DNA of 64,000 nt, taken from the NCBI RefSeq assembly GCF_014145675.1, contig NZ_JACGZW010000001.1, forward strand, positions 248,001-312,000, read 5' to 3'. Of this stretch, positions 1-64,000 are shown one piece after another. The notes beneath the pieces are model-generated. The model saw only the letters and a list, made by a program, of their open reading frames with translations. It was not told the DNA's origin and ran no database searches. The DNA is from Amycolatopsis dendrobii (GTDB taxonomy: Bacteria > Actinomycetota > Actinomycetes > Mycobacteriales > Pseudonocardiaceae). The position numbers and the translations under genes were made by a program. Each line of letters starts with the position of its first letter. Positions within the stretch are counted from its first letter, which is position 1.

Positions 1-1
1 C

Positions 2-265
2 GACCCCCGCTGGTACCCGGAGCCGCACGAGTTCCGGCCGGAGCGGTGGCTGACCGGAGCCGACCGCCCGCGCGGGGCCTACTTCCCGTTCGGGCTGGGG
101 CCGCGGGCGTGCATCGGCGCGGCGCTCGCGACTGCCGAGGCGGTGGCCGCGGTGACGTGCCTGTGCGCGCGGTTCCGCCTTCTGCCAGGCGACGCTGTCG
201 TGCGGCCGCGTCCCGCCCTCTCGTTGCAGCCGGAGGGCTTGCGCCTGCGGGTGGCGGTCCGGTGA
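2..265 (+). CDS. Cytochrome P450, C-terminal fragment (5' end outside window)
   Basis: Haem-thiolate monooxygenase; only the last 87 codons lie in the window. The reading frame is open from base 2 and carries the FRPERW segment followed by the haem-binding loop [12 protein letters not shown], with the cysteine that ligates the iron. The natural start is upstream of the window. The stop at 263-265 is followed 43 bases later by a glycosyltransferase start, so the two genes probably share a transcript and may decorate the same small molecule. The substrate cannot be told from this fragment. Confidence 0.9.
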
Positions 266-308
266 CGGGGCCGCGCTCGATCGCCGCGCTGTCCGGCAGG
301 GCGTCCTG

Positions 309-1340
309 ATGCGGCTCTTGGTCACCGCGTGCCCCGCTGCCAGCCATTTCCGGCCGCTGGTGCCGTTCGCTCGCGCGGCCCGCGCCGCCGGGCACGACGT
401 GCTGGTCGCGATCGGCGGCGGGTATGCCGCACAAGCGAGCGCCTGCGGGCTGCCCGTGCACCCGGTAGGCGGCGACGTCAGCCTGCTGTCCGTTCCCGGC
501 GGCCCCGGCCGTTCCGGCTGGGCCAGAATGCTCGAGCTGGCCGAACGCACCGCGCCCGACTTGCTCGCGCTCGCCCGGACCTGGCGGCCGGACGCCGTGG
601 TGCGCACCCCGCCGGAGTTCGCCGGCGCGCTGGCCGCGCGAGCGATCGGCGCGAGGCTGCTGGAGCACTCGTTCGGCCTGGTCATGCCCCGCGCCCGGCT
701 GCTCGCCGCCGAGCGTGAACTCGCCGCGCTGTCCGAAATCCACGGCGTCCGTCCCCGGCTGCCCGAACCGGACGCGCTGATCGACCTGTGCCCGCCGTCG
801 GCGCGCCCCGCCCGCTTGCCCGCGGGGATTCCGCTGCGCTTCCAGCCCTGCCGCGGAGAACCGGCGGCCGGACCGCGGGAAGCCGATCTTTGCCTGACGC
901 TGGGCACGATCCTGCCCAGGCTGGGCCGCACCGAGGTCGTGCCGCCCGTGCTGGCCGCGGCACGAGACCTCGGTCTGCGCACGGTGATCCTCGGCATGGC
1001 TGTGCCCGGAACGCTTTCCCTGGAATGGGCTCCGCTGGACACCGTCCGGTGCCGGGTGCTGGCACACCACGGCGGGTCGGGCACGACGTTCAGCGCGCTG
1101 GCGGCCGGTGTGCCGCAACTGGTCATGCCACACCTGACCGACCAGCCGGACAACGCCGCGTTGGTGGAATCCGCCGGGGCGGGCATGGCGCTGGAACCTT
1201 CGCGAGTCACCCGTACCTCGGCGCGCGAAGCCCTCGCCCGGTTGCTGTCCCCGGGCGCGGCCGCGGCGGCGGGCAGACTGCGCGCGGAAATCTCCGCGAT
1301 GCCCTCGCCCGCCGACGTCGTCCGCGATCTCCTCGGTTGA
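309..1340 (+). CDS. GT1/MGT-family glycosyltransferase (macrolide/polyketide type)
   Basis: Transfers a sugar from an activated nucleotide donor to a small-molecule acceptor; probably cytoplasmic. The N-terminal acceptor domain opens with MRLLVTACPAASHFRPLVPF, typical of GT-B natural-product glycosyltransferases. The C-terminal donor domain has the motif HHGGSGTTFSALAAGVPQLV and a following DQPDNA segment. At 343 residues it is somewhat shorter than the roughly 390-420 usual for this family, with a shortened linker before the donor motif. A short frame from GTG 262 ends at TGA 307-309, sharing one base with this ATG, which may couple translation to the P450 upstream. It converges on the TetR gene with a 12-base gap. 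Confidence 0.85.
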   Translation: MRLLVTACPAASHFRPLVPFARAARAAGHDVLVAIGGGYAAQASACGLPVHPVGGDVSLLSVPGGPGRSGWARMLELAERTAPDLLALARTWRPDAVVRTPPEFAGALAARAIGARLLEHSFGLVMPRARLLAAERELAALSEIHGVRPRLPEPDALIDLCPPSARPARLPAGIPLRFQPCRGEPAAGPREADLCLTLGTILPRLGRTEVVPPVLAAARDLGLRTVILGMAVPGTLSLEWAPLDTVRCRVLAHHGGSGTTFSALAAGVPQLVMPHLTDQPDNAALVESAGAGMALEPSRVTRTSAREALARLLSPGAAAAAGRLRAEISAMPSPADVVRDLLG

Positions 1341-1352
1341 AACTCGCGGTCC

Positions 1353-1907
1353 CTAACCGGCCCGCAGCCCGGCGAGGGCGAACTCGAATACCCGCTCCCG
1401 CTGGGCCTCGTCGACGTATTCGACCGCCGTGATCCCGGAAATCATGCGCAGGACGTCGTCGATCGACGATTCCGGCCGTGCGGCCCCCGCCTCCTGCGCG
1501 CGCACCAGCAGCGGACCGCCTGCCTCGCGCATCGCCCTGCGGCAGGCCTGGAAGCCGTCGGTGGTGCGGTTGAGCGATTCGGCGAAGGCCAGCTTCGTGC
1601 CGATGTACTCGACGAAACGCCGGAGCCACGCCGCGAACGCGTCCCACGGTTCGAGGTCTGCGACGTCGCCCGCGGCCCGGCACAGCGCCTCGACCGCCTC
1701 GCGGTTCACCTCTTCGACCAGGTCCTCGCGGGTGGGGAAGTTCCGGTAGAGCGTCGCGATGCTCACCCCGGCCCGGCGCGCCACGTCCTCCAGCGAGGTC
1801 TGCGCCCGCTGCTCCTCGAAGGCCTCCCGGGCGGCCGCGACCAGCGCGTCGAAGTTGCGCCGCGCGTCGGCGCGCTTGGGCCGCCTGCTCGGCAGTTCCG
1901 GTTCCAT
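1353..1907 (-). CDS. TetR/AcrR-family transcriptional regulator
   Basis: DNA-binding repressor, probably acting on itself and on the divergent SDR gene. The helix-turn-helix is clear near the N-terminus (TSLEDVARRAGVSIATLYRNF), followed by a helical ligand-binding domain. The ATG at 1907 is preferred because GGGAGA lies just upstream. A TTG seven codons earlier would also be in frame but falls inside the operator palindrome. Product length from ATG 1907 is 184 residues, normal for the family. The effector is unknown. Confidence 0.88.
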   Translation of the reverse strand: MEPELPSRRPKRADARRNFDALVAAAREAFEEQRAQTSLEDVARRAGVSIATLYRNFPTREDLVEEVNREAVEALCRAAGDVADLEPWDAFAAWLRRFVEYIGTKLAFAESLNRTTDGFQACRRAMREAGGPLLVRAQEAGAARPESSIDDVLRMISGITAVEYVDEAQRERVFEFALAGLRAG

Positions 1908-1921
1908 CCCGTCTCCCGCGT

Positions 1922-1952
1922 TTGACAACCGTAGGAGACCTACGGTTAAAGT
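1922..1952 (+). promoter_or_regulatory. SDR promoter with perfect palindromic TetR operator
   Basis: A TTGACA hexamer (1922-1927) is followed by TAAAGT at 1947-1952 (19-base spacer). Between them lies a perfect 9-base inverted repeat, AACCGTAGG (1927-1935), AGA, CCTACGGTT (1939-1947). The palindrome fills the promoter spacer, so a bound TetR dimer would block RNA polymerase. It also lies 20 bases upstream of the TetR ATG, so autoregulation is likely. The motif is seen directly; the assignment to the neighbouring TetR is inference. Confidence 0.7.
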
Positions 1953-2008
1953 GTAGGGGTACTTTCACTTCTCATCGTACGTGCTTCGCGCACGGAAGGG
2001 CGGAGAAC

Positions 2009-2740
2009 ATGTCCGCGGAAACCATCGCGCTGGTCACCGGAGCGAACAAGGGCGTCGGCCTCGCCACCGCCCGCCAGCTGGCCGAACGCGGCCTGACCGT
2101 GCTGCTCGGGTCGCGCGACGCCGAGAGGGGAGCGAGCGCCGCGAAGGAGCTCGCCGAGGACGGCCTCTCCGTGCGGCCAGTACGCATCGACATCACCGAC
2201 GACGCTTCAGTCAACGACGCCGCCGCATTGGTAGAGCGGGACTACGGACGGCTCGACGTGCTGGTCAACAACGCGGGCATGCTCATCCGCAAACCGGCGG
2301 TGGAGGTCACGGCCGACGACATGCGCCCGGAGTTCGAGACCAACGTTTTCGGGCTCGTGCGGGTGATCCACGCGATGCTGCCCCTGTTGCGACGTTCGCG
2401 TTCGGCCCGGATCGTGAACGTCGCGAGCGATTCGGCGATGTTCGCCAAGACCACCGAAAAGGGCTCGATGTTCGCGCGGTCGCACGAGTCCTTCGCGTAC
2501 TCCGCGACCAAGACCGCGGTGAACATGCTGACGGTCAAGTACGCCAACGCGTTCCTCGACGATCCGGAGCTCGCGCACATCAAGATCAACTCGGTGACTC
2601 CCGGCTATGTGGCGACGGACTTGAACAACTTCAACGGTGTCCGCACCACCGAGGAAGGCGCGCGGGCGTCGGTGCACTGGGCAACGGCGGGCGCCGAAAC
2701 AGGCGGCTTCTTCGACGACGAGGGCCGGGTGGCCTGGTAG
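2009..2740 (+). CDS. Short-chain dehydrogenase/reductase
   Basis: NAD(P)-dependent oxidoreductase, 243 residues, cytoplasmic. It has the Rossmann glycine motif TGANKGVG (residues 10-17), NNAG (87-90), a serine in NVASDS (about 140) and the catalytic YSATK (Tyr164, Lys168). ATG 2009 is preceded by GGAAGGGCGGAG. The closest general type is the carbonyl reductase-like classical SDRs. It is divergent from a TetR gene with a shared operator, a common arrangement for inducible detoxifying reductases. The substrate is unknown. Confidence 0.88.
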   Translation: MSAETIALVTGANKGVGLATARQLAERGLTVLLGSRDAERGASAAKELAEDGLSVRPVRIDITDDASVNDAAALVERDYGRLDVLVNNAGMLIRKPAVEVTADDMRPEFETNVFGLVRVIHAMLPLLRRSRSARIVNVASDSAMFAKTTEKGSMFARSHESFAYSATKTAVNMLTVKYANAFLDDPELAHIKINSVTPGYVATDLNNFNGVRTTEEGARASVHWATAGAETGGFFDDEGRVAW

Positions 2741-2827
2741 GTCCCGGGACCGCTCCCGCCGCGTCCTGGCACGGTCGGCGCCGATGACCGCCTTGCCGGT
2801 CGAGTCCACTCAGGAGCGGAGCATGTC

Positions 2828-3352
2828 GTGTCAGGACACCGTCGGCGCAGTTCACCGCAGGACAGCCGTGCACCGCGCGGAATGCGCTTCCTCGCCGCGA
2901 TCGGGTTGTGCGTGCTGACAGCTTGCGGTTCGACGCCACCCGCACCGCGGCCGAGCTCCAGCAGCCCGGTGGGCGCCCCGCCGCCGTCGGCGTCCTCCTC
3001 CGCGCCCGCACCGGAGGAGTCCGGCCCGATGCCGCCTCCCGTCAAAGCGGACCGGAAATACCTGCCGAGCTGGATGCGAGGCATGGCCGGCGACCCGGAC
3101 GACATGGCGGCGAAAGCCCATGCCGCGCTGGGCATGGCCGGGGTGCAAAGCGACCTGGTCCGGCACGGGATGCGGGCTCTGCAGGAACTGCCGTACTTCC
3201 CGCAGCGAGTGGTCCGGCAGTGCACCGCGCTCAACGCACGCCTCCCCGACCCCGACGGCGAGGCGGTGCAGAGTTTCAGCACTCCGCGACACCCGGTGAG
3301 CAGGGCCGAGGGCGCGCGGATCAACGAGGTCATCCGCAGGGCCTGCGCCTGA
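2828..3352 (+). CDS. Putative secreted lipoprotein
   Basis: Small exported protein of unknown function. An N-terminal hydrophobic segment ends in LCVLTACGS, a lipobox whose Cys would be lipidated. It is followed by a Pro/Ser/Ala-rich linker typical of actinobacterial lipoproteins and a roughly 100-residue helical-looking C-terminal domain. GTG 2828 has the better ribosome-binding site (AGGAGCGGAG, from 2812). ATG 2882 would give a more ordinary signal peptide and is an alternative start. The C-terminal domain was not recognised. A hairpin follows directly. Confidence 0.65.
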   Translation: MSGHRRRSSPQDSRAPRGMRFLAAIGLCVLTACGSTPPAPRPSSSSPVGAPPPSASSSAPAPEESGPMPPPVKADRKYLPSWMRGMAGDPDDMAAKAHAALGMAGVQSDLVRHGMRALQELPYFPQRVVRQCTALNARLPDPDGEAVQSFSTPRHPVSRAEGARINEVIRRACA

Positions 3353-3361
3353 CGTCCGGAA

Positions 3362-3410
3362 GCGAGGCGGCTCAGGCGGATGCTGCGCATCGACGGCGGC
3401 TGAGCCTCGC
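3362..3410 (+). terminator. Bulged hairpin after the lipoprotein gene
   Basis: GCGAGG (3362-3367) and CTCAG (3371-3375) pair with CTGAG (3400-3404) and CCTCGC (3405-3410), leaving a three-base bulge. It begins 10 bases after the lipoprotein stop. There is no T-run, as is common in high-GC actinomycetes. Confidence 0.4.
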
Positions 3411-3518
3411 CGCTCGCGCCGCTGACATCGCCGGCCCGGTCGGAGGTCGCCGCTGACTCGCTTGCCTGGCAAGGGAAACGGCTTCTCCTCGCACGAGCTG
3501 CGCTCCGGGCCGTCCCGC

Positions 3519-3908
3519 CTATGCGAAGAGCTTCGTGAGCCGATCGAGCTCGCCGGCGAACTTCCCGACGTCAAGCGGGTCGCCCCACCCGGGCGCCTCC
3601 TGGACGAGGAGGTCGTCGCCGTCCCCATAGGCGAAGTCCGCCCAACCGCCGGTGAAGAGCACGATGCTTCCCCGCTGCGGGCCTTTGGCGAGCTCGACGC
3701 CGATCGAGTCAGCGTCGACGACCGCCGCGCGGCCGGTCTTGAACGGGTGCGGCCATTCCTCGCCCCGATCCCGCCAGGTCGTCTCGCCCGCGGCGATGCC
3801 GAGACCCTGCCAGACACCGCGCCGCCGGTCGATCTCCCGCACGGCTGCGTCCAGGTCGACGACGTTGTCCACGGAGGGAGTCTGGCAGCGGTGGCGGGCG
3901 GAGCGCAC
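3519..3908 (-). CDS. Hypothetical protein, about 129 aa
   Basis: No family was recognised. The product is small, acidic and apparently soluble, rich in Trp, Gly and Asp. It has a segment reading VLFTGGWADFAYGDGDD and a C-terminal helix (GKFAGELDRLTKLFA). The fold may resemble small immunity-type or SUKH-like proteins, but this is only an impression. The start is a GTG at 3908; a later GTG at SVDNVV is possible. It lies 19 bases downstream of, and on the same strand as, the alpha/beta hydrolase, so co-transcription is likely. Confidence 0.6.
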   Translation of the reverse strand: MRSARHRCQTPSVDNVVDLDAAVREIDRRRGVWQGLGIAAGETTWRDRGEEWPHPFKTGRAAVVDADSIGVELAKGPQRGSIVLFTGGWADFAYGDGDDLLVQEAPGWGDPLDVGKFAGELDRLTKLFA

Positions 3909-3927
3909 CTGGTTTCGCGGAGCGCGC

Positions 3928-4803
3928 TCACAGGTGCTTGCCGAAGAACTCGGCCAGCTTCTCCGCCGCCGCGCCGACCGCCGCCGGCCGGTCGTAAAGG
4001 TCTACATGGGACGCTCCGGGGACCCGGAACATCTCCTTCGGGCCGGTCGCCCGCTGGAACGCCTCGATGCTCATCCACGCGGTCTCGGCGCGGTCGCCCA
4101 CGATCGTCAGCAGCGGCCGCGGGCCGAGCAGGGAGAGCGGCGCGAACGCGTCGAAGAACGCGAGCCGGTCGATGCTGTTCCAAGTCAGCGTCTTGGCGGA
4201 GCGGGGGTGCGCGCCGCGCGGGGTGCGGTAGTACTCCCAGCCCTCGTAGGCGTGCTGGCCCGCGGCACGGGCTTCCAGTTCGTTCGCCGCGAAGACCGGC
4301 AGGCCGCCGGGAGCGGTGCGGGAAGCGGTCAGCATCGCGTCGAACACCGCCGGGTCCTGGGTTCCGTCGGCGCCAAGGCGCAGCTGGCGGGACACGTCGG
4401 CGGCGCTGACCGTGGCGACGGCGCGCACTCGGCGGTCGGTGGACGCGGCGGTCAGCGAGTAGCCGCCGGACGCGCAGATGCCGAGCAAACCGATCCGGGC
4501 GGGGTCGATGTCCTCGCGTCCGGTCAGGTAGCTGACGGCGGCTTTGAAGTCTTCGACTCGTTGAGCGGGGTCTTCGAGTCCGCGCGGCAGGCCTTCGCTT
4601 TCGCCCTGGTAAGCGGCGTCGAAGGCGAGGGCGGCGTAGCCGTGGGCGGCCATCAGCTCGGCGTACGAGCCCGCGGTCTGCTCCTTGACGCCGGTGCCCG
4701 GGTGCCCGACGACCAGCGCGGGACGCGGGCCGGGGGCGTCCGGGAGATAGAGGTGGGCGGCGATGCGGAGGTTGTTGCTGGGGAAGGAGACGTCGTTTCG
4801 CAT
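3928..4803 (-). CDS. Alpha/beta hydrolase (DLH/YcjY-like)
   Basis: Predicted esterase-like hydrolase, 291 residues, cytoplasmic. It has the oxyanion segment VVGHPGTG (near 32-38), a nucleophile elbow GICASGG with Cys110 at the usual Ser position, a later acidic VGDRAE segment and a C-terminal GASHVDLYDRP histidine. A Cys nucleophile is known from dienelactone hydrolases and occurs in YcjY-like proteins. It is transcribed divergently from the XRE/MmyB regulator across a 100-base gap, an arrangement in which the regulator usually controls the enzyme. The substrate is unknown. Confidence 0.85.
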   Translation of the reverse strand: MRNDVSFPSNNLRIAAHLYLPDAPGPRPALVVGHPGTGVKEQTAGSYAELMAAHGYAALAFDAAYQGESEGLPRGLEDPAQRVEDFKAAVSYLTGREDIDPARIGLLGICASGGYSLTAASTDRRVRAVATVSAADVSRQLRLGADGTQDPAVFDAMLTASRTAPGGLPVFAANELEARAAGQHAYEGWEYYRTPRGAHPRSAKTLTWNSIDRLAFFDAFAPLSLLGPRPLLTIVGDRAETAWMSIEAFQRATGPKEMFRVPGASHVDLYDRPAAVGAAAEKLAEFFGKHL

Positions 4804-4903
4804 GCCTCCAGCTTCGGCGCGGTCCAGAGCCGCGACCAGGGACAGTGCTGCCTATGCGGCCCAGTACCAGGCACGCGGTCCGGCCGCCCGGCACACTGGT
4901 GGC

Positions 4904-5716
4904 ATGGCAAGCGAACTGGGCGACTTCCTGCGCGCCCGCCGGGCGGCGCTCGACCCGCGGCAGGCCGGGTACCCGGACGACGGACGGCGGCGGCGCGTCC
5001 CCGGGTTGCGCCGCGAGGAACTGGCTCAGCTCGCCCACCTCAGCATCGACTACGTCGTGCGGCTCGAACAGGGCCGCACGAACCGCGTTTCCCGGTCGGT
5101 GCTCGACGCGCTCGCCGATGCCCTAAAACTGGCGCCGGACGAACGCGCGTACCTCTTCACGGTCGCCGACGTCGCGCCGGTCTCGCCGCGGCCTGCTGTC
5201 CGGCCCGAGGTCGCGCCCCGGCTGCGGCAGTTGCTGGACACGATGCGCGACGTTCCGGCGATGGTGCTGCACCGCCGGATGGACGTGCTGGCCTGGAACC
5301 GCGGGAGCGCCGCGTTGCTCACCGATTTCGGGAAATTGCCGGCGGCAGAAAGGAATCTGATCCGGCTGACCTTTGCGGACGAATCGTTCCGGTCGCTGTA
5401 CGCGGACTGGCCGCGGGCCGCGCGCGAGTGCGTTTCGGTGCTGCGGATGGAAGCCGGCCGGACGCCGGACGATCCGGCGTTGAGCGCGCTGGTCGGCGAG
5501 CTGAGCGTGCTGGACCCGGATTTCCGGCGGTGGTGGGCGGATCACCGGGTGCGCGGGCCGCGAGCGCTGTCGAAGGTCTATCGGCATCCGGTGGCCGGGA
5601 AGCTCGAACTCGACGTTCAGCAGTTCACCGTGGACACTCATCCGGAGCAGCTGCTGGTGGTCTATACCGCGGAACCGGGTTCGCCGAGCGCCTGTCGCCT
5701 TCGGCAACTGTGGTGA
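4904..5716 (+). CDS. XRE-family regulator with MmyB-like ligand-binding domain
   Basis: Transcriptional regulator of 270 residues. The N-terminal helix-turn-helix (about residues 27-80) contains LRREELAQLAHLSIDYVVRLEQ. The remainder matches the MmyB-like domain of actinobacteria (VPAMVLHRRMDVLAWNRGSA, then a Trp-rich region and PVAGKLELD). This domain is known from MmyB-type regulators to bind small hydrophobic ligands. ATG 4904 begins MASELGDFLRARR, the conserved family start. It probably controls the divergent hydrolase. Confidence 0.9.
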   Translation: MASELGDFLRARRAALDPRQAGYPDDGRRRRVPGLRREELAQLAHLSIDYVVRLEQGRTNRVSRSVLDALADALKLAPDERAYLFTVADVAPVSPRPAVRPEVAPRLRQLLDTMRDVPAMVLHRRMDVLAWNRGSAALLTDFGKLPAAERNLIRLTFADESFRSLYADWPRAARECVSVLRMEAGRTPDDPALSALVGELSVLDPDFRRWWADHRVRGPRALSKVYRHPVAGKLELDVQQFTVDTHPEQLLVVYTAEPGSPSACRLRQLW

Positions 5717-5785
5717 CGGAATCCTGACCCGCGGCACGGCTGCGCCGAAGGGGCGGGACGTTTCGCGGAAGAACCAGCGCAGCGG

Positions 5786-6193
5786 GTGAACCGGGCGCGT
5801 GCGCACTGGACGAGGAGGACTTGTCGTCTTCTCCCGAACTGGCTTTCTCCGCCATTCCCGGGCTGCGGGGGTGCGCGCTCTGAATCGGGAAACCAGACCA
5901 TCGCCGTCGAGGCCAGCCTGAACGGCAAGATCAAGGCGGTGCACACCTCGCCGGCGGCACCGCCGGTCGGTGTTCTCGGGGTGGACCTGCCGATCACGAT
6001 GACGCCCTCGAACGCGTACAACGTTTTGACCGCCGCGGGCATCGTCCAGCCGTTCCAGTACATCCTGCTCCACAAGCCCTTGACGCCGCCGCCGTGGCAT
6101 CGCCGGTACCGCTTCTCCGCCACGAGCCCGGGCGGCTGCGGCTACTCGGTGAGTCTTGAAGACGGCGGAATCCAGGCGCATCCTTGTATTTGA
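5786..6193 (+). CDS. Hypothetical protein, possibly 5'-degraded
   Basis: From about 5890 to 6170 the frame has strongly coding-like, GC-rich third positions and reads as a plausible beta-rich domain (for example VGVLGVDLPITMTPSNAYNV). Upstream of that the translation is Arg/Pro-rich and unconvincing, with only a GTG start at 5786, so the true 5' end may be lost or frameshifted. FPGCGG near residue 25 could be a lipobox remnant. A 15-base-pair terminator-like stem 28 bases after the stop supports a rightward transcript. No family was recognised. Confidence 0.4.
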   Translation: MNRARAHWTRRTCRLLPNWLSPPFPGCGGARSESGNQTIAVEASLNGKIKAVHTSPAAPPVGVLGVDLPITMTPSNAYNVLTAAGIVQPFQYILLHKPLTPPPWHRRYRFSATSPGGCGYSVSLEDGGIQAHPCI

Positions 6194-6221
6194 CGCTGTA
6201 TTTGACGATCTGCGAACAACG

Positions 6222-6256
6222 GCGCGGGCCGGGAGCCGAGCGCTCCCGGCCCGCGC
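6222..6256 (+). terminator. Perfect 15-bp stem-loop terminator
   Basis: GCGCGGGCCGGGAGC (6222-6236) pairs perfectly with GCTCCCGGCCCGCGC (6242-6256) around a 5-base loop. It lies after the small hypothetical gene and 104 bases before the caspase gene, so it would insulate the operon from upstream transcription. Confidence 0.65.
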
Positions 6257-6323
6257 GGAGCAGGTGAACGGCCGGTGGGATCCACCGGAAACGCGGTGTA
6301 ACGGCAAGCAGTCCTGCCGCGAC

Positions 6324-6357
6324 CTTTCGGCAGAGACCAAGCCGCTGCCGAAAGAAG
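6324..6357 (+). promoter_or_regulatory. Inverted repeat overlapping the RBS of the caspase gene
   Basis: CTTTCGGCAG (6324-6333) pairs perfectly with CTGCCGAAAG (6345-6354), spacer 11 bases. The likely Shine-Dalgarno sequence GAAAGAAG (6350-6357) begins in the right arm, three bases before ATG 6361. The hairpin could hide the ribosome-binding site in the mRNA, or the repeat could be a protein operator. The repeat is seen directly; its function is inference. Confidence 0.5.
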
Positions 6358-6360
6358 CAC

Positions 6361-8418
6361 ATGCCTGCCGCCGAGCGAACTCATCCGGTTGCCGAACAGG
6401 CGGGTGCCGGGGCGGTCATGGTGCTTGCGGCACAACGGTTCGCGTCGCCGCTCCCGCCGGATGCAGAGCCGGAGCCCGGGCAGCAGGCGTGGGAGGACTT
6501 GCCCTTCGTCACCGCATTGCTGCCGCGGCTGCACCAGGCTTATCGAAAGCTCGCGTACGACGTGGAAATAGTCGAGAACCCCGTCCGGCGGACTGTTCTG
6601 GAGAAATGGGACGACGCGGTGACGAAGGGATTTCGCATCGTCCACGTCATTTCGCACGGTGCGACGTCGCTCGCGGACGCGGTGCGGTCACGATCGGCGG
6701 AAGACAGCGAGCAGTTGTGTTTCGTGCCCTCCTGCGGGCAGACGGGCAACGGGACCGACGTGGTCCAGTGGGTTCGCACCGCGCACCGGCGAGCCGAGCC
6801 GATGCTGTTCGTCGTCGATCTCTGCCGGGCCGGCCGCGCGGCCCGGATCGCGCAGCTGGCCCAGGTTCCCGACGACGAGCTGAACGCCTGGGTGGTCGCG
6901 GCGACCAGCCCCGCGGAACCCGCCTACGACGGCACATTCAGCGAGATCGTGGGAGAGGTGCTCGAACAGATCGCGGCGAACGGCCTCGACACCGACCCGT
7001 CGATCGAATTCGTCCGCTGGGACCGCCTGGTGTTCGTGATCCAGCAGCGCTTGACCGCGGCGGGCAGCACGCAGCGGATCCACGCCACGAAGATCGACCC
7101 GTCCCAGCCGCCTCCGGAACTGCCGTTCTTCCGCAACCCGAACTGGGTGTCCGACGAGCGCCGGGCGCGGGTGCAGGCGATCACGCCGCCGGTCCGGCCG
7201 TTCGTCGCCGATCTCGGTGCGGACCATTTCATCGACCGCGTCGGCGACCACTTCGTCGGGAGGCGGCAGCAGCTGGGCGATCTCGCCCCGTGGCTGGACG
7301 ATGTGACCGTCGGCGGCTTGAAGGTGGTGACCGGTGCGCCGGGGGCGGGCAAATCGGCTTTGCTCGGCGCGCTGGCGTGCGCGGGCCACCCCGAGATCGT
7401 CGCCGCGGTGCCGGACGTCCGGGCTTGCCTCGCCGCGCAGTGTCCTGAGGGCACCCCGTCCGCGAACGACGGGTTGGCGGCCATTCACGCCCGCGGGCGC
7501 GATCTCGACGCCGTTCTCGTCTCGCTGGCGGCGCAGTGGCGTCTCGACCCGGGCGAGGGCGCGCTGTCCGCGCGGGCGCTCGTCGCCGCTGTCCTGGACC
7601 TTGAAACGGTGCCTGCTCTGGTGTTCGACGCGCTTGACGAAGCCGACGATCCGGTGCACCTCCTCCGGGAACTCCTGCTTCCGCTGGTTCGGGCCGTCCG
7701 GGCGGACGGCGCCCCGGCGTGCCGCTTGCTGGTCGGGACCCGCCGGAGGCCGGACTTCGAACCATTGCTGAAGCAGGCGGGCGCGGCCGGCGCCGTGGTC
7801 GATCTCGACGACGTGCCGGAAGCGGAATTGCGCGCGGACCTCGAACAGCATCTTCTCCGCGTCCTGGCCGATCACACCGCTTACCGGGAACCTGCGCGCC
7901 GCCACGTGCGCGCCGTCCTGGCCCGCACCGTGGCGCGCACTCTCGCGGAGGATCCGCGGCGGCGTCGCGAGTGGGGACCCTTTCTGGTAGCCCGGATATT
8001 CAGCCGGTCGCTGGTGGCGCTCCAGCCGGCGACAGACGCCGTCAGCGCCGCCGTGCTCGGCGCGAGCGCCCCCCGGACGTTGCCCGACGTGCTCGAACTG
8101 GACCTTTCGCTGCATCCGGAGAAAGACGCTCTGCGGGCGGCCCTGGCAGCTGTCGCCTGGGCGAAGGGGCAGGGCTTTCCGACCGAGGCGGTCGCCGCGA
8201 TCGCACCCGCGTTCCATCGTTCGGTCACCGAGGACAACGTCCGGGAGTTGCTGGCCGCCGGCCGCTTCTACCTGCGCACGAGCGTCGAAGCGGACGGATC
8301 GGTGCTGTACCGGCTCTTCCACCAGGGGCTGGCCGACTATCTCAAGGCAACGCCATGGGGAAAGGAATCCGGACATGAAGATCCTGGGAGTCCACGGGAT
8401 CGGGAACTACCGTCCTGA
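6361..8418 (+). CDS. Caspase-like protease fused to STAND/NACHT-type NTPase
   Basis: Predicted signal-activated protease of 685 residues. Residues 1 to about 260 resemble a C14 caspase-like domain: the His of VHVISHGATS (His99) and the Cys of FVVDLCRAG (Cys155) are the expected dyad. A P-loop GAPGAGKS (325-332) and Walker B-like VFDALDEADD (about 421-430) mark the NTPase. The end contains FHQGLADYL, typical of the helical region after NACHT/STAND ATPases. Such proteins oligomerise on sensing a signal and activate the effector. It overlaps the next gene by 44 bases. No membrane segment is seen. Confidence 0.85.
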   Translation: MPAAERTHPVAEQAGAGAVMVLAAQRFASPLPPDAEPEPGQQAWEDLPFVTALLPRLHQAYRKLAYDVEIVENPVRRTVLEKWDDAVTKGFRIVHVISHGATSLADAVRSRSAEDSEQLCFVPSCGQTGNGTDVVQWVRTAHRRAEPMLFVVDLCRAGRAARIAQLAQVPDDELNAWVVAATSPAEPAYDGTFSEIVGEVLEQIAANGLDTDPSIEFVRWDRLVFVIQQRLTAAGSTQRIHATKIDPSQPPPELPFFRNPNWVSDERRARVQAITPPVRPFVADLGADHFIDRVGDHFVGRRQQLGDLAPWLDDVTVGGLKVVTGAPGAGKSALLGALACAGHPEIVAAVPDVRACLAAQCPEGTPSANDGLAAIHARGRDLDAVLVSLAAQWRLDPGEGALSARALVAAVLDLETVPALVFDALDEADDPVHLLRELLLPLVRAVRADGAPACRLLVGTRRRPDFEPLLKQAGAAGAVVDLDDVPEAELRADLEQHLLRVLADHTAYREPARRHVRAVLARTVARTLAEDPRRRREWGPFLVARIFSRSLVALQPATDAVSAAVLGASAPRTLPDVLELDLSLHPEKDALRAALAAVAWAKGQGFPTEAVAAIAPAFHRSVTEDNVRELLAAGRFYLRTSVEADGSVLYRLFHQGLADYLKATPWGKESGHEDPGSPRDRELPS

Positions 8419-9184
8419 TGAGACTCCGGAGAGCGCTTCGGCTTCGCTGTCCCGGATCTGGACGGCTGGTCTCGCCGCCGCCGGGGGCCGGCACGACGTC
8501 ACCGTGGCGTACTACTCCGACCTCCTGCGGGTGCGCGGCCGCCAGGGAGACGACAGCGACCTCGGCGATCTGACCGCCGTCGAGGAGGAGTTCCTGCGGT
8601 GTCTCCTCGAGGGGCAGCCCCTCGAACTGCCGGGGGTGCCGCAGGGCCGGTTGACCGCGTGGCTTCGGGCGATGATTTCGACGCTCGCGTCGAGCCGGGC
8701 GTGCAGCGAGCGGTTCGTGGAATGGCTGCTGGTTCGTTTCGCGAAGGAGGCGGTCGCTTATCTTTCGCCCGGCGGGGCCAGGGACGCCGTCCAGGAACGG
8801 CTGCGCGCGGCGCTTCAGCGGCATCAGCCCGAGGTCGTGCTCGCCCATTCCCTGGGAACGGTGGCGACCTACGAGATTCTGCACGAGAGCGCGGGGCCGA
8901 GCGTGCCGTTGTGGATCACCCTCGGCTCGCCGCTGGCCTTCCCGAAGGCTGTTTTCGAGCGGCTCACGCCCGCGCCGCGAGAAGGGCGGGGGACACGTCC
9001 GCACCGGGTCGGCAGGTGGGCCAACCTGGCCGATCCCGGGGATCTCGTCGCGGTTCCGATCGGCGGGGTCTCGCGCTGTTTCGCCGGGGTCGACAGCGAC
9101 GACCACGACGTCATCCATGCCTGGGACTTCCACAAGGCGGGCAACTACCTGAAGTCCCGCCGCCTGGCCAGGCTGCTGGGATGA
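8375..9184 (+). CDS. Alpha/beta-hydrolase (lipase/PGAP1-like), conflict-operon partner
   Basis: Serine hydrolase of 269 residues. It opens with MKILGVHGIGNY, the oxyanion region of lipase-like alpha/beta hydrolases, and has the nucleophile elbow AHSLG (Ser159), a later acidic segment and His in DHDVIHAWDF. The gene overlaps the caspase-NTPase by 44 bases and the WD40 gene by 4 (ATGA), so the three are translationally coupled. Lipase-like hydrolases occur as effectors or as partners in bacterial STAND systems. The target (membrane lipid, ester or peptide) cannot be told. Confidence 0.8.
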   Translation: MKILGVHGIGNYRPDETPESASASLSRIWTAGLAAAGGRHDVTVAYYSDLLRVRGRQGDDSDLGDLTAVEEEFLRCLLEGQPLELPGVPQGRLTAWLRAMISTLASSRACSERFVEWLLVRFAKEAVAYLSPGGARDAVQERLRAALQRHQPEVVLAHSLGTVATYEILHESAGPSVPLWITLGSPLAFPKAVFERLTPAPREGRGTRPHRVGRWANLADPGDLVAVPIGGVSRCFAGVDSDDHDVIHAWDFHKAGNYLKSRRLARLLG

Positions 9185-12036
9185 CCGAAGCCGAAGCGCG
9201 CGGGCCGGCCGCCGCGCTGGTCTACGAGCGGCTGCTCGCCTCGATCACCGAGGGAGGGTCGCGAAGATGGGATCTGGCTTCCCCCTATCTGCTGCGCCAC
9301 GCACCCGAGCACGCGCTCGAAGCGGGAGAATTGGCCGAACTCCTCCAGGACGCCGAGTATCTGGTCCACGGCGCTCCCGGCAGCGTGCAGACCTTCGGCG
9401 CCATCCTGGAGACACGGGTCCCCACCGAGACCATGCCGATCTACCGGTCCTCGCTGGCGCGCCATCTGCACTCCGAACCCGAACAACGGCGGCAGATCCT
9501 GGCCGTGGACGCGATCCGGCACCGGTCCGGCCGGATCGGCTCGCGGCTGTACAACCCGCCGCTGTTGCCGCCGGTCGGCTGGCAGTGCCGCTGGGCCACC
9601 GCCGGAAACATCAGCCTCGCGCTGAAAGCCTCGCTCGTCGGGCACGACGGGCCGATCCGCGCGATCGCCACGGGCTTCGTCGAAGAGACGCCGATCGCGG
9701 TCACCGCGGGCGACGACGGGGCCGCGTGCGTGTGGAACCTTTTCGTGGGGGTGCTGCACCGGCGTCTTCGGGGCCATCGGAGGCCGCTGACTTCCGTCGC
9801 GGTGGGCGGCCCGGCGTCCTCGCCGCTGGCGATCACCGCGGACACCGGCGGGACGGTGTGCTGCTGGGAACTTCGCACCGGCAAGAAGCGATACCGGCAC
9901 GCGGGCGCCGCGGCGGTCGGCTGCCTGCTGGTCGACGCCGTCGACGAGAAGCACCTCGCGATTTCCGGCGACGCGGACGGTGCGGTCCGCCTGTGGGATC
10001 TCGTCGGCGGAACGCCGCTCGAGGCGGTGCGAGCCGGCGGGCCGGTGACCCGGCTGATCTCCGGCGGCGCGGACGACGCCCCGGTGGCAGTGGCGGTGAC
10101 CGCGGCCGGGTCCGTGGTGGTCGTCGATCTCATCGCCCGGCGGGCGATCGCCGGATTCGGGACTGCCGCCAGTCCGGTGTCCGCCGCGGAGTGCGCGTTC
10201 GTTCGCGAGGAGCCGGTCGTCGTCACGACCCACGAGGACGGCACCGGACACGTGTGGCGTCTCTCCGACGGAGCCCTGACGGCGACGTTGACCGGACGCC
10301 CGGGTTGCCTCGAGGTTCTCAGCGTGATCGAAACCGGGCTGGAGACCGTCGCGGTCACCGGCGGCGAGGACGGGGTGCTGCGGCTGTGGAACCTCGCGGA
10401 CGGCAAGCTCCTGGGCCGGATGACCGGCCGGCACCGGGAGCGGATCACCGCCGTCGCCTGGCATGTCGTCCGGGCGCACCGCTCCCCGCGGTCGGCGCGG
10501 CCGAACGAACCGGACCTGGTGCGGCTGCGTCCGCAGACGGACTGGTGGCGGCGAAAAGCCGAGATCCTCGGAGAGCTCGCCGGGCACGTCGTCCTGTCGG
10601 GATCCGCCGACGAAACGGTGCAGAGCTGGAGCGCCTCGAACTGCCGGCCGCTGCGGACGTTCTTCGCGCACACGGGCGGCGTGGCCGACATCAAGGTCAC
10701 CGAACTCTGGGGCGAGCCGATCGCGGTGAGCGGGAGCGAGGACGGCACGGCGAGCCTCTGGGATCTGGAGCACTGGCGGACGCAGGCCGAAGGGGCCAGG
10801 CATCCGCAACGGGTCGACGCGGTCGCGGTGCGGCGTGTCGGCGGCCAGACCGTCATCGCCACCGCTTGCGGCGACTCGGTGCTGCGTTTGTTCACGGCCG
10901 CGGACGGCAAGCAGATCGGGCACTACACGGTCGGCACCGGGACCGTGGTCGCGGTCGGGCTGGGCGGAACGCGGGACGGCGCGGTCGCGGTGACCGCCAC
11001 TTCCGACGGAACGGTTGCCGCACGCCTGGTCTCCACCGGCAAAGCGCTGTGGAAGCGCCGCATGCCCGCTTCGGCGCTGGAAGTCGGCGGCTCCGGGCGG
11101 AGCGCGACGGTCGCCGCGTTGCACGACGGGCGGATCACGATTCTGAGCCTCCGGAGCGGGCGGGTCCTGCCGAACGCCGTCGGCGACGGGCCGGATCTCC
11201 CGGCTGTCACTGCTGTCGCGTTCGGGCTGATCGGCCGGCGAGCCGTGCTCGCGGCCGGCACCGCCGACCGGATGGCCGTCGTCTTCGACCTGGCCACAGG
11301 CTCGGCGCTGCATGCCTTAGGCCCGCTCGATTCCGACCTCGTGCACGTCGCGATGACCACGACGCCCGGTCCCTCGCTCTTGGCGACGCAGCAGGCGGAC
11401 GGCGTGATCAAAGTGTGGGACGCCGCGGCCGCGGAGGCAGTGCTGACGATTCCCTCGTCGGCCGGCGTCGCTTCCCGGCTGCTCTTCGGAACCACCGCCG
11501 GCCGCCCGGTGGTGATCGCGGCAGGCAGCCAGAACAGCGCCTGTGTCTGGGACGCGCGGACCGGCGGCGCGGAAGCCGTGCTGTTCGTCCCGGCGGAGGT
11601 TCTCGCGGCTTCCGCCGCGGACAACGCGCTCGTCGTCGGATTCGGCCGCGAGCTGGGCCTGTTCACTCCGGTCGACGATCCGGGCCTGCACGACGAGAGC
11701 GCGGGGAAGCCGGAAGCCGAACCGGTGCGCCGAAAAAAGCGGAAGCGGTCGGTCGCCGAGTCGGCTGTTCTCGTGGCGCTGGCCCGTTACGGCACTCAGG
11801 ACATCCATGAGCTGAGACGGCGGCTGCGCAAGCCGCCGAGCACGAACGCGCTTCGGGGAACGCTGCGAAAGCTGTGCGAGCAGGGGTACGTCGAAAGGAT
11901 CCGGCTGGACGAAGAAAGCAGTCCGCGAGTCAGCTATTACGACCTGCTGCCGGAGGGCAGCGCCGCGGCCGAGCGACTGATCGGCCACGCGGCGATCCGT
12001 CCTCGTCCGGGTCAGGGGTCGAAAGGCCGCGGCTGA
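9181..12036 (+). CDS. WD40 beta-propeller protein with C-terminal winged helix
   Basis: Large scaffold or sensor of 951 residues. An N-terminal helical region (about 1-150, with SPYLLRHAPEHALEAGEL) resembles the segment before WD40 repeats in STAND proteins. Residues from about 150 to 850 carry repeated WD-type blades (for example GDDGAACVWNL, GEDGVLRLWNL, GSADETVQSW), enough for about two propellers. Residues after 855 form a winged-helix-like domain (TQDIHELRRRLRKP... LRKLCEQGYVERI), unusual on a WD40 protein. It starts at ATG 9181 inside the stop of the hydrolase. WD40 arrays normally recognise proteins or nucleoprotein. Confidence 0.88.
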   Translation: MTEAEARGPAAALVYERLLASITEGGSRRWDLASPYLLRHAPEHALEAGELAELLQDAEYLVHGAPGSVQTFGAILETRVPTETMPIYRSSLARHLHSEPEQRRQILAVDAIRHRSGRIGSRLYNPPLLPPVGWQCRWATAGNISLALKASLVGHDGPIRAIATGFVEETPIAVTAGDDGAACVWNLFVGVLHRRLRGHRRPLTSVAVGGPASSPLAITADTGGTVCCWELRTGKKRYRHAGAAAVGCLLVDAVDEKHLAISGDADGAVRLWDLVGGTPLEAVRAGGPVTRLISGGADDAPVAVAVTAAGSVVVVDLIARRAIAGFGTAASPVSAAECAFVREEPVVVTTHEDGTGHVWRLSDGALTATLTGRPGCLEVLSVIETGLETVAVTGGEDGVLRLWNLADGKLLGRMTGRHRERITAVAWHVVRAHRSPRSARPNEPDLVRLRPQTDWWRRKAEILGELAGHVVLSGSADETVQSWSASNCRPLRTFFAHTGGVADIKVTELWGEPIAVSGSEDGTASLWDLEHWRTQAEGARHPQRVDAVAVRRVGGQTVIATACGDSVLRLFTAADGKQIGHYTVGTGTVVAVGLGGTRDGAVAVTATSDGTVAARLVSTGKALWKRRMPASALEVGGSGRSATVAALHDGRITILSLRSGRVLPNAVGDGPDLPAVTAVAFGLIGRRAVLAAGTADRMAVVFDLATGSALHALGPLDSDLVHVAMTTTPGPSLLATQQADGVIKVWDAAAAEAVLTIPSSAGVASRLLFGTTAGRPVVIAAGSQNSACVWDARTGGAEAVLFVPAEVLAASAADNALVVGFGRELGLFTPVDDPGLHDESAGKPEAEPVRRKKRKRSVAESAVLVALARYGTQDIHELRRRLRKPPSTNALRGTLRKLCEQGYVERIRLDEESSPRVSYYDLLPEGSAAAERLIGHAAIRPRPGQGSKGRG

Positions 12037-12240
12037 GAAAACCGAGCTCGCACCTGTGCGGGAAAGGGCACGATGACAAGACCGGACCCGCCGCGTCCGA
12101 AGCCGGAAAGCCGAGACGATTTGCCTCGATTTGCCTCGACCGGGCCCCGCTCTGCCGGTTCGGCAGCCTGGACCCGGCGGAATCGGGGTGGCTGGGCTGG
12201 CTCGGCCTGCTGGCGGTGCGCCGCTGGCGACAGCAGCATC

Positions 12241-12286
12241 GCCTGCGAGGTCTCCGCGAGCCCTGCCTCCCGGAGACCTCGCAGGC
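12241..12286. repeat. Perfect 16-bp inverted repeat
   Basis: GCCTGCGAGGTCTCCG (12241-12256) and CGGAGACCTCGCAGGC (12271-12286), separated by 14 bases. It may terminate the conflict operon, 205 bases after its last stop, or be a protein-binding or mobile-element remnant. No flanking transposase is seen. Confidence 0.6.
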
Positions 12287-12563
12287 TAAAGAAGCCGGGC
12301 AAAACCCCTGGCTCCGCCTGGCCGCACCGGCGAATGCGGGGGAGCGGCTCCGCTGCCGATGGCTTGGCGAATCGGTCCGCTTCCGCCCAGGGTGTCGTCG
12401 CCTTCGCACTCGGCGCGGCTGGCGAGCAGGGTGCCGCTGAGCGGCGAAAACGGTCCCTCGCGGGCGCATTTCCCGCTTCGGATTCCGTTCAGCGATTCTT
12501 CCCGTTCCATTGACGAGGCCTGCCGGAGAGGTGTCGCCGGACCCGATCGGAGGCAGCCTGAAG

Positions 12564-12600
12564 CTGGCTGGCGGCACGCACTAGACGCGCCGCCAGCCAG
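12564..12600. terminator. Probable bidirectional terminator
   Basis: CTGGCTGGCGGC (12564-12575) pairs perfectly with GCCGCCAGCCAG (12589-12600) around a 13-base loop. It lies between convergent transcription units, so it could serve both strands. Confidence 0.55.
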
Positions 12601-12759
12601 ATTGTTCCGCGATCAATAACGGTCGCTGAGAAGCTGCTCGCCGGTCAGGTAATTCTGACGGCGTTCAGCGACACTTCGGCTCGGGAGTTCTGCAGGCGGT
12701 TATTCTTCCTGCTCTGCTTTTCGCCTTCTCGTTGAATGATCAAGAACTCCGCATTCGTT

Positions 12760-13263
12760 TTACGGGCTGGAGCGGCGATAGCCGGAAGCCGCTTCCTGCT
12801 GCAGGTGCAGGTGCTCGGACGACAGTCTGGTCCCCGGCACCGGGTTCACCGGCCGCGGCGTTCCGGTGACGTCGATCGCCACGAAGACCAAGTCCGCGGA
12901 AGCCACCGGCGTCGGCGGCGCCGCGAGGTCCTCGGGATCGTCGGCCCAGCCCGACCAGTAAGTGGCGGTCACCGTGGTGCGGACTTCGATCGAGGTGTTG
13001 TTGACCCGCTCGATCTGCGCGCGGGCGTGCAGCAAACCGCCCTCTCGCACGGGGTTCAGGAACTCCATGCGCTGCACGGCGCGGGTGGCCGTCGGGCCGT
13101 TGCTGTACTCGAGGGTCACGAGCCAGGCCGCGTGGTCGATCAGCCGGAAAATGACCGCGCCCGCGACGTCTCCCTGGTGGTTGAGGTCGGCGGGCTGGGC
13201 CAGGTGGGTCAAAGTGCGCTGAATCAGCGGTCGCGCACAAGGCGCGGACGAACTGGTGCTCAT
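12760..13263 (-). CDS. Hotdog-fold acyl-CoA thioesterase-like protein
   Basis: Predicted acyl thioester hydrolase of about 167 residues, cytoplasmic. The sequence has the beta-strand and helix pattern of acyl-CoA thioesterase hotdog domains (LNHQGDVAGAVIFRLIDHAA, then RMEFLNPVREGGLLHARAQI). ATG 13263 was chosen because GGAAGGAA lies just upstream; an in-frame ATG at 13284 lacks as good a site. Substrate chain length is not predictable. The gene stands alone on the minus strand. Confidence 0.75.
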   Translation of the reverse strand: MSTSSSAPCARPLIQRTLTHLAQPADLNHQGDVAGAVIFRLIDHAAWLVTLEYSNGPTATRAVQRMEFLNPVREGGLLHARAQIERVNNTSIEVRTTVTATYWSGWADDPEDLAAPPTPVASADLVFVAIDVTGTPRPVNPVPGTRLSSEHLHLQQEAASGYRRSSP

Positions 13264-13806
13264 CACGGTATTCCTTCCGGTCATTGGTTGGCCTGCGCGA
13301 AAAAGCCGCACGTCAGTGCGGCGGAAAAGCGGGGGAACTTCAGGGCTCCGCGGAAATGGTGCGCGGAATTCCGCTCGTCCCGGTGAGACGCACCCGCATG
13401 CCCGGGGATCGCCCGTCGCCATGCCAAAACAACCCGATCGGGCAGCGATTTCCGCTCGGGTTCAGGTGAATGCGTCGATCGGGCACCTCGACGTTCGATG
13501 GATGCTCTCTCTGAATCGATCCTAGCACGGCCGAAAGAGTGCCCCGCGCGATTGCACCGGCTTCACGCGAAGGGTGGCATAAACGTGAAAGTGAAACGCA
13601 TTGCGCGTTTTCCGGTGACGCGTTGGTGATGTCCACGACCAGGCCGCTGCCTTCGCCGGTTCCGCCATGCGCGGTGAGCGCGATCCCGCCGCCTGCGGTC
13701 GGCAGAGCGAAAATGTGGACGAGGCGGTCGCATGGCTTCGGCTCGGGGCAGGTCTCGGGACGGGGACCGAGGACGAGAGCGGCCGGTTTTGCCGGGGGTC
13801 GGTGGC
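13264..13806. other. Intergenic region between divergent genes
   Basis: About 540 bases between the thioesterase and HEAT-repeat starts. It should hold both promoters, but no convincing -35/-10 pair or long repeat was seen, and no frame looks coding. Confidence 0.5.
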
Positions 13807-15954
13807 ATGATCACCGACGTGCTGGACAACGAGGCGCCTGCTGAGGTTTTCGCCGGGCTGGACGAGATCGACTGGATCGCGATGGAACACGCGTACGGAC
13901 CGGCGGGGGACGTCCCCGGGCTGCTTCGCGGGCTGGTGTCTGCCGACCCGGCCGTGCGGGAGGTCGCGCTCGACGGCATGTACGGGGCGGTGCACCACCA
14001 GGGCGATGTCTACGAATGCACGGTCGCGGCCGTCCCGTTCCTGGTGCGCGTAGCCGCGTGCCCCGGTCTCCCCGGGCGCGCTGATGTGCTGCGGCTGCTG
14101 GCCAGCATCGGCGGTGCGGAACGGTCTTCGCCGCCGGCGGATCGCGACCGCATGCGGTACGGGCAGGCAGCGTCGGCAGTGGGCGGCGCTGCTGAGGCAC
14201 TGCTGCCGTTGCTGGCCGATTCCGACGTGGAGGTCCGGGAGGCCGTTGGCGCCGCACTGCTCGCCCGCCGGTCCGAGGTGGCCGAGGTCGCGGCGGCGGT
14301 GCAGCGGCGGCTCGCCGCGGAAGCGGTGCCGGCCGTCGCGGCTGCTCTGGTCGCCACGATCGGAACGTTCGCCCGGCGCTCGGCGGAGATCGACCTCTCC
14401 GGCGTGCGCACCGCGTTGGCCGAGCCCGGGCCCCCGAAGGTGCGGCTGGCCGCGCTCGCCGCGCTGGCCCGCTCCGGCACGGAAACGCTGTCGGCCGAGA
14501 GGCTTGCGCTGGCGGTGGAATTGCTGACCGCCCAGCATGCCGCCCCCGAGCCCGTGCCGGAGCCGGCCCCGTTCGAGACCCTCCCGGGCGCGCCGCCGAC
14601 GCTCGCCGGCGAGTTGCGGAAGCGGAAGGCACTGCACCGGAGCGGCCTGCCGGAGGACCTGGAGCCGTACGGACCCTCGCCGGTCCGAGAGCTGAGCTGG
14701 GCTTTCGGCGATCAGGTCGGCGACCGGGCCCGGCTGCTGACCGGCCTGGCGGGGGCGGCTGGGCGGCAATGCCGCCTGGACGCCCAGAACGCGGCGAATG
14801 ACCTCGTCCGCGGCTGGCGCGGCGACTACCACGAGCTGGCCGCACGGGTCGGCGAAAACGCGCTCGACGAGCATCCGCTGCTGGCCGGGAACGCAGTGAC
14901 CGCGTTGGCGGGATTCGGCGTCCTGGCCGCTCCCGCGGCGGGCGCGCTGAGCCAGGCCCTCGACGCGATGCCCCGGGAAGCCGAACGGAGCAACCCGCTG
15001 TCCGGCCAACCGGGTTGGCTCATCAAGACTTCGCGCCCGCGCGGCTCCGGGCCTGCGCGGGTTTCCGTCGATCTCAACCCGATTCTGCCGGTGCTGGCGG
15101 AATTGCGGGACGTGCGGGCGTTGCCGGCCCTGCGCTGGGTGCTTGAGCAAGAGCAGCTGCCCACCGGGATCGGAAGCGCCATCGGCAGTTTCGGCGAGCT
15201 CGCGGCCGATCTGGTCCCGCTGATCCGTCGCCGGATCCGGGACTTCCCAGGGGAAGCCGAGGCACTGGCAGGCGCGCTGGGGGAGATGGGTGCCGCCGCC
15301 GCGGAAGCCGTGCCGGAGATGGCGGCCCTCCTCTCGGACGGCAAGATCCGGGAAACCGTGCCGGCTTTGGGCAAGATAGGTCCTCGCGCCGCCGCCGCGG
15401 TTCCGGCACTCCGTTCGCTGCTGGACGAACCAGACCGGGAGTCTTCCATCGGCGCGGCGGTCGCGCTGTGGCGCATCACCGGCGACGCCGATGTCGTGCT
15501 CCCCGCGATCGCCCGGCACCTGGACGGAGGCGAATACGCGATCACGGCCGCCGCGGAAGCCCTCGGCGTCCTCGGCCAAGCAGCAACGTCCTACCGCGCA
15601 CGGTTGCGGACGATGCTCGCCCAAGCCGACGACGAATCCGACCCTTACCGATGGGTGCGTTACCAACTGGCGACCGCCCTGTGGCGCATCGACGGCGACG
15701 CCGACGCGGCAGCGGCGGTGCTGGTCACGTTGTGGCGCACGAACCGGGTGCTGATGCCTGCCTTGGCGCGCAGCCTGGCGGAACTGGGTCCCGCCGCCCG
15801 TCCGGCCGCATCGCTGGCCCGCGCCGAGCTGGATTCAGTTCGCCGGCACACTGTGCAGGGAGTCGTCGAGTATTTCGATGTCTACAACGGATTCGTCACC
15901 GCCGACGAATCGCTGCTCGCCGACTGCCGCACGATCCTGGCCAACACTTCCTGA
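13807..15954 (+). CDS. HEAT-repeat protein, 715 aa
   Basis: Helical-repeat scaffold of unknown partner. The sequence is a long series of Ala/Leu-rich antiparallel helix pairs of about 35 residues (for example DSDVEVREAVGAALLARR and KIRETVPALGKIGPRAAAAV), characteristic of HEAT/PBS-lyase repeats. The N-terminal segment with HHQGDVYECTVAAVPFLVRV recurs in actinobacterial HEAT proteins. ATG 13807 is preferred over ATG 13732, whose extra 25 residues are Arg/Gly-rich and unlike the family; GGGGGTCGGTGGC lies just upstream. No catalytic domain or membrane segment is seen. Confidence 0.8.
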   Translation: MITDVLDNEAPAEVFAGLDEIDWIAMEHAYGPAGDVPGLLRGLVSADPAVREVALDGMYGAVHHQGDVYECTVAAVPFLVRVAACPGLPGRADVLRLLASIGGAERSSPPADRDRMRYGQAASAVGGAAEALLPLLADSDVEVREAVGAALLARRSEVAEVAAAVQRRLAAEAVPAVAAALVATIGTFARRSAEIDLSGVRTALAEPGPPKVRLAALAALARSGTETLSAERLALAVELLTAQHAAPEPVPEPAPFETLPGAPPTLAGELRKRKALHRSGLPEDLEPYGPSPVRELSWAFGDQVGDRARLLTGLAGAAGRQCRLDAQNAANDLVRGWRGDYHELAARVGENALDEHPLLAGNAVTALAGFGVLAAPAAGALSQALDAMPREAERSNPLSGQPGWLIKTSRPRGSGPARVSVDLNPILPVLAELRDVRALPALRWVLEQEQLPTGIGSAIGSFGELAADLVPLIRRRIRDFPGEAEALAGALGEMGAAAAEAVPEMAALLSDGKIRETVPALGKIGPRAAAAVPALRSLLDEPDRESSIGAAVALWRITGDADVVLPAIARHLDGGEYAITAAAEALGVLGQAATSYRARLRTMLAQADDESDPYRWVRYQLATALWRIDGDADAAAAVLVTLWRTNRVLMPALARSLAELGPAARPAASLARAELDSVRRHTVQGVVEYFDVYNGFVTADESLLADCRTILANTS

Positions 15955-16526
15955 CGGCACAGGACGACGCACGCGGCGCGACATTGTTCGCACCGTTCGC
16001 AGACCGAAATGGCTTCGCTGTGCGCCGACCCGGAACGGAAACCCGCCCAGCTCCTCCAGGACTGTCCACAAGCGACTATCGAGGGCGGGCCGTGCTTCGG
16101 GCCGTCCCGCACCGGCCGCCCCCCTGTCCGTCAGGGCTTTGGCTGCGGACGGCGACCCGGTACGTGCCGCGTGCTTCGACCGGGTATCGGCGTTCGACGC
16201 CGTCGCCCGCGACAACATAGTCGCGGCCTAGTGAAGCGCCGGGGGAGGCAAGGCGGATCCGGCTCCCGGCGGTACTGCCCTCGCCGCGCGCGAGCAGCGG
16301 GTCGTCGTAGACGAGCACGTGCGCGCCTCTGGCCTGCTTGACCAGCCCCCGGGCGGCAAAGCTCTCAGGTACCGCCAGCGAGGCCGCGCATACACCTTCG
16401 AGATAGCGGGTAGTGCTTGATCGAGCGAGAGGAGACGGTCATGAACCTTGCCGACATCGACCGGCCCGGCTGAGCGAGAACGCCGCGATTGTGCGCTGTG
16501 GAAGGTCGTCCGGAAGGAAAGTGAAG
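15955..16526. other. Gene-poor stretch, possible gene remnant on minus strand
   Basis: No intact gene is convincing. A minus-strand frame, readable from about 16400 down to 16076, has a coding-like piece (HVLVYDDPLLARGEGS) but no clear start, so it may be a decayed gene. A tiny frame with a strong ribosome-binding site lies at 16441. Confidence 0.45.
16441..16473 (+). CDS. Possible 10-residue leader peptide
   Basis: A very short frame encoding MNLADIDRPG follows a strong GAGAGGAG ribosome-binding site and ends 53 bases before the DUF4235-like gene. It could be a regulatory leader or simply chance. The coded residues do not suggest amino-acid attenuation. Confidence 0.25.
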   Translation: MNLADIDRPG

Positions 16527-16811
16527 ATGAACAAGCTGCTGTACCGCCCGCTGGGCATGCTGTTCGGCGTGCTTGGCGGTCTGGCCGCGAACGCGGTGTT
16601 CGAACGAGTGTGGAAGCTGATCTCCGGCAGGGAAGAGGTGCCCGCCCCGACCCAGAAAGACCGGGGATGGGGCGAGGTGCTCCTGGCTGCGTCCGTCCAA
16701 GGAGCGATCTTCGGCCTGGTGAAGGCAGCTGTCGACCGAGGCGGCGCGACCGGTTACGACAAGCTCACCGGTCAGTGGCCCGGCGACACCGCCAAACACG
16801 ACAGCGACTGA
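16527..16811 (+). CDS. DUF4235-like small membrane protein
   Basis: 94-residue protein of the actinobacterial DUF4235 type. It has an N-terminal hydrophobic stretch (MLFGVLGGLAANAVFERVWK), the conserved WGEVLLAASVQGAIFGLVKAAVDRGGA segment forming a second hydrophobic helix, and a polar tail. ATG 16527 is preceded by GGAAGGAAAG. It probably sits in the cytoplasmic membrane. No function is known for the family. Confidence 0.8.
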   Translation: MNKLLYRPLGMLFGVLGGLAANAVFERVWKLISGREEVPAPTQKDRGWGEVLLAASVQGAIFGLVKAAVDRGGATGYDKLTGQWPGDTAKHDSD

Positions 16812-17414
16812 GATCGGCACCGGCATCCAGCGGGTCGGTCAGCCTTCGGCGCGGACGGGACCCCGGCAGGTGGGGCGTTGCCGGGCAGAACCAGAGGCCG
16901 GGACGCGCGCCCAGGCCGGTTGCTGAGTCGCAGCTGAGGTGACACGGTTTGCGCCCCCGGGCAGGCGACACACCCAGGTCGGGTAATACTTCAGGCTCTT
17001 TCGCTCTGGATCCTGGCCGAAGGGGGCAGAGGCGGTCGCAGTGGCCCAGGACGAGCCCTTGTGCCACGCCGGTCGCCGCCAGTCCGATAGTCACGTAAGG
17101 AAAAGCGCTGACTTTCGGAATCCAGATCCCCCCGATGCTCGCAATCAGCAATGTGACAGAAACGGCTGCCGCTACGCCGCCCATCCCGCTCGCACGCACC
17201 GCGGCCAGCGTGTCCAGCCCCGAGTCCCCGGCACTACACGAATGGCGTAATTGCATCCCCCGGCCGTCGGGTGAACGGCTGGTCGAACCCCACTGCAAGA
17301 CAGAGCATTCGGCGATACGGCCGTCCACCAACTCGGGTGATCGCGACGACACGACACTCTCCCTGACCGATGCGAAGGTGATCTTGCGAAAGGTGTTCAG
17401 GGGAGAGGCGCGGG
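16812..17414. other. Gene-poor stretch with a weak minus-strand hydrophobic frame
   Basis: No gene is secure. A minus-strand frame (about 16765-17352) encodes two hydrophobic segments (SVTLLIASIGGIWIPKV and FPYVTIGLAATGVAQGLVLG), but its ends are unconvincing and it overlaps the DUF4235-like gene, so it may be a remnant. Confidence 0.4.
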
Positions 17415-18047
17415 ATGGACACGGTGGTCGAACGGATCATTCCGGTGGCGGTTTTTGCGTTGCCGGTGTCGCAGATCCTGTGGGTTGTGCTGGCGGTGCG
17501 CAGGAGCCGGCGCTTGCCGCTCTCGATCGCGACGTTCACCGCCGCCATCGACACGGCGATCCTGCTCTGCGGCGGGCTGGTCGTCGTCCTGGTCACGGCA
17601 CCCGCCGGGGACGGCGAAGGCAGTGCCCTGCACCTGATTCCGGGCCAGGACGTCGCCGGTCTGGGAAACGACGCGGGTTGGCAGATCGCGGGAAACCTGG
17701 TGCTGCTGGCACCGCTCGCGGCGCTGGTCCCGTTTCGGGTGCCCCGGCTGCAGTCGCTCGCACGGGTAGCAGCGGCGGCGGCGCTCGTTTCGATCGGGAT
17801 CGAAGCCGTGCAGTACCTGTTGGACGCCGGCCGGGTCAGCGCCACCGACGACGTACTGTTGAACACGATCGGCGCCACCGCCAGCGCCAGTCTGACTCGC
17901 GGTCTTTGGCGTGCTCTCTCCCCGGTGATCCCTCGCCCTCGCGAGGCCGTAGCTTCCGGCCCGGGAACTCCGGCTGCCGGGCCGCCGGAGTCTCGCACTG
18001 CGGCTCGCTCGGGAAACTCGGAATCGCGCGCCCCCGATCTGCTCTAG
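17415..18047 (+). CDS. VanZ-like membrane protein
   Basis: Integral membrane protein of 210 residues. Hydrophobic helices are visible around residues 8-28, 39-62, 90-107 and 116-137. The family signature near the end reads QYLLDAGRVSATDDVLLNTIGA, matching the Arg/Asp/Asn pattern of VanZ-like proteins. VanZ itself gives low-level teicoplanin resistance, but most homologues have no proven role. The Ser/Pro-rich C-terminus after residue 175 appears disordered. ATG 17415 follows GGGGAGAGG. Confidence 0.82.
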   Translation: MDTVVERIIPVAVFALPVSQILWVVLAVRRSRRLPLSIATFTAAIDTAILLCGGLVVVLVTAPAGDGEGSALHLIPGQDVAGLGNDAGWQIAGNLVLLAPLAALVPFRVPRLQSLARVAAAAALVSIGIEAVQYLLDAGRVSATDDVLLNTIGATASASLTRGLWRALSPVIPRPREAVASGPGTPAAGPPESRTAARSGNSESRAPDLL

Positions 18048-18876
18048 AAGCGTGGGCACGGCCTGTTCGCGCCTCCGTGAACGATGCCCGCTTGCGTTCG
18101 GCCGCACGCAAAGTTGCGACGGACGGCCAAATGGCGGCAACTTCAGCGGGCCAGCTTCGCGTACGAGACGAGCAGCACACGACCACGCCCAGGACTATCC
18201 GGACGTGTCGTTGCTGGCTCGACCTTGCCCCGGACGGCAAGGCGGCTGCAACAAGGTCGGCGTCGACTGCGGCAGCTTGATCCACGCGCTCGCGTCGGAA
18301 TCACGCTGCCCGCCAACGCAGCGCCCAGTTCGCGTTCGGCACCTTCGGAAGGGTGGAAACGCGCCCGGCCGGGTCGGCGACATCAGCGTCTGTCGTCCAT
18401 CGTGCCCGGCACAAAGGGTCCTGGCTCGGTGCCGGATAGAAATGCCGGTCGCCCAACCGGGCCATGCGGGGAGTCCGGTGCTCAGTAATGGGCACGCTGG
18501 GTTCGGCGGGCGGTCCGAGGGAACTGACCGGTCGGCTCCGCCCCTGCTTTCGCTCGACAACCACGGCGGGCTCCCGCGCGGACCACGGGTACCCCGGCGC
18601 ATCGCCGGAGCGTACTTGCGCTGACTCCGTGCGCGGCCACTCCGATCCTGCCAGTGTGTGTCGATATTGATCGGCTCGACGCGTACCAAGTCCCGACGGT
18701 TGGCCTGCAGAATTCGGCCGAGACAGTGACGCGTCCAGCGATAAAGTTCACATCGCCCATCGGGGTGAACCGATGCTTGCCCGCCGATTTAGACGCAGAT
18801 TTCCTTCTTTTTCACCATTGTGCTGTGCGCTTAACAGCGGGCGCGTGTGTGCTCAATTCTGATTGCAGGTGACACC
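18048..18876. other. 829-bp stretch without a recognisable gene
   Basis: No frame on either strand has convincing codon bias. GC content falls towards 18690-18880, just beyond the 3' end of the antiporter gene. No repeat, tRNA or mobile element was recognised. Confidence 0.5.
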
Positions 18877-20121
18877 CTAGTCGCCGGTCCGGGCCAGTTG
18901 GACTTCGCGATAGGGGTCCAGGCCCTTCTGCCGGGCGCGGCAGGCGATGAGGGAGAGCATGGGGCCGGCCATCGCGGTGGTGGCGACGGCCATGAGAACC
19001 ATTGCGCCGTAGAGCTGTTGGTCGAGCAGACCGGCCTGTAGGCCGATGCCGAGTGCGACGAGTTCGGTGAGCCCGCGGGTGTTCATGAGGCTGGCGATGA
19101 CGGCTGCTCGTTCGGAGGGAAGCCCGCCGGCGCGTGCTCCTGCGTAGGTGCCGGCGCATTTTCCGAGGACGGCAAGGGTGACGATCATGCAGAAGTCGCC
19201 GATGCCAGCGAGTCCGAGGCGGGAGAGATCGACGTTGAAGCCGGCGATGACGAAGTAGACCGGAAGCAGTTGTCGTGCGGCGAACTCGATCGGACGGGTG
19301 ATCGTTTCGCGGGCGCGGCCGGTCAGGGTTCTGGGCATGATCATGCCGAAGAGGAACGCGCCGAACACGAGGTGCAGGCCCATCAGTTGGGTGGCCGCCG
19401 CGGTGGCGAGGGTGCCGACGAAGACGACGGTCACGGTCGCCGCCGCGGGGTTGGTGCTGGCGAGGAGCCGGGTGAGCAGGGGACGCACGCCGATGAACAT
19501 GACGGCGATGAACGGGATCAGGAGCAAGGGTTGCCAGTGCGCTGCGAAGTTGTGAGTGGAGAGGGCTTGAACGAACGCGAGCATGGCCCAGGCGACGGCA
19601 TCACAGGCAGCGGCTGAGGAGAGCGCGATCGCGCCGACGGCGGTGTTGGTGAGGTGTCGTTCGGCGATGATGCGGGCGAGTACGGGGAACGCGGTGATCG
19701 ACAGGGTGACGCCGATGAACAGGATGAATCCGGTACGGCTGGTCGAATGGTGGTGTCCGGCGAGGTAGACGGCGAGCGCGGCGCCGAGTCCGAAGGGCAG
19801 TGCGGTCGATCCGATCGCGACGGCGGCAGTGGCCCGGCGGGTGCTCCGGCTGCCGATGTGCTCGATGCCCGTGCCTACCAGGAACATGAACAGGGCGAGG
19901 CCGAGGTTGGCCGGGGTGTGGAGGAAGGGCCGGATGTCGGCGGGGAAGAGCGTGCGGGTCAGAGCGCCGTCGAAGAGGGTCGGGCCGAGGGCGATGCCGG
20001 CGATGATTTCGCCGATGACCGGAGGCTGGCCCAGTTTCCGTGCGAGGAATCCGGCGGCACTGGCCAGCGCGATGATGAGCGAGAGGTCGAGCAGGAGGAA
20101 CGCCACCTGGTGCTCACTCAC
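18877..20121 (-). CDS. CPA2-family cation:proton antiporter
   Basis: Integral membrane monovalent cation/H+ antiporter of 414 residues. It has about a dozen hydrophobic helices and the CPA2/KefB-type motifs GQPPVIGEIIAGIALGPTLF near the N-terminus and FLVGTGIE (residues 80-90). No C-terminal RCK/TrkA domain is present, so it is the transport domain alone. The start is GTG 20121. It is divergent from the small HEAT-repeat gene. There is no link to the neighbouring biosynthetic cluster beyond position. Confidence 0.87.
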   Translation of the reverse strand: MSEHQVAFLLLDLSLIIALASAAGFLARKLGQPPVIGEIIAGIALGPTLFDGALTRTLFPADIRPFLHTPANLGLALFMFLVGTGIEHIGSRSTRRATAAVAIGSTALPFGLGAALAVYLAGHHHSTSRTGFILFIGVTLSITAFPVLARIIAERHLTNTAVGAIALSSAAACDAVAWAMLAFVQALSTHNFAAHWQPLLLIPFIAVMFIGVRPLLTRLLASTNPAAATVTVVFVGTLATAAATQLMGLHLVFGAFLFGMIMPRTLTGRARETITRPIEFAARQLLPVYFVIAGFNVDLSRLGLAGIGDFCMIVTLAVLGKCAGTYAGARAGGLPSERAAVIASLMNTRGLTELVALGIGLQAGLLDQQLYGAMVLMAVATTAMAGPMLSLIACRARQKGLDPYREVQLARTGD

Positions 20122-20153
20122 GCGGAGACCCCTTTGCTCGGCGCGCTGCGGAT

Positions 20154-20190
20154 TCGACAGGATTCGGCCGGGTGCCGCATAATCAAGGTG
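20154..20190 (+). promoter_or_regulatory. Candidate promoter giving a leaderless transcript
   Basis: TCGACA (20154-20159) and CATAAT (20178-20183) with an 18-base spacer. Transcription would begin about at GTG 20190, leaving no 5' leader, which is common in actinomycetes. Confidence 0.45.
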
Positions 20191-20630
20191 TGCCTGGTCG
20201 TTCGGTCTGGTCGCTGACCCCGCAGCAGAGCATCGAGGCGGAGTGCGCGCGTCGCGGGCGTCCCGCAGTCGTGGACGGATGCGCCAAGTTGATTGTCGGG
20301 GAACCGGTCGACGAATCGCTGATCCGCGCGCTCGGCGGTCCGGGCGCCGACAAGTTCTTCGACGGCGCCCAGCACGACGACCTCTACTGGTTCCGGGTGT
20401 GGGGCGCGCGCGGCCTGCTGTGGGCGTGGGAGGAGTCCGCTACGCCCGCGATACTCGCCGCGCTGGAGGATGAGTCGTGGCGGGTGCGCGAGATGGGGCT
20501 GAAGGTGATTGCACGGCATTTGCTGGGTGACGCGCTCGAAGCCGCGGCTGCGCTTCGAGACGACTCGGTGCTTCGGGTGCGAGAGGCGGCCCGCCGCGCG
20601 GTCGTGCTGCTGACCCAGGCCGGGGCCTGA
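20190..20630 (+). CDS. Small HEAT-repeat protein
   Basis: 146-residue helical-repeat protein of unknown role. The C-terminal half has HEAT-like helices (SATPAILAALEDESWRVREM and LRDDSVLRVREAARRAVVLL). GTG 20190 begins MPGRSVWSLTPQQS and sits where a transcript from the CATAAT box would begin; GTG 20172 is an upstream alternative. It ends 8 bases from the convergent P450 stop and so marks the left border of the NRPS/PKS cluster. Confidence 0.7.
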   Translation: MPGRSVWSLTPQQSIEAECARRGRPAVVDGCAKLIVGEPVDESLIRALGGPGADKFFDGAQHDDLYWFRVWGARGLLWAWEESATPAILAALEDESWRVREMGLKVIARHLLGDALEAAAALRDDSVLRVREAARRAVVLLTQAGA

Positions 20631-20638
20631 GCGGCGGG

Positions 20639-21865
20639 TCACGCGCGGCTCGTGAAGGCCATGGGCAGGGACCGGTACCCGCGGAAGAAGTTCGACTCGA
20701 GGTGGACGGGGTCGCCGCGCAGTTCGGCCGTGCCGACCAGTTCGAGCATCGCTTTGACGATCGAGCCCACTTCGAGCCGCGCCAGGAACGCCGCGATGCA
20801 GTAGTGGGAACCCAGCCCGAAGGTCAGGTGCCGGTTGGGCTTGCGGGTGAAGTCGAGCGTGTCCGGACGATCGAATACCTCGGGGTCGCGGTTGGCCGAT
20901 CTCAGCCACAGGGTGACGAATTCCCCGGCGTGCATGCGGGTTCCGCCGATCTCGACGTCCTCGGTGGCGACCCGCATCACGTGGCTGACCGGGCATCCGA
21001 GCCGGAGAATCTCTTCGGTCGCGGTATCCGGGTCGGCGCGCCCGGCGCGCAGCATCGCCCACTCGCCCGGGTCCGTGACGAGGGTGAGCGCGCCGGCGCT
21101 CGACGTGTGCCGTGCCGTCTCGTTGCCGCCCGCGATCAGGTCGTGGCAGTTCATCACTGCGATCTCGGGCCGTATCGGCTGGTCGTACATCGTCGCGTTC
21201 GCGAGAACGGTAGCGACGTCGTTCCCCGGCCGGCGGCGTTTCGCGGCCAGCAGTTTGTGGCAGTAGCCGAACAGCTTGGTGTGCGCGGCGATCTGCGCGT
21301 TGGAGGTGGTGTAACCGGACCCGCTGAAGGCCGCCTGCGTCAGCTCCTTGACATGATCGCGGTCGTCGTCGGGCACGCCGAGCAGTTCGCAGGTGACGAT
21401 CGTCGGCAGCGGCGCGGCGACCTTCTCGACGAAGTCGAACGTGCCCTGGTCCAGTACAGCGGACACCAGGTCCCGCGCTATCTGCAGTGTGCTGTCGGTG
21501 AGCTTGCGCAGCAATTTCGGTGTGAACGACGTGTTGATCGTCTTCCGCATTTCTGCGTGGGCCGGGTCGTCGGTCACCAGCAGCGACAACCCGCCCGCGG
21601 CCGCGCCGGCTTTATCGTCGGTGGGTTTCTCGCCCAGGTGCATGCCTTTCTGCGAGGAGAAGAGGTGCGCGTTGCGCTGGACTTCCTGGATGTGCCGGTA
21701 CCGCGTGACGGCCCAGTGCTCGCGGAAACCGCCGGACCGGATCGGCCTGCCGAATTCCCGCATCTGCTTCCACGCGCGCTCCGGCCGGTCGTCGGAATAG
21801 AGCCGGGCGTCGGTCAGGTCGATTCTCGCGAGATCCTCGAGGACGTCGGGAGTGCCGCTGTTCAT
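20639..21865 (-). CDS. Cytochrome P450 of the NRPS cluster
   Basis: Complete bacterial class I P450, 408 residues. I-helix motif AGGNET (245-250), EEILR (K-helix ExxR) and haem loop FGLGSHYCIAAF with Cys356. The usual Gly after CI is replaced by Ala. As the last gene of the leftward NRPS operon, 26 bases after the PKHD hydroxylase, it probably oxidises a carrier-bound amino acid or the finished peptide. P450s paired with A-T-TE proteins (as in nikkomycin and novobiocin pathways) hydroxylate the beta-carbon, which makes NRPS-B a candidate partner. No ferredoxin gene is adjacent. Confidence 0.9.
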   Translation of the reverse strand: MNSGTPDVLEDLARIDLTDARLYSDDRPERAWKQMREFGRPIRSGGFREHWAVTRYRHIQEVQRNAHLFSSQKGMHLGEKPTDDKAGAAAGGLSLLVTDDPAHAEMRKTINTSFTPKLLRKLTDSTLQIARDLVSAVLDQGTFDFVEKVAAPLPTIVTCELLGVPDDDRDHVKELTQAAFSGSGYTTSNAQIAAHTKLFGYCHKLLAAKRRRPGNDVATVLANATMYDQPIRPEIAVMNCHDLIAGGNETARHTSSAGALTLVTDPGEWAMLRAGRADPDTATEEILRLGCPVSHVMRVATEDVEIGGTRMHAGEFVTLWLRSANRDPEVFDRPDTLDFTRKPNRHLTFGLGSHYCIAAFLARLEVGSIVKAMLELVGTAELRGDPVHLESNFFRGYRSLPMAFTSRA

Positions 21866-21891
21866 CGGGGGCCTTTCAGCTGCCGGGCAGG

Positions 21892-22602
21892 TCAGATGTC
21901 GGCGTTGATCCGGAGGGCGGTGGCCGCGAGTTCCCGGGCCAGCTGGGCGTTGGCGGAGCCGGCTTCGGTGCTTTCGAGACGGGTTGCCAGCAGATTCAGC
22001 TGCGAGGCGAGCCGACGCTGCTCGTGGTCGCGGATCATGCTTTGCAGCCAGAGCACGGCGGCGAGCCGCACGCCCCTGGTCACCGGGGTGACCTGGTGAG
22101 GCAGGCCGGTCGGGTAGGCGACTGCTGACCCGGCGGGCAGTTTGTAGGTGTGCGTGCCCCACGGGCTGCCGAACGAGAGTTCGCCTCCGTCATAGGTATC
22201 CGGCTCGGCCAGGAACACTGTCATGGAGAAGTCGCTGCGGACGTAGTTCTGGCCGAACGGACCGTATGCCTCGTTCTGCACCGTGAACCCCATGATCGGC
22301 GAGTCGATGTGCGTGCCGTACGCCATGCCGTCTTCGTACCGGCTGATGATCGCGCGGGTGATCGACCGCGGGAACACGGAGTTGTTGAGATCCAGGTTCG
22401 CCCGCACCGCTCGGTCGACGATCTTGACGACCTCGACGTACTGCTGTTCCGAGGCCATTTCCTGGTTGTTCTTGACCTCGGCGCTGCCGCCGTCGGCGCT
22501 CACCCGCCCGTCGACGAACCGCGCCGCGCCGACCTTGCCGGTCACTGTTTTGAGCTCAGTCGGGTCGAGGAAGTTGTCGATGACGCGAATGGTGGGCCAC
22601 AT
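21892..22602 (-). CDS. PKHD-type Fe(II)/2-oxoglutarate dioxygenase
   Basis: Non-haem iron oxygenase of the YbiX/PiuC (PKHD) type, 236 residues. It has the HxD ligands in YGTHIDSPIM (His98, Asp100), distal His169 in GLPHQVTPVTRGVR and the following Arg for 2-oxoglutarate. The C-terminal extension (about 180-236) is helical. Within the operon it is one of three oxidative enzymes (with the VioC/AsnO-like protein and the P450). Proteins of this family are often linked to iron metabolism, but the setting suggests peptide or amino-acid tailoring. Confidence 0.85.
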   Translation of the reverse strand: MWPTIRVIDNFLDPTELKTVTGKVGAARFVDGRVSADGGSAEVKNNQEMASEQQYVEVVKIVDRAVRANLDLNNSVFPRSITRAIISRYEDGMAYGTHIDSPIMGFTVQNEAYGPFGQNYVRSDFSMTVFLAEPDTYDGGELSFGSPWGTHTYKLPAGSAVAYPTGLPHQVTPVTRGVRLAAVLWLQSMIRDHEQRRLASQLNLLATRLESTEAGSANAQLARELAATALRINADI

Positions 22603-22626
22603 GGGAGTTCCTCCGAAGCAGGCGGG

Positions 22627-23367
22627 TCAGGCAAGGGACGAGCCGATCTCAGCGAGCAGCCGCGGCTGCGCAGGGCGCAGGAAGAAGTGATCGCCCGGCA
22701 TGGCGCGCACGCGCCAGGCGGCGCTGGTCTGGGATCCCCACGCGCTGACGTCGTCCTTCCGCACGGACGGGTCGCCGATCCCGTAGAACGCGGTGATCGG
22801 GCAGGGCAGCGGGGGTTCGGGTCGGTAGCGGTATCGCTCGCTCAGCGCGAAGTCGGCGCGCAGCGCGGGCAGTACGAGTTCGAGCAGGTCCGGATCGGCG
22901 AGGACCTCGGGCCGGGTCGCCCGGAAACGTGCGATCTCCCGGACGAACTCCGCGTCGGGCAGCCGGTGGATGGGTTCGGAGCGGACCGGGACCTGCGGGG
23001 CGCCGCGGCCGGACGCGAACAGGTGCCGGGGCAGCGGGTCCCCGCAGCGCCGCAGCTGCCGGACGAACTCGAATGACACCAGCGCGCCCAGGCTGTGGCC
23101 GAAGGTCGCGTAGGGCAGGTCCAGCAGTCCGGAGAGGCCGCGGTGCAACTGCGGGAGCAGAGCGGACAGCTGGTACCAGGGCGGTTCGCTGAGCCGGGAT
23201 TCGCGGCCGGGCAGCTGGACCGCGCACAGCTCGACATCAGGCGGCAGGTGCTCCCGCCATGGCCGGTAAACCGACGCACCGCCTCCGGCGTACGGGAAGC
23301 ACAGCAGCCGAAGCCGCGGCGTCAGCGGCGCGGGCCAGCGGATGATCCAGCGGCCGGGGTCAGTCAT
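22627..23367 (-). CDS. Type II thioesterase (Ser nucleophile)
   Basis: Editing thioesterase of 246 residues that clears mis-acylated carrier domains or releases carrier-bound intermediates. The N-terminal FPYAGGGASVYRPW, QLPGRESRL, nucleophile GHSLG (Ser92) and the C-terminal PGDHFFL histidine are all typical. ATG 23367 overlaps the ACT-protein stop by 8 bases; an upstream ATG at 23382 is possible. It is the second type II thioesterase in this operon and, unlike the first, has a normal serine. Confidence 0.9.
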   Translation of the reverse strand: MTDPGRWIIRWPAPLTPRLRLLCFPYAGGGASVYRPWREHLPPDVELCAVQLPGRESRLSEPPWYQLSALLPQLHRGLSGLLDLPYATFGHSLGALVSFEFVRQLRRCGDPLPRHLFASGRGAPQVPVRSEPIHRLPDAEFVREIARFRATRPEVLADPDLLELVLPALRADFALSERYRYRPEPPLPCPITAFYGIGDPSVRKDDVSAWGSQTSAAWRVRAMPGDHFFLRPAQPRLLAEIGSSLA

Positions 23368-23755
23368 CTGCGGGCCCCACAACGCGGTGTCCCGCGGCGG
23401 CGAGCGCCTTCGAGGCCGCTTGGAGCTCAGTGACCAGCAGGTAGTCGGTGTCGTAGGTGGCGACCGCGAACACGCTCAGCCCGGCGTCCGCCAGCGGCGC
23501 GACGACTGACGAGAGCACGCCTGGTTCGTCGAGTCCCGACATGCCCGCGACCCGCAGGCAGTGCCATCCGCTGTCGCGGACCGCTCCGGGGACCTGGACG
23601 TCTTCGGCACAGATGACCGTCAGCTCGTCGCTCGTGCGCGTGACGCTGAGGAAATCGGCGGACCGGGTGAGCGCGTCGCCTGGGATCGGTGCGGCGGGCG
23701 GCAGCCGGCATACGGAGTATCTGCCGGGGACGGACCGGAGCGTTCGGGAGGACAT
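23360..23755 (-). CDS. ACT-domain protein (CASTOR/ACT7-like)
   Basis: 131-residue protein with tandem ACT-like folds. The second half reads SGLDEPGVLSSVVAPLADAG followed by LSVFAVATYDTDYLLV, the ACT7-type signature. ACT domains bind amino acids to regulate enzymes. Because the operon's homoserine dehydrogenase lacks its own ACT domain, this protein may supply feedback control in trans, or may instead sense a pathway amino acid. ATG 23755 begins MSSRTLRSVPG. It is co-transcribed between the VioC/AsnO-like and thioesterase genes. Confidence 0.8.
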   Translation of the reverse strand: MSSRTLRSVPGRYSVCRLPPAAPIPGDALTRSADFLSVTRTSDELTVICAEDVQVPGAVRDSGWHCLRVAGMSGLDEPGVLSSVVAPLADAGLSVFAVATYDTDYLLVTELQAASKALAAAGHRVVGPADD

Positions 23756-23765
23756 CGGGCTGCTC

Positions 23766-24821
23766 CTAGTAGACGACCCGCGAATCGCAGGCGAGGCGGT
23801 GGGCACGGGACTTGCGGAGGTCGCGGGTGATGTTGACGCGCTTGAACCAGCGGTCGGTGCCGTCGTAGCGAGCGCGGAAGGACGCCCGGCCATGGACAGC
23901 GCGGAAATTGTCGATGAGCACAATGTCGCCGGGCCGCAGCACGATCTCGCGCAGCCGGCGATCGATCGCCCGGCAGATCGCGTCGAGCGCGGCGCGCGCC
24001 GGCGGGTCGTCACCCGGGACGTCCATGTAATAGGGATCGATGGCGAGATAGGGCGCGACGGGGTCGCCCGAGAGCACAGCGACCCGCTGCGGGCTGCTGT
24101 TCATCTGGTCGACGCGGTCTCGCGCGGCCAGCAGCAGCGTGCCCTCGCGGCCCGGCGGGATCTCCGCGGTCCGGTCCTCCGCCGCGAGATGCGAGTCGTC
24201 CGGCCGGATGCGGAAACGGGGCTGGAACAGTACGTCGCGTACTTCCGAATCGAGGGTGACGTCGCCGATCGAGGCGAAGGTGGTGGGGATCAGGTCGTGA
24301 TTGCGCAGCCCGAGCAGAGCAAGATAGTCGCACCGGAGCGGATGGAACGCCTCCTCGGTGTGCCATGCCAGGGTTTCGCTGCTCCCGCTGCCGAGCTGTG
24401 TGTGTTCGTGGCCGGGCGAGGGCGAGATATCGTGCACCACCGCGCCGTTCTGCTGCGTGGCCCAGCCGAAGATCTCGCCGAGCAAGGAGGCGACGAGCAC
24501 GAGCCAGAGCTCCTCGCGCAGCGTCGAGCCCCGGTCGGGCTGGCGGGCCCAATGCCGCGGGGTCGGGCCGATCGCGGCGTCGTTCACCGGCAGCCCGCTG
24601 ACAACGCATGCGGCGTTCGTCTCGCGGGTGCGCATGGCGCCCAAGGTGCTGCGCAGCCGCAGCGGCAGCTCCTGTGCGTGGAGTGCCGCTGCCGCAAGGA
24701 ATCCCGGGTTGTCGGCGCGATCGTGCCGGGACATCAAGCGGGAGAGCAGTCCCTCGATCTCGTCGACTTCTCGCCGAGTCAGCGCGAACCGTGCGAGGGT
24801 GTCCGCTGTGGTCAAGTGCAT
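23766..24821 (-). CDS. VioC/AsnO-like amino-acid beta-hydroxylase
   Basis: Fe(II)/2-oxoglutarate oxygenase of the clavaminate-synthase-like family, 351 residues, close to VioC length. The iron ligands are in AWHTEEAFHPLRCDYL (His154, Glu156), matching the HxE and following FHP-R-DYL of arginine and asparagine hydroxylases. The distal His is in NFRAVHGRASF and the 2OG-binding Arg lies nearby. Family members hydroxylate free Arg, Asn, citrulline, enduracididine or Lys. The first A domain of NRPS-A has acidic pocket residues, so a basic amino acid is one possible substrate. It overlaps the homoserine dehydrogenase by 10 bases. Confidence 0.85.
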   Translation of the reverse strand: MHLTTADTLARFALTRREVDEIEGLLSRLMSRHDRADNPGFLAAAALHAQELPLRLRSTLGAMRTRETNAACVVSGLPVNDAAIGPTPRHWARQPDRGSTLREELWLVLVASLLGEIFGWATQQNGAVVHDISPSPGHEHTQLGSGSSETLAWHTEEAFHPLRCDYLALLGLRNHDLIPTTFASIGDVTLDSEVRDVLFQPRFRIRPDDSHLAAEDRTAEIPPGREGTLLLAARDRVDQMNSSPQRVAVLSGDPVAPYLAIDPYYMDVPGDDPPARAALDAICRAIDRRLREIVLRPGDIVLIDNFRAVHGRASFRARYDGTDRWFKRVNITRDLRKSRAHRLACDSRVVY

Positions 24822-25864
24822 GATGTGCTCCGGCTGATGTCGAGGACGTCGCGCAGCATCGCGGCGGATGCCGGTTCCGCGCCAGGTTCCAGGCTGGCCG
24901 CGGAGATCCGCATGTTCCGGTCGGTGTGGAACACGATCCCCATCTCGTCGGGGTGCAGCCGCGCGAGCGGGTGGTCGTCCGGCACGGGTGCCGGCTCGAC
25001 CGAGAGCCGGTAACCGGTCGCGTCGGCCTCGGCCAAGCACAGCAGGACGAGCCGGCGGCCGTCGGCCAGCGGCGCGCGAACGTCGTCGGCGGTGAGTTCG
25101 CGGATCCCGCGGATTGCGACGTCCTTGACCGTGCAGGGCATGCGCAGCACGGCGTTCGCCGCGATCGCCAGTTTGCAGGCCGCGTCGTGCCCGTCTACGT
25201 CAAGGCTCGGATCAGCCTCGGCGATTCCGCGCCGCTGGGCGTCGCGGACGGCGTCAGCAAAGGAGATTCCGCGTTCCATCGCCCGCAGAATGCTGTGACT
25301 GGTGCCGTTCAGGACTCCTTCCATCCGGGTGATCCGGCATCCGGCGAGATCGCGCTGTCCCATCGTGACGACCGGCAGCGCCCCGGCTACGGTCGCGCTG
25401 AATCGAAGCATCGAGCCGTATTCGGCGGCGAGCGCGGAGAGTTCCTCGTACGCCAGGGCGACCGGGCCTTTGTTGGCGAGGACGGCGTGCTTTCCGCTGC
25501 CGAGCGCGTGCCGGACAGCGGAGAGGCCGGGTTCGCCGTCGACGAGGTCGACCGGCGTCGCTTCGAGCAGGATGTCGGCCTCTGCGCGGTCGAGCATTTC
25601 GACCGGGGTCAGACCGGAGACGCCGACTCGGGGCAGTTCGCCGAGCGGCCGACGTTCGGCGAGAGCGGTGCGCAGCACGGCGAGTTCGAGTCCAGCGGGG
25701 TCGACAGCGCCGCCGCCGAACTCCGCCACACCGGTCACGAGCAGCCGCACGCCGTGCTCGGCTGCCAGTGCCTCGCCCTGCTCGTCGAGGATGTCCAGTA
25801 CGCCGCCGCCGACGTGTCCCGCGCCGGCGAGCGCCAGCCGCCAGGTTTTCGGTTCTGTCGCCAT
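24812..25864 (-). CDS. Homoserine dehydrogenase-like protein
   Basis: NAD(P)-dependent reduction of aspartate semialdehyde to homoserine, 350 residues. Rossmann motif GAGHVGGGV, the VLANKGPVAL segment (in place of the usual ANK), VLNGTSHSIL, and the catalytic DPSLDVDGHDAACKLAIAAN region are present. It lacks the C-terminal ACT domain of housekeeping enzymes. Co-location with SHMT, ACT protein and NRPS genes suggests a dedicated supply of homoserine, threonine or a derived amino acid for the peptide. Start ATG 25864, three bases after the SHMT stop. Confidence 0.85.
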   Translation of the reverse strand: MATEPKTWRLALAGAGHVGGGVLDILDEQGEALAAEHGVRLLVTGVAEFGGGAVDPAGLELAVLRTALAERRPLGELPRVGVSGLTPVEMLDRAEADILLEATPVDLVDGEPGLSAVRHALGSGKHAVLANKGPVALAYEELSALAAEYGSMLRFSATVAGALPVVTMGQRDLAGCRITRMEGVLNGTSHSILRAMERGISFADAVRDAQRRGIAEADPSLDVDGHDAACKLAIAANAVLRMPCTVKDVAIRGIRELTADDVRAPLADGRRLVLLCLAEADATGYRLSVEPAPVPDDHPLARLHPDEMGIVFHTDRNMRISAASLEPGAEPASAAMLRDVLDISRSTSCT

Positions 25865-25867
25865 CGT

Positions 25868-27223
25868 TCAGCCCGCCGGGTATCCGGGCAGGGGCCAGGC
25901 GCGGCACAGTTCGACGACTTCGGCGTTGACCTCTGCCCGGATGCACGGGTCGAGCACATGGTCGCGGTCGTCGACGGGCTGGACGGCTCGCAGCACCCGG
26001 TCGGCCAGTCCGGCGCAGCGGGACATGTCGGCCGGGCGCGCGCCTCGCGCGGCGAGTGTGTTCGTGCCGATGCGCAGGCCGCTGGTGACCGCAGACGGGC
26101 GCGGATCGGCTGGGATGTGATTCTTGTTGACGATGATCCCGGCCGACTCGAGCGCCTTCTCGGCGACGAGGCCGCTGATGCCCAGCGGTGTGAGATCCAG
26201 CAGCACGATGTGGTTGTCCGTGCCGCCGGAGACGACTGTGTAGCCGAGCCTGCCGAAGGCGTCCGCGAGCGCCCGTGCGTCGTCGGCGATCCGGCCGGCC
26301 AGTTCGGCGAACGCCGGAGTGGCGCAGCGGCCGAGCGCGCATGCCTTGGCCGCGATGGTGTTGACTGCGGGCGCGCCCTGGAACAACGGGAAGATCGCGC
26401 GCTGTATCCGCGCCGCCAGCGTGGTGCCGCCGACCGGCCGGTCCCAGTCGCGGCCGCTGAGGATCAGCGCGCCGCGCGGGCCGAACAGCTGTTTGTGGGT
26501 GCAGGTGGTCGTGAGGTGCGCGTGGTCGATCGGGTTCTGGTGGCGCCCGGCCGCGACCAGTCCGGCGATGTGCGAGATGTCGGCGATCAGCATCGCGTCG
26601 ACCTCGTCCGCGATCTCCCGGAACCGGCGGAAATCCACTGCTCTGGGGTAAGCGGTCGCACCGCAGACGATCACCTTGGGACGCACTTGATGCGCGATGG
26701 AGCGCACCTGGTCGTAGTCGATGCCGCCGTCGGGTCCCAGTCCGTAGCCGTGCGCATCGTAGAGCTGTCCGGACATCGACGCCGGCGCGCCGTGCGTGAG
26801 GTGACCGCCCTGCCGCAGTTCCATCCCGAGCAGCGGGTCTCCGGGCCGCATCAGCGCGGCCAGCACTGCCTCGTTCGCCACCGACGCCGAGTGCGACTGG
26901 ACGTTGGCGTAGCGCGCGCCGAACAGCGCGCAGGCGCGGTCGATCGCCAGCTGCTCGATCTCGTCCACCTGCGCGCAGCCGGCGTGGAACCGCCGGCCCG
27001 GGTAGCCCTCGGCGGTTACGTTGACCGCGGGGCTGGCGCTGCATACCAGCACCGACGGGTCGACCACGCTGCACGAGGCGACCATGACCAGAGTGTCGGT
27101 TTGGCGCCGGTACTCCGCTTCGAGCATGCGGTAGAGGTCCGGGTCGGTGGTGCGCAGTCCGTCGATCCCGGCTCTGGCGAGGTCGGGCAGGCGCCCGAGG
27201 GCGGGGAATACGTTGCTGGTCAT
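25868..27223 (-). CDS. Serine hydroxymethyltransferase paralogue with altered active site
   Basis: PLP enzyme of 451 residues aligned throughout with bacterial SHMT: AEGYPGRRFHAG, HGGHLTHG, DISHIAGLVAAG (Asp215, His218) and the PLP lysine in TTTCTHKQLFGPRG (Lys244). The conserved Glu of the ASEN motif (Glu57 in E. coli) is Cys51 here (VASCS), and the two tyrosines of YYGG are Phe79-His80. The folate-dependent reaction of glycine is therefore doubtful. Aldolase activity, alpha-methylserine-type transfer or another PLP reaction is more likely. ATG shares one base with the NRPS-A stop (TGATG). Confidence 0.85.
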   Translation of the reverse strand: MTSNVFPALGRLPDLARAGIDGLRTTDPDLYRMLEAEYRRQTDTLVMVASCSVVDPSVLVCSASPAVNVTAEGYPGRRFHAGCAQVDEIEQLAIDRACALFGARYANVQSHSASVANEAVLAALMRPGDPLLGMELRQGGHLTHGAPASMSGQLYDAHGYGLGPDGGIDYDQVRSIAHQVRPKVIVCGATAYPRAVDFRRFREIADEVDAMLIADISHIAGLVAAGRHQNPIDHAHLTTTCTHKQLFGPRGALILSGRDWDRPVGGTTLAARIQRAIFPLFQGAPAVNTIAAKACALGRCATPAFAELAGRIADDARALADAFGRLGYTVVSGGTDNHIVLLDLTPLGISGLVAEKALESAGIIVNKNHIPADPRPSAVTSGLRIGTNTLAARGARPADMSRCAGLADRVLRAVQPVDDRDHVLDPCIRAEVNAEVVELCRAWPLPGYPAG

Positions 27224-30200
27224 CAGGCCTCCGAGGGAACGTGGCGCGGCTGGTCTTTGATGCGAGCCCAGATCTCGGCGATGCGTGCGGACTGGCCGGG
27301 CTGCGGGTCGAGCGCGGCGACGGCGCGGCCGAGCCCGTTGACGGTGGGGTCTTCGAAAAACGCGCGGATCGGCACCTCGACCCGGAACACCGCCTGGAGC
27401 CGCAGCAGCACTTGGGTCGCGGCGAGCGAATGCCCGCCGAGCCGGAAGAAGTCGTCTTGCACGCCGATCGGCGACCGGTCGAGCACATCGGCGAACGCGC
27501 TGGCCACGACGCGTTCGATCGGCGTCCGCGGGGCGACGAACGGAGCGTCCTGCCCGTTGTCCTCGTCCGGCGGTTCGATCAGCCCCAGGTTCTCCACCCG
27601 GCCCGCCTCATCGGCTCGGGCGAGGATCCCGGTCCGTGCCCACGGTTCTGGATCTCCCGGCACGGCGACGAGATCAGCCAGGTCGTCGCGGCGCAGAAAG
27701 CCGTCCGCGACGAGCGGACCGGCGACGAGCAACTCGCCAGGGACGCCGGGTGGTGCCGGGCGGCCACGCAGGTCGAGGATCGCCAGCCGGGCGCCGGGCA
27801 ACGGACGACCGGTATCCCAGTCGCACGACAGCGGTGCGAGACTGCCATCGCTGACGTCGGGGGACAGGTCGGCGAGGAGCACTTGCCGTCCGCGGAAGAC
27901 GGCGGACAGACATCCGCGCACCGCGCGTTCAGTCCACAGCGGAGCATCGACCGGTCCGGCGTCGGCTGGTCCCGTCGCGACCGTGCGCGCGGCGAGGGTG
28001 TGCTTGCTGAGCACGATCCCCGCTGAGGCGTCGTCGGGGTAGCAGACCAGCGCCGTTTCCTCCGGCACGGACGGTTTGGCATCGAGCCTGTGCACGCCCT
28101 TGTCGTCGAGCAAGAAGGCGAGACGCGCGTCGGTGCGCACCTGCTCGTCCCACCAGTCCGGGCGGGCCGGGTCCATCGGCACGCACGCGGCGCCGGTGCC
28201 GAGCACGGCGAGCAGGCCGGCCATCCAGTCGCGGGCGCTGGTGACCCGCAGGCCGACCGTCATCCCGGGCCTCGCCTCGGCCAGGTCGGCGGCGAGGCGG
28301 TCGACCTGCTGGACGAGTTCGCCATAGGCGAGGCCTTCGATCGCGACGGTTGTGGGTGCATGGTCGCGGACGGCGCCCAGGACGTCGAGGATGTCTGGGA
28401 CGTCCGCCGGCCGCGCGGCAACGGGCAGCGGACCAGACCGGAAGAAGGCGGACAGCGGACGGTCCGGCTCGCGCGCGACCGCCGCGAGCAGTTCGGCGAA
28501 TTCCTCGCTGATGCGGACGATGGTGTCCGCGGCGAACAGGTCCCGGTTGTATTCGAAATAGCCTTCGAGCGCGTCGCTGGATTCCCAGAGCGACACGGTG
28601 AGTTCGAACATCGCGGTCTCTGTTTCGACGTCCACCAGATCGACGTCGAGGTCGGCGAGCCGGGGCCGCGACCGCGGTGCGTTCTGCAGCGCGAAGTTGA
28701 CCTGGAACAGTGGGTTGCGTGCGAGGTTCCGGCTCGGCTGCAGCGTTTCCACGAGCAGTTCGAACGGCACGTCCTGATGGGCGTATGCGTCGACGCAGAC
28801 CCCGCGGACGCGCGCGGCCAGTTCGGTGAACGTCGGGTCCCCGGTGAGGTCGACCCGCAGCGGGAGGGTATTGGCGAAGAACCCGATCAGATCCTCGGTC
28901 TCCAGGCGGGTGCGGCCGGACGTCGGGCTGCCGATCACGACGTCGTCGGCGTGGCTGCTCCGCCCGATCACGACGCCGAACGCTGCCAACAGCACCATGA
29001 AGAGCGTGCAATCGGCGGCACGGCACAGCTCCCGCAAGCCTCGCACCGCCGGTGCGGGCAGCTGCCAGGGCACGCTGGCGCCGGCGAACGTCTGCACCGG
29101 GGGCCGCGCGAAGTCGGCCGGCAGCCGGCGCGGCGAGGGATCGGCGAGCGTCTCTGCCCAGTGGTCCAGGGAGCCGGCGAGCTGGTCGGGTGTGCGGTGC
29201 GTGCGCTGCCACACCGCAAAGTCGGGGTACTGGATCACGGGATCCGCGACCGGGTCGGCCACACCGCGCAACGCGCTCGTGTACCCGGCCGCGATCTCGT
29301 CGGTGAGCACAGCCAGCGACCATCCGTCGACAACGATGTGGTGCATCACCAGCAACAGCACGTGCTCCGTTTCGCGGAGACGGTAGAGGGTGGCCCGCAG
29401 CATCGGCCCGCGCGCGAGGTCGAACGGCAATCGCGTGCGTTCGGTGAGTTCGTTCGCCAGTCCTTCGACTGTGGTGCCCGGCGTGCACTCGACCTGCTCG
29501 ATGGAGACAGCGGCCGTGTCGGCGACCTGCTGGACCGGGCCGGCTTCGGATGTCGCGAAGGTGGTCCGCAGCGCGGCGTGGCGGCGGACGACAGCGTCGA
29601 CCGCGCGGTCCAAGGCGTCGTGGTCGAGGTTGCCGCTGATCCGCACGGCGACGGGAACGTTGTACGTCGGAGTTCCCGGCCAGAGCCGGTCGAGGAACCA
29701 CAGTTGTTGCTGGGCATAGGAAAGCGGGGCGGGATCGTCGCTCGCGACGGGGACGGGCGCGGGCACGAGGTCGCGCTCCCCGGCCAGTGCGTCGTCGACG
29801 ACCTTCGCGAGGGCGCGGACCGTGGCGGCAGAGAACACCGATCGCACCGGTACGTCGACACCGAACGCCGCGCGGATTCGGGCCACCAGCTGGATGACGA
29901 GCAACGAATGCCCGCCCCGGGCGAAGAAATCGTCGTCCGGCGCGACGTGTCCGACGCCGAGAAGGTCGGCGAACATGCCCGCGAGCACCTGCCCGGTCGG
30001 CTCGGCGGACTCGCCGTCGCCAACCCCGTCGAGGTCGATTTCCGGCAGTGCGCTCGCGTCGAGCTTGCCGCGAGCGGTCAGCGGAAGTTCCGGCAGCCAG
30101 CAGAACGCAGCCGGGATCATCGCGCTGAGGAGCCGCTGCAGCAGTTCGTCGCGCAGCTCGCGAGCCGACGGCGGTGCGCCTGCGGCCACCAGATACGCGA

Positions 30201-33200
30201 CGAGGGCGGGATCGCCGTCCGGGCGGCGTACTTCCCGGATCGCTGCGTCGGCGACGCCGCGGCAGGCGCGCAGCGCGGCCTCGATCTCGGCGATCTCGAT
30301 GCGTACGCCGTGGATCTTCAGCTGGCGGTCGGCGCGGCCGGCGAACTCGAGCGTCCGGTCCGGCAGCAGCCGGGCGAGGTCGCCGGTGCGGTACGCCCGT
30401 GCCCCGGGCGCCTCGGCGAACGGGTCCGGCCGGAACCTGTCGGCGGTGAGACCCGGCTGTCCTGCGTAGCCTCGAGCGATGCCCGCGCCGCCGACGTGGA
30501 TCTGACCGAGCGCGCCCGGCGGGGCAGGGTTGCCGTGCCGGTCGAGCAGATGCAGCGTCGCGTTCGGGATCGGGACGCCGATCGGGACGTCCGGGCGGTC
30601 GGTCGCGGTCGCTGCGCGGTGCGCGCTGCACCAGACTGTCGCTTCGGTCGGTCCGTATTCGTTGACGAAGGCGGTAGCGGGCAGCGCGGTGCGATGCGCC
30701 TCGTGCACCTCGCGCGGGCAGGCCTCGCCGGCGACCACGACCGAGCGCAACTCCGGCAGATCTCCAGGCTCAAGCAGACGCAGCAGCATCCGGTAGAGCG
30801 ACGGCACGCTCTCGAAGTGGCTGATCCGGTGCGCGCGCAGCAGCTCAAGATGATGCTCCGGATCCTGCTCGTGCCCCGGCTCGGGCAGCACGAGCGTGCC
30901 GCCGTCGTAGAGCGTCCAGAACAGCCCGGCCACTGAGCTGTCGAATCCCAGCGACGAGATCAGCAGGAAACTCCGCACCCGATCCGGGAAGTACTCCCGC
31001 CGCGCATGGGTCGAGGCCACCAGATTGGCATGGCTGACGCCGATGCCCTTCGGCCGTCCGGTCGAGCCGGACGTGTACATCACGTAGGCGAGGTTGTCGG
31101 GCACTGCACGGGGCAAGGGCGCGCCGACGGGTGCTGCGTCGGGCACTTCGGTGAGCACGGTCGCGACCCGGGCGTCGCGCAGGATGTGCCCGACACGCTC
31201 CGGGGGCGCGTCCGGGTCGGTGAACACGTAAGCGCCGCCAGCCAGCAGCACTCCGAGGATTGCGGCGACAGCGTCGGCGGAACGGGGCATCGAGATGCCG
31301 ACCGGTGTCTCGGGGCCGACGCCTTCCGCGACCAGGTGTTCGGCGACGGCGGTGGCGCGGCTGAACAGCGATCGGTAGGTCAGTGCGGTCGTTCCGGAGC
31401 GGACCGCCACGGTGTCTGGGCATTGCCTGGCGCGCTCCGCGATCAGCTCGGGCATCGTGCGGTCGGCGGGAAAGCTCGTTGTGGTCGCGTTCCACCGGCG
31501 GACCGCGTCGCGTTCCGGTCCGGTCTGCATGGCGAGGTCTCCGATTCGCCGCTCGGGCCGGCGCAGGGCATCGGCCAGCAGCGTCGCGAGATGATCCGCT
31601 AGTCGGGCGACAAGACCGCAGGTGAGGACGTCGGTGTTGTATTCCCACGACGCCACCCAGGCATCGCCGGACCGGGCGACGCGGAGCGCCAGGTCGAACG
31701 CGGCGCCGGGATGCGGCAGTGAGCGGCTGACGAGCGTGCTGGCACCGAGTCCCAGACAGACACCGGGTTCGTCGACGGCCAGTTCGGCCAGGCCGTCGTC
31801 GCCGGGTGCCTGTTCGAGGGTGAACATCACCTGGAACAGTGCGGGCCTGCTCGGGTCGACGCGATCTGCGCGGTCGGCGACGATCCTGGCCAGCGGATAG
31901 GCCTGGTGCGTCAGCGCGGCGTCGACCGTCTCGCGGTTGGCACCGAGGAGCGCACGGAACGTCGGATTGTCTCCGAGTTCGGCGCGTACGACCACAGTGT
32001 TGAGCAGGTACCCGCAGGTGGCAGCGAAGGCAGGGCGGCGGCGGTCGGCAACCGGCGTGCCGACTAGCACGCTGTCGACTCCCGTGTAGCGGTGCAGCAC
32101 GGTTTGGAGAGCGGAGAGCACGACCAGGTACGGCGTGGCGCCTTCGGCCGTGGCGAGGTCGCGGACGGCGCGGGCGAGATCAGCTGAAAGCGTCTGCCGG
32201 TGCGTGGCGCCGGCATTGGTCTGGACTGGCGGTCGCCGACGCAGGTCCGGGAGATCCAGCGGGGGCAGGTCGCCGTTGAGCTGGTGCAGCCAGTACCGGC
32301 GCAGCTGCGCTCCTTTGGCAGCCAGGACTCCGGCATGATGGCTCGCATACGCGGTGAACGAAGGGCTGGCCGGCAGATCCGGGTCTGTGCCGGCCGCCAG
32401 TGCCGGATACGCCTGCTGCAGTTCGCGCACGAGGATCGGCAACGACCACAGGTCGACGGCGAGATGATGCGCGGCGAGCAGGAGTACCGGGCGGCCGTCG
32501 GCGGGGATGAGCAGAGACGCGGCGAAGAGCGATCCGCTTTCCAGGTCGAAGGGCCGCTGCGCGCACTCGGCCAGTCGCGCGTCGAGATCGCCGGTGACGT
32601 GCTCGACTTCGAGAACCGAGGCAGGGGCGGGCATCACCGCGCAGCGCGGACGGCCGTTTTCGTTGCCGAAAGCCGTGCGCAGCGCGTCGTGCCGGGCAAC
32701 GAGCAGGCACAGCGCGCGGTCGAGGGCCTCGACGTCCAGTTCGCCGTCTTCGACGGTGAAGGCGCGGGCAAGCTGGTAGACGTGGCTGTCTGGCTCGAGT
32801 TGCTGCAGGAACCAGATCGCTTGCTGCGGCTCGGTAGGCAGGTCAGCCGCAGAGGCAGCTGCGACGGGAGCGGCTGGGGTTTCCGCAAGCCGGTCGGCGA
32901 CGGCCGTCGCGAGGTCGGTCAGGGAGGTGGCGAGCGCGCTGGCGACCGGGAGCTCGATTCCGAGATCCGCCTCGATCCGGTGCAGCAACTCGACCGAGCC
33001 CACTGAGTCGAGGCCGAGCAGCGCCAGCGGACGGGTGGTGTCGATGCTGCTCGAGCCGACCGCGTGCTCGACGCTCTCGCGCAGGTAATCGAGGATCGCG
33101 GCGTGTTGTCGGTCGGCGAGCCGCTGCGGGCCAATCGGGGCCGGACTCGGGGCGCTGCTGTCCAGCCGCGGCAGCCGGTTGTCGAGATAGTCCTGGCGGC

Positions 33201-34815
33201 ACGCGGATCTCCGCACTTTGCCGCTGGAGGTCTTGGGGATGCTTCCCGGCGGCGTCAGCACCACCTCACGGATCGGGAGGTCCAGTGAACCGCCGAGCGC
33301 GCGACGCAGGTCGGCTGCCACCGTGCCCGGTTCCGCGGCGCGGGAGAGTTCGGCAACGACCACGACCTGCTCGGATTCCTCGTCGTCGATCCCGAACGCG
33401 ACGACTCGCCCCGGACGCACCGCGGGCTGCGCCTCGACCGCGGCCTGCTCGATGTCGTGCGGGTAGACGTTGCGTCCGCGGATGACGATGAGGTCCTTGC
33501 TTCGGCCGGTGACGTAAAGCTCGCCGTCGGCGAGAAAGCCGAGATCGCCGGTGTGCAGCCAGCCATCGGCGGCGAACGTCGGCTGATCCTGCTCGGCCTC
33601 GTCCCAGTACCCGTCGGCGACCGTTGGACCCGCGACGCGGATTTCTCCTATCGTGCGGTCCGCGACTGGCTCGCCGGACTCGGGATCCGCGACTGACACT
33701 TCGAGCGATGCCGGGACGACGCCGCAGCCGACGAGCGACAGCGAGTCCACTGTGGACTTCGGGGTCGTGGCAATCCCGTTCGCCAGCCCGTACGCGCTCA
33801 CCTCGCGGACGCGGACGTCCTCGGAAGCGGGCTTGCCGGTGACGATGAGCGTCGCCTCGGCAAGACCGTAGCAGGGCAGGAACGCTCGGCGGCGGAACCC
33901 ATACGGCGCGAAGGTCTCAGCGAACCGGTCCATAGTGGACGCACGGATCGGTTCGGCGCCGTTGAAGGCGACCCGCCAGCTCGACAGGTCCAGTCCGGCC
34001 GCAGCATTCGCGGCGAACTTGCGGGCGCACAGGTCGTAGGCGAAATTCGGGCCGCCGCTGGTCGTGATCCGGCGGTCGGAGATTTCGCGCAGCCACCACA
34101 GGGGCCGAGCGATGAAGTCGAGCGGTGACATGAGCACCACCGGGAAGTCGGCGAACAGCGGCTGCAGGACGCCGCCGATGAGGCCCATGTCGTGGTACAG
34201 CGGGAGCCAGCTCAGGCCGCGGCTTTCGCTGGATTCCCCGAAGATCTCGGTGATGAGACCGCTGTTGTGCAACAGGTTTTCATGGCTGAGCACGACACCC
34301 TTGGGCGTGCCGGTCGATCCGGAGGTGTACTGCAGGAACGCCGTGGCGCCGGGCTGGACGTCAGGACGTGCCCACGAGTCGGCCAGCGCCGGATCGACTG
34401 CGTCGCTCGCGAGCCATTCGAGCGGCGGCAGCCGGTTGCCGAGCGACTCCGCCAACGGCGTCAACGCGGTGGTGGTGAGCGCAGCGGCCGGACGCGCGTT
34501 GGCGATGACGGCGGCCAGCCGCGGCAGCGTCCGGTCGAGATCGGCCGGATCCGGAGGAAATACGGGAACGGCTTGCGCACCGGCGAACAGACATCCGAAG
34601 AACGCCGTGACAAACTCCGGCCCGTGCGGGTGCATCAGCAGTACCCGCGCGCCGGCCAGACCGCGCGCGGCGAGGTCGGCGCCGAGCGCGCGGGCCCGGT
34701 CGGCCAGCACTCGGAACGGCAGTTGAGTGCTGCCCTCCGGACCGGCGAACTCGTACCCGTGCGCCCGGTCTGCCCGGGCTAGGAGCAGATCGACCAGTGT
34801 GGTCACCGGCGGCAT
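27223..34815 (-). CDS. NRPS-A: FAAL-ACP-C-A-T-C-A*-T lipo-initiation synthetase
   Basis: 2530-residue initiation protein. Residues 1 to about 560: fatty acyl-AMP ligase (YTSGSTGTPKG, YHDMGLIGGVLQPLF). ACP near Ser603 (LGLDSVGSVEL). First C domain with AAHHLAVDLWS near 784. First A domain about 1100-1610, with read-out D-S-A-E-V-A-E-V-W-K, an acidic pocket of uncertain substrate. T with GGHSL near 1633. Second C with [10 protein letters not shown] near 1827. A severely shortened A-like segment about 2115-2410 lacks the TSGSTG loop, the YGPTE motif and the A10 lysine. Final T near 2460. ATG 34815 follows AGGTGGGAC. It starts 21 bases after MbtH. Confidence 0.92.
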   Translation of the reverse strand: MPPVTTLVDLLLARADRAHGYEFAGPEGSTQLPFRVLADRARALGADLAARGLAGARVLLMHPHGPEFVTAFFGCLFAGAQAVPVFPPDPADLDRTLPRLAAVIANARPAAALTTTALTPLAESLGNRLPPLEWLASDAVDPALADSWARPDVQPGATAFLQYTSGSTGTPKGVVLSHENLLHNSGLITEIFGESSESRGLSWLPLYHDMGLIGGVLQPLFADFPVVLMSPLDFIARPLWWLREISDRRITTSGGPNFAYDLCARKFAANAAAGLDLSSWRVAFNGAEPIRASTMDRFAETFAPYGFRRRAFLPCYGLAEATLIVTGKPASEDVRVREVSAYGLANGIATTPKSTVDSLSLVGCGVVPASLEVSVADPESGEPVADRTIGEIRVAGPTVADGYWDEAEQDQPTFAADGWLHTGDLGFLADGELYVTGRSKDLIVIRGRNVYPHDIEQAAVEAQPAVRPGRVVAFGIDDEESEQVVVVAELSRAAEPGTVAADLRRALGGSLDLPIREVVLTPPGSIPKTSSGKVRRSACRQDYLDNRLPRLDSSAPSPAPIGPQRLADRQHAAILDYLRESVEHAVGSSSIDTTRPLALLGLDSVGSVELLHRIEADLGIELPVASALATSLTDLATAVADRLAETPAAPVAAASAADLPTEPQQAIWFLQQLEPDSHVYQLARAFTVEDGELDVEALDRALCLLVARHDALRTAFGNENGRPRCAVMPAPASVLEVEHVTGDLDARLAECAQRPFDLESGSLFAASLLIPADGRPVLLLAAHHLAVDLWSLPILVRELQQAYPALAAGTDPDLPASPSFTAYASHHAGVLAAKGAQLRRYWLHQLNGDLPPLDLPDLRRRPPVQTNAGATHRQTLSADLARAVRDLATAEGATPYLVVLSALQTVLHRYTGVDSVLVGTPVADRRRPAFAATCGYLLNTVVVRAELGDNPTFRALLGANRETVDAALTHQAYPLARIVADRADRVDPSRPALFQVMFTLEQAPGDDGLAELAVDEPGVCLGLGASTLVSRSLPHPGAAFDLALRVARSGDAWVASWEYNTDVLTCGLVARLADHLATLLADALRRPERRIGDLAMQTGPERDAVRRWNATTTSFPADRTMPELIAERARQCPDTVAVRSGTTALTYRSLFSRATAVAEHLVAEGVGPETPVGISMPRSADAVAAILGVLLAGGAYVFTDPDAPPERVGHILRDARVATVLTEVPDAAPVGAPLPRAVPDNLAYVMYTSGSTGRPKGIGVSHANLVASTHARREYFPDRVRSFLLISSLGFDSSVAGLFWTLYDGGTLVLPEPGHEQDPEHHLELLRAHRISHFESVPSLYRMLLRLLEPGDLPELRSVVVAGEACPREVHEAHRTALPATAFVNEYGPTEATVWCSAHRAATATDRPDVPIGVPIPNATLHLLDRHGNPAPPGALGQIHVGGAGIARGYAGQPGLTADRFRPDPFAEAPGARAYRTGDLARLLPDRTLEFAGRADRQLKIHGVRIEIAEIEAALRACRGVADAAIREVRRPDGDPALVAYLVAAGAPPSARELRDELLQRLLSAMIPAAFCWLPELPLTARGKLDASALPEIDLDGVGDGESAEPTGQVLAGMFADLLGVGHVAPDDDFFARGGHSLLVIQLVARIRAAFGVDVPVRSVFSAATVRALAKVVDDALAGERDLVPAPVPVASDDPAPLSYAQQQLWFLDRLWPGTPTYNVPVAVRISGNLDHDALDRAVDAVVRRHAALRTTFATSEAGPVQQVADTAAVSIEQVECTPGTTVEGLANELTERTRLPFDLARGPMLRATLYRLRETEHVLLLVMHHIVVDGWSLAVLTDEIAAGYTSALRGVADPVADPVIQYPDFAVWQRTHRTPDQLAGSLDHWAETLADPSPRRLPADFARPPVQTFAGASVPWQLPAPAVRGLRELCRAADCTLFMVLLAAFGVVIGRSSHADDVVIGSPTSGRTRLETEDLIGFFANTLPLRVDLTGDPTFTELAARVRGVCVDAYAHQDVPFELLVETLQPSRNLARNPLFQVNFALQNAPRSRPRLADLDVDLVDVETETAMFELTVSLWESSDALEGYFEYNRDLFAADTIVRISEEFAELLAAVAREPDRPLSAFFRSGPLPVAARPADVPDILDVLGAVRDHAPTTVAIEGLAYGELVQQVDRLAADLAEARPGMTVGLRVTSARDWMAGLLAVLGTGAACVPMDPARPDWWDEQVRTDARLAFLLDDKGVHRLDAKPSVPEETALVCYPDDASAGIVLSKHTLAARTVATGPADAGPVDAPLWTERAVRGCLSAVFRGRQVLLADLSPDVSDGSLAPLSCDWDTGRPLPGARLAILDLRGRPAPPGVPGELLVAGPLVADGFLRRDDLADLVAVPGDPEPWARTGILARADEAGRVENLGLIEPPDEDNGQDAPFVAPRTPIERVVASAFADVLDRSPIGVQDDFFRLGGHSLAATQVLLRLQAVFRVEVPIRAFFEDPTVNGLGRAVAALDPQPGQSARIAEIWARIKDQPRHVPSEA

Positions 34816-34835
34816 GTCCCACCTCGCAATGTCGG

Positions 34836-35039
34836 TCAGGCGTCCATCGCCTGGCGGAGGCTCAGCGGTCGCATGTCGGTCCAAACCTCGTTGATGTAGG
34901 CCAGGCATTCGGCTTTCGTGCCGGAGCGTCCGGTCAAGGTCCATCCGGCCGGCAGTTCGCGCTCTGCCGGCCAGATCGAGTACTGCTCCTCGTGGTTGAC
35001 CACAGCCGCGTAGGTGGTGTTGTCGTCCTCGTCGTTCAT
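34836..35039 (-). CDS. MbtH-like NRPS chaperone
   Basis: 67-residue MbtH-family protein that binds and activates NRPS adenylation domains. It carries the diagnostic residues [14 protein letters not shown] and [12 protein letters not shown]. Its ATG overlaps the thioesterase stop (ATGA), and NRPS-A follows directly. It may serve all five NRPS proteins of the cluster; no other MbtH gene is present in the window. Confidence 0.97.
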
Positions 35040-35812
35040 GCGCGTCGTCCTTTCGGTCGGTCGAGCCCGGCTTGAACCGGGTCGAAATCGGTCGCGAGCA
35101 CCGTCCTCAGCGAGGGCGGTGCGTTGAGAAAGCTGAAGTGCCCGCCTTCGAGCCGGTGGTGGCGCACCGTGCCGTAGGCGTCCCAGCCGCGCATGGACTC
35201 GGCGGGGACTTCTCTGTCCTCGGACCAGGCGAGGACAGAGAGTGCGACGCCGAGCGGCTCGGGCGCGGGTGGCTGGTAGCGCCGGTGGATCTCGACGTCG
35301 GCCCGGAGCACGCGCACGCCGAGGTCGATGAACGCGGGTGCCGGATCGCCGCCGAGTTGCCGGATCAGCGTCGCCAGTTCGGTCCGCAGAGCCTCGTCGT
35401 CCAGCCGGAGGAACCGCGACGGCGGACCGTCGTCAGGCGCGGGCTGAGCCGAGACGAACAGCCGTGCCGGCGCGGTCCCACGGCCGTGCAGTCGTTGCGC
35501 AGCAACGAATGCGGCGACGGCGGAACCGCAATGCCCGAAGAGGGCGAACGGGCGGTCCAGCAGCGGTGCCAGCGCGTCGGCGAGTTCGTCGGCGAGTTCT
35601 TCGAACGTGGGCGGCAGCGGATCGCGCAGCCGGTTCTCCCGCCCGGGCAGTTGCACCGGGCACAGCTCCGTGGTGCCGAGATAGCGTGGCCAGTTCCGGT
35701 ACATGCTCGCGCCGCACCCGGGGTAGGGCAGGCAGAATACCCGGGCGCGCGCTCGGGGGCTCGGCGTGCGCAAGAGCCAGCGGTTCGCGCGCGCGGTCGT
35801 CGCAGGGCTCAT
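35036..35812 (-). CDS. Type II thioesterase with cysteine nucleophile
   Basis: 258-residue alpha/beta-hydrolase thioesterase. It has [25 protein letters not shown] and a C-terminal LEGGHFSFL histidine, but the nucleophile elbow reads GHCGS (Cys95), not GHSxG. Cysteine thioesterases are known among NRPS and PKS release enzymes and favour transfer over hydrolysis. It may therefore shuttle an acyl or aminoacyl group between carriers rather than only edit. Its ATG overlaps the MFS stop and its own stop overlaps MbtH, so expression is coupled. Confidence 0.88.
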
Positions 35813-37167
35813 GACGCGGCACCCGAGCCCGGGCCGGCCGCTGGGGCCGGCCGGCCGCGTCCGGCAGTGGTGAAACAGCCGGCAACGGCCATCAGCAGTG
35901 TCAGACCGCCCAGCGCGGCGAGCACCAGAGTGGTCGGCATGTGCTCGGCTGCGGTGGTACTGGCGAGGCTGCCGCCGAACCGGGTCGCCAGCACGACCGT
36001 GAGCGCTGCCGCGGTGGCCCGGCCGATCAGCCGCTGCGGCGTCCGCACCTGGCGCGTCGACATGATCAGGATGCCAGCGAGGATCTGCCCGAACCCGAAC
36101 ACCACCGCGAGCACGGCGACGGCCGCGATCGTGTGCGCGAACCCTGCCATCGCCAGCGCGACGCCCTGGACAGCGATGCCGAGCAGGACCGCCCTCCCCA
36201 CGCCGAGACCCTTGTCCAGCCGGGACGCGGACACCGCCGCGAGAACCGCGCCGACACTGCCGAGTGTCAGCATCAGGCCGACCGCGGCGCTGCCCTGCCC
36301 GAGGTCGTGGCGCAGGTAGTAGATGAACAGGGTCAGCGCGCCGGCCGCGAGCACGGTGTTGCCGACCTCCAGCACCGTGAGCGTTCGGAGCAGCCGGTCC
36401 TGCCAGAGGAAGCGCAGGCCCGCCAGTTGCTGGCGCGGCGCGCTGGCGGACGCTTCGTGCTCGGGCGCGACGCTACGGGCGGGACGGATCAGATACCACG
36501 CGACGGCCGCGACGGCGAACGTCAGCGCGTTGACCCCGATCGAGTTCTCCTCGCCGATGGCCGCGACGGCGAGCCCGGCGATCGCGGGCCCGATGCCGTA
36601 GGACACCTCGATGCAGGTGGTGAGGGCCGCGTTCGCCTTCACCAGCCGATCTGGCGGCACGATCTGTGGCAGCACGGCGCGCATCGCGACCTCGTAGACC
36701 GACGACAGCGCCGAGCTGAGCGCGACGATCGGGTAGATCAGCCAGATCGCCCATCGGGTCCAGGACTCGGACGGGATCAGCCACCACACCACCGGAATCG
36801 CCCCGCCCAGCACGAGTTGCCCGACGTCGCAGGCGATCAGCAGGCGCCGCCGGTCCACGCGGTCGACCACCGGTCCGGCCAGCGTGCTCCCGGCGAGTTG
36901 CGCGACCGACGAGACCGCGACGACCACACCCATCTGCGCGACCGAGCCGGTGAGAGCGAGCACGAGCAGCGGCATCGCGACGTTCGAGAACGCGTCCCCG
37001 AATGCGGAAACAGCTTGTCCGGTGATTTGCATCGGGAGCGGGTGACGGCGGATTCCGGCCAGGACTCCCTGGCCGTCCGGGCCCGTCCGGGCACCGGGCG
37101 GCGCGGCGCGGGCAAGGCCTCGCTGCTGTCCGGGCAGGTCAGACCCGGTCTTGTCGGGTGCGGGCAT
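35809..37167 (-). CDS. MFS exporter (EntS-like)
   Basis: Twelve-helix major facilitator transporter of 452 residues, resembling the enterobactin exporter family (MFS_3). The loop after TM2 reads AGPVVDRVDRRRLLIACD, the family's conserved GxxxDRxxRR motif. It probably exports the finished lipopeptide and so gives self-protection. ATG 37167 was chosen over the upstream start at 37203 because GGAGG lies just ahead of it. Confidence 0.9.
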   Translation of the reverse strand: MPAPDKTGSDLPGQQRGLARAAPPGARTGPDGQGVLAGIRRHPLPMQITGQAVSAFGDAFSNVAMPLLVLALTGSVAQMGVVVAVSSVAQLAGSTLAGPVVDRVDRRRLLIACDVGQLVLGGAIPVVWWLIPSESWTRWAIWLIYPIVALSSALSSVYEVAMRAVLPQIVPPDRLVKANAALTTCIEVSYGIGPAIAGLAVAAIGEENSIGVNALTFAVAAVAWYLIRPARSVAPEHEASASAPRQQLAGLRFLWQDRLLRTLTVLEVGNTVLAAGALTLFIYYLRHDLGQGSAAVGLMLTLGSVGAVLAAVSASRLDKGLGVGRAVLLGIAVQGVALAMAGFAHTIAAVAVLAVVFGFGQILAGILIMSTRQVRTPQRLIGRATAAALTVVLATRFGGSLASTTAAEHMPTTLVLAALGGLTLLMAVAGCFTTAGRGRPAPAAGPGSGAAS

Positions 37168-37215
37168 AGCGGGTCCTCCGACCGTCGGCGAGGGGCAGGC
37201 CAAGCGCGACCGGCA

Positions 37216-40200
37216 CTAGTCGAGCGCGGACACAAGGATGCCCGCGAGTTTTTCTGCGTGGCTTTCCGAAAGCAGGGTGAAGTGATTTCCCGGAATGACA
37301 GAGACGGCGAGCCGGTCGAGGAGATGGCACCAGCCGCGGTCGGCGGTGTGATAGCACATGGGCAGTGCATCGGCGCCAGGGAAGTCCTCGGCGGCATGCA
37401 GCAGGGTGACCGGGCCGTCGAAGGGATCCGGGCGGTAGTCGAGGAAAGTCAGGCGGTTGCGGTCCAGCAGCGTGTGCAGTTCTTCCCCGGTTCCGCCTTC
37501 GAGTTCGGCTATGTCCATCGCCAGAATGGCCGCGCGCGCCTGGTCGTGTTCGGGGCCCGGGCCGAGCGCGGGCGGCGGAAGCAGGGTGTCGAGCAGCAGG
37601 AGAGCGGGCAGGACACCGCCGCGGGCGCGCCGCCGGCGGGCCATTTCGAGGGCGACGCAGCCGCCCATCGACCAGCCCGCGAGCACCAGCGGGCGGCCTT
37701 CGGCCAGCGGATCGACCAGGTCGAGGTAACGCTCGGCGAACTCGCCGATGGCCGTAGGCACCGGAACGGGCGTGCGGTCGGTGACTTGGAGGGCGTAGAC
37801 GGAGTAGGCGTCGCGCAGGTGCCGGGCCAACGGCACGAACGGCAGGGCCGATCCGCTGACCGCGTGGATCAGCACCATCACCGGCTTGTCCGGCCGCGGG
37901 TACAGCTCGACGAGATGGCCGGTCGCGGCGCCTGCCCCGGCTCGCATGCGGTCGGCGAGTTCGCCGACAGTGGCCGTGAGCAGGTCGACGGGATCCGGTT
38001 CGGCCCCCAGTTCGGCGTCGCAGATTTCGATGAGGCTGAAGGCGAGCAGCGAATGCCCGCCCAGTTCGACAAAGTTGTCGGCGAGCCCGATCCGGTCGAC
38101 GGCGAGCACGCGACGGAAGACGTCGATCAGCCGCGCGTCGAACTCGTCGCGCGGCGGCACGGTTTCCCGTTCGTCATCGTCGGCCGCTTGCAACGCGTTC
38201 AGCAGTGCGCGCTGGTCGGTCTTGCCGTTGACATTCGCCGGGACTGCCTCGATCTCGACGATCTTCGCGGGGAGCATGTGCGACGGCAGCAGAGTGGCGG
38301 CGTGGGCGAGCACGTCTTCGGCATCGAGCAGGCAGCCCGGTGCGGGAACGGCGAACGCGACCAGGCGCGGATTGCCGTCCCCCTCGGCCAGCACGACGCA
38401 GTCGGCCACCGACGGATGCTCGGCCACCACTGCCTCGACCTCTGCGGGCTCGATCCGCATCCCGCGGATCTTGACCTGCCGATCGATCCGGCCTAGATGA
38501 TCGAGGACGCCGTCGTCGCGGTAGCGGCAGAGGTCGCCGGTGCGGTACATGCGCGAACCCGGCGGACCGTACGGATCGGGCAGGAACCGTTCTGCCGTCT
38601 GGTCGGGACGGCGCCAATAGCCTTGCGCGACACCGACTTCGCCGCCCAGATAGGCCTCGCCGGGGATGCCGACCGGGCGGACCCGGAGGCCGTCGTCGAG
38701 GACGTAGAGCCGGAAGTGTTCGGCCGGACGGCCGAGCGGGACACGGGGGGAACCCGGGTCGGGCGGCAGCACCATGTCGGTGACGCAGCCGGCCTCGGTG
38801 GGCCCATAGCAGTTGATCAAGGCCGCGGAAGACCGTTCGTGGAACGCGTCGCGGATGCGCGGCGTGACCGGTTCGCCACCGCAGAACACCCAGCGAAGGG
38901 CCGTGCAGCGCACGGGTGAAAGATGCTCCAGCAGCGAGTGCATGATCGTCGGGATGAGGAAGACGGTCGTGACGCCGTGCCGGTCCATCAGTTCGGCCAG
39001 ATGGCGCGGGTCGCGATGGCCGCCGGGACGGCAGATAACCACGCGGGCCCCGAAGTACAGCGGCCAGAACAATTCCCAGATGGAGACGTCGAAGCCGTAG
39101 GAGGTCTTGAAAAGCGCGGTGTCGCCGAGGCCGAACGGGTAGAACCGCTGCAGCCAGAGGATGTTGGCGATCGCGCCGTCGACCGGGTAGGCGACGCCCT
39201 TGGGGCGGCCGGTCGATCCCGAGGTGTAGAGCAGGTGCAGCAGACTGCGCTCCGAGCCGCTCGGCACCAGATCGGAACCGGGGAGACCGGACCACGCGGA
39301 GGCGTCCCGCTCGACGTCTACGACGCGAGGGCCATTGGCGGGCAGTCGTGATTTCGTCGCGGTGTCGGCTAAAACGAGCAGCGGGTCGGTGTCGTCGAGG
39401 ACGAACGCGAGCCGGTCGTCGGGCAGTTCGCTCTCGAGCGGCACGTACGTTGCCCCGGATTTGGCGACCGCGTGCACTGCCACGAACTGCTCGATGCCGC
39501 GTTCGAGAGCGAGCGCGACGCGGGTGGCCGGTCCTGCGCCAGCTTGGCGCAGGTACCGGGCCAGCCGGTTCGCCCGGGCGTTGAGCTCCGCATAGGTGAG
39601 AGAGACGCCGTCTTCGTCTTCGATCGCGACGGCGTCGGGCGTCCGGCGGACCTGCTCCTCGAACGGCGCGGTGACAGTGCGGTACCGGTGCCGCGGCCGT
39701 GCGTAAGGGTTGAGGTCGTTGAGGATCCGTTTTTCTTCTGCTCTCGGTACCAGAGCCGCCGCCGCGATCGGCCGATCGGGCGCCGCGGTGAACTCGTCAA
39801 GCAGATGGGCATAAGTGGCGGCATCGAGCCTTGGTCCCGGACCAGTCGCCGGACGGGTGGTCACCTCGAACCCCCCGGCGGTTTCGGTGCAGGTCACAAC
39901 AGGTGCGGATGGGTCGGGAACCACTGTGGCCGCACCGAGTGCGAACCACGCGACGGCCGCTCTCTCGTCGTGTACACAGTGGACTGCACTGGACGCGGAC
40001 CCGCGTTGGATCAGTTCCGCGACGTGTCTTGTCAGTTCGCGAAAAGTTGTCCGGTCGTGAGCGCTGGCGTGCAGGACCGTCGAGGCGACGCCGCCATCCG
40101 GGCCGGGCCGGAGGTAGCAGGTCGGGTCCGGCGCGCCGGTGAGCCGGGCGGTGGCGGCGAGGTGTGCCGACAGCAGCGGTGCGGCCAGGTCGACGTTCTC

Positions 40201-40332
40201 GCTCGATGCGAGTGCGCGCAACCGCTGGCGAGTCACCGCGGACAGCGTCGCTGCGTGAACCCCCTGCCGGGCAAGGATTTCCGGTGCCCTTCCGGGCGAT
40301 TCGATCTCGGGACGAGTGCGAAGATCGTCCAT
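37216..40332 (-). CDS. NRPS-B: (C remnant)-A-T-TE
   Basis: 1038-residue free-standing loading/release unit. Residues 1 to about 205 match only the C-terminal part of a condensation domain and lack HHxxxDG. A domain about 225-730 with [25 protein letters not shown] and MYRTGDLCRY; read-out D-V-W-F-F-G-C-C-V-K, not matched to a known amino acid. T with [10 protein letters not shown] near 757. TE with AGWSMGG (Ser about 887) and C-terminal NHFTLL. Without a working C domain it probably loads, modifies and releases one amino acid. ATG 40332 is preferred because a TTGACA promoter overlaps the upstream TTG. Confidence 0.9.
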   Translation of the reverse strand: MDDLRTRPEIESPGRAPEILARQGVHAATLSAVTRQRLRALASSENVDLAAPLLSAHLAATARLTGAPDPTCYLRPGPDGGVASTVLHASAHDRTTFRELTRHVAELIQRGSASSAVHCVHDERAAVAWFALGAATVVPDPSAPVVTCTETAGGFEVTTRPATGPGPRLDAATYAHLLDEFTAAPDRPIAAAALVPRAEEKRILNDLNPYARPRHRYRTVTAPFEEQVRRTPDAVAIEDEDGVSLTYAELNARANRLARYLRQAGAGPATRVALALERGIEQFVAVHAVAKSGATYVPLESELPDDRLAFVLDDTDPLLVLADTATKSRLPANGPRVVDVERDASAWSGLPGSDLVPSGSERSLLHLLYTSGSTGRPKGVAYPVDGAIANILWLQRFYPFGLGDTALFKTSYGFDVSIWELFWPLYFGARVVICRPGGHRDPRHLAELMDRHGVTTVFLIPTIMHSLLEHLSPVRCTALRWVFCGGEPVTPRIRDAFHERSSAALINCYGPTEAGCVTDMVLPPDPGSPRVPLGRPAEHFRLYVLDDGLRVRPVGIPGEAYLGGEVGVAQGYWRRPDQTAERFLPDPYGPPGSRMYRTGDLCRYRDDGVLDHLGRIDRQVKIRGMRIEPAEVEAVVAEHPSVADCVVLAEGDGNPRLVAFAVPAPGCLLDAEDVLAHAATLLPSHMLPAKIVEIEAVPANVNGKTDQRALLNALQAADDDERETVPPRDEFDARLIDVFRRVLAVDRIGLADNFVELGGHSLLAFSLIEICDAELGAEPDPVDLLTATVGELADRMRAGAGAATGHLVELYPRPDKPVMVLIHAVSGSALPFVPLARHLRDAYSVYALQVTDRTPVPVPTAIGEFAERYLDLVDPLAEGRPLVLAGWSMGGCVALEMARRRRARGGVLPALLLLDTLLPPPALGPGPEHDQARAAILAMDIAELEGGTGEELHTLLDRNRLTFLDYRPDPFDGPVTLLHAAEDFPGADALPMCYHTADRGWCHLLDRLAVSVIPGNHFTLLSESHAEKLAGILVSALD

Positions 40333-40365
40333 GTGCACCCCCAGCAATGCGACAATCCCGATCGA

Positions 40366-40395
40366 AGTAAACGTCGGAATGTGTTTTGCTGTCAA
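40366..40395 (-). promoter_or_regulatory. Promoter of the leftward NRPS operon
   Basis: On the minus strand TTGACA (40395 to 40390) is followed after 18 bases by TTTACT (40371 to 40366). Transcription would begin near 40360, about 28 bases before ATG 40332 of NRPS-B. No cluster-specific activator gene is seen in the window. Confidence 0.55.
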
Positions 40396-40645
40396 GGCTT
40401 GTCCCTGGGTTGTTCATCGCCTATTGTCGCCGTTGCTGGGGTATCGCGATATTAGGGGGCAGGGCGGGGGTGGCCGCCGCTCCGGCGAGCTTTGATCACC
40501 ATTTTGATGATCCGCTCGCCCGCTGGGTTTCTGATCGGTGATCGTCTCCGCTGTGTCGGCGCTCTCGTGTCGAACGGTGCTGCCGATTCGGGAAAAAGTC
40601 GTGTTTGCATGGGGGTTTCGTGTTTCAAGATGCCGGGTGGGCACC
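40396..40645. other. Divergent regulatory region between the two NRPS operons
   Basis: The sequence is less GC-rich than its surroundings around 40480-40630, as expected for promoters. A 7-base inverted repeat, GATCACC (40494-40500) and GGTGATC (40537-40543), spans 36 bases and could bind a regulator. No secure rightward -35/-10 pair was picked out. Confidence 0.45.
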
Positions 40646-43264
40646 GTGAGCGAAGCAGTGGCGGAAGGCCGCACGACGGCTGGAGACGAGTGGTTCTCCG
40701 CGTCCGAAATGATCATTTCTGCGGCTCGGGAACATTCTGGACGAATTGCGGTCATCGATGCCGACGGTAGTGAAATCAATTATGCGGACATGTCCGCTAA
40801 TGTGCTGTCGCTCGCCGGAAAACTGCGCGATCTTGGTGTCGGCCCAGACCGGATGGTTGCGGTTATGCTACCCCGATCGGCCTACTCGGTCGCTGCCGTC
40901 GCAGCGATTCTGGCTGCGGGCGGAACGTACTGCCCGCTGGACGGGTCGGCACCGCGGCGGCGCACCGCCGGCCTGCTAGCCGCGCTGGCTCCGACGGTCG
41001 TGCTGACCGACGGCGGCATCCCGGCGGGGCTGCCGCGAGGAGCAGCCGTCCTCGACCCCGCCGGCGGGATTCTTTCGGCGTCGCAAGAGGGAACTGTTGC
41101 TCCTCCGCCGGGGGAGCCGAGACGCGACCATCTCGCGTACGTCATCCATACCTCGGGTTCGACGGGTCACCCCAAGGGTGTCGCGATGACCCACCGCGGG
41201 CTGAACAGGCTGCTGCGCTGGCAGGTGGCGAGCGGTCCTGCGGAGCTCCGCACCCTTCAGTTCACCGCGACCGGCTTCGACGTCACGTTCCAGGAAGTTC
41301 TGTCAACCCTGGCCACAGGCGGAACCCTGGTCATCCCGACCGACGAACAGCGGCGCAACCCGGCGCGGCTGCTCGACGTGGTGCGGGAGCGCGGCATCCA
41401 GCGTCTGTTCCTGCCGTATGTCGCCCTGCAGCAGCTGGCTGTCGTGGCGCAGACGACCGGCGAGTTCCCCGAGACGCTCGAACACGTCGTCACCGCGGGG
41501 GAGCGGCTGATTGTCACCGACGCGATCGCGGAGCTGTTCGCCAAGCTGCCCGGATGCCGGCTGGACAATCACTACGGCCCGACCGAGGCGCATTTGGTCA
41601 CTGCCGGGACGCTTCCAGCAGACCGGGCGGCTTGGCCGCAGCTGCCCTCGATCGGGCGGCCGGTGGACGGCGTCGGCTGCCGGGTGCTGGACTCCGGCCT
41701 CGAGCCGGTCCCGGACGGGAAAACCGGCGAACTCTACGTCAGCGGCGCCGGTCTCGCGCGCGGTTACCTGGGCGACCCGGCGCTGACCGCCGCTCGGTTC
41801 CTCCCCGATCCCTTCGGACAGCCCGGGGCGCGGATGTACCGGACCGGCGATCTGGTCCGGACCGGAGACGACGGGGAGTACGAGTTCGTCGGCCGCGCGG
41901 ACAGACAGCTGAAGGTCCGGGGTTTCCGGGTCGAGCCGGCCGAAGTCGAAGCGGCGATCCTGGGTCATCCGCGCATCACCGGCGCGGCGGTCGGCTTGCG
42001 CGAGGTCGCCCGCGGCGTCCCGGCGCTCGTCGCCTACGTGACCGCAGAAGGGCCGCTGGCGCACCAAGCGCTCGTCGGCTTTCTGCACGAGCGGCTGCCC
42101 GTCTACTTGATTCCTGCGCGGACCCTGGTCCTGCCGACGCTGCCGGTCGGAGCCAACGGCAAGGTCGACGCGAAGGCTTTGGCTGCTGTCGAGCTCCCCG
42201 CCTCGTTCGAACACGCCGTGGACACTGAAGTCACGGCGGATCTGGTGGCGGAGATCTGGGCCCGCGTGCTCGGCCACGACGATTTCGAACCGGACGACGA
42301 CTTCTTCGACGTCGGCGGTGACTCGCTGCTCGCCTCGTGGGTGGTCGCCGAACTGGGGCAGGCGCTCGGCCGCCCGGTGGACCTGTCGCTCTTCTTGGAG
42401 GACAGCACCGTCGATGATCTGGTCGCCGCGCTGGCGCGGACCGTCCCGCAGGCCCCGGGAGAACGGCCGGCTTCGCAGATCGTGACGCTGCGGGCCGGGC
42501 CCTCGACCCGTGCGCTGTACCTGCTGCATCCCCTCGGCGGCGAATTGGTCGGCTACCGCGAACTCGTCAAGGCGACGCGCTCGCCGTTGCGCGCTCTGGG
42601 CGTCGGATGGGCCGGCGAGCCGCCCGCGCCGGGGACCGCGCTGCCGGACATCGCGGCCGTGCACTTCGCGCAGCTGCGGACGATTCAGCCGCACGGGCCC
42701 TATCTGCTCGCGGGTTGGTCGTTCGGCGGTGTGCTCGCCTACGAATTGGCCCGGCAGTTGGCGGCCGCGGGGGAGGAGGTCGAGTTCCTCGGGCTGCTCG
42801 ACGCGAATCCGGTCCTCGACCCGCTGACCGCGCTTCCGCTCGGCGAAACCCGGCACGCCGGCGTGCTGGCCGCCGCCCTCGACCGGCTCGCCGACGGCGC
42901 GGATCTCGCGGCGCTGAGCCGGGACGGATCGTGGACGAGCCTGATGGGTGCGCCGGTCCCCGAGGGCGCGCCCGCCGAGCACCTGCGCCGCAGCCTGGGG
43001 ATCGCGCACACGTGCATGCGGGCCGCGATGGACTACCGGCCGGCAGCCTACGCGGGGCCACTGGACCTTTTCCAAGCCGCCGACGCCCCGCATGGCAAGC
43101 AGGCCGAGCTCGCCGGCGTGCTGCGGCGGTTGTGCACGGGCCGGTTCACGGCGACGACCGTCCCCGGCGACCACTGGGGGATCACACGAGAGCATGCCGG
43201 GGCGACCGCCGCGGCCATCGACAGCGCACTGGAACGGGCGGGTGAGCAGAATGGACACCATTGA
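40646..43264 (+). CDS. NRPS-C: A-T-TE with proline-type specificity
   Basis: About 872 residues; no condensation domain. A domain 1 to about 520 (IHTSGSTGHPKG near 169, [18 protein letters not shown]). The eye-aligned code D-V-Q-F-V-A-H-L-V-K shares 7 of 10 positions with the published proline code DVQLIAHVVK. T with DVGGDSLLAS near 557. TE with AGWSFGG (Ser about 690) and PGDHWG. Free-standing A-T-TE proteins usually hold an amino acid for a tailoring oxygenase and then release it. The next genes encode a SyrB2-like enzyme and a proline 3-hydroxylase homologue. The start GTG 40646 is a best guess; GTG 40637 is also possible. Confidence 0.88.
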   Translation: MSEAVAEGRTTAGDEWFSASEMIISAAREHSGRIAVIDADGSEINYADMSANVLSLAGKLRDLGVGPDRMVAVMLPRSAYSVAAVAAILAAGGTYCPLDGSAPRRRTAGLLAALAPTVVLTDGGIPAGLPRGAAVLDPAGGILSASQEGTVAPPPGEPRRDHLAYVIHTSGSTGHPKGVAMTHRGLNRLLRWQVASGPAELRTLQFTATGFDVTFQEVLSTLATGGTLVIPTDEQRRNPARLLDVVRERGIQRLFLPYVALQQLAVVAQTTGEFPETLEHVVTAGERLIVTDAIAELFAKLPGCRLDNHYGPTEAHLVTAGTLPADRAAWPQLPSIGRPVDGVGCRVLDSGLEPVPDGKTGELYVSGAGLARGYLGDPALTAARFLPDPFGQPGARMYRTGDLVRTGDDGEYEFVGRADRQLKVRGFRVEPAEVEAAILGHPRITGAAVGLREVARGVPALVAYVTAEGPLAHQALVGFLHERLPVYLIPARTLVLPTLPVGANGKVDAKALAAVELPASFEHAVDTEVTADLVAEIWARVLGHDDFEPDDDFFDVGGDSLLASWVVAELGQALGRPVDLSLFLEDSTVDDLVAALARTVPQAPGERPASQIVTLRAGPSTRALYLLHPLGGELVGYRELVKATRSPLRALGVGWAGEPPAPGTALPDIAAVHFAQLRTIQPHGPYLLAGWSFGGVLAYELARQLAAAGEEVEFLGLLDANPVLDPLTALPLGETRHAGVLAAALDRLADGADLAALSRDGSWTSLMGAPVPEGAPAEHLRRSLGIAHTCMRAAMDYRPAAYAGPLDLFQAADAPHGKQAELAGVLRRLCTGRFTATTVPGDHWGITREHAGATAAAIDSALERAGEQNGHH

Positions 43265-44138
43265 TCTCGAGGCCGAAAAGCACGTCTTCGACCGGCAGGG
43301 GTACATCGGCCCGTACACGCTCTGGGAACCCGAGGTGATGACGGCCTGGTGGAAGCAGCAGCGCAAGCAGTTGCTCAATCCCGCCGGGCCTTCGCGCAAG
43401 GTCTTCGACAACCCGGTCAACTACGACCGGCACCTCGACATCGGCGGCCTGGGCAAGATCATCACCGAACCGGCCATCGTGCGCCGGATGCAGGCGCTGA
43501 TCGGCCCGGACATTCAGTGCTGGCGAAGCGAGTTCTTCCCGAAGAACCCGGGCGACTCCGGCACCGGCTGGCACCAGGTCGAGACCTACGCGATCGGCGA
43601 GACGGCCAAGGGCATGCTCGAGCCGACCGAGCACTCGCCGGAGAACCCGATGGAGCTGACCGCCTGGGTCGCCTTCACTGAAGCTGCCAAAGAGAACGGC
43701 TGCATGAAGGTCCTGCCCGGCAGCCACCGAAAGTGGCGTTATGACGAAACCGCACCGATGAAGTGGAACAACGCGCGCGCCGACGCCTCGTTCTTCGGAT
43801 ACGACTACAACGACATCAAGATCGATCAGAACTGGAATCCTGACGAGCAGAACGTCACGCACCTCGAGATGCGGCCGGGACAGTTCATCATCTTCACCGC
43901 GAGGTGCATCCACGGGTCCAACCCGAACATCAGCAACCGCCAGCGGATGGGGTTCGCGATCCGGGTGGTGCCCACGCACGTCCGGGTCTACGGCGGCATG
44001 ACCGAGTTCGACGAGTTCGGGCACCACTTCGACCTCTCGCGCCACGGCTGTGTGCAGATCGCGGGCAAGGACGAGTACGGGCTCAACCGGATCGCGACGG
44101 AAAACGCGTGGGGGGAACCCTTCGCCACCCTCTCGTAA
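43251..44138 (+). CDS. SyrB2-like Fe/2OG enzyme with HxV instead of HxA/HxD
   Basis: 295-residue PhyH-family protein collinear with the chlorinase SyrB2: CWRSEFFPKNPGD, FFGYDYNDIKIDQNWNPDE, GQFIIF and MGFAIR correspond to near-identical SyrB2 segments. Expected centre: His108, His221 and 2OG-binding Arg238. The residue that is Asp/Glu in hydroxylases and Ala118 in SyrB2 is Val110 (WHQVETY), so a facial carboxylate is missing, as in halogenases, but with a bulkier side chain. SyrB2 acts on an aminoacyl carrier; NRPS-C immediately upstream (14-base overlap) is the likely partner. Hydroxylation through Glu111 is an alternative. Confidence 0.85.
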   Translation: MDTIDLEAEKHVFDRQGYIGPYTLWEPEVMTAWWKQQRKQLLNPAGPSRKVFDNPVNYDRHLDIGGLGKIITEPAIVRRMQALIGPDIQCWRSEFFPKNPGDSGTGWHQVETYAIGETAKGMLEPTEHSPENPMELTAWVAFTEAAKENGCMKVLPGSHRKWRYDETAPMKWNNARADASFFGYDYNDIKIDQNWNPDEQNVTHLEMRPGQFIIFTARCIHGSNPNISNRQRMGFAIRVVPTHVRVYGGMTEFDEFGHHFDLSRHGCVQIAGKDEYGLNRIATENAWGEPFATLS

Positions 44139-44151
44139 GGACGGTCGGATC

Positions 44152-45006
44152 ATGCGCACGCAACACATCGGCTCCCTCGAACTCGATCGGGCCCGGCTGG
44201 CCGAAGACCTGGAAACCAGCGCCGGATTCCGCTATTCGGAGGCCTACAGCGACTATCTGTGCGGCGGCCCGTGGAAGAGCGCGGTGCTCTGGGCCGCGTC
44301 CGGGGACAGTGGCGACGGCCTGGTGACGAACTACGACTACGCCAAGGCTCCCGACCTCACTGACTACGGCAAGCAACTGCCCTACATCTGGGGCCTGGTG
44401 GCGGATCTGGTCGACCTCACCCGGCTGAATTTCGCGCGGCTGGCGGTGATCTCCGACAGTGTGATCATCCCGCACCGCGACCTGCTCGAGCTCGAAAGCA
44501 TCCCGGGGGAGTCGCGCAACGCGCACCGGATGCACATCCCGCTGGTCACCAACGACCGCTGTTTCTTCAGTTCGGGCAACGAAGTCTACCGGATGGCCGA
44601 GGGCGAGGTCTGGTTCTTCGACGCCGCGCAGGTGCACTCGGCTGCGTCGTTGTCCAGCACGCCTCGCGTGCACCTGATGCTCGACTTCACCGATCAGGAA
44701 AGCGACGAGCCGCTGGTGAAGTTGCCGTACCGCGTCGACGGCGGGATTCCGGCGGACCGCGTGGAGCGTCGCCCGCCGATGTCCGAAGAGGAACGGGCAG
44801 AGCTGCTGGGTCTCGCGCCGCTGATCACGATGGACAACTACCGCGACGTGTTCAGCATCGTCATCAAGAAGCACTTCCGCGCGGACGGCGGGGACGACTT
44901 CGTCTGGCGCACCATGCGGGAGATCGCACGGGCCGGCCGCGATCCGGCGGTCGCTGCCCGCATCGACGAAATGCAACGGTACTTCACCTTGGAGCGATCC
45001 GCGTAG
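44152..45006 (+). CDS. Proline 3-hydroxylase-like 2OG oxygenase
   Basis: 284-residue member of the L-proline 3-hydroxylase group within the aspartyl/asparaginyl hydroxylase fold. The start MRTQHIGSLELDRARLAEDL, SVIIPHRDLLELE (His108, Asp110), EVWFFDAAQVHSA (His162) and the 2OG-binding Arg172 all follow Streptomyces proline 3-hydroxylase. The long C-terminal domain of that enzyme is also present. The NRPS-C adenylation domain reads as proline-type, so 3-hydroxyproline is the simplest product. Related enzymes also use pipecolate or leucine. ATG 44152 lies 13 bases after the previous stop. Confidence 0.87.
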   Translation: MRTQHIGSLELDRARLAEDLETSAGFRYSEAYSDYLCGGPWKSAVLWAASGDSGDGLVTNYDYAKAPDLTDYGKQLPYIWGLVADLVDLTRLNFARLAVISDSVIIPHRDLLELESIPGESRNAHRMHIPLVTNDRCFFSSGNEVYRMAEGEVWFFDAAQVHSAASLSSTPRVHLMLDFTDQESDEPLVKLPYRVDGGIPADRVERRPPMSEEERAELLGLAPLITMDNYRDVFSIVIKKHFRADGGDDFVWRTMREIARAGRDPAVAARIDEMQRYFTLERSA

Positions 45007-45018
45007 GGAGTGGTTCAC

Positions 45019-45693
45019 GTGACGACGACAATGCCGCTGGCAGAACAGCTGGCCGAGAGCGCGGCGCACGCCGAGTTCGCCGGCCATCCGTTCTTCCGCA
45101 ACGTCAAGGCCGAGGACTGGGACCGGGACAAGGTCGCGGTCCTGCTCGGGCAGTGGTGGCATCCGCTGCACTACTTCCCGACGTTCTTGGCCCGCTGTGT
45201 CGCGGTCCTGCCCGACATCGCCTCGAAGAGCGCGATCACGCTGATCCTCAACCAGGAGGCGGGCGGGGGCAAGGAAGCGATGGCACACGAGGTGATCTAC
45301 GCCGATTCGATGGAGCGCGCAGGATTCGCCCGCGCGGCCGTGACCGGCACCGAGCCGTTCGCCGAGACCGCGGAGCTCGTCGCAGGGTACGAACGCGGCT
45401 CAGCTGGATGGAAGTCGGCGCTGGGCTACATCTACGCCACCGAAACCACAGATCTGCTGATGGTCTCGAGCATCGGCCAAGCGGTCGCCGCGGTGACCGG
45501 CGGCGCCGACAACGAGTGGGTGCGGATCCACGTCCAGCAGGAACCCGACCACGTCGAGGAGGCCGAACACGCGCTGCTGACCGGGTTCGCCCCCGACGTC
45601 GAAGCGGAGGTGCTGGCCGGCGCCGACGAGATGTGGCGGCTGTGGACGAGGTTCTTCGACCGCCTTGTCGCCGAGACCGGCATGGCGAGCTGA
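45019..45693 (+). CDS. Haem-oxygenase-like diiron oxygenase (HDO)
   Basis: About 224-residue all-helical protein of the haem-oxygenase-like superfamily (relatives include UndA, BesC and the SznF central domain). Candidate iron ligands are the Glu of LNQEAGGG with the His of AMAHEVIYADSM, the Glu of YATETTDLL and the His of VQQEPDHVEEAEHA. These enzymes perform N-oxygenation, decarboxylation or C-C cleavage. Here it sits between a proline hydroxylase and a fatty-acid desaturase, so the substrate could be an amino acid or a fatty acid. GTG 45019 was chosen because GGGAG lies 9-10 bases upstream; GTG 45010 is in frame. Confidence 0.8.
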   Translation: MTTTMPLAEQLAESAAHAEFAGHPFFRNVKAEDWDRDKVAVLLGQWWHPLHYFPTFLARCVAVLPDIASKSAITLILNQEAGGGKEAMAHEVIYADSMERAGFARAAVTGTEPFAETAELVAGYERGSAGWKSALGYIYATETTDLLMVSSIGQAVAAVTGGADNEWVRIHVQQEPDHVEEAEHALLTGFAPDVEAEVLAGADEMWRLWTRFFDRLVAETGMAS

Positions 45694-45711
45694 CTGGAGG
45701 AGGTGGGTGCG

Positions 45712-46836
45712 GTGCAGGACGACGTACGGGCGACATACCTGCGATTCCCCGGGTGGACGCAGCATTTCTGGACGTGGCAGACCGGGAAGGCGCTGCCCGG
45801 TCAACGGCCGCTGATCCGGCACAGCTGGGCCTCCTATGTCGCGCTCACCCTGATCGTCTACGTCGCTGGCCTGTCGTTGTCGGCCTACGCGGTCGCCGCC
45901 ATGTTCCCGTTGTGGTATTTGGCGCTGCTGGGCGGCTGGATCCTGACCCTGTCCGGCGCCCGCACCATGGTGCTGGTGATCGCGCACCAGGCGCTGCATC
46001 GGAGGTTCTCGGGCAGCGCTCGGACCGATTGGTTCTTCGGCGAGCTGGTCACCGTGCTGACGGTGTTCCAGAACTTCCAGGCGTTCAAGGACGAGCACTT
46101 CGACTCGCACCACCGTCGCGAGGTGTTCGCGACGCTGGACGATCCGCCGGTGCAGGTGTTGCTGGGCCTCGGCTTCCGGCCTGGAGTGCCGAAGCGGCGG
46201 CAGTGGCGGCGGGCATGGCAGGTGTTCCTGTCGCCGAAATTCTACTGTCTCGGTTTCTTCGACCGTGCGAAGTGCAATGTGCTGACCGGAACCTGGCGTC
46301 GGGCGGGGTTCGCGCTGTGGGCCGGATTCTGGCTGTCGACGCCGTTCTGGCTGCCGCACGGCGTTCTCGTGCTGCTGCTGGCGTTCGTCGTCCCAGTGAT
46401 CCTGCTGGCCCAGCTGTCCGCCCTGCTCGACAAACTGGGCGAGCATGCCTGGCTGACCCCGCCGAATCCCGACCACCCCGGGAAGTTCTACACAGTCGAG
46501 GCGACCGCAGCGCGCTACTGCGGCAGCCCGGTTCCCGCGAAGGGGACGCCGATCGGAAGGCAGACGCTGGGGTGGGTGCGGTGGACGGCGGCAACGCTGT
46601 TCTACCACCTGCCGTGCCGGCTTACGGTGATCGTGGGCGACCTGCCCAATCACGATTTCCACCATCGCTATCCGGCCACGCCGGACTGGACCACGGCGGC
46701 GTACGCGCGGCAGACCGACATCGACGAGGGCCCGGAAGGGCCGCCGTACAGCGAGGTGTGGGGGATGGGCGCGGCCATCGGCCGGGTGCTGGCCCGGCTG
46801 GAGGAGGTGCCGCCCGATGCGAGCCTGGCTCGTTGA
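45712..46836 (+). CDS. Membrane fatty-acid desaturase/hydroxylase
   Basis: 374-residue integral membrane diiron enzyme. The three histidine boxes are HQALH, DSHHRRE and NHDFHHRYP, and hydrophobic pairs lie around residues 40-90 and 205-255. It probably introduces a double bond, or a hydroxyl, into the fatty acid that the FAAL of NRPS-A loads. GTG 45712 is preferred because GGAGGAGG ends 8 bases upstream. It overlaps the PhzF gene by 20 bases. Confidence 0.88.
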   Translation: MQDDVRATYLRFPGWTQHFWTWQTGKALPGQRPLIRHSWASYVALTLIVYVAGLSLSAYAVAAMFPLWYLALLGGWILTLSGARTMVLVIAHQALHRRFSGSARTDWFFGELVTVLTVFQNFQAFKDEHFDSHHRREVFATLDDPPVQVLLGLGFRPGVPKRRQWRRAWQVFLSPKFYCLGFFDRAKCNVLTGTWRRAGFALWAGFWLSTPFWLPHGVLVLLLAFVVPVILLAQLSALLDKLGEHAWLTPPNPDHPGKFYTVEATAARYCGSPVPAKGTPIGRQTLGWVRWTAATLFYHLPCRLTVIVGDLPNHDFHHRYPATPDWTTAAYARQTDIDEGPEGPPYSEVWGMGAAIGRVLARLEEVPPDASLAR

Positions 46837-47623
46837 CACTTTCGCCGACGCGCGATTCCTCGGCAACCCGGCCGCCGTCGTCCTCGGCGACGATCTGCCC
46901 GGGGCCGAGCGCATGCAGGCAGTGGCCCACCGGCTCGCCGAGCCGACGACGGCATTCCTGGCGCCCGCCGGCCCGGGGGAGTACCGGATCCGCTGGTTCA
47001 CCCCGCACAAGGAGATCAACCTGTGCGGGCACGCGACGATCGCCAGCGCGGGGTTCCTGTTCGAGACCACGGGACGCTCCACGCTGTCCTTCGTCAGCAG
47101 GAACGGCACGCTGTACACCGAACGCCGCGACGATCGCATCGCGATCGACATGCCTCGTTCGGACGTGGCGCAGTGCGCGCCGCCGGACGGGCTGCGCGGG
47201 GCGATCGGGACCGATTTCGTCGCCTGCGCAGCCTCCAGCGACGACCTGCTGATCGAAGTCGCTTCGGAAGCCGCGGTCGTCGCGACCGCGCCCCGGTTCC
47301 GGGCGCTCGCGGACTTCCCGTTCCGCGGTCACATCGTGACGGCGGCCGCGGATCGCCCTGAGGCGGATTTCGTGTCCAGGACTTTCTTCCCGTCGCTCGG
47401 GGTCGACGAGGACCAGGTGTGCGTTTCTGCGCATTGCAAGCTCGGGCCCTACTGGGCGGGCAGGCTCGGCCGGACCGCGATGTCGGGGCTGCAGCTTTCG
47501 GAACGGGGCGGCCGGCTCGACGTCGAGGTCGGCGGCGACCGGGTGAAGATTTTCGGGACGGCGCGCCTGCGCCCGTCCCCGGTGGCGGTGCCGGAAACCG
47601 GCGAGATCGCCGCGTTCGGCTGA
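46817..47623 (+). CDS. PhzF-family isomerase/epimerase-like protein
   Basis: 268 residues, two-lobed PhzF fold. It has [18 protein letters not shown] at the start, the catalytic Glu of [10 protein letters not shown], and [20 protein letters not shown]. PhzF-like proteins catalyse proton shifts or cyclisations without a cofactor. In NRPS clusters they may isomerise an amino acid or a carrier-bound intermediate. The sequence gives no direct substrate clue. It sits immediately ahead of NRPS-D (19 bases). Confidence 0.88.
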
Positions 47624-47642
47624 GCGCGGGAGAGGGGGCCGC

Positions 47643-50600
47643 ATGCCCGGTCACTCGAGCGGAAAGTTCGGCCTGACCGCCGGCCAGCTCGAAGAGTTCG
47701 AACGAGTCCTGCTGGACGAGGGGCTCGCCGCACCGGGCGATGCCGGGATACCACGACGCACGCCCGGTGCCGCCGCGCCCGCCTCGTTCGCGCAGGAGCG
47801 GCTGTGGCTGGCTGAACATCTCGACGCGGGCAGCGCTTACAACGTCGCCGTCGCGGTCGACGTCGAGGGCGACCTCGATCGGGACTGCCTGTCCTGGGCG
47901 CTCGGCGAGGTCGTCCGGCGGCATGAGGCCCTCCGCACCACCTTCGATTCCGCCGACGGCGCCCCGACGCAACGGATCAACGACCGCGGCAGCGCGCCGG
48001 TGACCACAGTGGATGCTCGCGAATGGACGGACGACGCGGTCGAGGAGCGCACAGTTTCGGAGGCGCGCCGCACGTTCGACCTCGCCGCCGGTCCGCTGCT
48101 GCGGGCGTGTCTGCTGTGCCGTTCGGCCGCGCGACACCGGCTCGTCCTGACCGTCCACCACATCGTCGTTGACGGCTGGTCGATGGGCGTGCTCGTCTCG
48201 GAATGGCTGGAGCTGTACGAGAGCCGCCGTGCGGGCCGGGCGCCCGCGCTGGCCGAGGTCGCGCTGCACTACGCCGATTTTGCCTGCTGGCAACGGGAAT
48301 GGCTCACCGGCGACCGGGTGGAGCGCCAGCTCGCGCACTGGCGGACGGCACTCGCCGGACTGCCCGAACTGGACCTGCCGACCGACCGCTTGCGTCCGGC
48401 GGTGCCTACCGGTGAGGGCGCGGAGCACGTGTTCGCGCTTCCGGCCGCACTGCGAGCCCCGGCGGCCGAACTGTGCCGTCGCGAGGGCGTCACGCTGTTC
48501 ATGCTGATCCTCGCCGCCACGCAGGTGCTGCTGGCGCATGAGAGCGGGCAGGACGACATCGCCGTCGGCTCTCCGATCGCCGGCCGGCCGCGGCCCGAGC
48601 TGGAGAACGTCGTCGGGTTCTTCTCCAACACCCTGGTGCTGCGCGGCCGCCTGCGCGCCGCCGAGACCTTCCGGGAGTACCTCGGGCGCGCGCGCGAGGC
48701 GACGCTCACGGCTTACGAGAACCAGGACGTCCCGTTTGAGCGGCTCGTCGAGGAACTCGCGCCGCGCCGCGCCCTCGACCGCGCGCCGCTGTTCCAGGCG
48801 ATGCTCGTCCTCGACGCGCCGCTGCCGGAGATTTCCCTGCCGGGGCTGCGGGTGTCGGCTCGGCCGGTGGATACCCGGTCGTCGATGTTCGACCTCACCA
48901 TCACCCTCGACGAGCGCCTCGCAGGATCAGTGACCTACCGCGCGGATCTGTTCGCCCCGGCCACGATCGCACGCCTGGCCCGAAGGCTCGGCGAGGTCCT
49001 CGAACGGATCACGGCGGATCCGGATGTTCCGCTGGCGCGGCTGGCCGAGCCCGGCGCGGCCGAACGGGAACGCCTGTTCGCCATGGGGACCGGCAAGGCC
49101 GAGGCACCGGACCGTTCGGTCGTCAGCCGGATCGAAGAGCAGGCGGACCGGACTCCCGACGCCGTCGCGCTCATGTTCGGCGAAAAGACCTGGACGTACC
49201 GGCAGCTCGACCAGCGCGCGAACCGGCTCGCCCATCGGCTGCGCGAGCTCGGGGCGGTGCCGGACACCGTCGTCGCGCTCCTGCTCGAGCGCTCGCCGGA
49301 CTTGCTGATCGCGATGCTCGCAGTGCTCAAAGCCGGCGGCGCGCATCTGCCGCTCGACCCCGCGGATCCCGACGAACGCCTGGCCGCGCTGGTCGCGCAT
49401 TCGGGCGCGGCCGTTCTGGTGACTGCCCGGCCGGACCGCTTGCCCGGCATGGGGATCGCGACGATCGGGGCAGAGGCGGACGGGCCGGACACCCGGCTGC
49501 CGCTGAACGCGACGGCGGACAATCTTGCCTACGTCCGCTACACGTCCGGTTCGACCGGCAAGCCGAAGGGCGTCGCGGTCACGGTCGGAAATCAGGCGCA
49601 TGTAGTGGACTCGGTGGTCAGCACACTCGGTCTCAATGCCGGGACCCGGATGCTCGGCCGCGCCACCGTCGTGTTCGACATGGCCGAGGTCGAACTGCTC
49701 GCGCCGCTCGTCGCGGGCGGCGCGGTGGTATTGCTCGACGAAGAACAGTCCCGGGACCAGCGAGCGGTCGTCGCGGCGGTCAACGCCGGGCGCTGCACCG
49801 CGGTTCAGACCACGCCGTCGCTGTGGCGCACCATGCTCGACCTCGGGATGGCACCGCCGTCCGGGATGGCCTTCCTCACCGCAGGCGAGGCGTTGACCGC
49901 CGGCCTCGCCGCCGAACTGCGCGCCCGCTCCGCGAGACTGGTCAACCTCTACGGCCCGGCAGAGGCCACCACGGCGACCGTCGGCGACATCACCGCGGAA
50001 CCGGAGGGACTGCCGTCGATCGGCGGGGTGTTCGGCTCGACATTCGTCGTCGTGCTGGGTCGCGACGGCCGGCTGGTCCGCGAGGGTGTGGTGGGCGAAC
50101 TGTACGTCGACGGCGGCGGCGTCGCGCGCGGCTATCTCGGCGAGCCGGGGCTCACCGCCGAGCGATTCGTGCCGAACCCGTTCAGCGGGCACGGCGCCCG
50201 GCTCTACCGCACCGGGGATCTGGTGCGATGGCGCCCGTCCGGGGTGCTCGAGTACATCGGCCGGGCGGATCACCAGGTGAAGATCCACGGCATCCGGGTC
50301 GAGCCGGGCGAGGTGCAGGCCGTGCTGGCGGGCGAGGAATCCGTCGCTGGCGTCGCCGTGGTCGCTGCCGGCCGCGGTCAGTCGACCCGATTGATCGCCT
50401 ACGTCGTCGCGGCGCCGGGGTACCGGTTCGACGAGCGCGGGCTCCGGACGTACGCCGCGCGGTTCCTCCCGGCCGCGCTCGTGCCGTCGGCATTCGTGGA
50501 ACTCGCGGCGCTGCCGCTCAACGCCAACGGCAAGCTCGACCGGTTCGCACTGCCCGAGCCGCCCGCCGCGGTGCCCGACGACAGCAAACCGGCGACCCCG

Positions 50601-53600
50601 GAGGAGCACCTGCTGGCCCAGGTCTGGGCCGATCTCCTCGAACTGCCCGCAGTCGGCGTGCACAGCGATTTTTTCGCGCTCGGCGGCCATTCGCTGCTCG
50701 CCACGCAGCTGATGGCCAGGGTCCAGAAGCTGTTCTCTGTCGAGCTTCCGCTGCGCGCGGTCTTCGAATCGCCCACGATCGCCCGGCTGGCCGCGGCGAT
50801 CGTCGAGGGCCGGGCCGCGCACCCGGCGCTACCGCCCGTCGTCCCGGCCGAGCACGACGTGCCGCCGCTGTCCTTCGCCCAGGAGCGGCTGTGGTTCGTC
50901 GATCAGCTGCTCGGTGGCGCGGCCTACAACATCGCCATCGCCGTCGGCCTGACCGGGGAACTCCACGCGGAAAGCCTGACGTGGGCGCTGGAACAGCTGA
51001 TGCTGCGCCACGAGGTGCTGCGCACGACGTTCGAGGCCGACGGTGGCGAGCCGGTCCAGCGGATCCGGCCCGATGCGCGGATCGCGGTCAAGACCGTCGA
51101 CACGGCCGGATGGGCCGCGGCGGACGTGGACGCGTTCGCCGCGCGGCACGCCAGCGAGCCGTTCGACCTGGCACGGGACACGCTCGTCCGGGCCTGCCTG
51201 TTGCGCTCGGCGGAAACCGAACATCTGCTGGTGTTGACTATCCACCACATCGTCGTCGACGGCTGGTCGATGGGCGTGATCGTCAGCGAGCTCGCCGAGC
51301 TCTACGCGAGCCGCCGGGACGGACGCTCGCCCGCGCTTCCGGAAGCGGACCTGCAGTATGCGGACTACGCGGTGTGGCAGCGTGGCTGGCTGCGCGGCGA
51401 CCGGCTCGACCAGCAACTCGGGTATTGGCGCGAGCAACTCGCGGACGTCCCAGTCCTCGCACTGCCCACGGATTTCCCTCGGCCCGCCGTCCCTGCCGGC
51501 GAAGGCGCGGAGTTCGAGTTCGCGCTGCCGGCCGAACTCCGCGGACCGGTCGCCGAACTCTGCCGTCGCGAGGGCGTGACATTGTTCATGCTGCTGCTAG
51601 CGGCCGCCCAGGTACTGCTTGCGCACGACAGCGGCCAGCACGACATTGCCATCGGGTCGCCGATCGCGGGGCGGCGCCGCCCGGAACTCGAGCGCCTGGT
51701 CGGGTTCTTCGTCAACACGCTGGTGCTGCGCGGGAGGGTCCAGTTCGACGTCCCGTTCCGCGACCTCCTTGCGGGAGTGCGCGAAACGACGCTGGCCGCC
51801 TACGAGCATCAGGACATCCCGTTCGAACGGCTCGTCGAGGAAATCGCGCCGCAGCGCGAACTCGACCGGACGCCGCTGTTCCAGGTGATGCTGGTGCTGC
51901 AGAACGCGCCTCTGCCCGCGTTGAGCCTGGACGGTGTCGAAGTGACCGCGCGCTCGGTCGATACCGGGTCGGCGATGTTCGACCTGACTGTCACGTTCGA
52001 CGAAGAGCTCACCGGCACCGTCACCTACCGCACCGACCTCTTCGCCGAGCCGACGATCGCGCGGTTCACCCGGCACCTCGGTGAGATCCTCGCCGCGGTC
52101 GTCGCCGACGCCGGGATCTCGGTGGCTGTCCTCGGCGAGCCGACCGGCGAGGAGCGGCACCGGCTGCTGGCCGACTGGAACGGCGACCCGGAACCGCAGC
52201 GGACGCCCTCGGTCCGCGAGTTGATCGAGGCACAAGCGGACCGGGCCCCGGAGGCGACCGCATTGCACTTCGGCGACCAGCGGTTCAGCTACGGCGAGAT
52301 CGAGATTCGGGCCAACCGCCTGGCGAACCGGCTGCGCCGCGCCGGGGCCGGTCCGGACGCGATCGTCGCGGTCTGCCTCGACCGTTCCCCGGAGTTGGTT
52401 GTCACGCTGGTCGCGGTGCTCAAAGCCGGCGCGGCCTACTTGCCCGTCGATCCGACTGACCCGGCTGAACGTCTGCAGGCGCTCATCGCCCGATCCGGTG
52501 CGCCGGTCGTGGCGACCGAGGAGAGACACCGCGCCCGGCTCGCCATGCCAGGGCCGGAGTTCGTGTGCGTCGAAGACGTCGGCGACGACGAATCGGCCGC
52601 GCGCCCCGCGATCCGGCCCGCGGCGGACAACCTCGCCTATGTGCGCTACACCTCGGGCTCGACCGGGCGGCCCAAGGGCGTGTCGATCACTGTCGGCAAC
52701 CAGTCGCACTTCGTCGGCTCGGCGATCAGCCTGCTCGGGATCGACTCCGCCAGCCGTGTTCTCGCCCGCGCCAACGCGAACTTCGACATGACCGAGGTCG
52801 AGGTCCTCTCGCCGCTGTGCGCGGGCGCCGCTGTCGTGCTGCTCGGCGAAGACGAGGCACGGGACCAGCGCGCGGTCGCGGCGGCGATCAACGAAGGACG
52901 TTGCACCGTAGCGCAGACCACGCCGTCTCTGTGGCGGACGATTCTGGACCTCGGGCTCGATCCCGCGCCTGACGTCACGTTCATCACTGCGGGCGAGGCT
53001 CTCACCGCCGATCTGTCCCGGCGGCTGCAGCCGATGTGCAAGCGGCTGCTCAACCTCTACGGCCCGACCGAGATCACCGTCTACGCGACTTACGACGTCG
53101 TCGACGACCCCGAGGCCGCGCCGGCGATCGGCGGGGCGTTCGGGTCGACGTTCCTGGTCGTGCTCGGGCCGGACGGGCGGATGGTCCGCGAAGGAGTCGT
53201 CGGCGAGTTGCACGTGGGCGGCGGCGGGGTCGGCCGCGGCTACCTCGGAGCGCCCGCGCTGACAGCCGAGCGGTTCGTCCCGGATCCGTTCGGCCCGCCG
53301 GGTTCCCGCCTCTACCGCAGCGGCGACCTGGTGCGGTGGCGTGCGGACGGGTCGCTCGAATACGCCGGACGGATCGATCACCAGGTGAAGATCCACGGCA
53401 TCCGGGTCGAACCGGGCGAGATCCAGGGCGTGCTGTCCGAGCACGGGTCGGTCGACGACGTGGCTGTTGTCGCGGCGGGCGAAGGCCCGGATGCGCGGCT
53501 CGTCGCCTACGTCGTGCCGGCACCCGGCGAGGCGGTCGACTCGGCGGTCCTGCGCGAGTACCTGACCCGGTTCCTGCCGCTTGCTCTCGTGCCGTCAGCG

Positions 53601-56600
53601 TTCGTCGAACTGGCGGCGCTGCCGTTGAACGTCAACGGAAAACTCGACCGATTCGCGCTGCCAGCCCCGCCGATGACCACAGTCGAGGCCGACACCGCCG
53701 CACCGCGGACCGTCGAGGAGGAACTGCTCGCGCAGGTCTGGGCCGAGTTGCTCGGCGCTGAAAACCCCGGCATCCACGACGACTTCTTCGCGCTGGGCGG
53801 GCATTCCCTGCTCGCCACTCGGCTGATGGCGCGCGTGCAGACACTCTTCGCGGTGGAACTGCCGCTGCGCGTGGTCTTCGAGTCGTCCACGATCGCCGCG
53901 TTGGCCAAGGTCATCGAAAGCGGTCGCGGGGCGCACCCAGCTCTCCCGGCCCTCGACCGCGCACCCCAGCACGACGGCGCGATGCTGTCCTACGCCCAGG
54001 AACGATTGTGGCTGCTCGATCAGCTCGTCGGCGGAGTCGCCTACAACATCGCGGCCGGTGTCGGCCTGGTCGGCAACCTCGACACGGACGCGCTGGATCA
54101 CGCCCTGACCGATCTCGTGGCGCGGCATGAGGCGCTCCGGACGACGTTCGAGGACACCTGCGCCGGCCCGGTGCAGCGGGTGCATTCGCCGGGACCGGTG
54201 CGCGCCGAGGTCGTGGACACGACGGGACCGCTGGACGAACTGGCGTCGGCACAGGCTCGACTGCCGTTCGACTTGAGTCGCGGCCCGCTGCTGCGCGCCA
54301 GCCTTCTGCGATCCTCGCCGGTCGAACACCTCCTGGTGTTGACCATCCACCACATCGTCGTCGACGGCTGGTCGATGGGCGTGCTCGTTTCCGAGCTTCT
54401 CGAGCTGTACGCCGCGCACCACGCAGCTCGGCCCTCCACATTGGACGAGCCGGTGCTGCAGTACGCGGATTATGCGCACTGGCAACGCGGCTGGCTGCGG
54501 GGCGAACGCCTCGACCGGCAGCTCGCGTACTGGCGCGAGCAGTTGGCCGACCTGCCGGTCGTGTCCCTTCCGGCCGACCGTCCGCGTCCCGCGGTGCCCA
54601 CCGGCGCAGGCGCCGAGTTCGAGTTCGCGTTCCCCGCCTCGTTGCTGGAGAAGATCGGGCGCTTGTGCCGCGAGGAAGGCGCCACTCTTTACATGGTGCT
54701 GCTCGCCGCGTTGGAGCTAGTGCTCGCGCATCACACCGGCCAGCGCGACATCGTCGTCGGTTCGCCGGTCGCGGGACGCCGCCGCCCGGAGCTGGAGTCG
54801 CTGGTCGGGTTCTTCGTCAACACGCTCGTGCTCCGGGGCCGGGTCGACGCGGGCGAGTCTTTCGCCGACCTGCTCGCGAGAGTGCGGGAAACGACCCTGG
54901 CCGCGTTCGAGCACCAAGACGCGCCCTTCGAACGGCTGGTGGAGGAGCTGGCGCCACACCGGGATCTGGACCGGTCCCCGCTGTTCCAGATAATGCTCGT
55001 GCTGCAGAACGCCCCGCTGCCCGAAATCGAATTGCCGGGGTTGACCGTGACGCCGCGGCCGGTCGACACCCGCGCGTCGATGTTCGACCTGACCGTCACG
55101 TTCGACGAACAGCTCGCCGGTACCGTCACGTACCGGACGGATCTGTACGAACGGAACACCATAGCGCGGCTGATCGAGGATCTGCGGCGGGCGCTGGAGA
55201 AGGCAGCCGAGGCACCCGGCCGCGCGGTCGAACTGCTCGATGCCGGCGAGCGGGCGCGATTGACCGAGCTCGCCTCCGGCCCGCGCACCCAGATTCCCGC
55301 CGTCTGCCTGCACGAGCTGGTCGCCGCGCAGGCTCGGCGCACCCCGGACGCGGTCGCAGTGCATGCGGAACGGGTGCTCACCTACGCCGAACTCGACGCT
55401 TGTGCCGATGCGTTGGCGGCGCGGCTGCGTGCGTGCGGCGTCGGTCCGGACACACGGGTCGCGATCGCGCTCCATAGGTGTGCGGCGTTGCCCGTCGCGT
55501 TGCTCGGGACGCTGAAGGCCGGCGGGTGCTGCGTTCCGCTCGACCTGGACCAGCCGATCGAGCGGCTGCGGGCGATTGTCTCGGACTCCGGCGCGGTCGC
55601 AGTCGTGGCCGGGTCGGACCGGCTCGCCGGGGACCTGCCGAGGCTCGAAGCGGACCTGCACGCCGCCGGCGTCCCGGTCGAATCCGGCGCAGCGCCGGAG
55701 AATCTCGGGTACGTCATCTACACGTCCGGTTCGACCGGCCGGCCGAAAGGCGTCCTCGTCCGTCACGCCTCGCTGGTCAACCACATGCTCTGGATGAACC
55801 AGGCTTACCCTCTGGGCACTGGCGACCGCGTGCTGCAGAAGACGGCGATCGGCTTCGACGCGTCGATCTGGGAGTTCTGGGCCCCGCTGCTCGCCGGCGC
55901 GACGCTCGTCCTCGCCCGGTCCGGCGACGAACGCGATCCCGGCCGCCTGGTGCACCTGCTGCGCGAGCACCGGATCACGACGCTGCAGGTCGTGCCCGCG
56001 CTGCTGGAGGTGCTGCTCGACACGCCGGGCATCGCCGGGTGCACGGCGTTGCGGCGAGTGTTCTGCGGAGGCGAGTCGTTGCCCGCTGCGGTCGCCCGCC
56101 GGTTCCGCGCCGCCCTGCCCGCACAACTGGTCAACCTCTACGGCCCGGCGGAGTCCTGCATCGACGCGGTCGTGCACGACGTCGGCCCGGACAGCGCGGT
56201 GCCGATCGGCCGGCCGGTCAGCAATGTCCGCGGTTACGTCCTCGACGACCGGCACCGGCTCTGCGCGGCCGGCGTCGTGGGCGAGCTGTGCCTCGCCGGG
56301 GCCGGTCTCGCGCGCGGTTATCTCGGCCGGCCGGACCTGACCGCCGAGGCGTTCGTGCCGGACCCGTTCGGGGGGCCTGGCGAACGGCTCTATCGGACCG
56401 GGGACCTCGCGAGGATGCGGTCCGACGGCACGTTCGAGCACATCGGCCGCCGGGACAGCCAGCTCAAGATCCGCGGACACCGCGTCGAGCCGGCCGAAAT
56501 CGAGGCGGCGCTCAGCTGCCACCCCGCGGTCCGGGAGATCGCCGTCGCGGCACGCGGACGCCTGGTCGCTTATGTGTCCTTGCGGCCGGGGACATCGCTG

Positions 56601-59249
56601 ACCTTGCCCCAGCTTCGGGCCTACGCGGCCGATGTGCTCCCCGCTGCCATGCATCCCGAGGCATTGGTCGTACTGGACGCGCTGCCGCGCGGGCCGCACG
56701 GCAAGCTCGACCGGCCGGGACTGCCGGTGCCGCCACCTCCCGCCCCGGAGGTCGTCCGGCAGCCGACGACAGCTCTGGAACGCCTGGTATGCACGCATTT
56801 CGCCGCCGAGTTCGGGCACGAGGTCGATCCTGACGCGTCGTTCTTCGACCTCGGCGGGAATTCCTTGCAGGCCATGCGGCTCATCGCGCGGCTGCGGGCG
56901 GCGTCGGGCCGGGACATTCCGCTGAGCATGCTGTTCCAGTCGCAATCGCCCGCGCTGCTGGCCGCGCGGTTGCAGGAGTCCCGCGGCGACCAGGTCCCGT
57001 TCGAGATCTCGCGGCACCGCGACCGGGTGCCGCTCTCGTCGGCCCAGCGGCGGATGTGGCTGTTGCATCGGATCGACCCGGCCCGCACCGACCACCACAT
57101 CCCCGTCGTGGTGCGGCTGCACGGTGTTCTCGACGTCGGCGCGCTGCGCGCGGCGATGACGGATCTTGTTGTCCGGCACGAGATCCTGCGCACGCGATTC
57201 GTCGCTGCCGGGTCCGACGTCCACGGCGTGATTTCAGAGTCCCGGGAGGCTTCGCTGGAGCTGGGCGGGAGTCCGGACGCGCTGATCCGCGAGCCGTTCG
57301 ACCTCGCCGCCGGACCGGTGTGGCGCGCGTGCGTGATCCCGGATGGCGACGACGTGCACGTGCTTGCCGTCGTCGTCCACCACATCGTCACCGACGCGCT
57401 GTCGAGCGCGATCTTGATGCGCGACCTCGCCGTGCTGTACCGCGCTCGCCGTCTCCGGATCGCCCCGGCACTGCCCGCTCTGACCGCCGGTTACGCGGAT
57501 TACGCGGACTGGCAGCGGAGATGGCAGCAGAGCGCCGAACACGACCGCCAGCTCGACTACTGGCGGAATCAGCTCGCCGGTCTTCCGCGGCTGCCGTTCC
57601 GGAACGGTTCCGAAGGGGCTCGAGCCCGCTTCGAACTGCCGGAGCAGACCAGACGGCGGCTGGCCGCGCTCGCCGAGGCCGGGCGCACCACGATGTTCGC
57701 GGCGACAGTGGCCCTTCTCGGCGTCCTGCTGCACCAGCACACCGGGCAGACCGATCTTCCGGTCGGCGTCGACATGGTCAACCGGCCGCACGCCGAACTC
57801 GACGGTGTCGTCGGCCCGTTCGTCAACCGGGTCGTCCTGCGGACCGACCTCGCGGACCTGCCGACCTTCCGCGAACTGATCGACCGGGTGCGGCAGACGA
57901 CCGAGGACGCCCGCGCGAACCAGGACGTGCCGTTCGAATCCGTGGTGGCGGCGGTCAACCCGGACCGGGCGCGCCGGGGCGACCCGCTGGTCGATGTCCT
58001 CGTCGTCTACGACCAGGAGACCGCGCCCGTCCGGTTCGACGACCTGCGCGTCGAAGAGGTCGATGTCCCGGTCGGTCAGCTCAAAGCCCCGCTGACGTTC
58101 TTCCTGTGGAACGACGGGGAACGCCTTGCCGGCGGCTTCGACGTCGCGGCGGGCGCCGGCGCGCCGGAGGAGTTCCGCGATCGATTCCTGCGGCTGGCCG
58201 AGGCCTGCGCCGCCGAGCCGGACCGGCGCGTGCACGAGTCGGTCGATGTCGTGCCGCGGCGGAAGCGGGGACGGTTCAAGGGCATCCGCCCGACGCCGGT
58301 GGCCGCGGGCCCGCTGCCCGCGGTGCTGACTCCGCCCGCCGGTGACGTCGCTGAGTGGATCTCGTCCGTGCGGACGGAGATCGACGACCGATTGGCGGCG
58401 GCAGGCGCGATCGTTTTCCCTCGCACGGGGATCTCGGCGCCGGAGTCGTTCGATCGGGTCGCTGCTGCGCTGTGCACCACGCTGTACGCGGAGAACGGCG
58501 AGCACATGCGGATCGGCGCCACCGCGCATGCGCAACGCCCGGTGCCTTATGCCGCCGACCGGGAACTGCTGTGGCACAACGAGAATTCGTTCAACGCGGA
58601 GTGGCCGGGCAAGATCGTCTTCGGCTGCGAGCAGGCAGCCGAGAGCGGCGGGGAGACGACTCTCGTCGACAGCCGAGAGGTGTACCAGCGGCTCGATCCG
58701 GCGCTTCGCCGGCGGTTCGCGGAGAAGAACGTCATGTATCAGCGCACTTTCGGGGGCGGCATCGGGCTCGGCTGGGCGCAGGTCTACGGGACCGGAGACC
58801 GCGCCGAAGTCGAGCGCCGCTGCCGAGCCGCGGGCGTCCGGGCGGAGTGGACTTCGGACGGGCGGCTGCGCACCCGCGCTGTCCGTCCGGCGGCGATCAG
58901 GCACCCGAAGACGAGTGCCTGGGCGTGGTTCGCCCAGGCACAGCACTGGCACATCGCGTGCCTCGACGACCGTACCCGTGCGGCGCTGCAGGCGAAGTTC
59001 CGCGAGGAAGACCTGCCGCGGCACTGTTTCTACGGGGACGGCAGTCCGATCGAAGACTCGGTGATGGCCGAGATCCTCGGCGCGTACCGGGCTCTCGAGG
59101 TGACTTACACCTGGCAGAAGGGGGATCTCATGCTCGTCGACAACGTGCTCACCGCACACGGGCGGCGGCCCTACACCGGCACCCGGCTGCAACTGGTCGC
59201 GCTGGGCGAACCCACTCCGTTCTCCACCGGCAACGGGAGGCGGCGATGA
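47643..59249 (+). CDS. NRPS-D: (C-A-T)x3-C-hydroxylase, 3868 aa
   Basis: Three complete elongation modules followed by a C domain and a fused Fe/2OG hydroxylase. The first three C domains carry HHIVVDGWS (near residues 172, 1200 and 2236). Adenylation read-outs: A1 D-M-V-Q-L-A-L-T-A-K and A2 D-M-V-Q-I-A-L-V-Y-K, closely alike and unassigned; A3 D-A-W-Q-F-G-L-I-D-K, a glutamine-type code. T domains have GGHSLLA (about 1015 and 2052) and LGGNSLQ (about 3070). The fourth C has HHIVTDALS. Residues from about 3580 are a TauD/SyrP-like hydroxylase with LLWHNENSF (HxE near 3644) and distal TAHGRRPY. No epimerase or TE is present. Confidence 0.93.
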
Positions 59250-62200
59250 CCACGGGCTACCGGCTCTCGCACCGCCAGCAGAGCCTGCTGCGGTCGGCCG
59301 CCGGCGCACCCCTGCGCCCGGCGACCATCACGATCTCCGTCGCCGCGCCCGCCGGTCCAGCCCGGCTGCGCGCGGCCGTGCACTCGGTGGCGGCACGGCA
59401 TGAGGTGCTGCGAACGAGGTTTCAGGTGCGGCCGGACACCGGCGCGCCGATCCAGACGGTCACTGCCGAGCCGGACGTGCAGTGGCAGGTGCTCGGCCCG
59501 ATCGACGAGCCGGACGGGAGCGTGGACGACCTGATAGCGGGTGTTCTCGAACACCCTTACGGCGAGACGGGTCAACCGACCGTCGGCGCGACCCTGCTGA
59601 CCGGCACGGGCGGGTCCGGGCTGCTCGTGCTCGCGATGTCCGCGCTGGCCGTGGACGCCGCCAGCGCGGCCGTGCTTGTCGCCGACCTCCGGCGCGCCTT
59701 CCACGGCGAGGCGTTCGACGACGAAGTGGTCCAGTACGCGCAGTTCTCCGAGTGGCAGCACGAGAATGCCGACGGGACTGCGGACGACGGCGCCGCGTAC
59801 TGGCGGCGTGTTTTCGGCGAGGTTGCGAATCCGCCCGGTCTGCCGCTGGCGCGGGAGCGCGCGAACGGACAGGCGGGAGTCCGGCGGCGTGCCCTCGACG
59901 CAGACCTCGACAAGGCGGTCCGAGCCCTCGCTGACGTCGAACGGACCACCCCGGAGACGGTCGTTTTCGCGGGGTGGGCCACTGCCCTGCTGCGGCTGAA
60001 CGGCACATCGGAACTCACCGTCTGGCGAACGCTCGACGGGCGTGCCGACGAGGAACTCCGGACCGCGGTAGGACCGTTCGCGGCCACCGTGCCCTCGACG
60101 TTCTCGGTGCGGGCGCGGACCCGATTCTCCGACGTGCTCGCCCAGGCGCAGCACACCACCGCGGAGAACGAGCGCTGGCTTGATCGGCTCGGTCCCGAAG
60201 CGAACGGCGCGCTCGGGTTCGGGTTCGACGTGATCGACCCGCCCGCGCCCGCCGGCGGGTTCGCCCTCACCCAGGTGACCGTGCTGGGCCCGTCGTTCCC
60301 GGTCGCGCTCCGGTTCTTCCGCGCCGGACCGCCGCATCTCGAACTGCGTCACGGTCCGGACCTGCGTCCCGAGGACGCCGACGTCCTGCTGGACCAGGTG
60401 GTCGCGGTACTCGCGGATGGCTGCGCCGAGCCGTCGCGCGATCTCGCCGGCTTGTCGCTGCTGACTGCGGCCGAGCGCGAACGCATGGCCGAAGCGAACG
60501 CCGCCGCAGCGGCGTCCGGCCAGTCGTTCCCGGAGATGTTCGCGAAACAGGTCCGGGCGACACCCGAGCGCAACGCGGCCGTGCACGGCGACCGCGCGCT
60601 GACCTACGCGGAACTCGGCCGGTCGTCGGACCGCATCGCGGCGGCTCTGCGTGCCCGGGGGATCGGCCGCGGCGCGGTCTGCGCGTTCTGGCACCGGCAC
60701 GGCATTGGCGTGCTCGAAGGACTCCTGGGCGTGCTGAAGGCCGGCGCCGCCTATGTGGTCCTCGACCCGCAGTGGCCCTACGACCGGATCGCGGAGGTTT
60801 TGCGCGACTGTGCGCCCGCCGTGCTGCTCACCGAGAAGGCGCTGGTTCCCGACCCTGGCGCGGCCCCGATTCCCGTGGTGCGGCTCGACATCGACGTCGA
60901 CACCGAGCTCGGCACGGTGGTTTCCGGTCCCGGGGTTGGCCCGGACGATCTCGCCTACCTTGTGTACACCTCGGGGTCCACCGGCGCACCGAAGGGCGTG
61001 TGCGTGACCCATCGCGGGCTCGCGAACTACCTCGCCTGGGCTGCGGACGCTTATCCGGTGTCGGGCGACCGGCCCGCGCTCGCTCATTCCGTCCCGGTCT
61101 ACGACATGGCGGTGACGACACTGTTCGCCCCGCTGCTGCGAGGCGGGAGCATCCGGTTCACCGAGGCCGAAGGACTGGACGGGATCGTTCGTGCGCTCGA
61201 CGACGGCGAACTCGGTCTGCTCAAGCTGACTCCCACGCACCTGCGGCTGCTGCCGCGTCTGGTGGGGGACCGCGCTTCGCGGCTCGCCGACGCCGTCGTC
61301 CTCGGCGGCGAGGCCTTGTCCGAGGACGTCGTCGCTCAGTGGCGGCCCGCCCCGTTGCTGGTCAACGAGTATGGTCCCAGCGAAACCGTAGTCGGCTGCG
61401 CGTTCTACGACTGCTCGGCCCCTTCCGGCGCCGAGTCGGTGCCGATCGGCAAGCCCATTGCCGGAACCCGCCTCTATGTCCTCGACGAGAGGATGCAGCG
61501 GGTGCCGATGGGTGTGCCGGGCGAGTTGTACGTCGGAGGGGCGGGCGTGGCCCGCGGCTATCACGGCGAACCGGCGCTGACCGCCGAGCGGTTCGTGCCC
61601 GACTCGTTCGGCGACGAGCCCGGCACCCGGCTCTACCGGACCGGAGACATCGTCCGCCAGCTCACGACCGGCGACCTGGTCTGCTGCGGACGGATCGACG
61701 ATCAGGAACAGGTCAACGGATTCCGAGTCGAGCCCGCCGAGATCGAGGCCGCCCTCGCGACGCACCACGCGGTTCGTTCCGCCGCTGTCGGCGTCCGGCG
61801 CGACGGAGACGACCTCGCCCAGCTCGTCGCCTGCGTAGTCCCCGAGGGCCGGGCGCCGCATCCCGACGAGCTCCGGCGACACCTGCGCGGAACCCTGCCG
61901 CAGCACCTGATTCCTGCGGTCCTGGCGGCGGTGGACGAACTGCCTCTGACCGCGAGCGGCAAGCTGGACCGCAAGGCCGTACCGAGGCTGGCGGAGAGTC
62001 TTCGTCCCCGGCGGTCCGCACCGTTGCCGCCGCGGACCGAGGTCGAGCAGACCGTGCTGCGGGTGTGGCAGGAAGTCCTCGCCGACCCCTGGGTCGACGT
62101 CGGGAGCAATTTCTTCGATGCCGGCGGGACGTCGTTCCTGCTGCTGGACGTCGCCGTGCGGCTGGAGGCAGAGCTCGGCGTCGAGGTCCCGGTGCTGACC

Positions 62201-62350
62201 TTGCTGGAGCATCCCACGGTCGCCGCGGCCGCCCAGCAGCTCACCGCCTCCGGCGAGGACGACTCCGCGCCGGCCGAGGACCGCGTCGCGAAACAGCGGG
62301 CGGCGATGGCGAGGATGCGGCAGCGGCGCGTCGGACAGGACGGCGCGTGA
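59246..62350 (+). CDS. NRPS-E: interface-like C*-A(Asp/Asn type)-T
   Basis: 1034 residues; the ATG overlaps the NRPS-D stop (ATGA). The N-terminal C-fold domain (1 to about 420) has lost both catalytic histidines: the HHxxxD position reads SALAVD (Ser132, Ala133, Asp137). The A domain (about 430-920, [21 protein letters not shown]) reads D-M-T-K-V-G-E-V-G-K, matching the Asp and Asn codes (DLTKVGHIGK, DLTKLGEVGK). T with [10 protein letters not shown] near 958. A charged C-terminal helix (about 1005-1034) looks like a docking segment. Inactive C domains before Asp modules are known from siderophore NRPSs as interface domains that recruit a beta-hydroxylase. Confidence 0.9.
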
Positions 62351-64000
62351 TGCAGGACGCCATCGCGATAACCGGCATGGCCGGGCGCTTCCCCGGTGCT
62401 GGGGACGTCGACCAGTACTGGCGCAACATCCGGACCTCGACCGAGTCGATCTCCTTCTACACCAAAGACGAACTGCGTGCGGAGGGGTTCGACGAGGAGA
62501 CCCTCGCGAATCCGGATTTCGTGGCGGCCGGTGGCGAACTCGCCGGCAGTTCGCTCTTCGACGCGGCCTATTTCGGCTACTCGCCGCGCGAGGCCGAGCT
62601 GATCGACCCGCAGCAGCGCGTGTTCCTCGAATGCGCGAGCGCCGCGCTGGAGCGGGCCAACGTGGTGCCGAATCCGCGGCTGCGCGTCGGCGTGCTCGGC
62701 GGCGCAGGGATGAACACCTACCTGGTGCAAAACGTACTGGCGCATCCCGAGCTGATCGACCCGGCACTCGCGCCGCAGGTCATCATCAGCAACGACAAGG
62801 ACTACCTGGCCCTGCGCGTGGCGTACAAGCTCGGCCTGCAAGGTCCTGCGCTGACGGTCCAGACCAGCTGTTCGTCCTCGCTGGCGGCGGTTCACCTGGG
62901 TTGTCGGATGCTGCTGACCTACGACTGCGACGTCGTTCTAGCGGGTGGTGCCACCGTCTCGTCGCCGCAGCGGCGCGGGTACGTCTACCAGCGAGGCGGC
63001 GTAGCGTCGCCGGACGGGCACTGCCGGGCCTTCGACGCTCGCGCCGATGGGCTCGCCCCCGGCTCAGGCGTCGGCGTCGTCGTGCTGAAACGCTTGGAGG
63101 AGGCGCTCGAGAACCGGGATGTGATCCACGCCGTGATCCGCGGCTCGGCGCTCAACAACGACGGATCGGCCAAGGTCGGGTTCACTGCGCCGAGCGTGGC
63201 TCTGCAGGCCGAAGCGGTCGCCGAAGCCCTCGCCTCGGCCGGGGTTGACGCGGCGTCGATCGGCTACGTCGAGGCACACGGCACCGCGACGCGGCTCGGC
63301 GACCCGATCGAGGTCGCCGCGCTCACCCGCGCGTTCCGCCGCACCAGCACGGCGACCGGATTCTGTGCGCTCGGCTCGGTGAAGACGAACATCGGACACC
63401 TCGACGCCGCCGCCGGCGTGGCCGGGCTGATCAAGACCGCGATGGCGCTGCGCCACCGGGAACTCCCGCCGAGCCTCAACTTCGAGCAGCCCAATCCGCA
63501 CATCGACTTCGCCGGCAGCCCGTTCTTCGTCAACGTCGCCGCTCGTCCCTGGGAGGCGGACGGACCGCGCCGGGCGGGGGTCAGCGCGTTCGGGCTCGGC
63601 GGTACGAATGTCCATGTGGTTCTGGAGGAAGCGCCCCCGCGTCCGGAACCCGAGCCGTCGCCCTGGCCCCAGCTGCTGCTCAGCTCGGCCCGCTCGCCCG
63701 CCGCGCTGAGCGCGGCGCGCACCGAACTCGCCGATCATCTGGCCGCGCGTCCCGGCGTCGCGTTGGCGGACGTCGCGCATACCCTGCTCCGCGGGCGGCA
63801 GCCGCATCCACACCGGCTCGCGACCGTCGCCGCGGACGCGGCGGAAGCAATCGATCTGCTGCGGGACCCCGCTGCGGGAGTCGAGGCGGGCACTGCGGAC
63901 CTGATCTTTCTGTTCCCCGGCGTGACGGAAGTGCCCAGGGGAGCCGGGAGCGAGCTGTATCGCCGGTACGGGGTGTTCCGTGAGGCGATCGACGAGTGCC
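62350..64000 (+). CDS. Type I polyketide synthase, 5' part (KS and start of AT)
   Basis: Open to the right edge (550 codons seen). It opens directly with the ketosynthase sequence [17 protein letters not shown], with no N-terminal docking extension. The KS active-site cysteine is in VQTSCSSSLAAVH, and the two histidines are in VEAHGTATRLGDPIE and VKTNIGHLDAAAG. After GGTNVHVVLEEAPP comes a linker and the beginning of an acyltransferase (LIFLFPGVTE, where GQGSQ is usual, then GSELYRRYGVFREAIDEC). The ATG shares its A with the NRPS-E stop (TGATG), so the T domain of NRPS-E should hand its chain to this KS. Confidence 0.93.
   Translation, partial: MQDAIAITGMAGRFPGAGDVDQYWRNIRTSTESISFYTKDELRAEGFDEETLANPDFVAAGGELAGSSLFDAAYFGYSPREAELIDPQQRVFLECASAALERANVVPNPRLRVGVLGGAGMNTYLVQNVLAHPELIDPALAPQVIISNDKDYLALRVAYKLGLQGPALTVQTSCSSSLAAVHLGCRMLLTYDCDVVLAGGATVSSPQRRGYVYQRGGVASPDGHCRAFDARADGLAPGSGVGVVVLKRLEEALENRDVIHAVIRGSALNNDGSAKVGFTAPSVALQAEAVAEALASAGVDAASIGYVEAHGTATRLGDPIEVAALTRAFRRTSTATGFCALGSVKTNIGHLDAAAGVAGLIKTAMALRHRELPPSLNFEQPNPHIDFAGSPFFVNVAARPWEADGPRRAGVSAFGLGGTNVHVVLEEAPPRPEPEPSPWPQLLLSSARSPAALSAARTELADHLAARPGVALADVAHTLLRGRQPHPHRLATVAADAAEAIDLLRDPAAGVEAGTADLIFLFPGVTEVPRGAGSELYRRYGVFREAIDEC

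Follow-up and report, generated by a model that had tools for sequence, protein, structure and literature searches.

The closest described relatives of the enzyme analyzed here are the carrier-dependent Fe/2OG halogenases of the TIGR01762 family, SyrB2 and CytC3. In SyrB2 the chloride occupies the third iron site next to Ala118 (PMC2767507, PMC4019311; what we take from these and from the other papers cited refers to the accessible portions of each text). P4H was inactivated when its Asp was exchanged for Ala or Gly, and so was SyrB2 when its Ala was exchanged for Asp or Glu (PMC2767507). A further carrier-dependent enzyme is the kutzneride piperazate chlorinase KthP, which chlorinates a carrier-bound cyclic residue and is likened here by its description (PMC12615548). 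The EctD and PhyH hydroxylases belong to the same superfamily but keep an HxD motif and use free or CoA-bound substrates (for EctD, PMC2871039). Human Asp/Asn beta-hydroxylase (AspH) has two histidines and a tightly bound water that is supported by the second-sphere residue Asp721, and it does not halogenate its substrate domains (PMC13168262). These enzymes bear on what decides between chlorination and hydroxylation at a two-His iron.

Here we describe a SyrB2-like gene of Amycolatopsis dendrobii in which the carboxylate position is neither an acid nor Ala or Gly but Val. The gene, termed HxV, lies in a stretch of 64,000 nucleotides that was analyzed as a whole and is called the window; its features are collected in Table 1.

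Table 1. Features of the HxV gene and of its neighbors, in positions of the window
Feature	Position	Strand	Remarks
NRPS-B, A and TE domains (Pfam)	37216..40395	-	code DVWLFGCCV; no T domain at the 1e-8 limit
NRPS-C, A-T-TE (Pfam)	40538..43264	+	code DVQFVAHLV from motif anchors; probable substrate carrier
HxV gene, SyrB2-like Fe(II)/2OG enzyme (295 aa, P0001)	43251..44138	+	ligands by alignment
HQVE motif, His108-Gln109-Val110-Glu111	43572..43583	+	CAC CAG GTC GAG, within WHQVETY
Val110 codon GTC	43578-43580	+	aligns with SyrB2 Ala118
Glu135 codon GAG	43653..43655	+	SyrB2 T141
Arg218 codon AGG	43902..43904	+	SyrB2 T232; base of the V-type network
AspH/proline-3-hydroxylase-type 2OG oxygenase	44152..45006	+	PF05118 and PF05373; HxD (HRD) by eye
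Haem-oxygenase-like diiron (HDO) type enzyme	45010..45693	+	PF14518
Membrane desaturase/hydroxylase type enzyme	45703..46836	+	PF00487
PhzF-type protein	46817..47623	+	

The HxV protein is clearly a member of the SyrB2 family. Matches to PDB entries found with phmmer cover almost its full length (CytC3, E 1.3e-67; SyrB2, E 3e-66), and an AlphaFold2 model with a mean pLDDT of 88.9 and a pTM of 0.90 has SyrB2 (2fct_B) as its closest solved structure, with a TM score of 0.88. The collinearity with SyrB2 that a first-pass annotation of this DNA had claimed is thus borne out. Identity is 38% to SyrB2 in the structural alignment and 37-43% to members of the CytC3 group. The protein scores 308.2 bits against the TIGR01762 model "chlorinating enzyme", above the curated cut-off of 226.3, and the same model recovers all 91 members of alignment A1, including both groups that this alignment contains; A1, the input to AlphaFold2, held 91 of the 241 proteins collected by then. 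Model and alignment together give a SyrB2-type fold with two histidine ligands and the 2OG arginine: the predicted iron ligands His108 and His221 align with SyrB2 His116 and His235, and the predicted 2OG-binding Arg238 with R254. The distal HGSxxN of V-type proteins is by eye nearer to that of the EctD/PhyH hydroxylases than to that of the chlorinases. At the first histidine the protein reads HQV, which is neither the HxD/E of 2-His-1-carboxylate oxygenases nor the HxA/HxG of Fe/2OG aliphatic halogenases. The first-pass annotation had seen this valine at the position that is Asp/Glu in hydroxylases and Ala or Gly in halogenases, and the alignment of Val110 with Ala118 confirms it. The automatic annotation of the gene as a "chlorinase" is consequently doubtful.

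The frequency of this valine was examined in three sets of homologs. Set V1, the group of this gene, consists of the best 120 of 709 matches (query entry included) plus loci L007 and L008; set A, the CytC3 group, holds the best 120 of 2409 matches to a CytC3 fragment; and set C holds the best 120 of 534 matches from a search seeded with L033, a 40% identical HQVEKY protein that is itself added to the set. Among the best 120 of the 709 matches, own entry included, Val110 is present in 120/120, Tyr113 in 120/120 and Glu111 in 119/120, and with L007 and L008 added Val110 is found in 122/122. Val110 is thus neither a chance occurrence nor a sequencing error. The listed proteins of set A have Ala at this position in 119/120 and Ser in the remaining one, with Phe113 in all 120, while those of set C have Val in 118/121 and Thr, Ser and Ala once each. 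Throughout the 122, 120 and 121 listed proteins of V1, A and C, the residues His108, His221, Arg232, Arg238 and Trp139 are invariant.

Judged from these alignments, the HxV type is made up of two groups, V1 and the more distant C, which stand beside a single HxA group. Trees were built from rows picked per group (30 in one tree, 18 in the other). In the 30-row tree, built with the trait columns removed, V1 falls on one side of a branch with support 100/99, A does likewise (100/100), and V1 plus A are separated from C (100/98). The proposal that HxV proteins form a clade therefore holds for V1, with C found as a second HxV group. The root falls at the C group in both rooted trees. The outgroups sit on very long branches, and their HxD is off by two columns relative to the ingroup in all three outgroups of the 30-row tree and in three of the six in the 18-row tree. 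An AU test does not reject V1 and C as a single clade (p 0.40). Given this p value and the long outgroup branches the rooting of V1, A and C is unsure, and both a succession from Asp through Val to Ala and a change from Ala to Val stand.

The substitution at position 110 does not occur in isolation. Position 135 is an acid in 122/122 V1 and 121/121 C proteins and in 0/120 of A, and position 218 is Arg or Lys in 122/122, 120/121 and 0/120, respectively, all counted in the sets of best-listed matches; the Glu at 135 is replaced by Asp in some valine-group members. The only exception at 218, the group C protein P0275, has Met218 but Lys111. A plasmid-borne protein of Streptomyces NBC_00069 (L074/L083) similarly combines Val110 and Asp135 with Arg111 and Ser218. 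Consequently, one base at either 218 or 111, and never at both, is present in all 243 listed valine-group proteins versus none of the 120 in A. The same regularity is observed in a table of loci that leaves aside L010 and L042-L072 (PhyH outgroups or weak matches): the V-type loci, 18 rows that stand for 14 distinct places or proteins, all carry the acid together with a single base, and the 32 A-type loci have no base and no acid at 135, one of them being gapped there. The base has moved from 218 to 111 twice, which suggests that 218 and 111 are neighbors with 135 as their partner and that the three positions form a salt-bridge cluster. The HxV enzyme is therefore not an isolated oddity, but part of a large branch whose members differ from the Ala group in several linked positions around the predicted active site.

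Other positions are exchanged as well. The equivalent of SyrB2 S231 (position 217) is Ser in 120/120 listed A proteins and Ala in V1, that of W230 (position 216) is Trp in 119/120 and Thr in V1, and that of N123 (position 115) is Asn or His in 116/120 and Ile or Val in V1. We take S231, together with F121, to line the chloride pocket of SyrB2. As far as alignments can tell, the valine and the lost Ala-group residues speak against a standard halide site. Glu94, the equivalent of SyrB2 E102, is kept in 242/242 listed V1 and A proteins and is Asn or His in C, a pattern that would suit aminoacyl substrates for V1 and A, with perhaps a different acyl group for C. The border members of group C, P0351, P0359 and P0360, have Thr, Ser or Ala at 110 and keep acid and base; as P0360 combines Ala110 with both, the network does not require Val, and the pairing of E135 with R218 may have no role beyond structure. 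Glu111 was also considered as an iron ligand and is disfavored: four of the 243 listed valine-group proteins have Q, K, A or N in its place and L074/L083 has Arg. The position with an acid in every one of the 243 is 135. As a separate observation, P0351 and P0359 have a Glu at 217, four residues before the distal His, as do 23 of the 121 listed group C proteins in total. This spacing equals that of Asp721 to His725 in AspH (PMC13168262), a match that may be due to chance.

The gene neighborhood would fit a carrier-bound substrate. NRPS-C shares its last 14 bases with the beginning of the HxV gene, and its code is close to DVQFIAHVV, which we take to be the proline code. The earlier statement that a proline-type A-T-TE protein lies directly upstream is supported by the Pfam domains, by the code and by this overlap. 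No substrate match is known to us for the NRPS-B code. Ten V1 loci were available with flanks (the window, L001-L006, L007, L008 and L040), and in nine of these an NRPS-C homolog is located directly upstream of the HxV gene. Wherever the anchors could be read this homolog carries the code DVQFVAHLV, with DVQFIAHLI at L008 (the middle letters in L005 aside). The tenth locus, L007 on a Pyrinomonadaceae contig, has a lone PP-binding protein at this place, so that a carrier-bearing protein precedes the HxV gene in 10/10. Ahead of the PP-binding protein of L007 there is a class I aminoacyl-tRNA-synthetase-like protein (PF00133; 489-2321), which might take over the loading step that an A domain performs elsewhere. 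The AspH/proline-3-hydroxylase-like gene was found in 8/10 loci (not in L007 or L040), and the HDO, desaturase and PhzF genes were found in 8/10 (not in L007 or L008). With tailoring genes that vary and a carrier in every V1 locus, the constant partner of the HxV gene is the carrier. A C-type locus, L039, has its HxV gene among an AMP-ligase, a PP-binding protein and an amidohydrolase, and additionally contains a further small ORF that resembles a carrier but matches no Pfam family.

The HDO-type enzyme of the window scores 33.9 bits against the BesC model, far under the cut-off of 500. Because of this neighboring gene, HrmJ/BelL-like nitrocyclopropane chemistry was considered as a candidate; it is disfavored, as HDO is not a constant partner and L008 is without it. 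Elsewhere in the window, a 3868-aa NRPS (47643-59249) ends, by eye, in a TauD-type oxygenase-like region that follows a condensation-like domain. Genes for a P450, a 2OG-FeII_Oxy_3 protein, a TauD protein, a homoserine dehydrogenase and an SHMT-family protein adjoin NRPS genes at 20639-27223 on the minus strand.

Our leading, if tentative, reading of these data is that the HxV protein is a Fe(II)/2OG oxygenase of a prolyl-S-carrier with an AspH-like center of two histidines and water, and that it hydroxylates rather than halogenates. The enzyme would act on L-proline or a near analog tethered to the T domain of NRPS-C, whose TE would then release the modified residue or hand it on. Iron would be bound by the two histidines only, and Val110 would shrink the site where SyrB2 holds chloride. 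The network of Glu111, Glu135 and Arg218, if placed at the pocket as we infer, would rebuild the pocket wall. Water rather than halide would then fill the third iron site, and the ferryl would hydroxylate or otherwise oxidize the carrier-bound residue. Hydroxylation of prolyl-S-T, or a related oxidation, is favored because Val and the conserved acids would suit water in the third site more than halide. AspH, which likewise has no carboxylate ligand, is the analog for the water and second-sphere acid proposed here; it belongs to another 2OG family and has a protein substrate, so the likeness is confined to the proposed mechanism. Several points argue against hydroxylation. To our knowledge the characterized carboxylate-less members of the SyrB2 fold, SyrB2 and CytC3, halogenate (PMC4019311). 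P4H no longer hydroxylates once its carboxylate is removed (PMC2767507). A base near the site could also favor an anion.

A true halogenase remains a serious, though somewhat less probable, contender. The methyl groups of Val would point away from iron in a rotamer that could leave room for a halide, and prolyl-S-T would be chlorinated or brominated, perhaps cryptically, with a later elimination, ring closure or epoxide. The HxV enzyme has in common with SyrB2 and CytC3 the fold and family model, the two His, the 2OG Arg, the Glu at SyrB2 102 that is kept throughout listed V1 and A, the absence of the HxD/E carboxylate and, by context, a carrier-bound aminoacyl substrate like that of the halogenases reviewed in PMC4019311; KthP provides a precedent for chlorination of a carrier-bound cyclic residue (PMC12615548). 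It differs from them in Val, an acid, a base, Ala and Thr at the equivalents of 118, 141, 232, 231 and 230. Halogenation is thus opposed by the replacement of Ala by Val throughout listed V1 and nearly throughout listed C, by the extra acids at 111 and 135, and by the absence from V1 of the S231, W230 and N/H123 equivalents that are fixed in the Ala group. Additionally, a 2026 halogenase survey treats HXG/A as the mark by which halogenating members of this class are told (PMC12871659), and the accessible portions of the literature searched tie no halogenated product to any V-type gene.

Whether the substrate is instead a residue carried by NRPS-B or by the main assembly line, and not the proline of NRPS-C, is a separate matter that is compatible with any of these chemistries, and we consider it unlikely. 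An NRPS-B homolog occurs within the stretch in 7/10 V1 loci. Moreover, Nostoc sp. UHCC 0926 has a V1-like gene (48% identity, with Val110, Glu111, Glu135 and Arg218) between two NRPS genes, of which three A domains read DFWNIGMVH by hand, presumably a Thr code. Against this, the HxV gene of the window directly adjoins NRPS-C with a start/stop overlap, NRPS-C is upstream in 9/10 loci, and no NRPS-B homolog was found in the 20 kb examined at L005 and L006. Least probable, and indeed quite improbable, is that Glu135 or Asp135 swings in from another strand as third iron ligand to give a 2-His-1-carboxylate hydroxylase. In its favor, an acid at 135 is present in 243/243 listed valine-group proteins versus 0/120 in A, and none of the six outgroup hydroxylases in the alignment has one (three are gapped there and three have A or L). 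Against it, the base conserved along with this acid suggests a salt bridge between them, Trp139 follows only four residues after position 135, which is at a strand start, and the outgroup alignment is poor. Hydroxylation, halogenation and a re-sited carboxylate together very probably include the actual chemistry.

No HxV member of the SyrB2 family is reported in the accessible portions of the open-access literature searched (including HXV, H-X-V, A118V and Val118), nor was a known product of a V-type gene found there. It is possible, though we are inclined to doubt it, that the HxV branch represents a second natural carboxylate-free Fe/2OG solution within the SyrB2 fold. Val and a Glu135-Arg/Lys218 pair would then make a water or re-sited carboxylate site out of the halide pocket, and a large family of carrier-bound hydroxylases would be misnamed chlorinases. 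The family provides a natural set of many Val enzymes beside Ala chlorinases, with positions 110, 111, 115, 135 and 216-218 differing in step. Chlorination by V-type enzymes would show the HxA/G rule to be drawn too tightly, and its absence would mean that the label "chlorinating enzyme" is wrong for many genes. As the HxV gene in the window comes with its likely carrier, a direct assay is feasible.

Genes of the TIGR01762 type are rare. A match (E <= 1e-40) was present in 1 of 396 genomes sampled from the phylum. With P0001 (E <= 1e-50), matches were obtained in 20 of 397 genomes sampled from the order and in 9 of 394 genomes sampled from the class. V-type genes account for two of the 20 order genomes with a match (that of the window and G719, which holds two A-type genes besides) and for two of the nine class genomes (that of the window and G790). 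Of 27 plasmid records with a match, 11 were examined; four of these are V-type, with H2 and H3 being one protein, and seven are A-type. By raw count, a cation:proton antiporter gene occurs near the TIGR01762 gene in four of six annotated plasmid regions with flanks of at least 3 kb, one V-type and three A-type (L074, 4245-5522; L076, 13381-14625; L077, 7791-9101; L079, 4721-6034). The window contains a Na_H_Exchanger gene as well, at 18877-20121.
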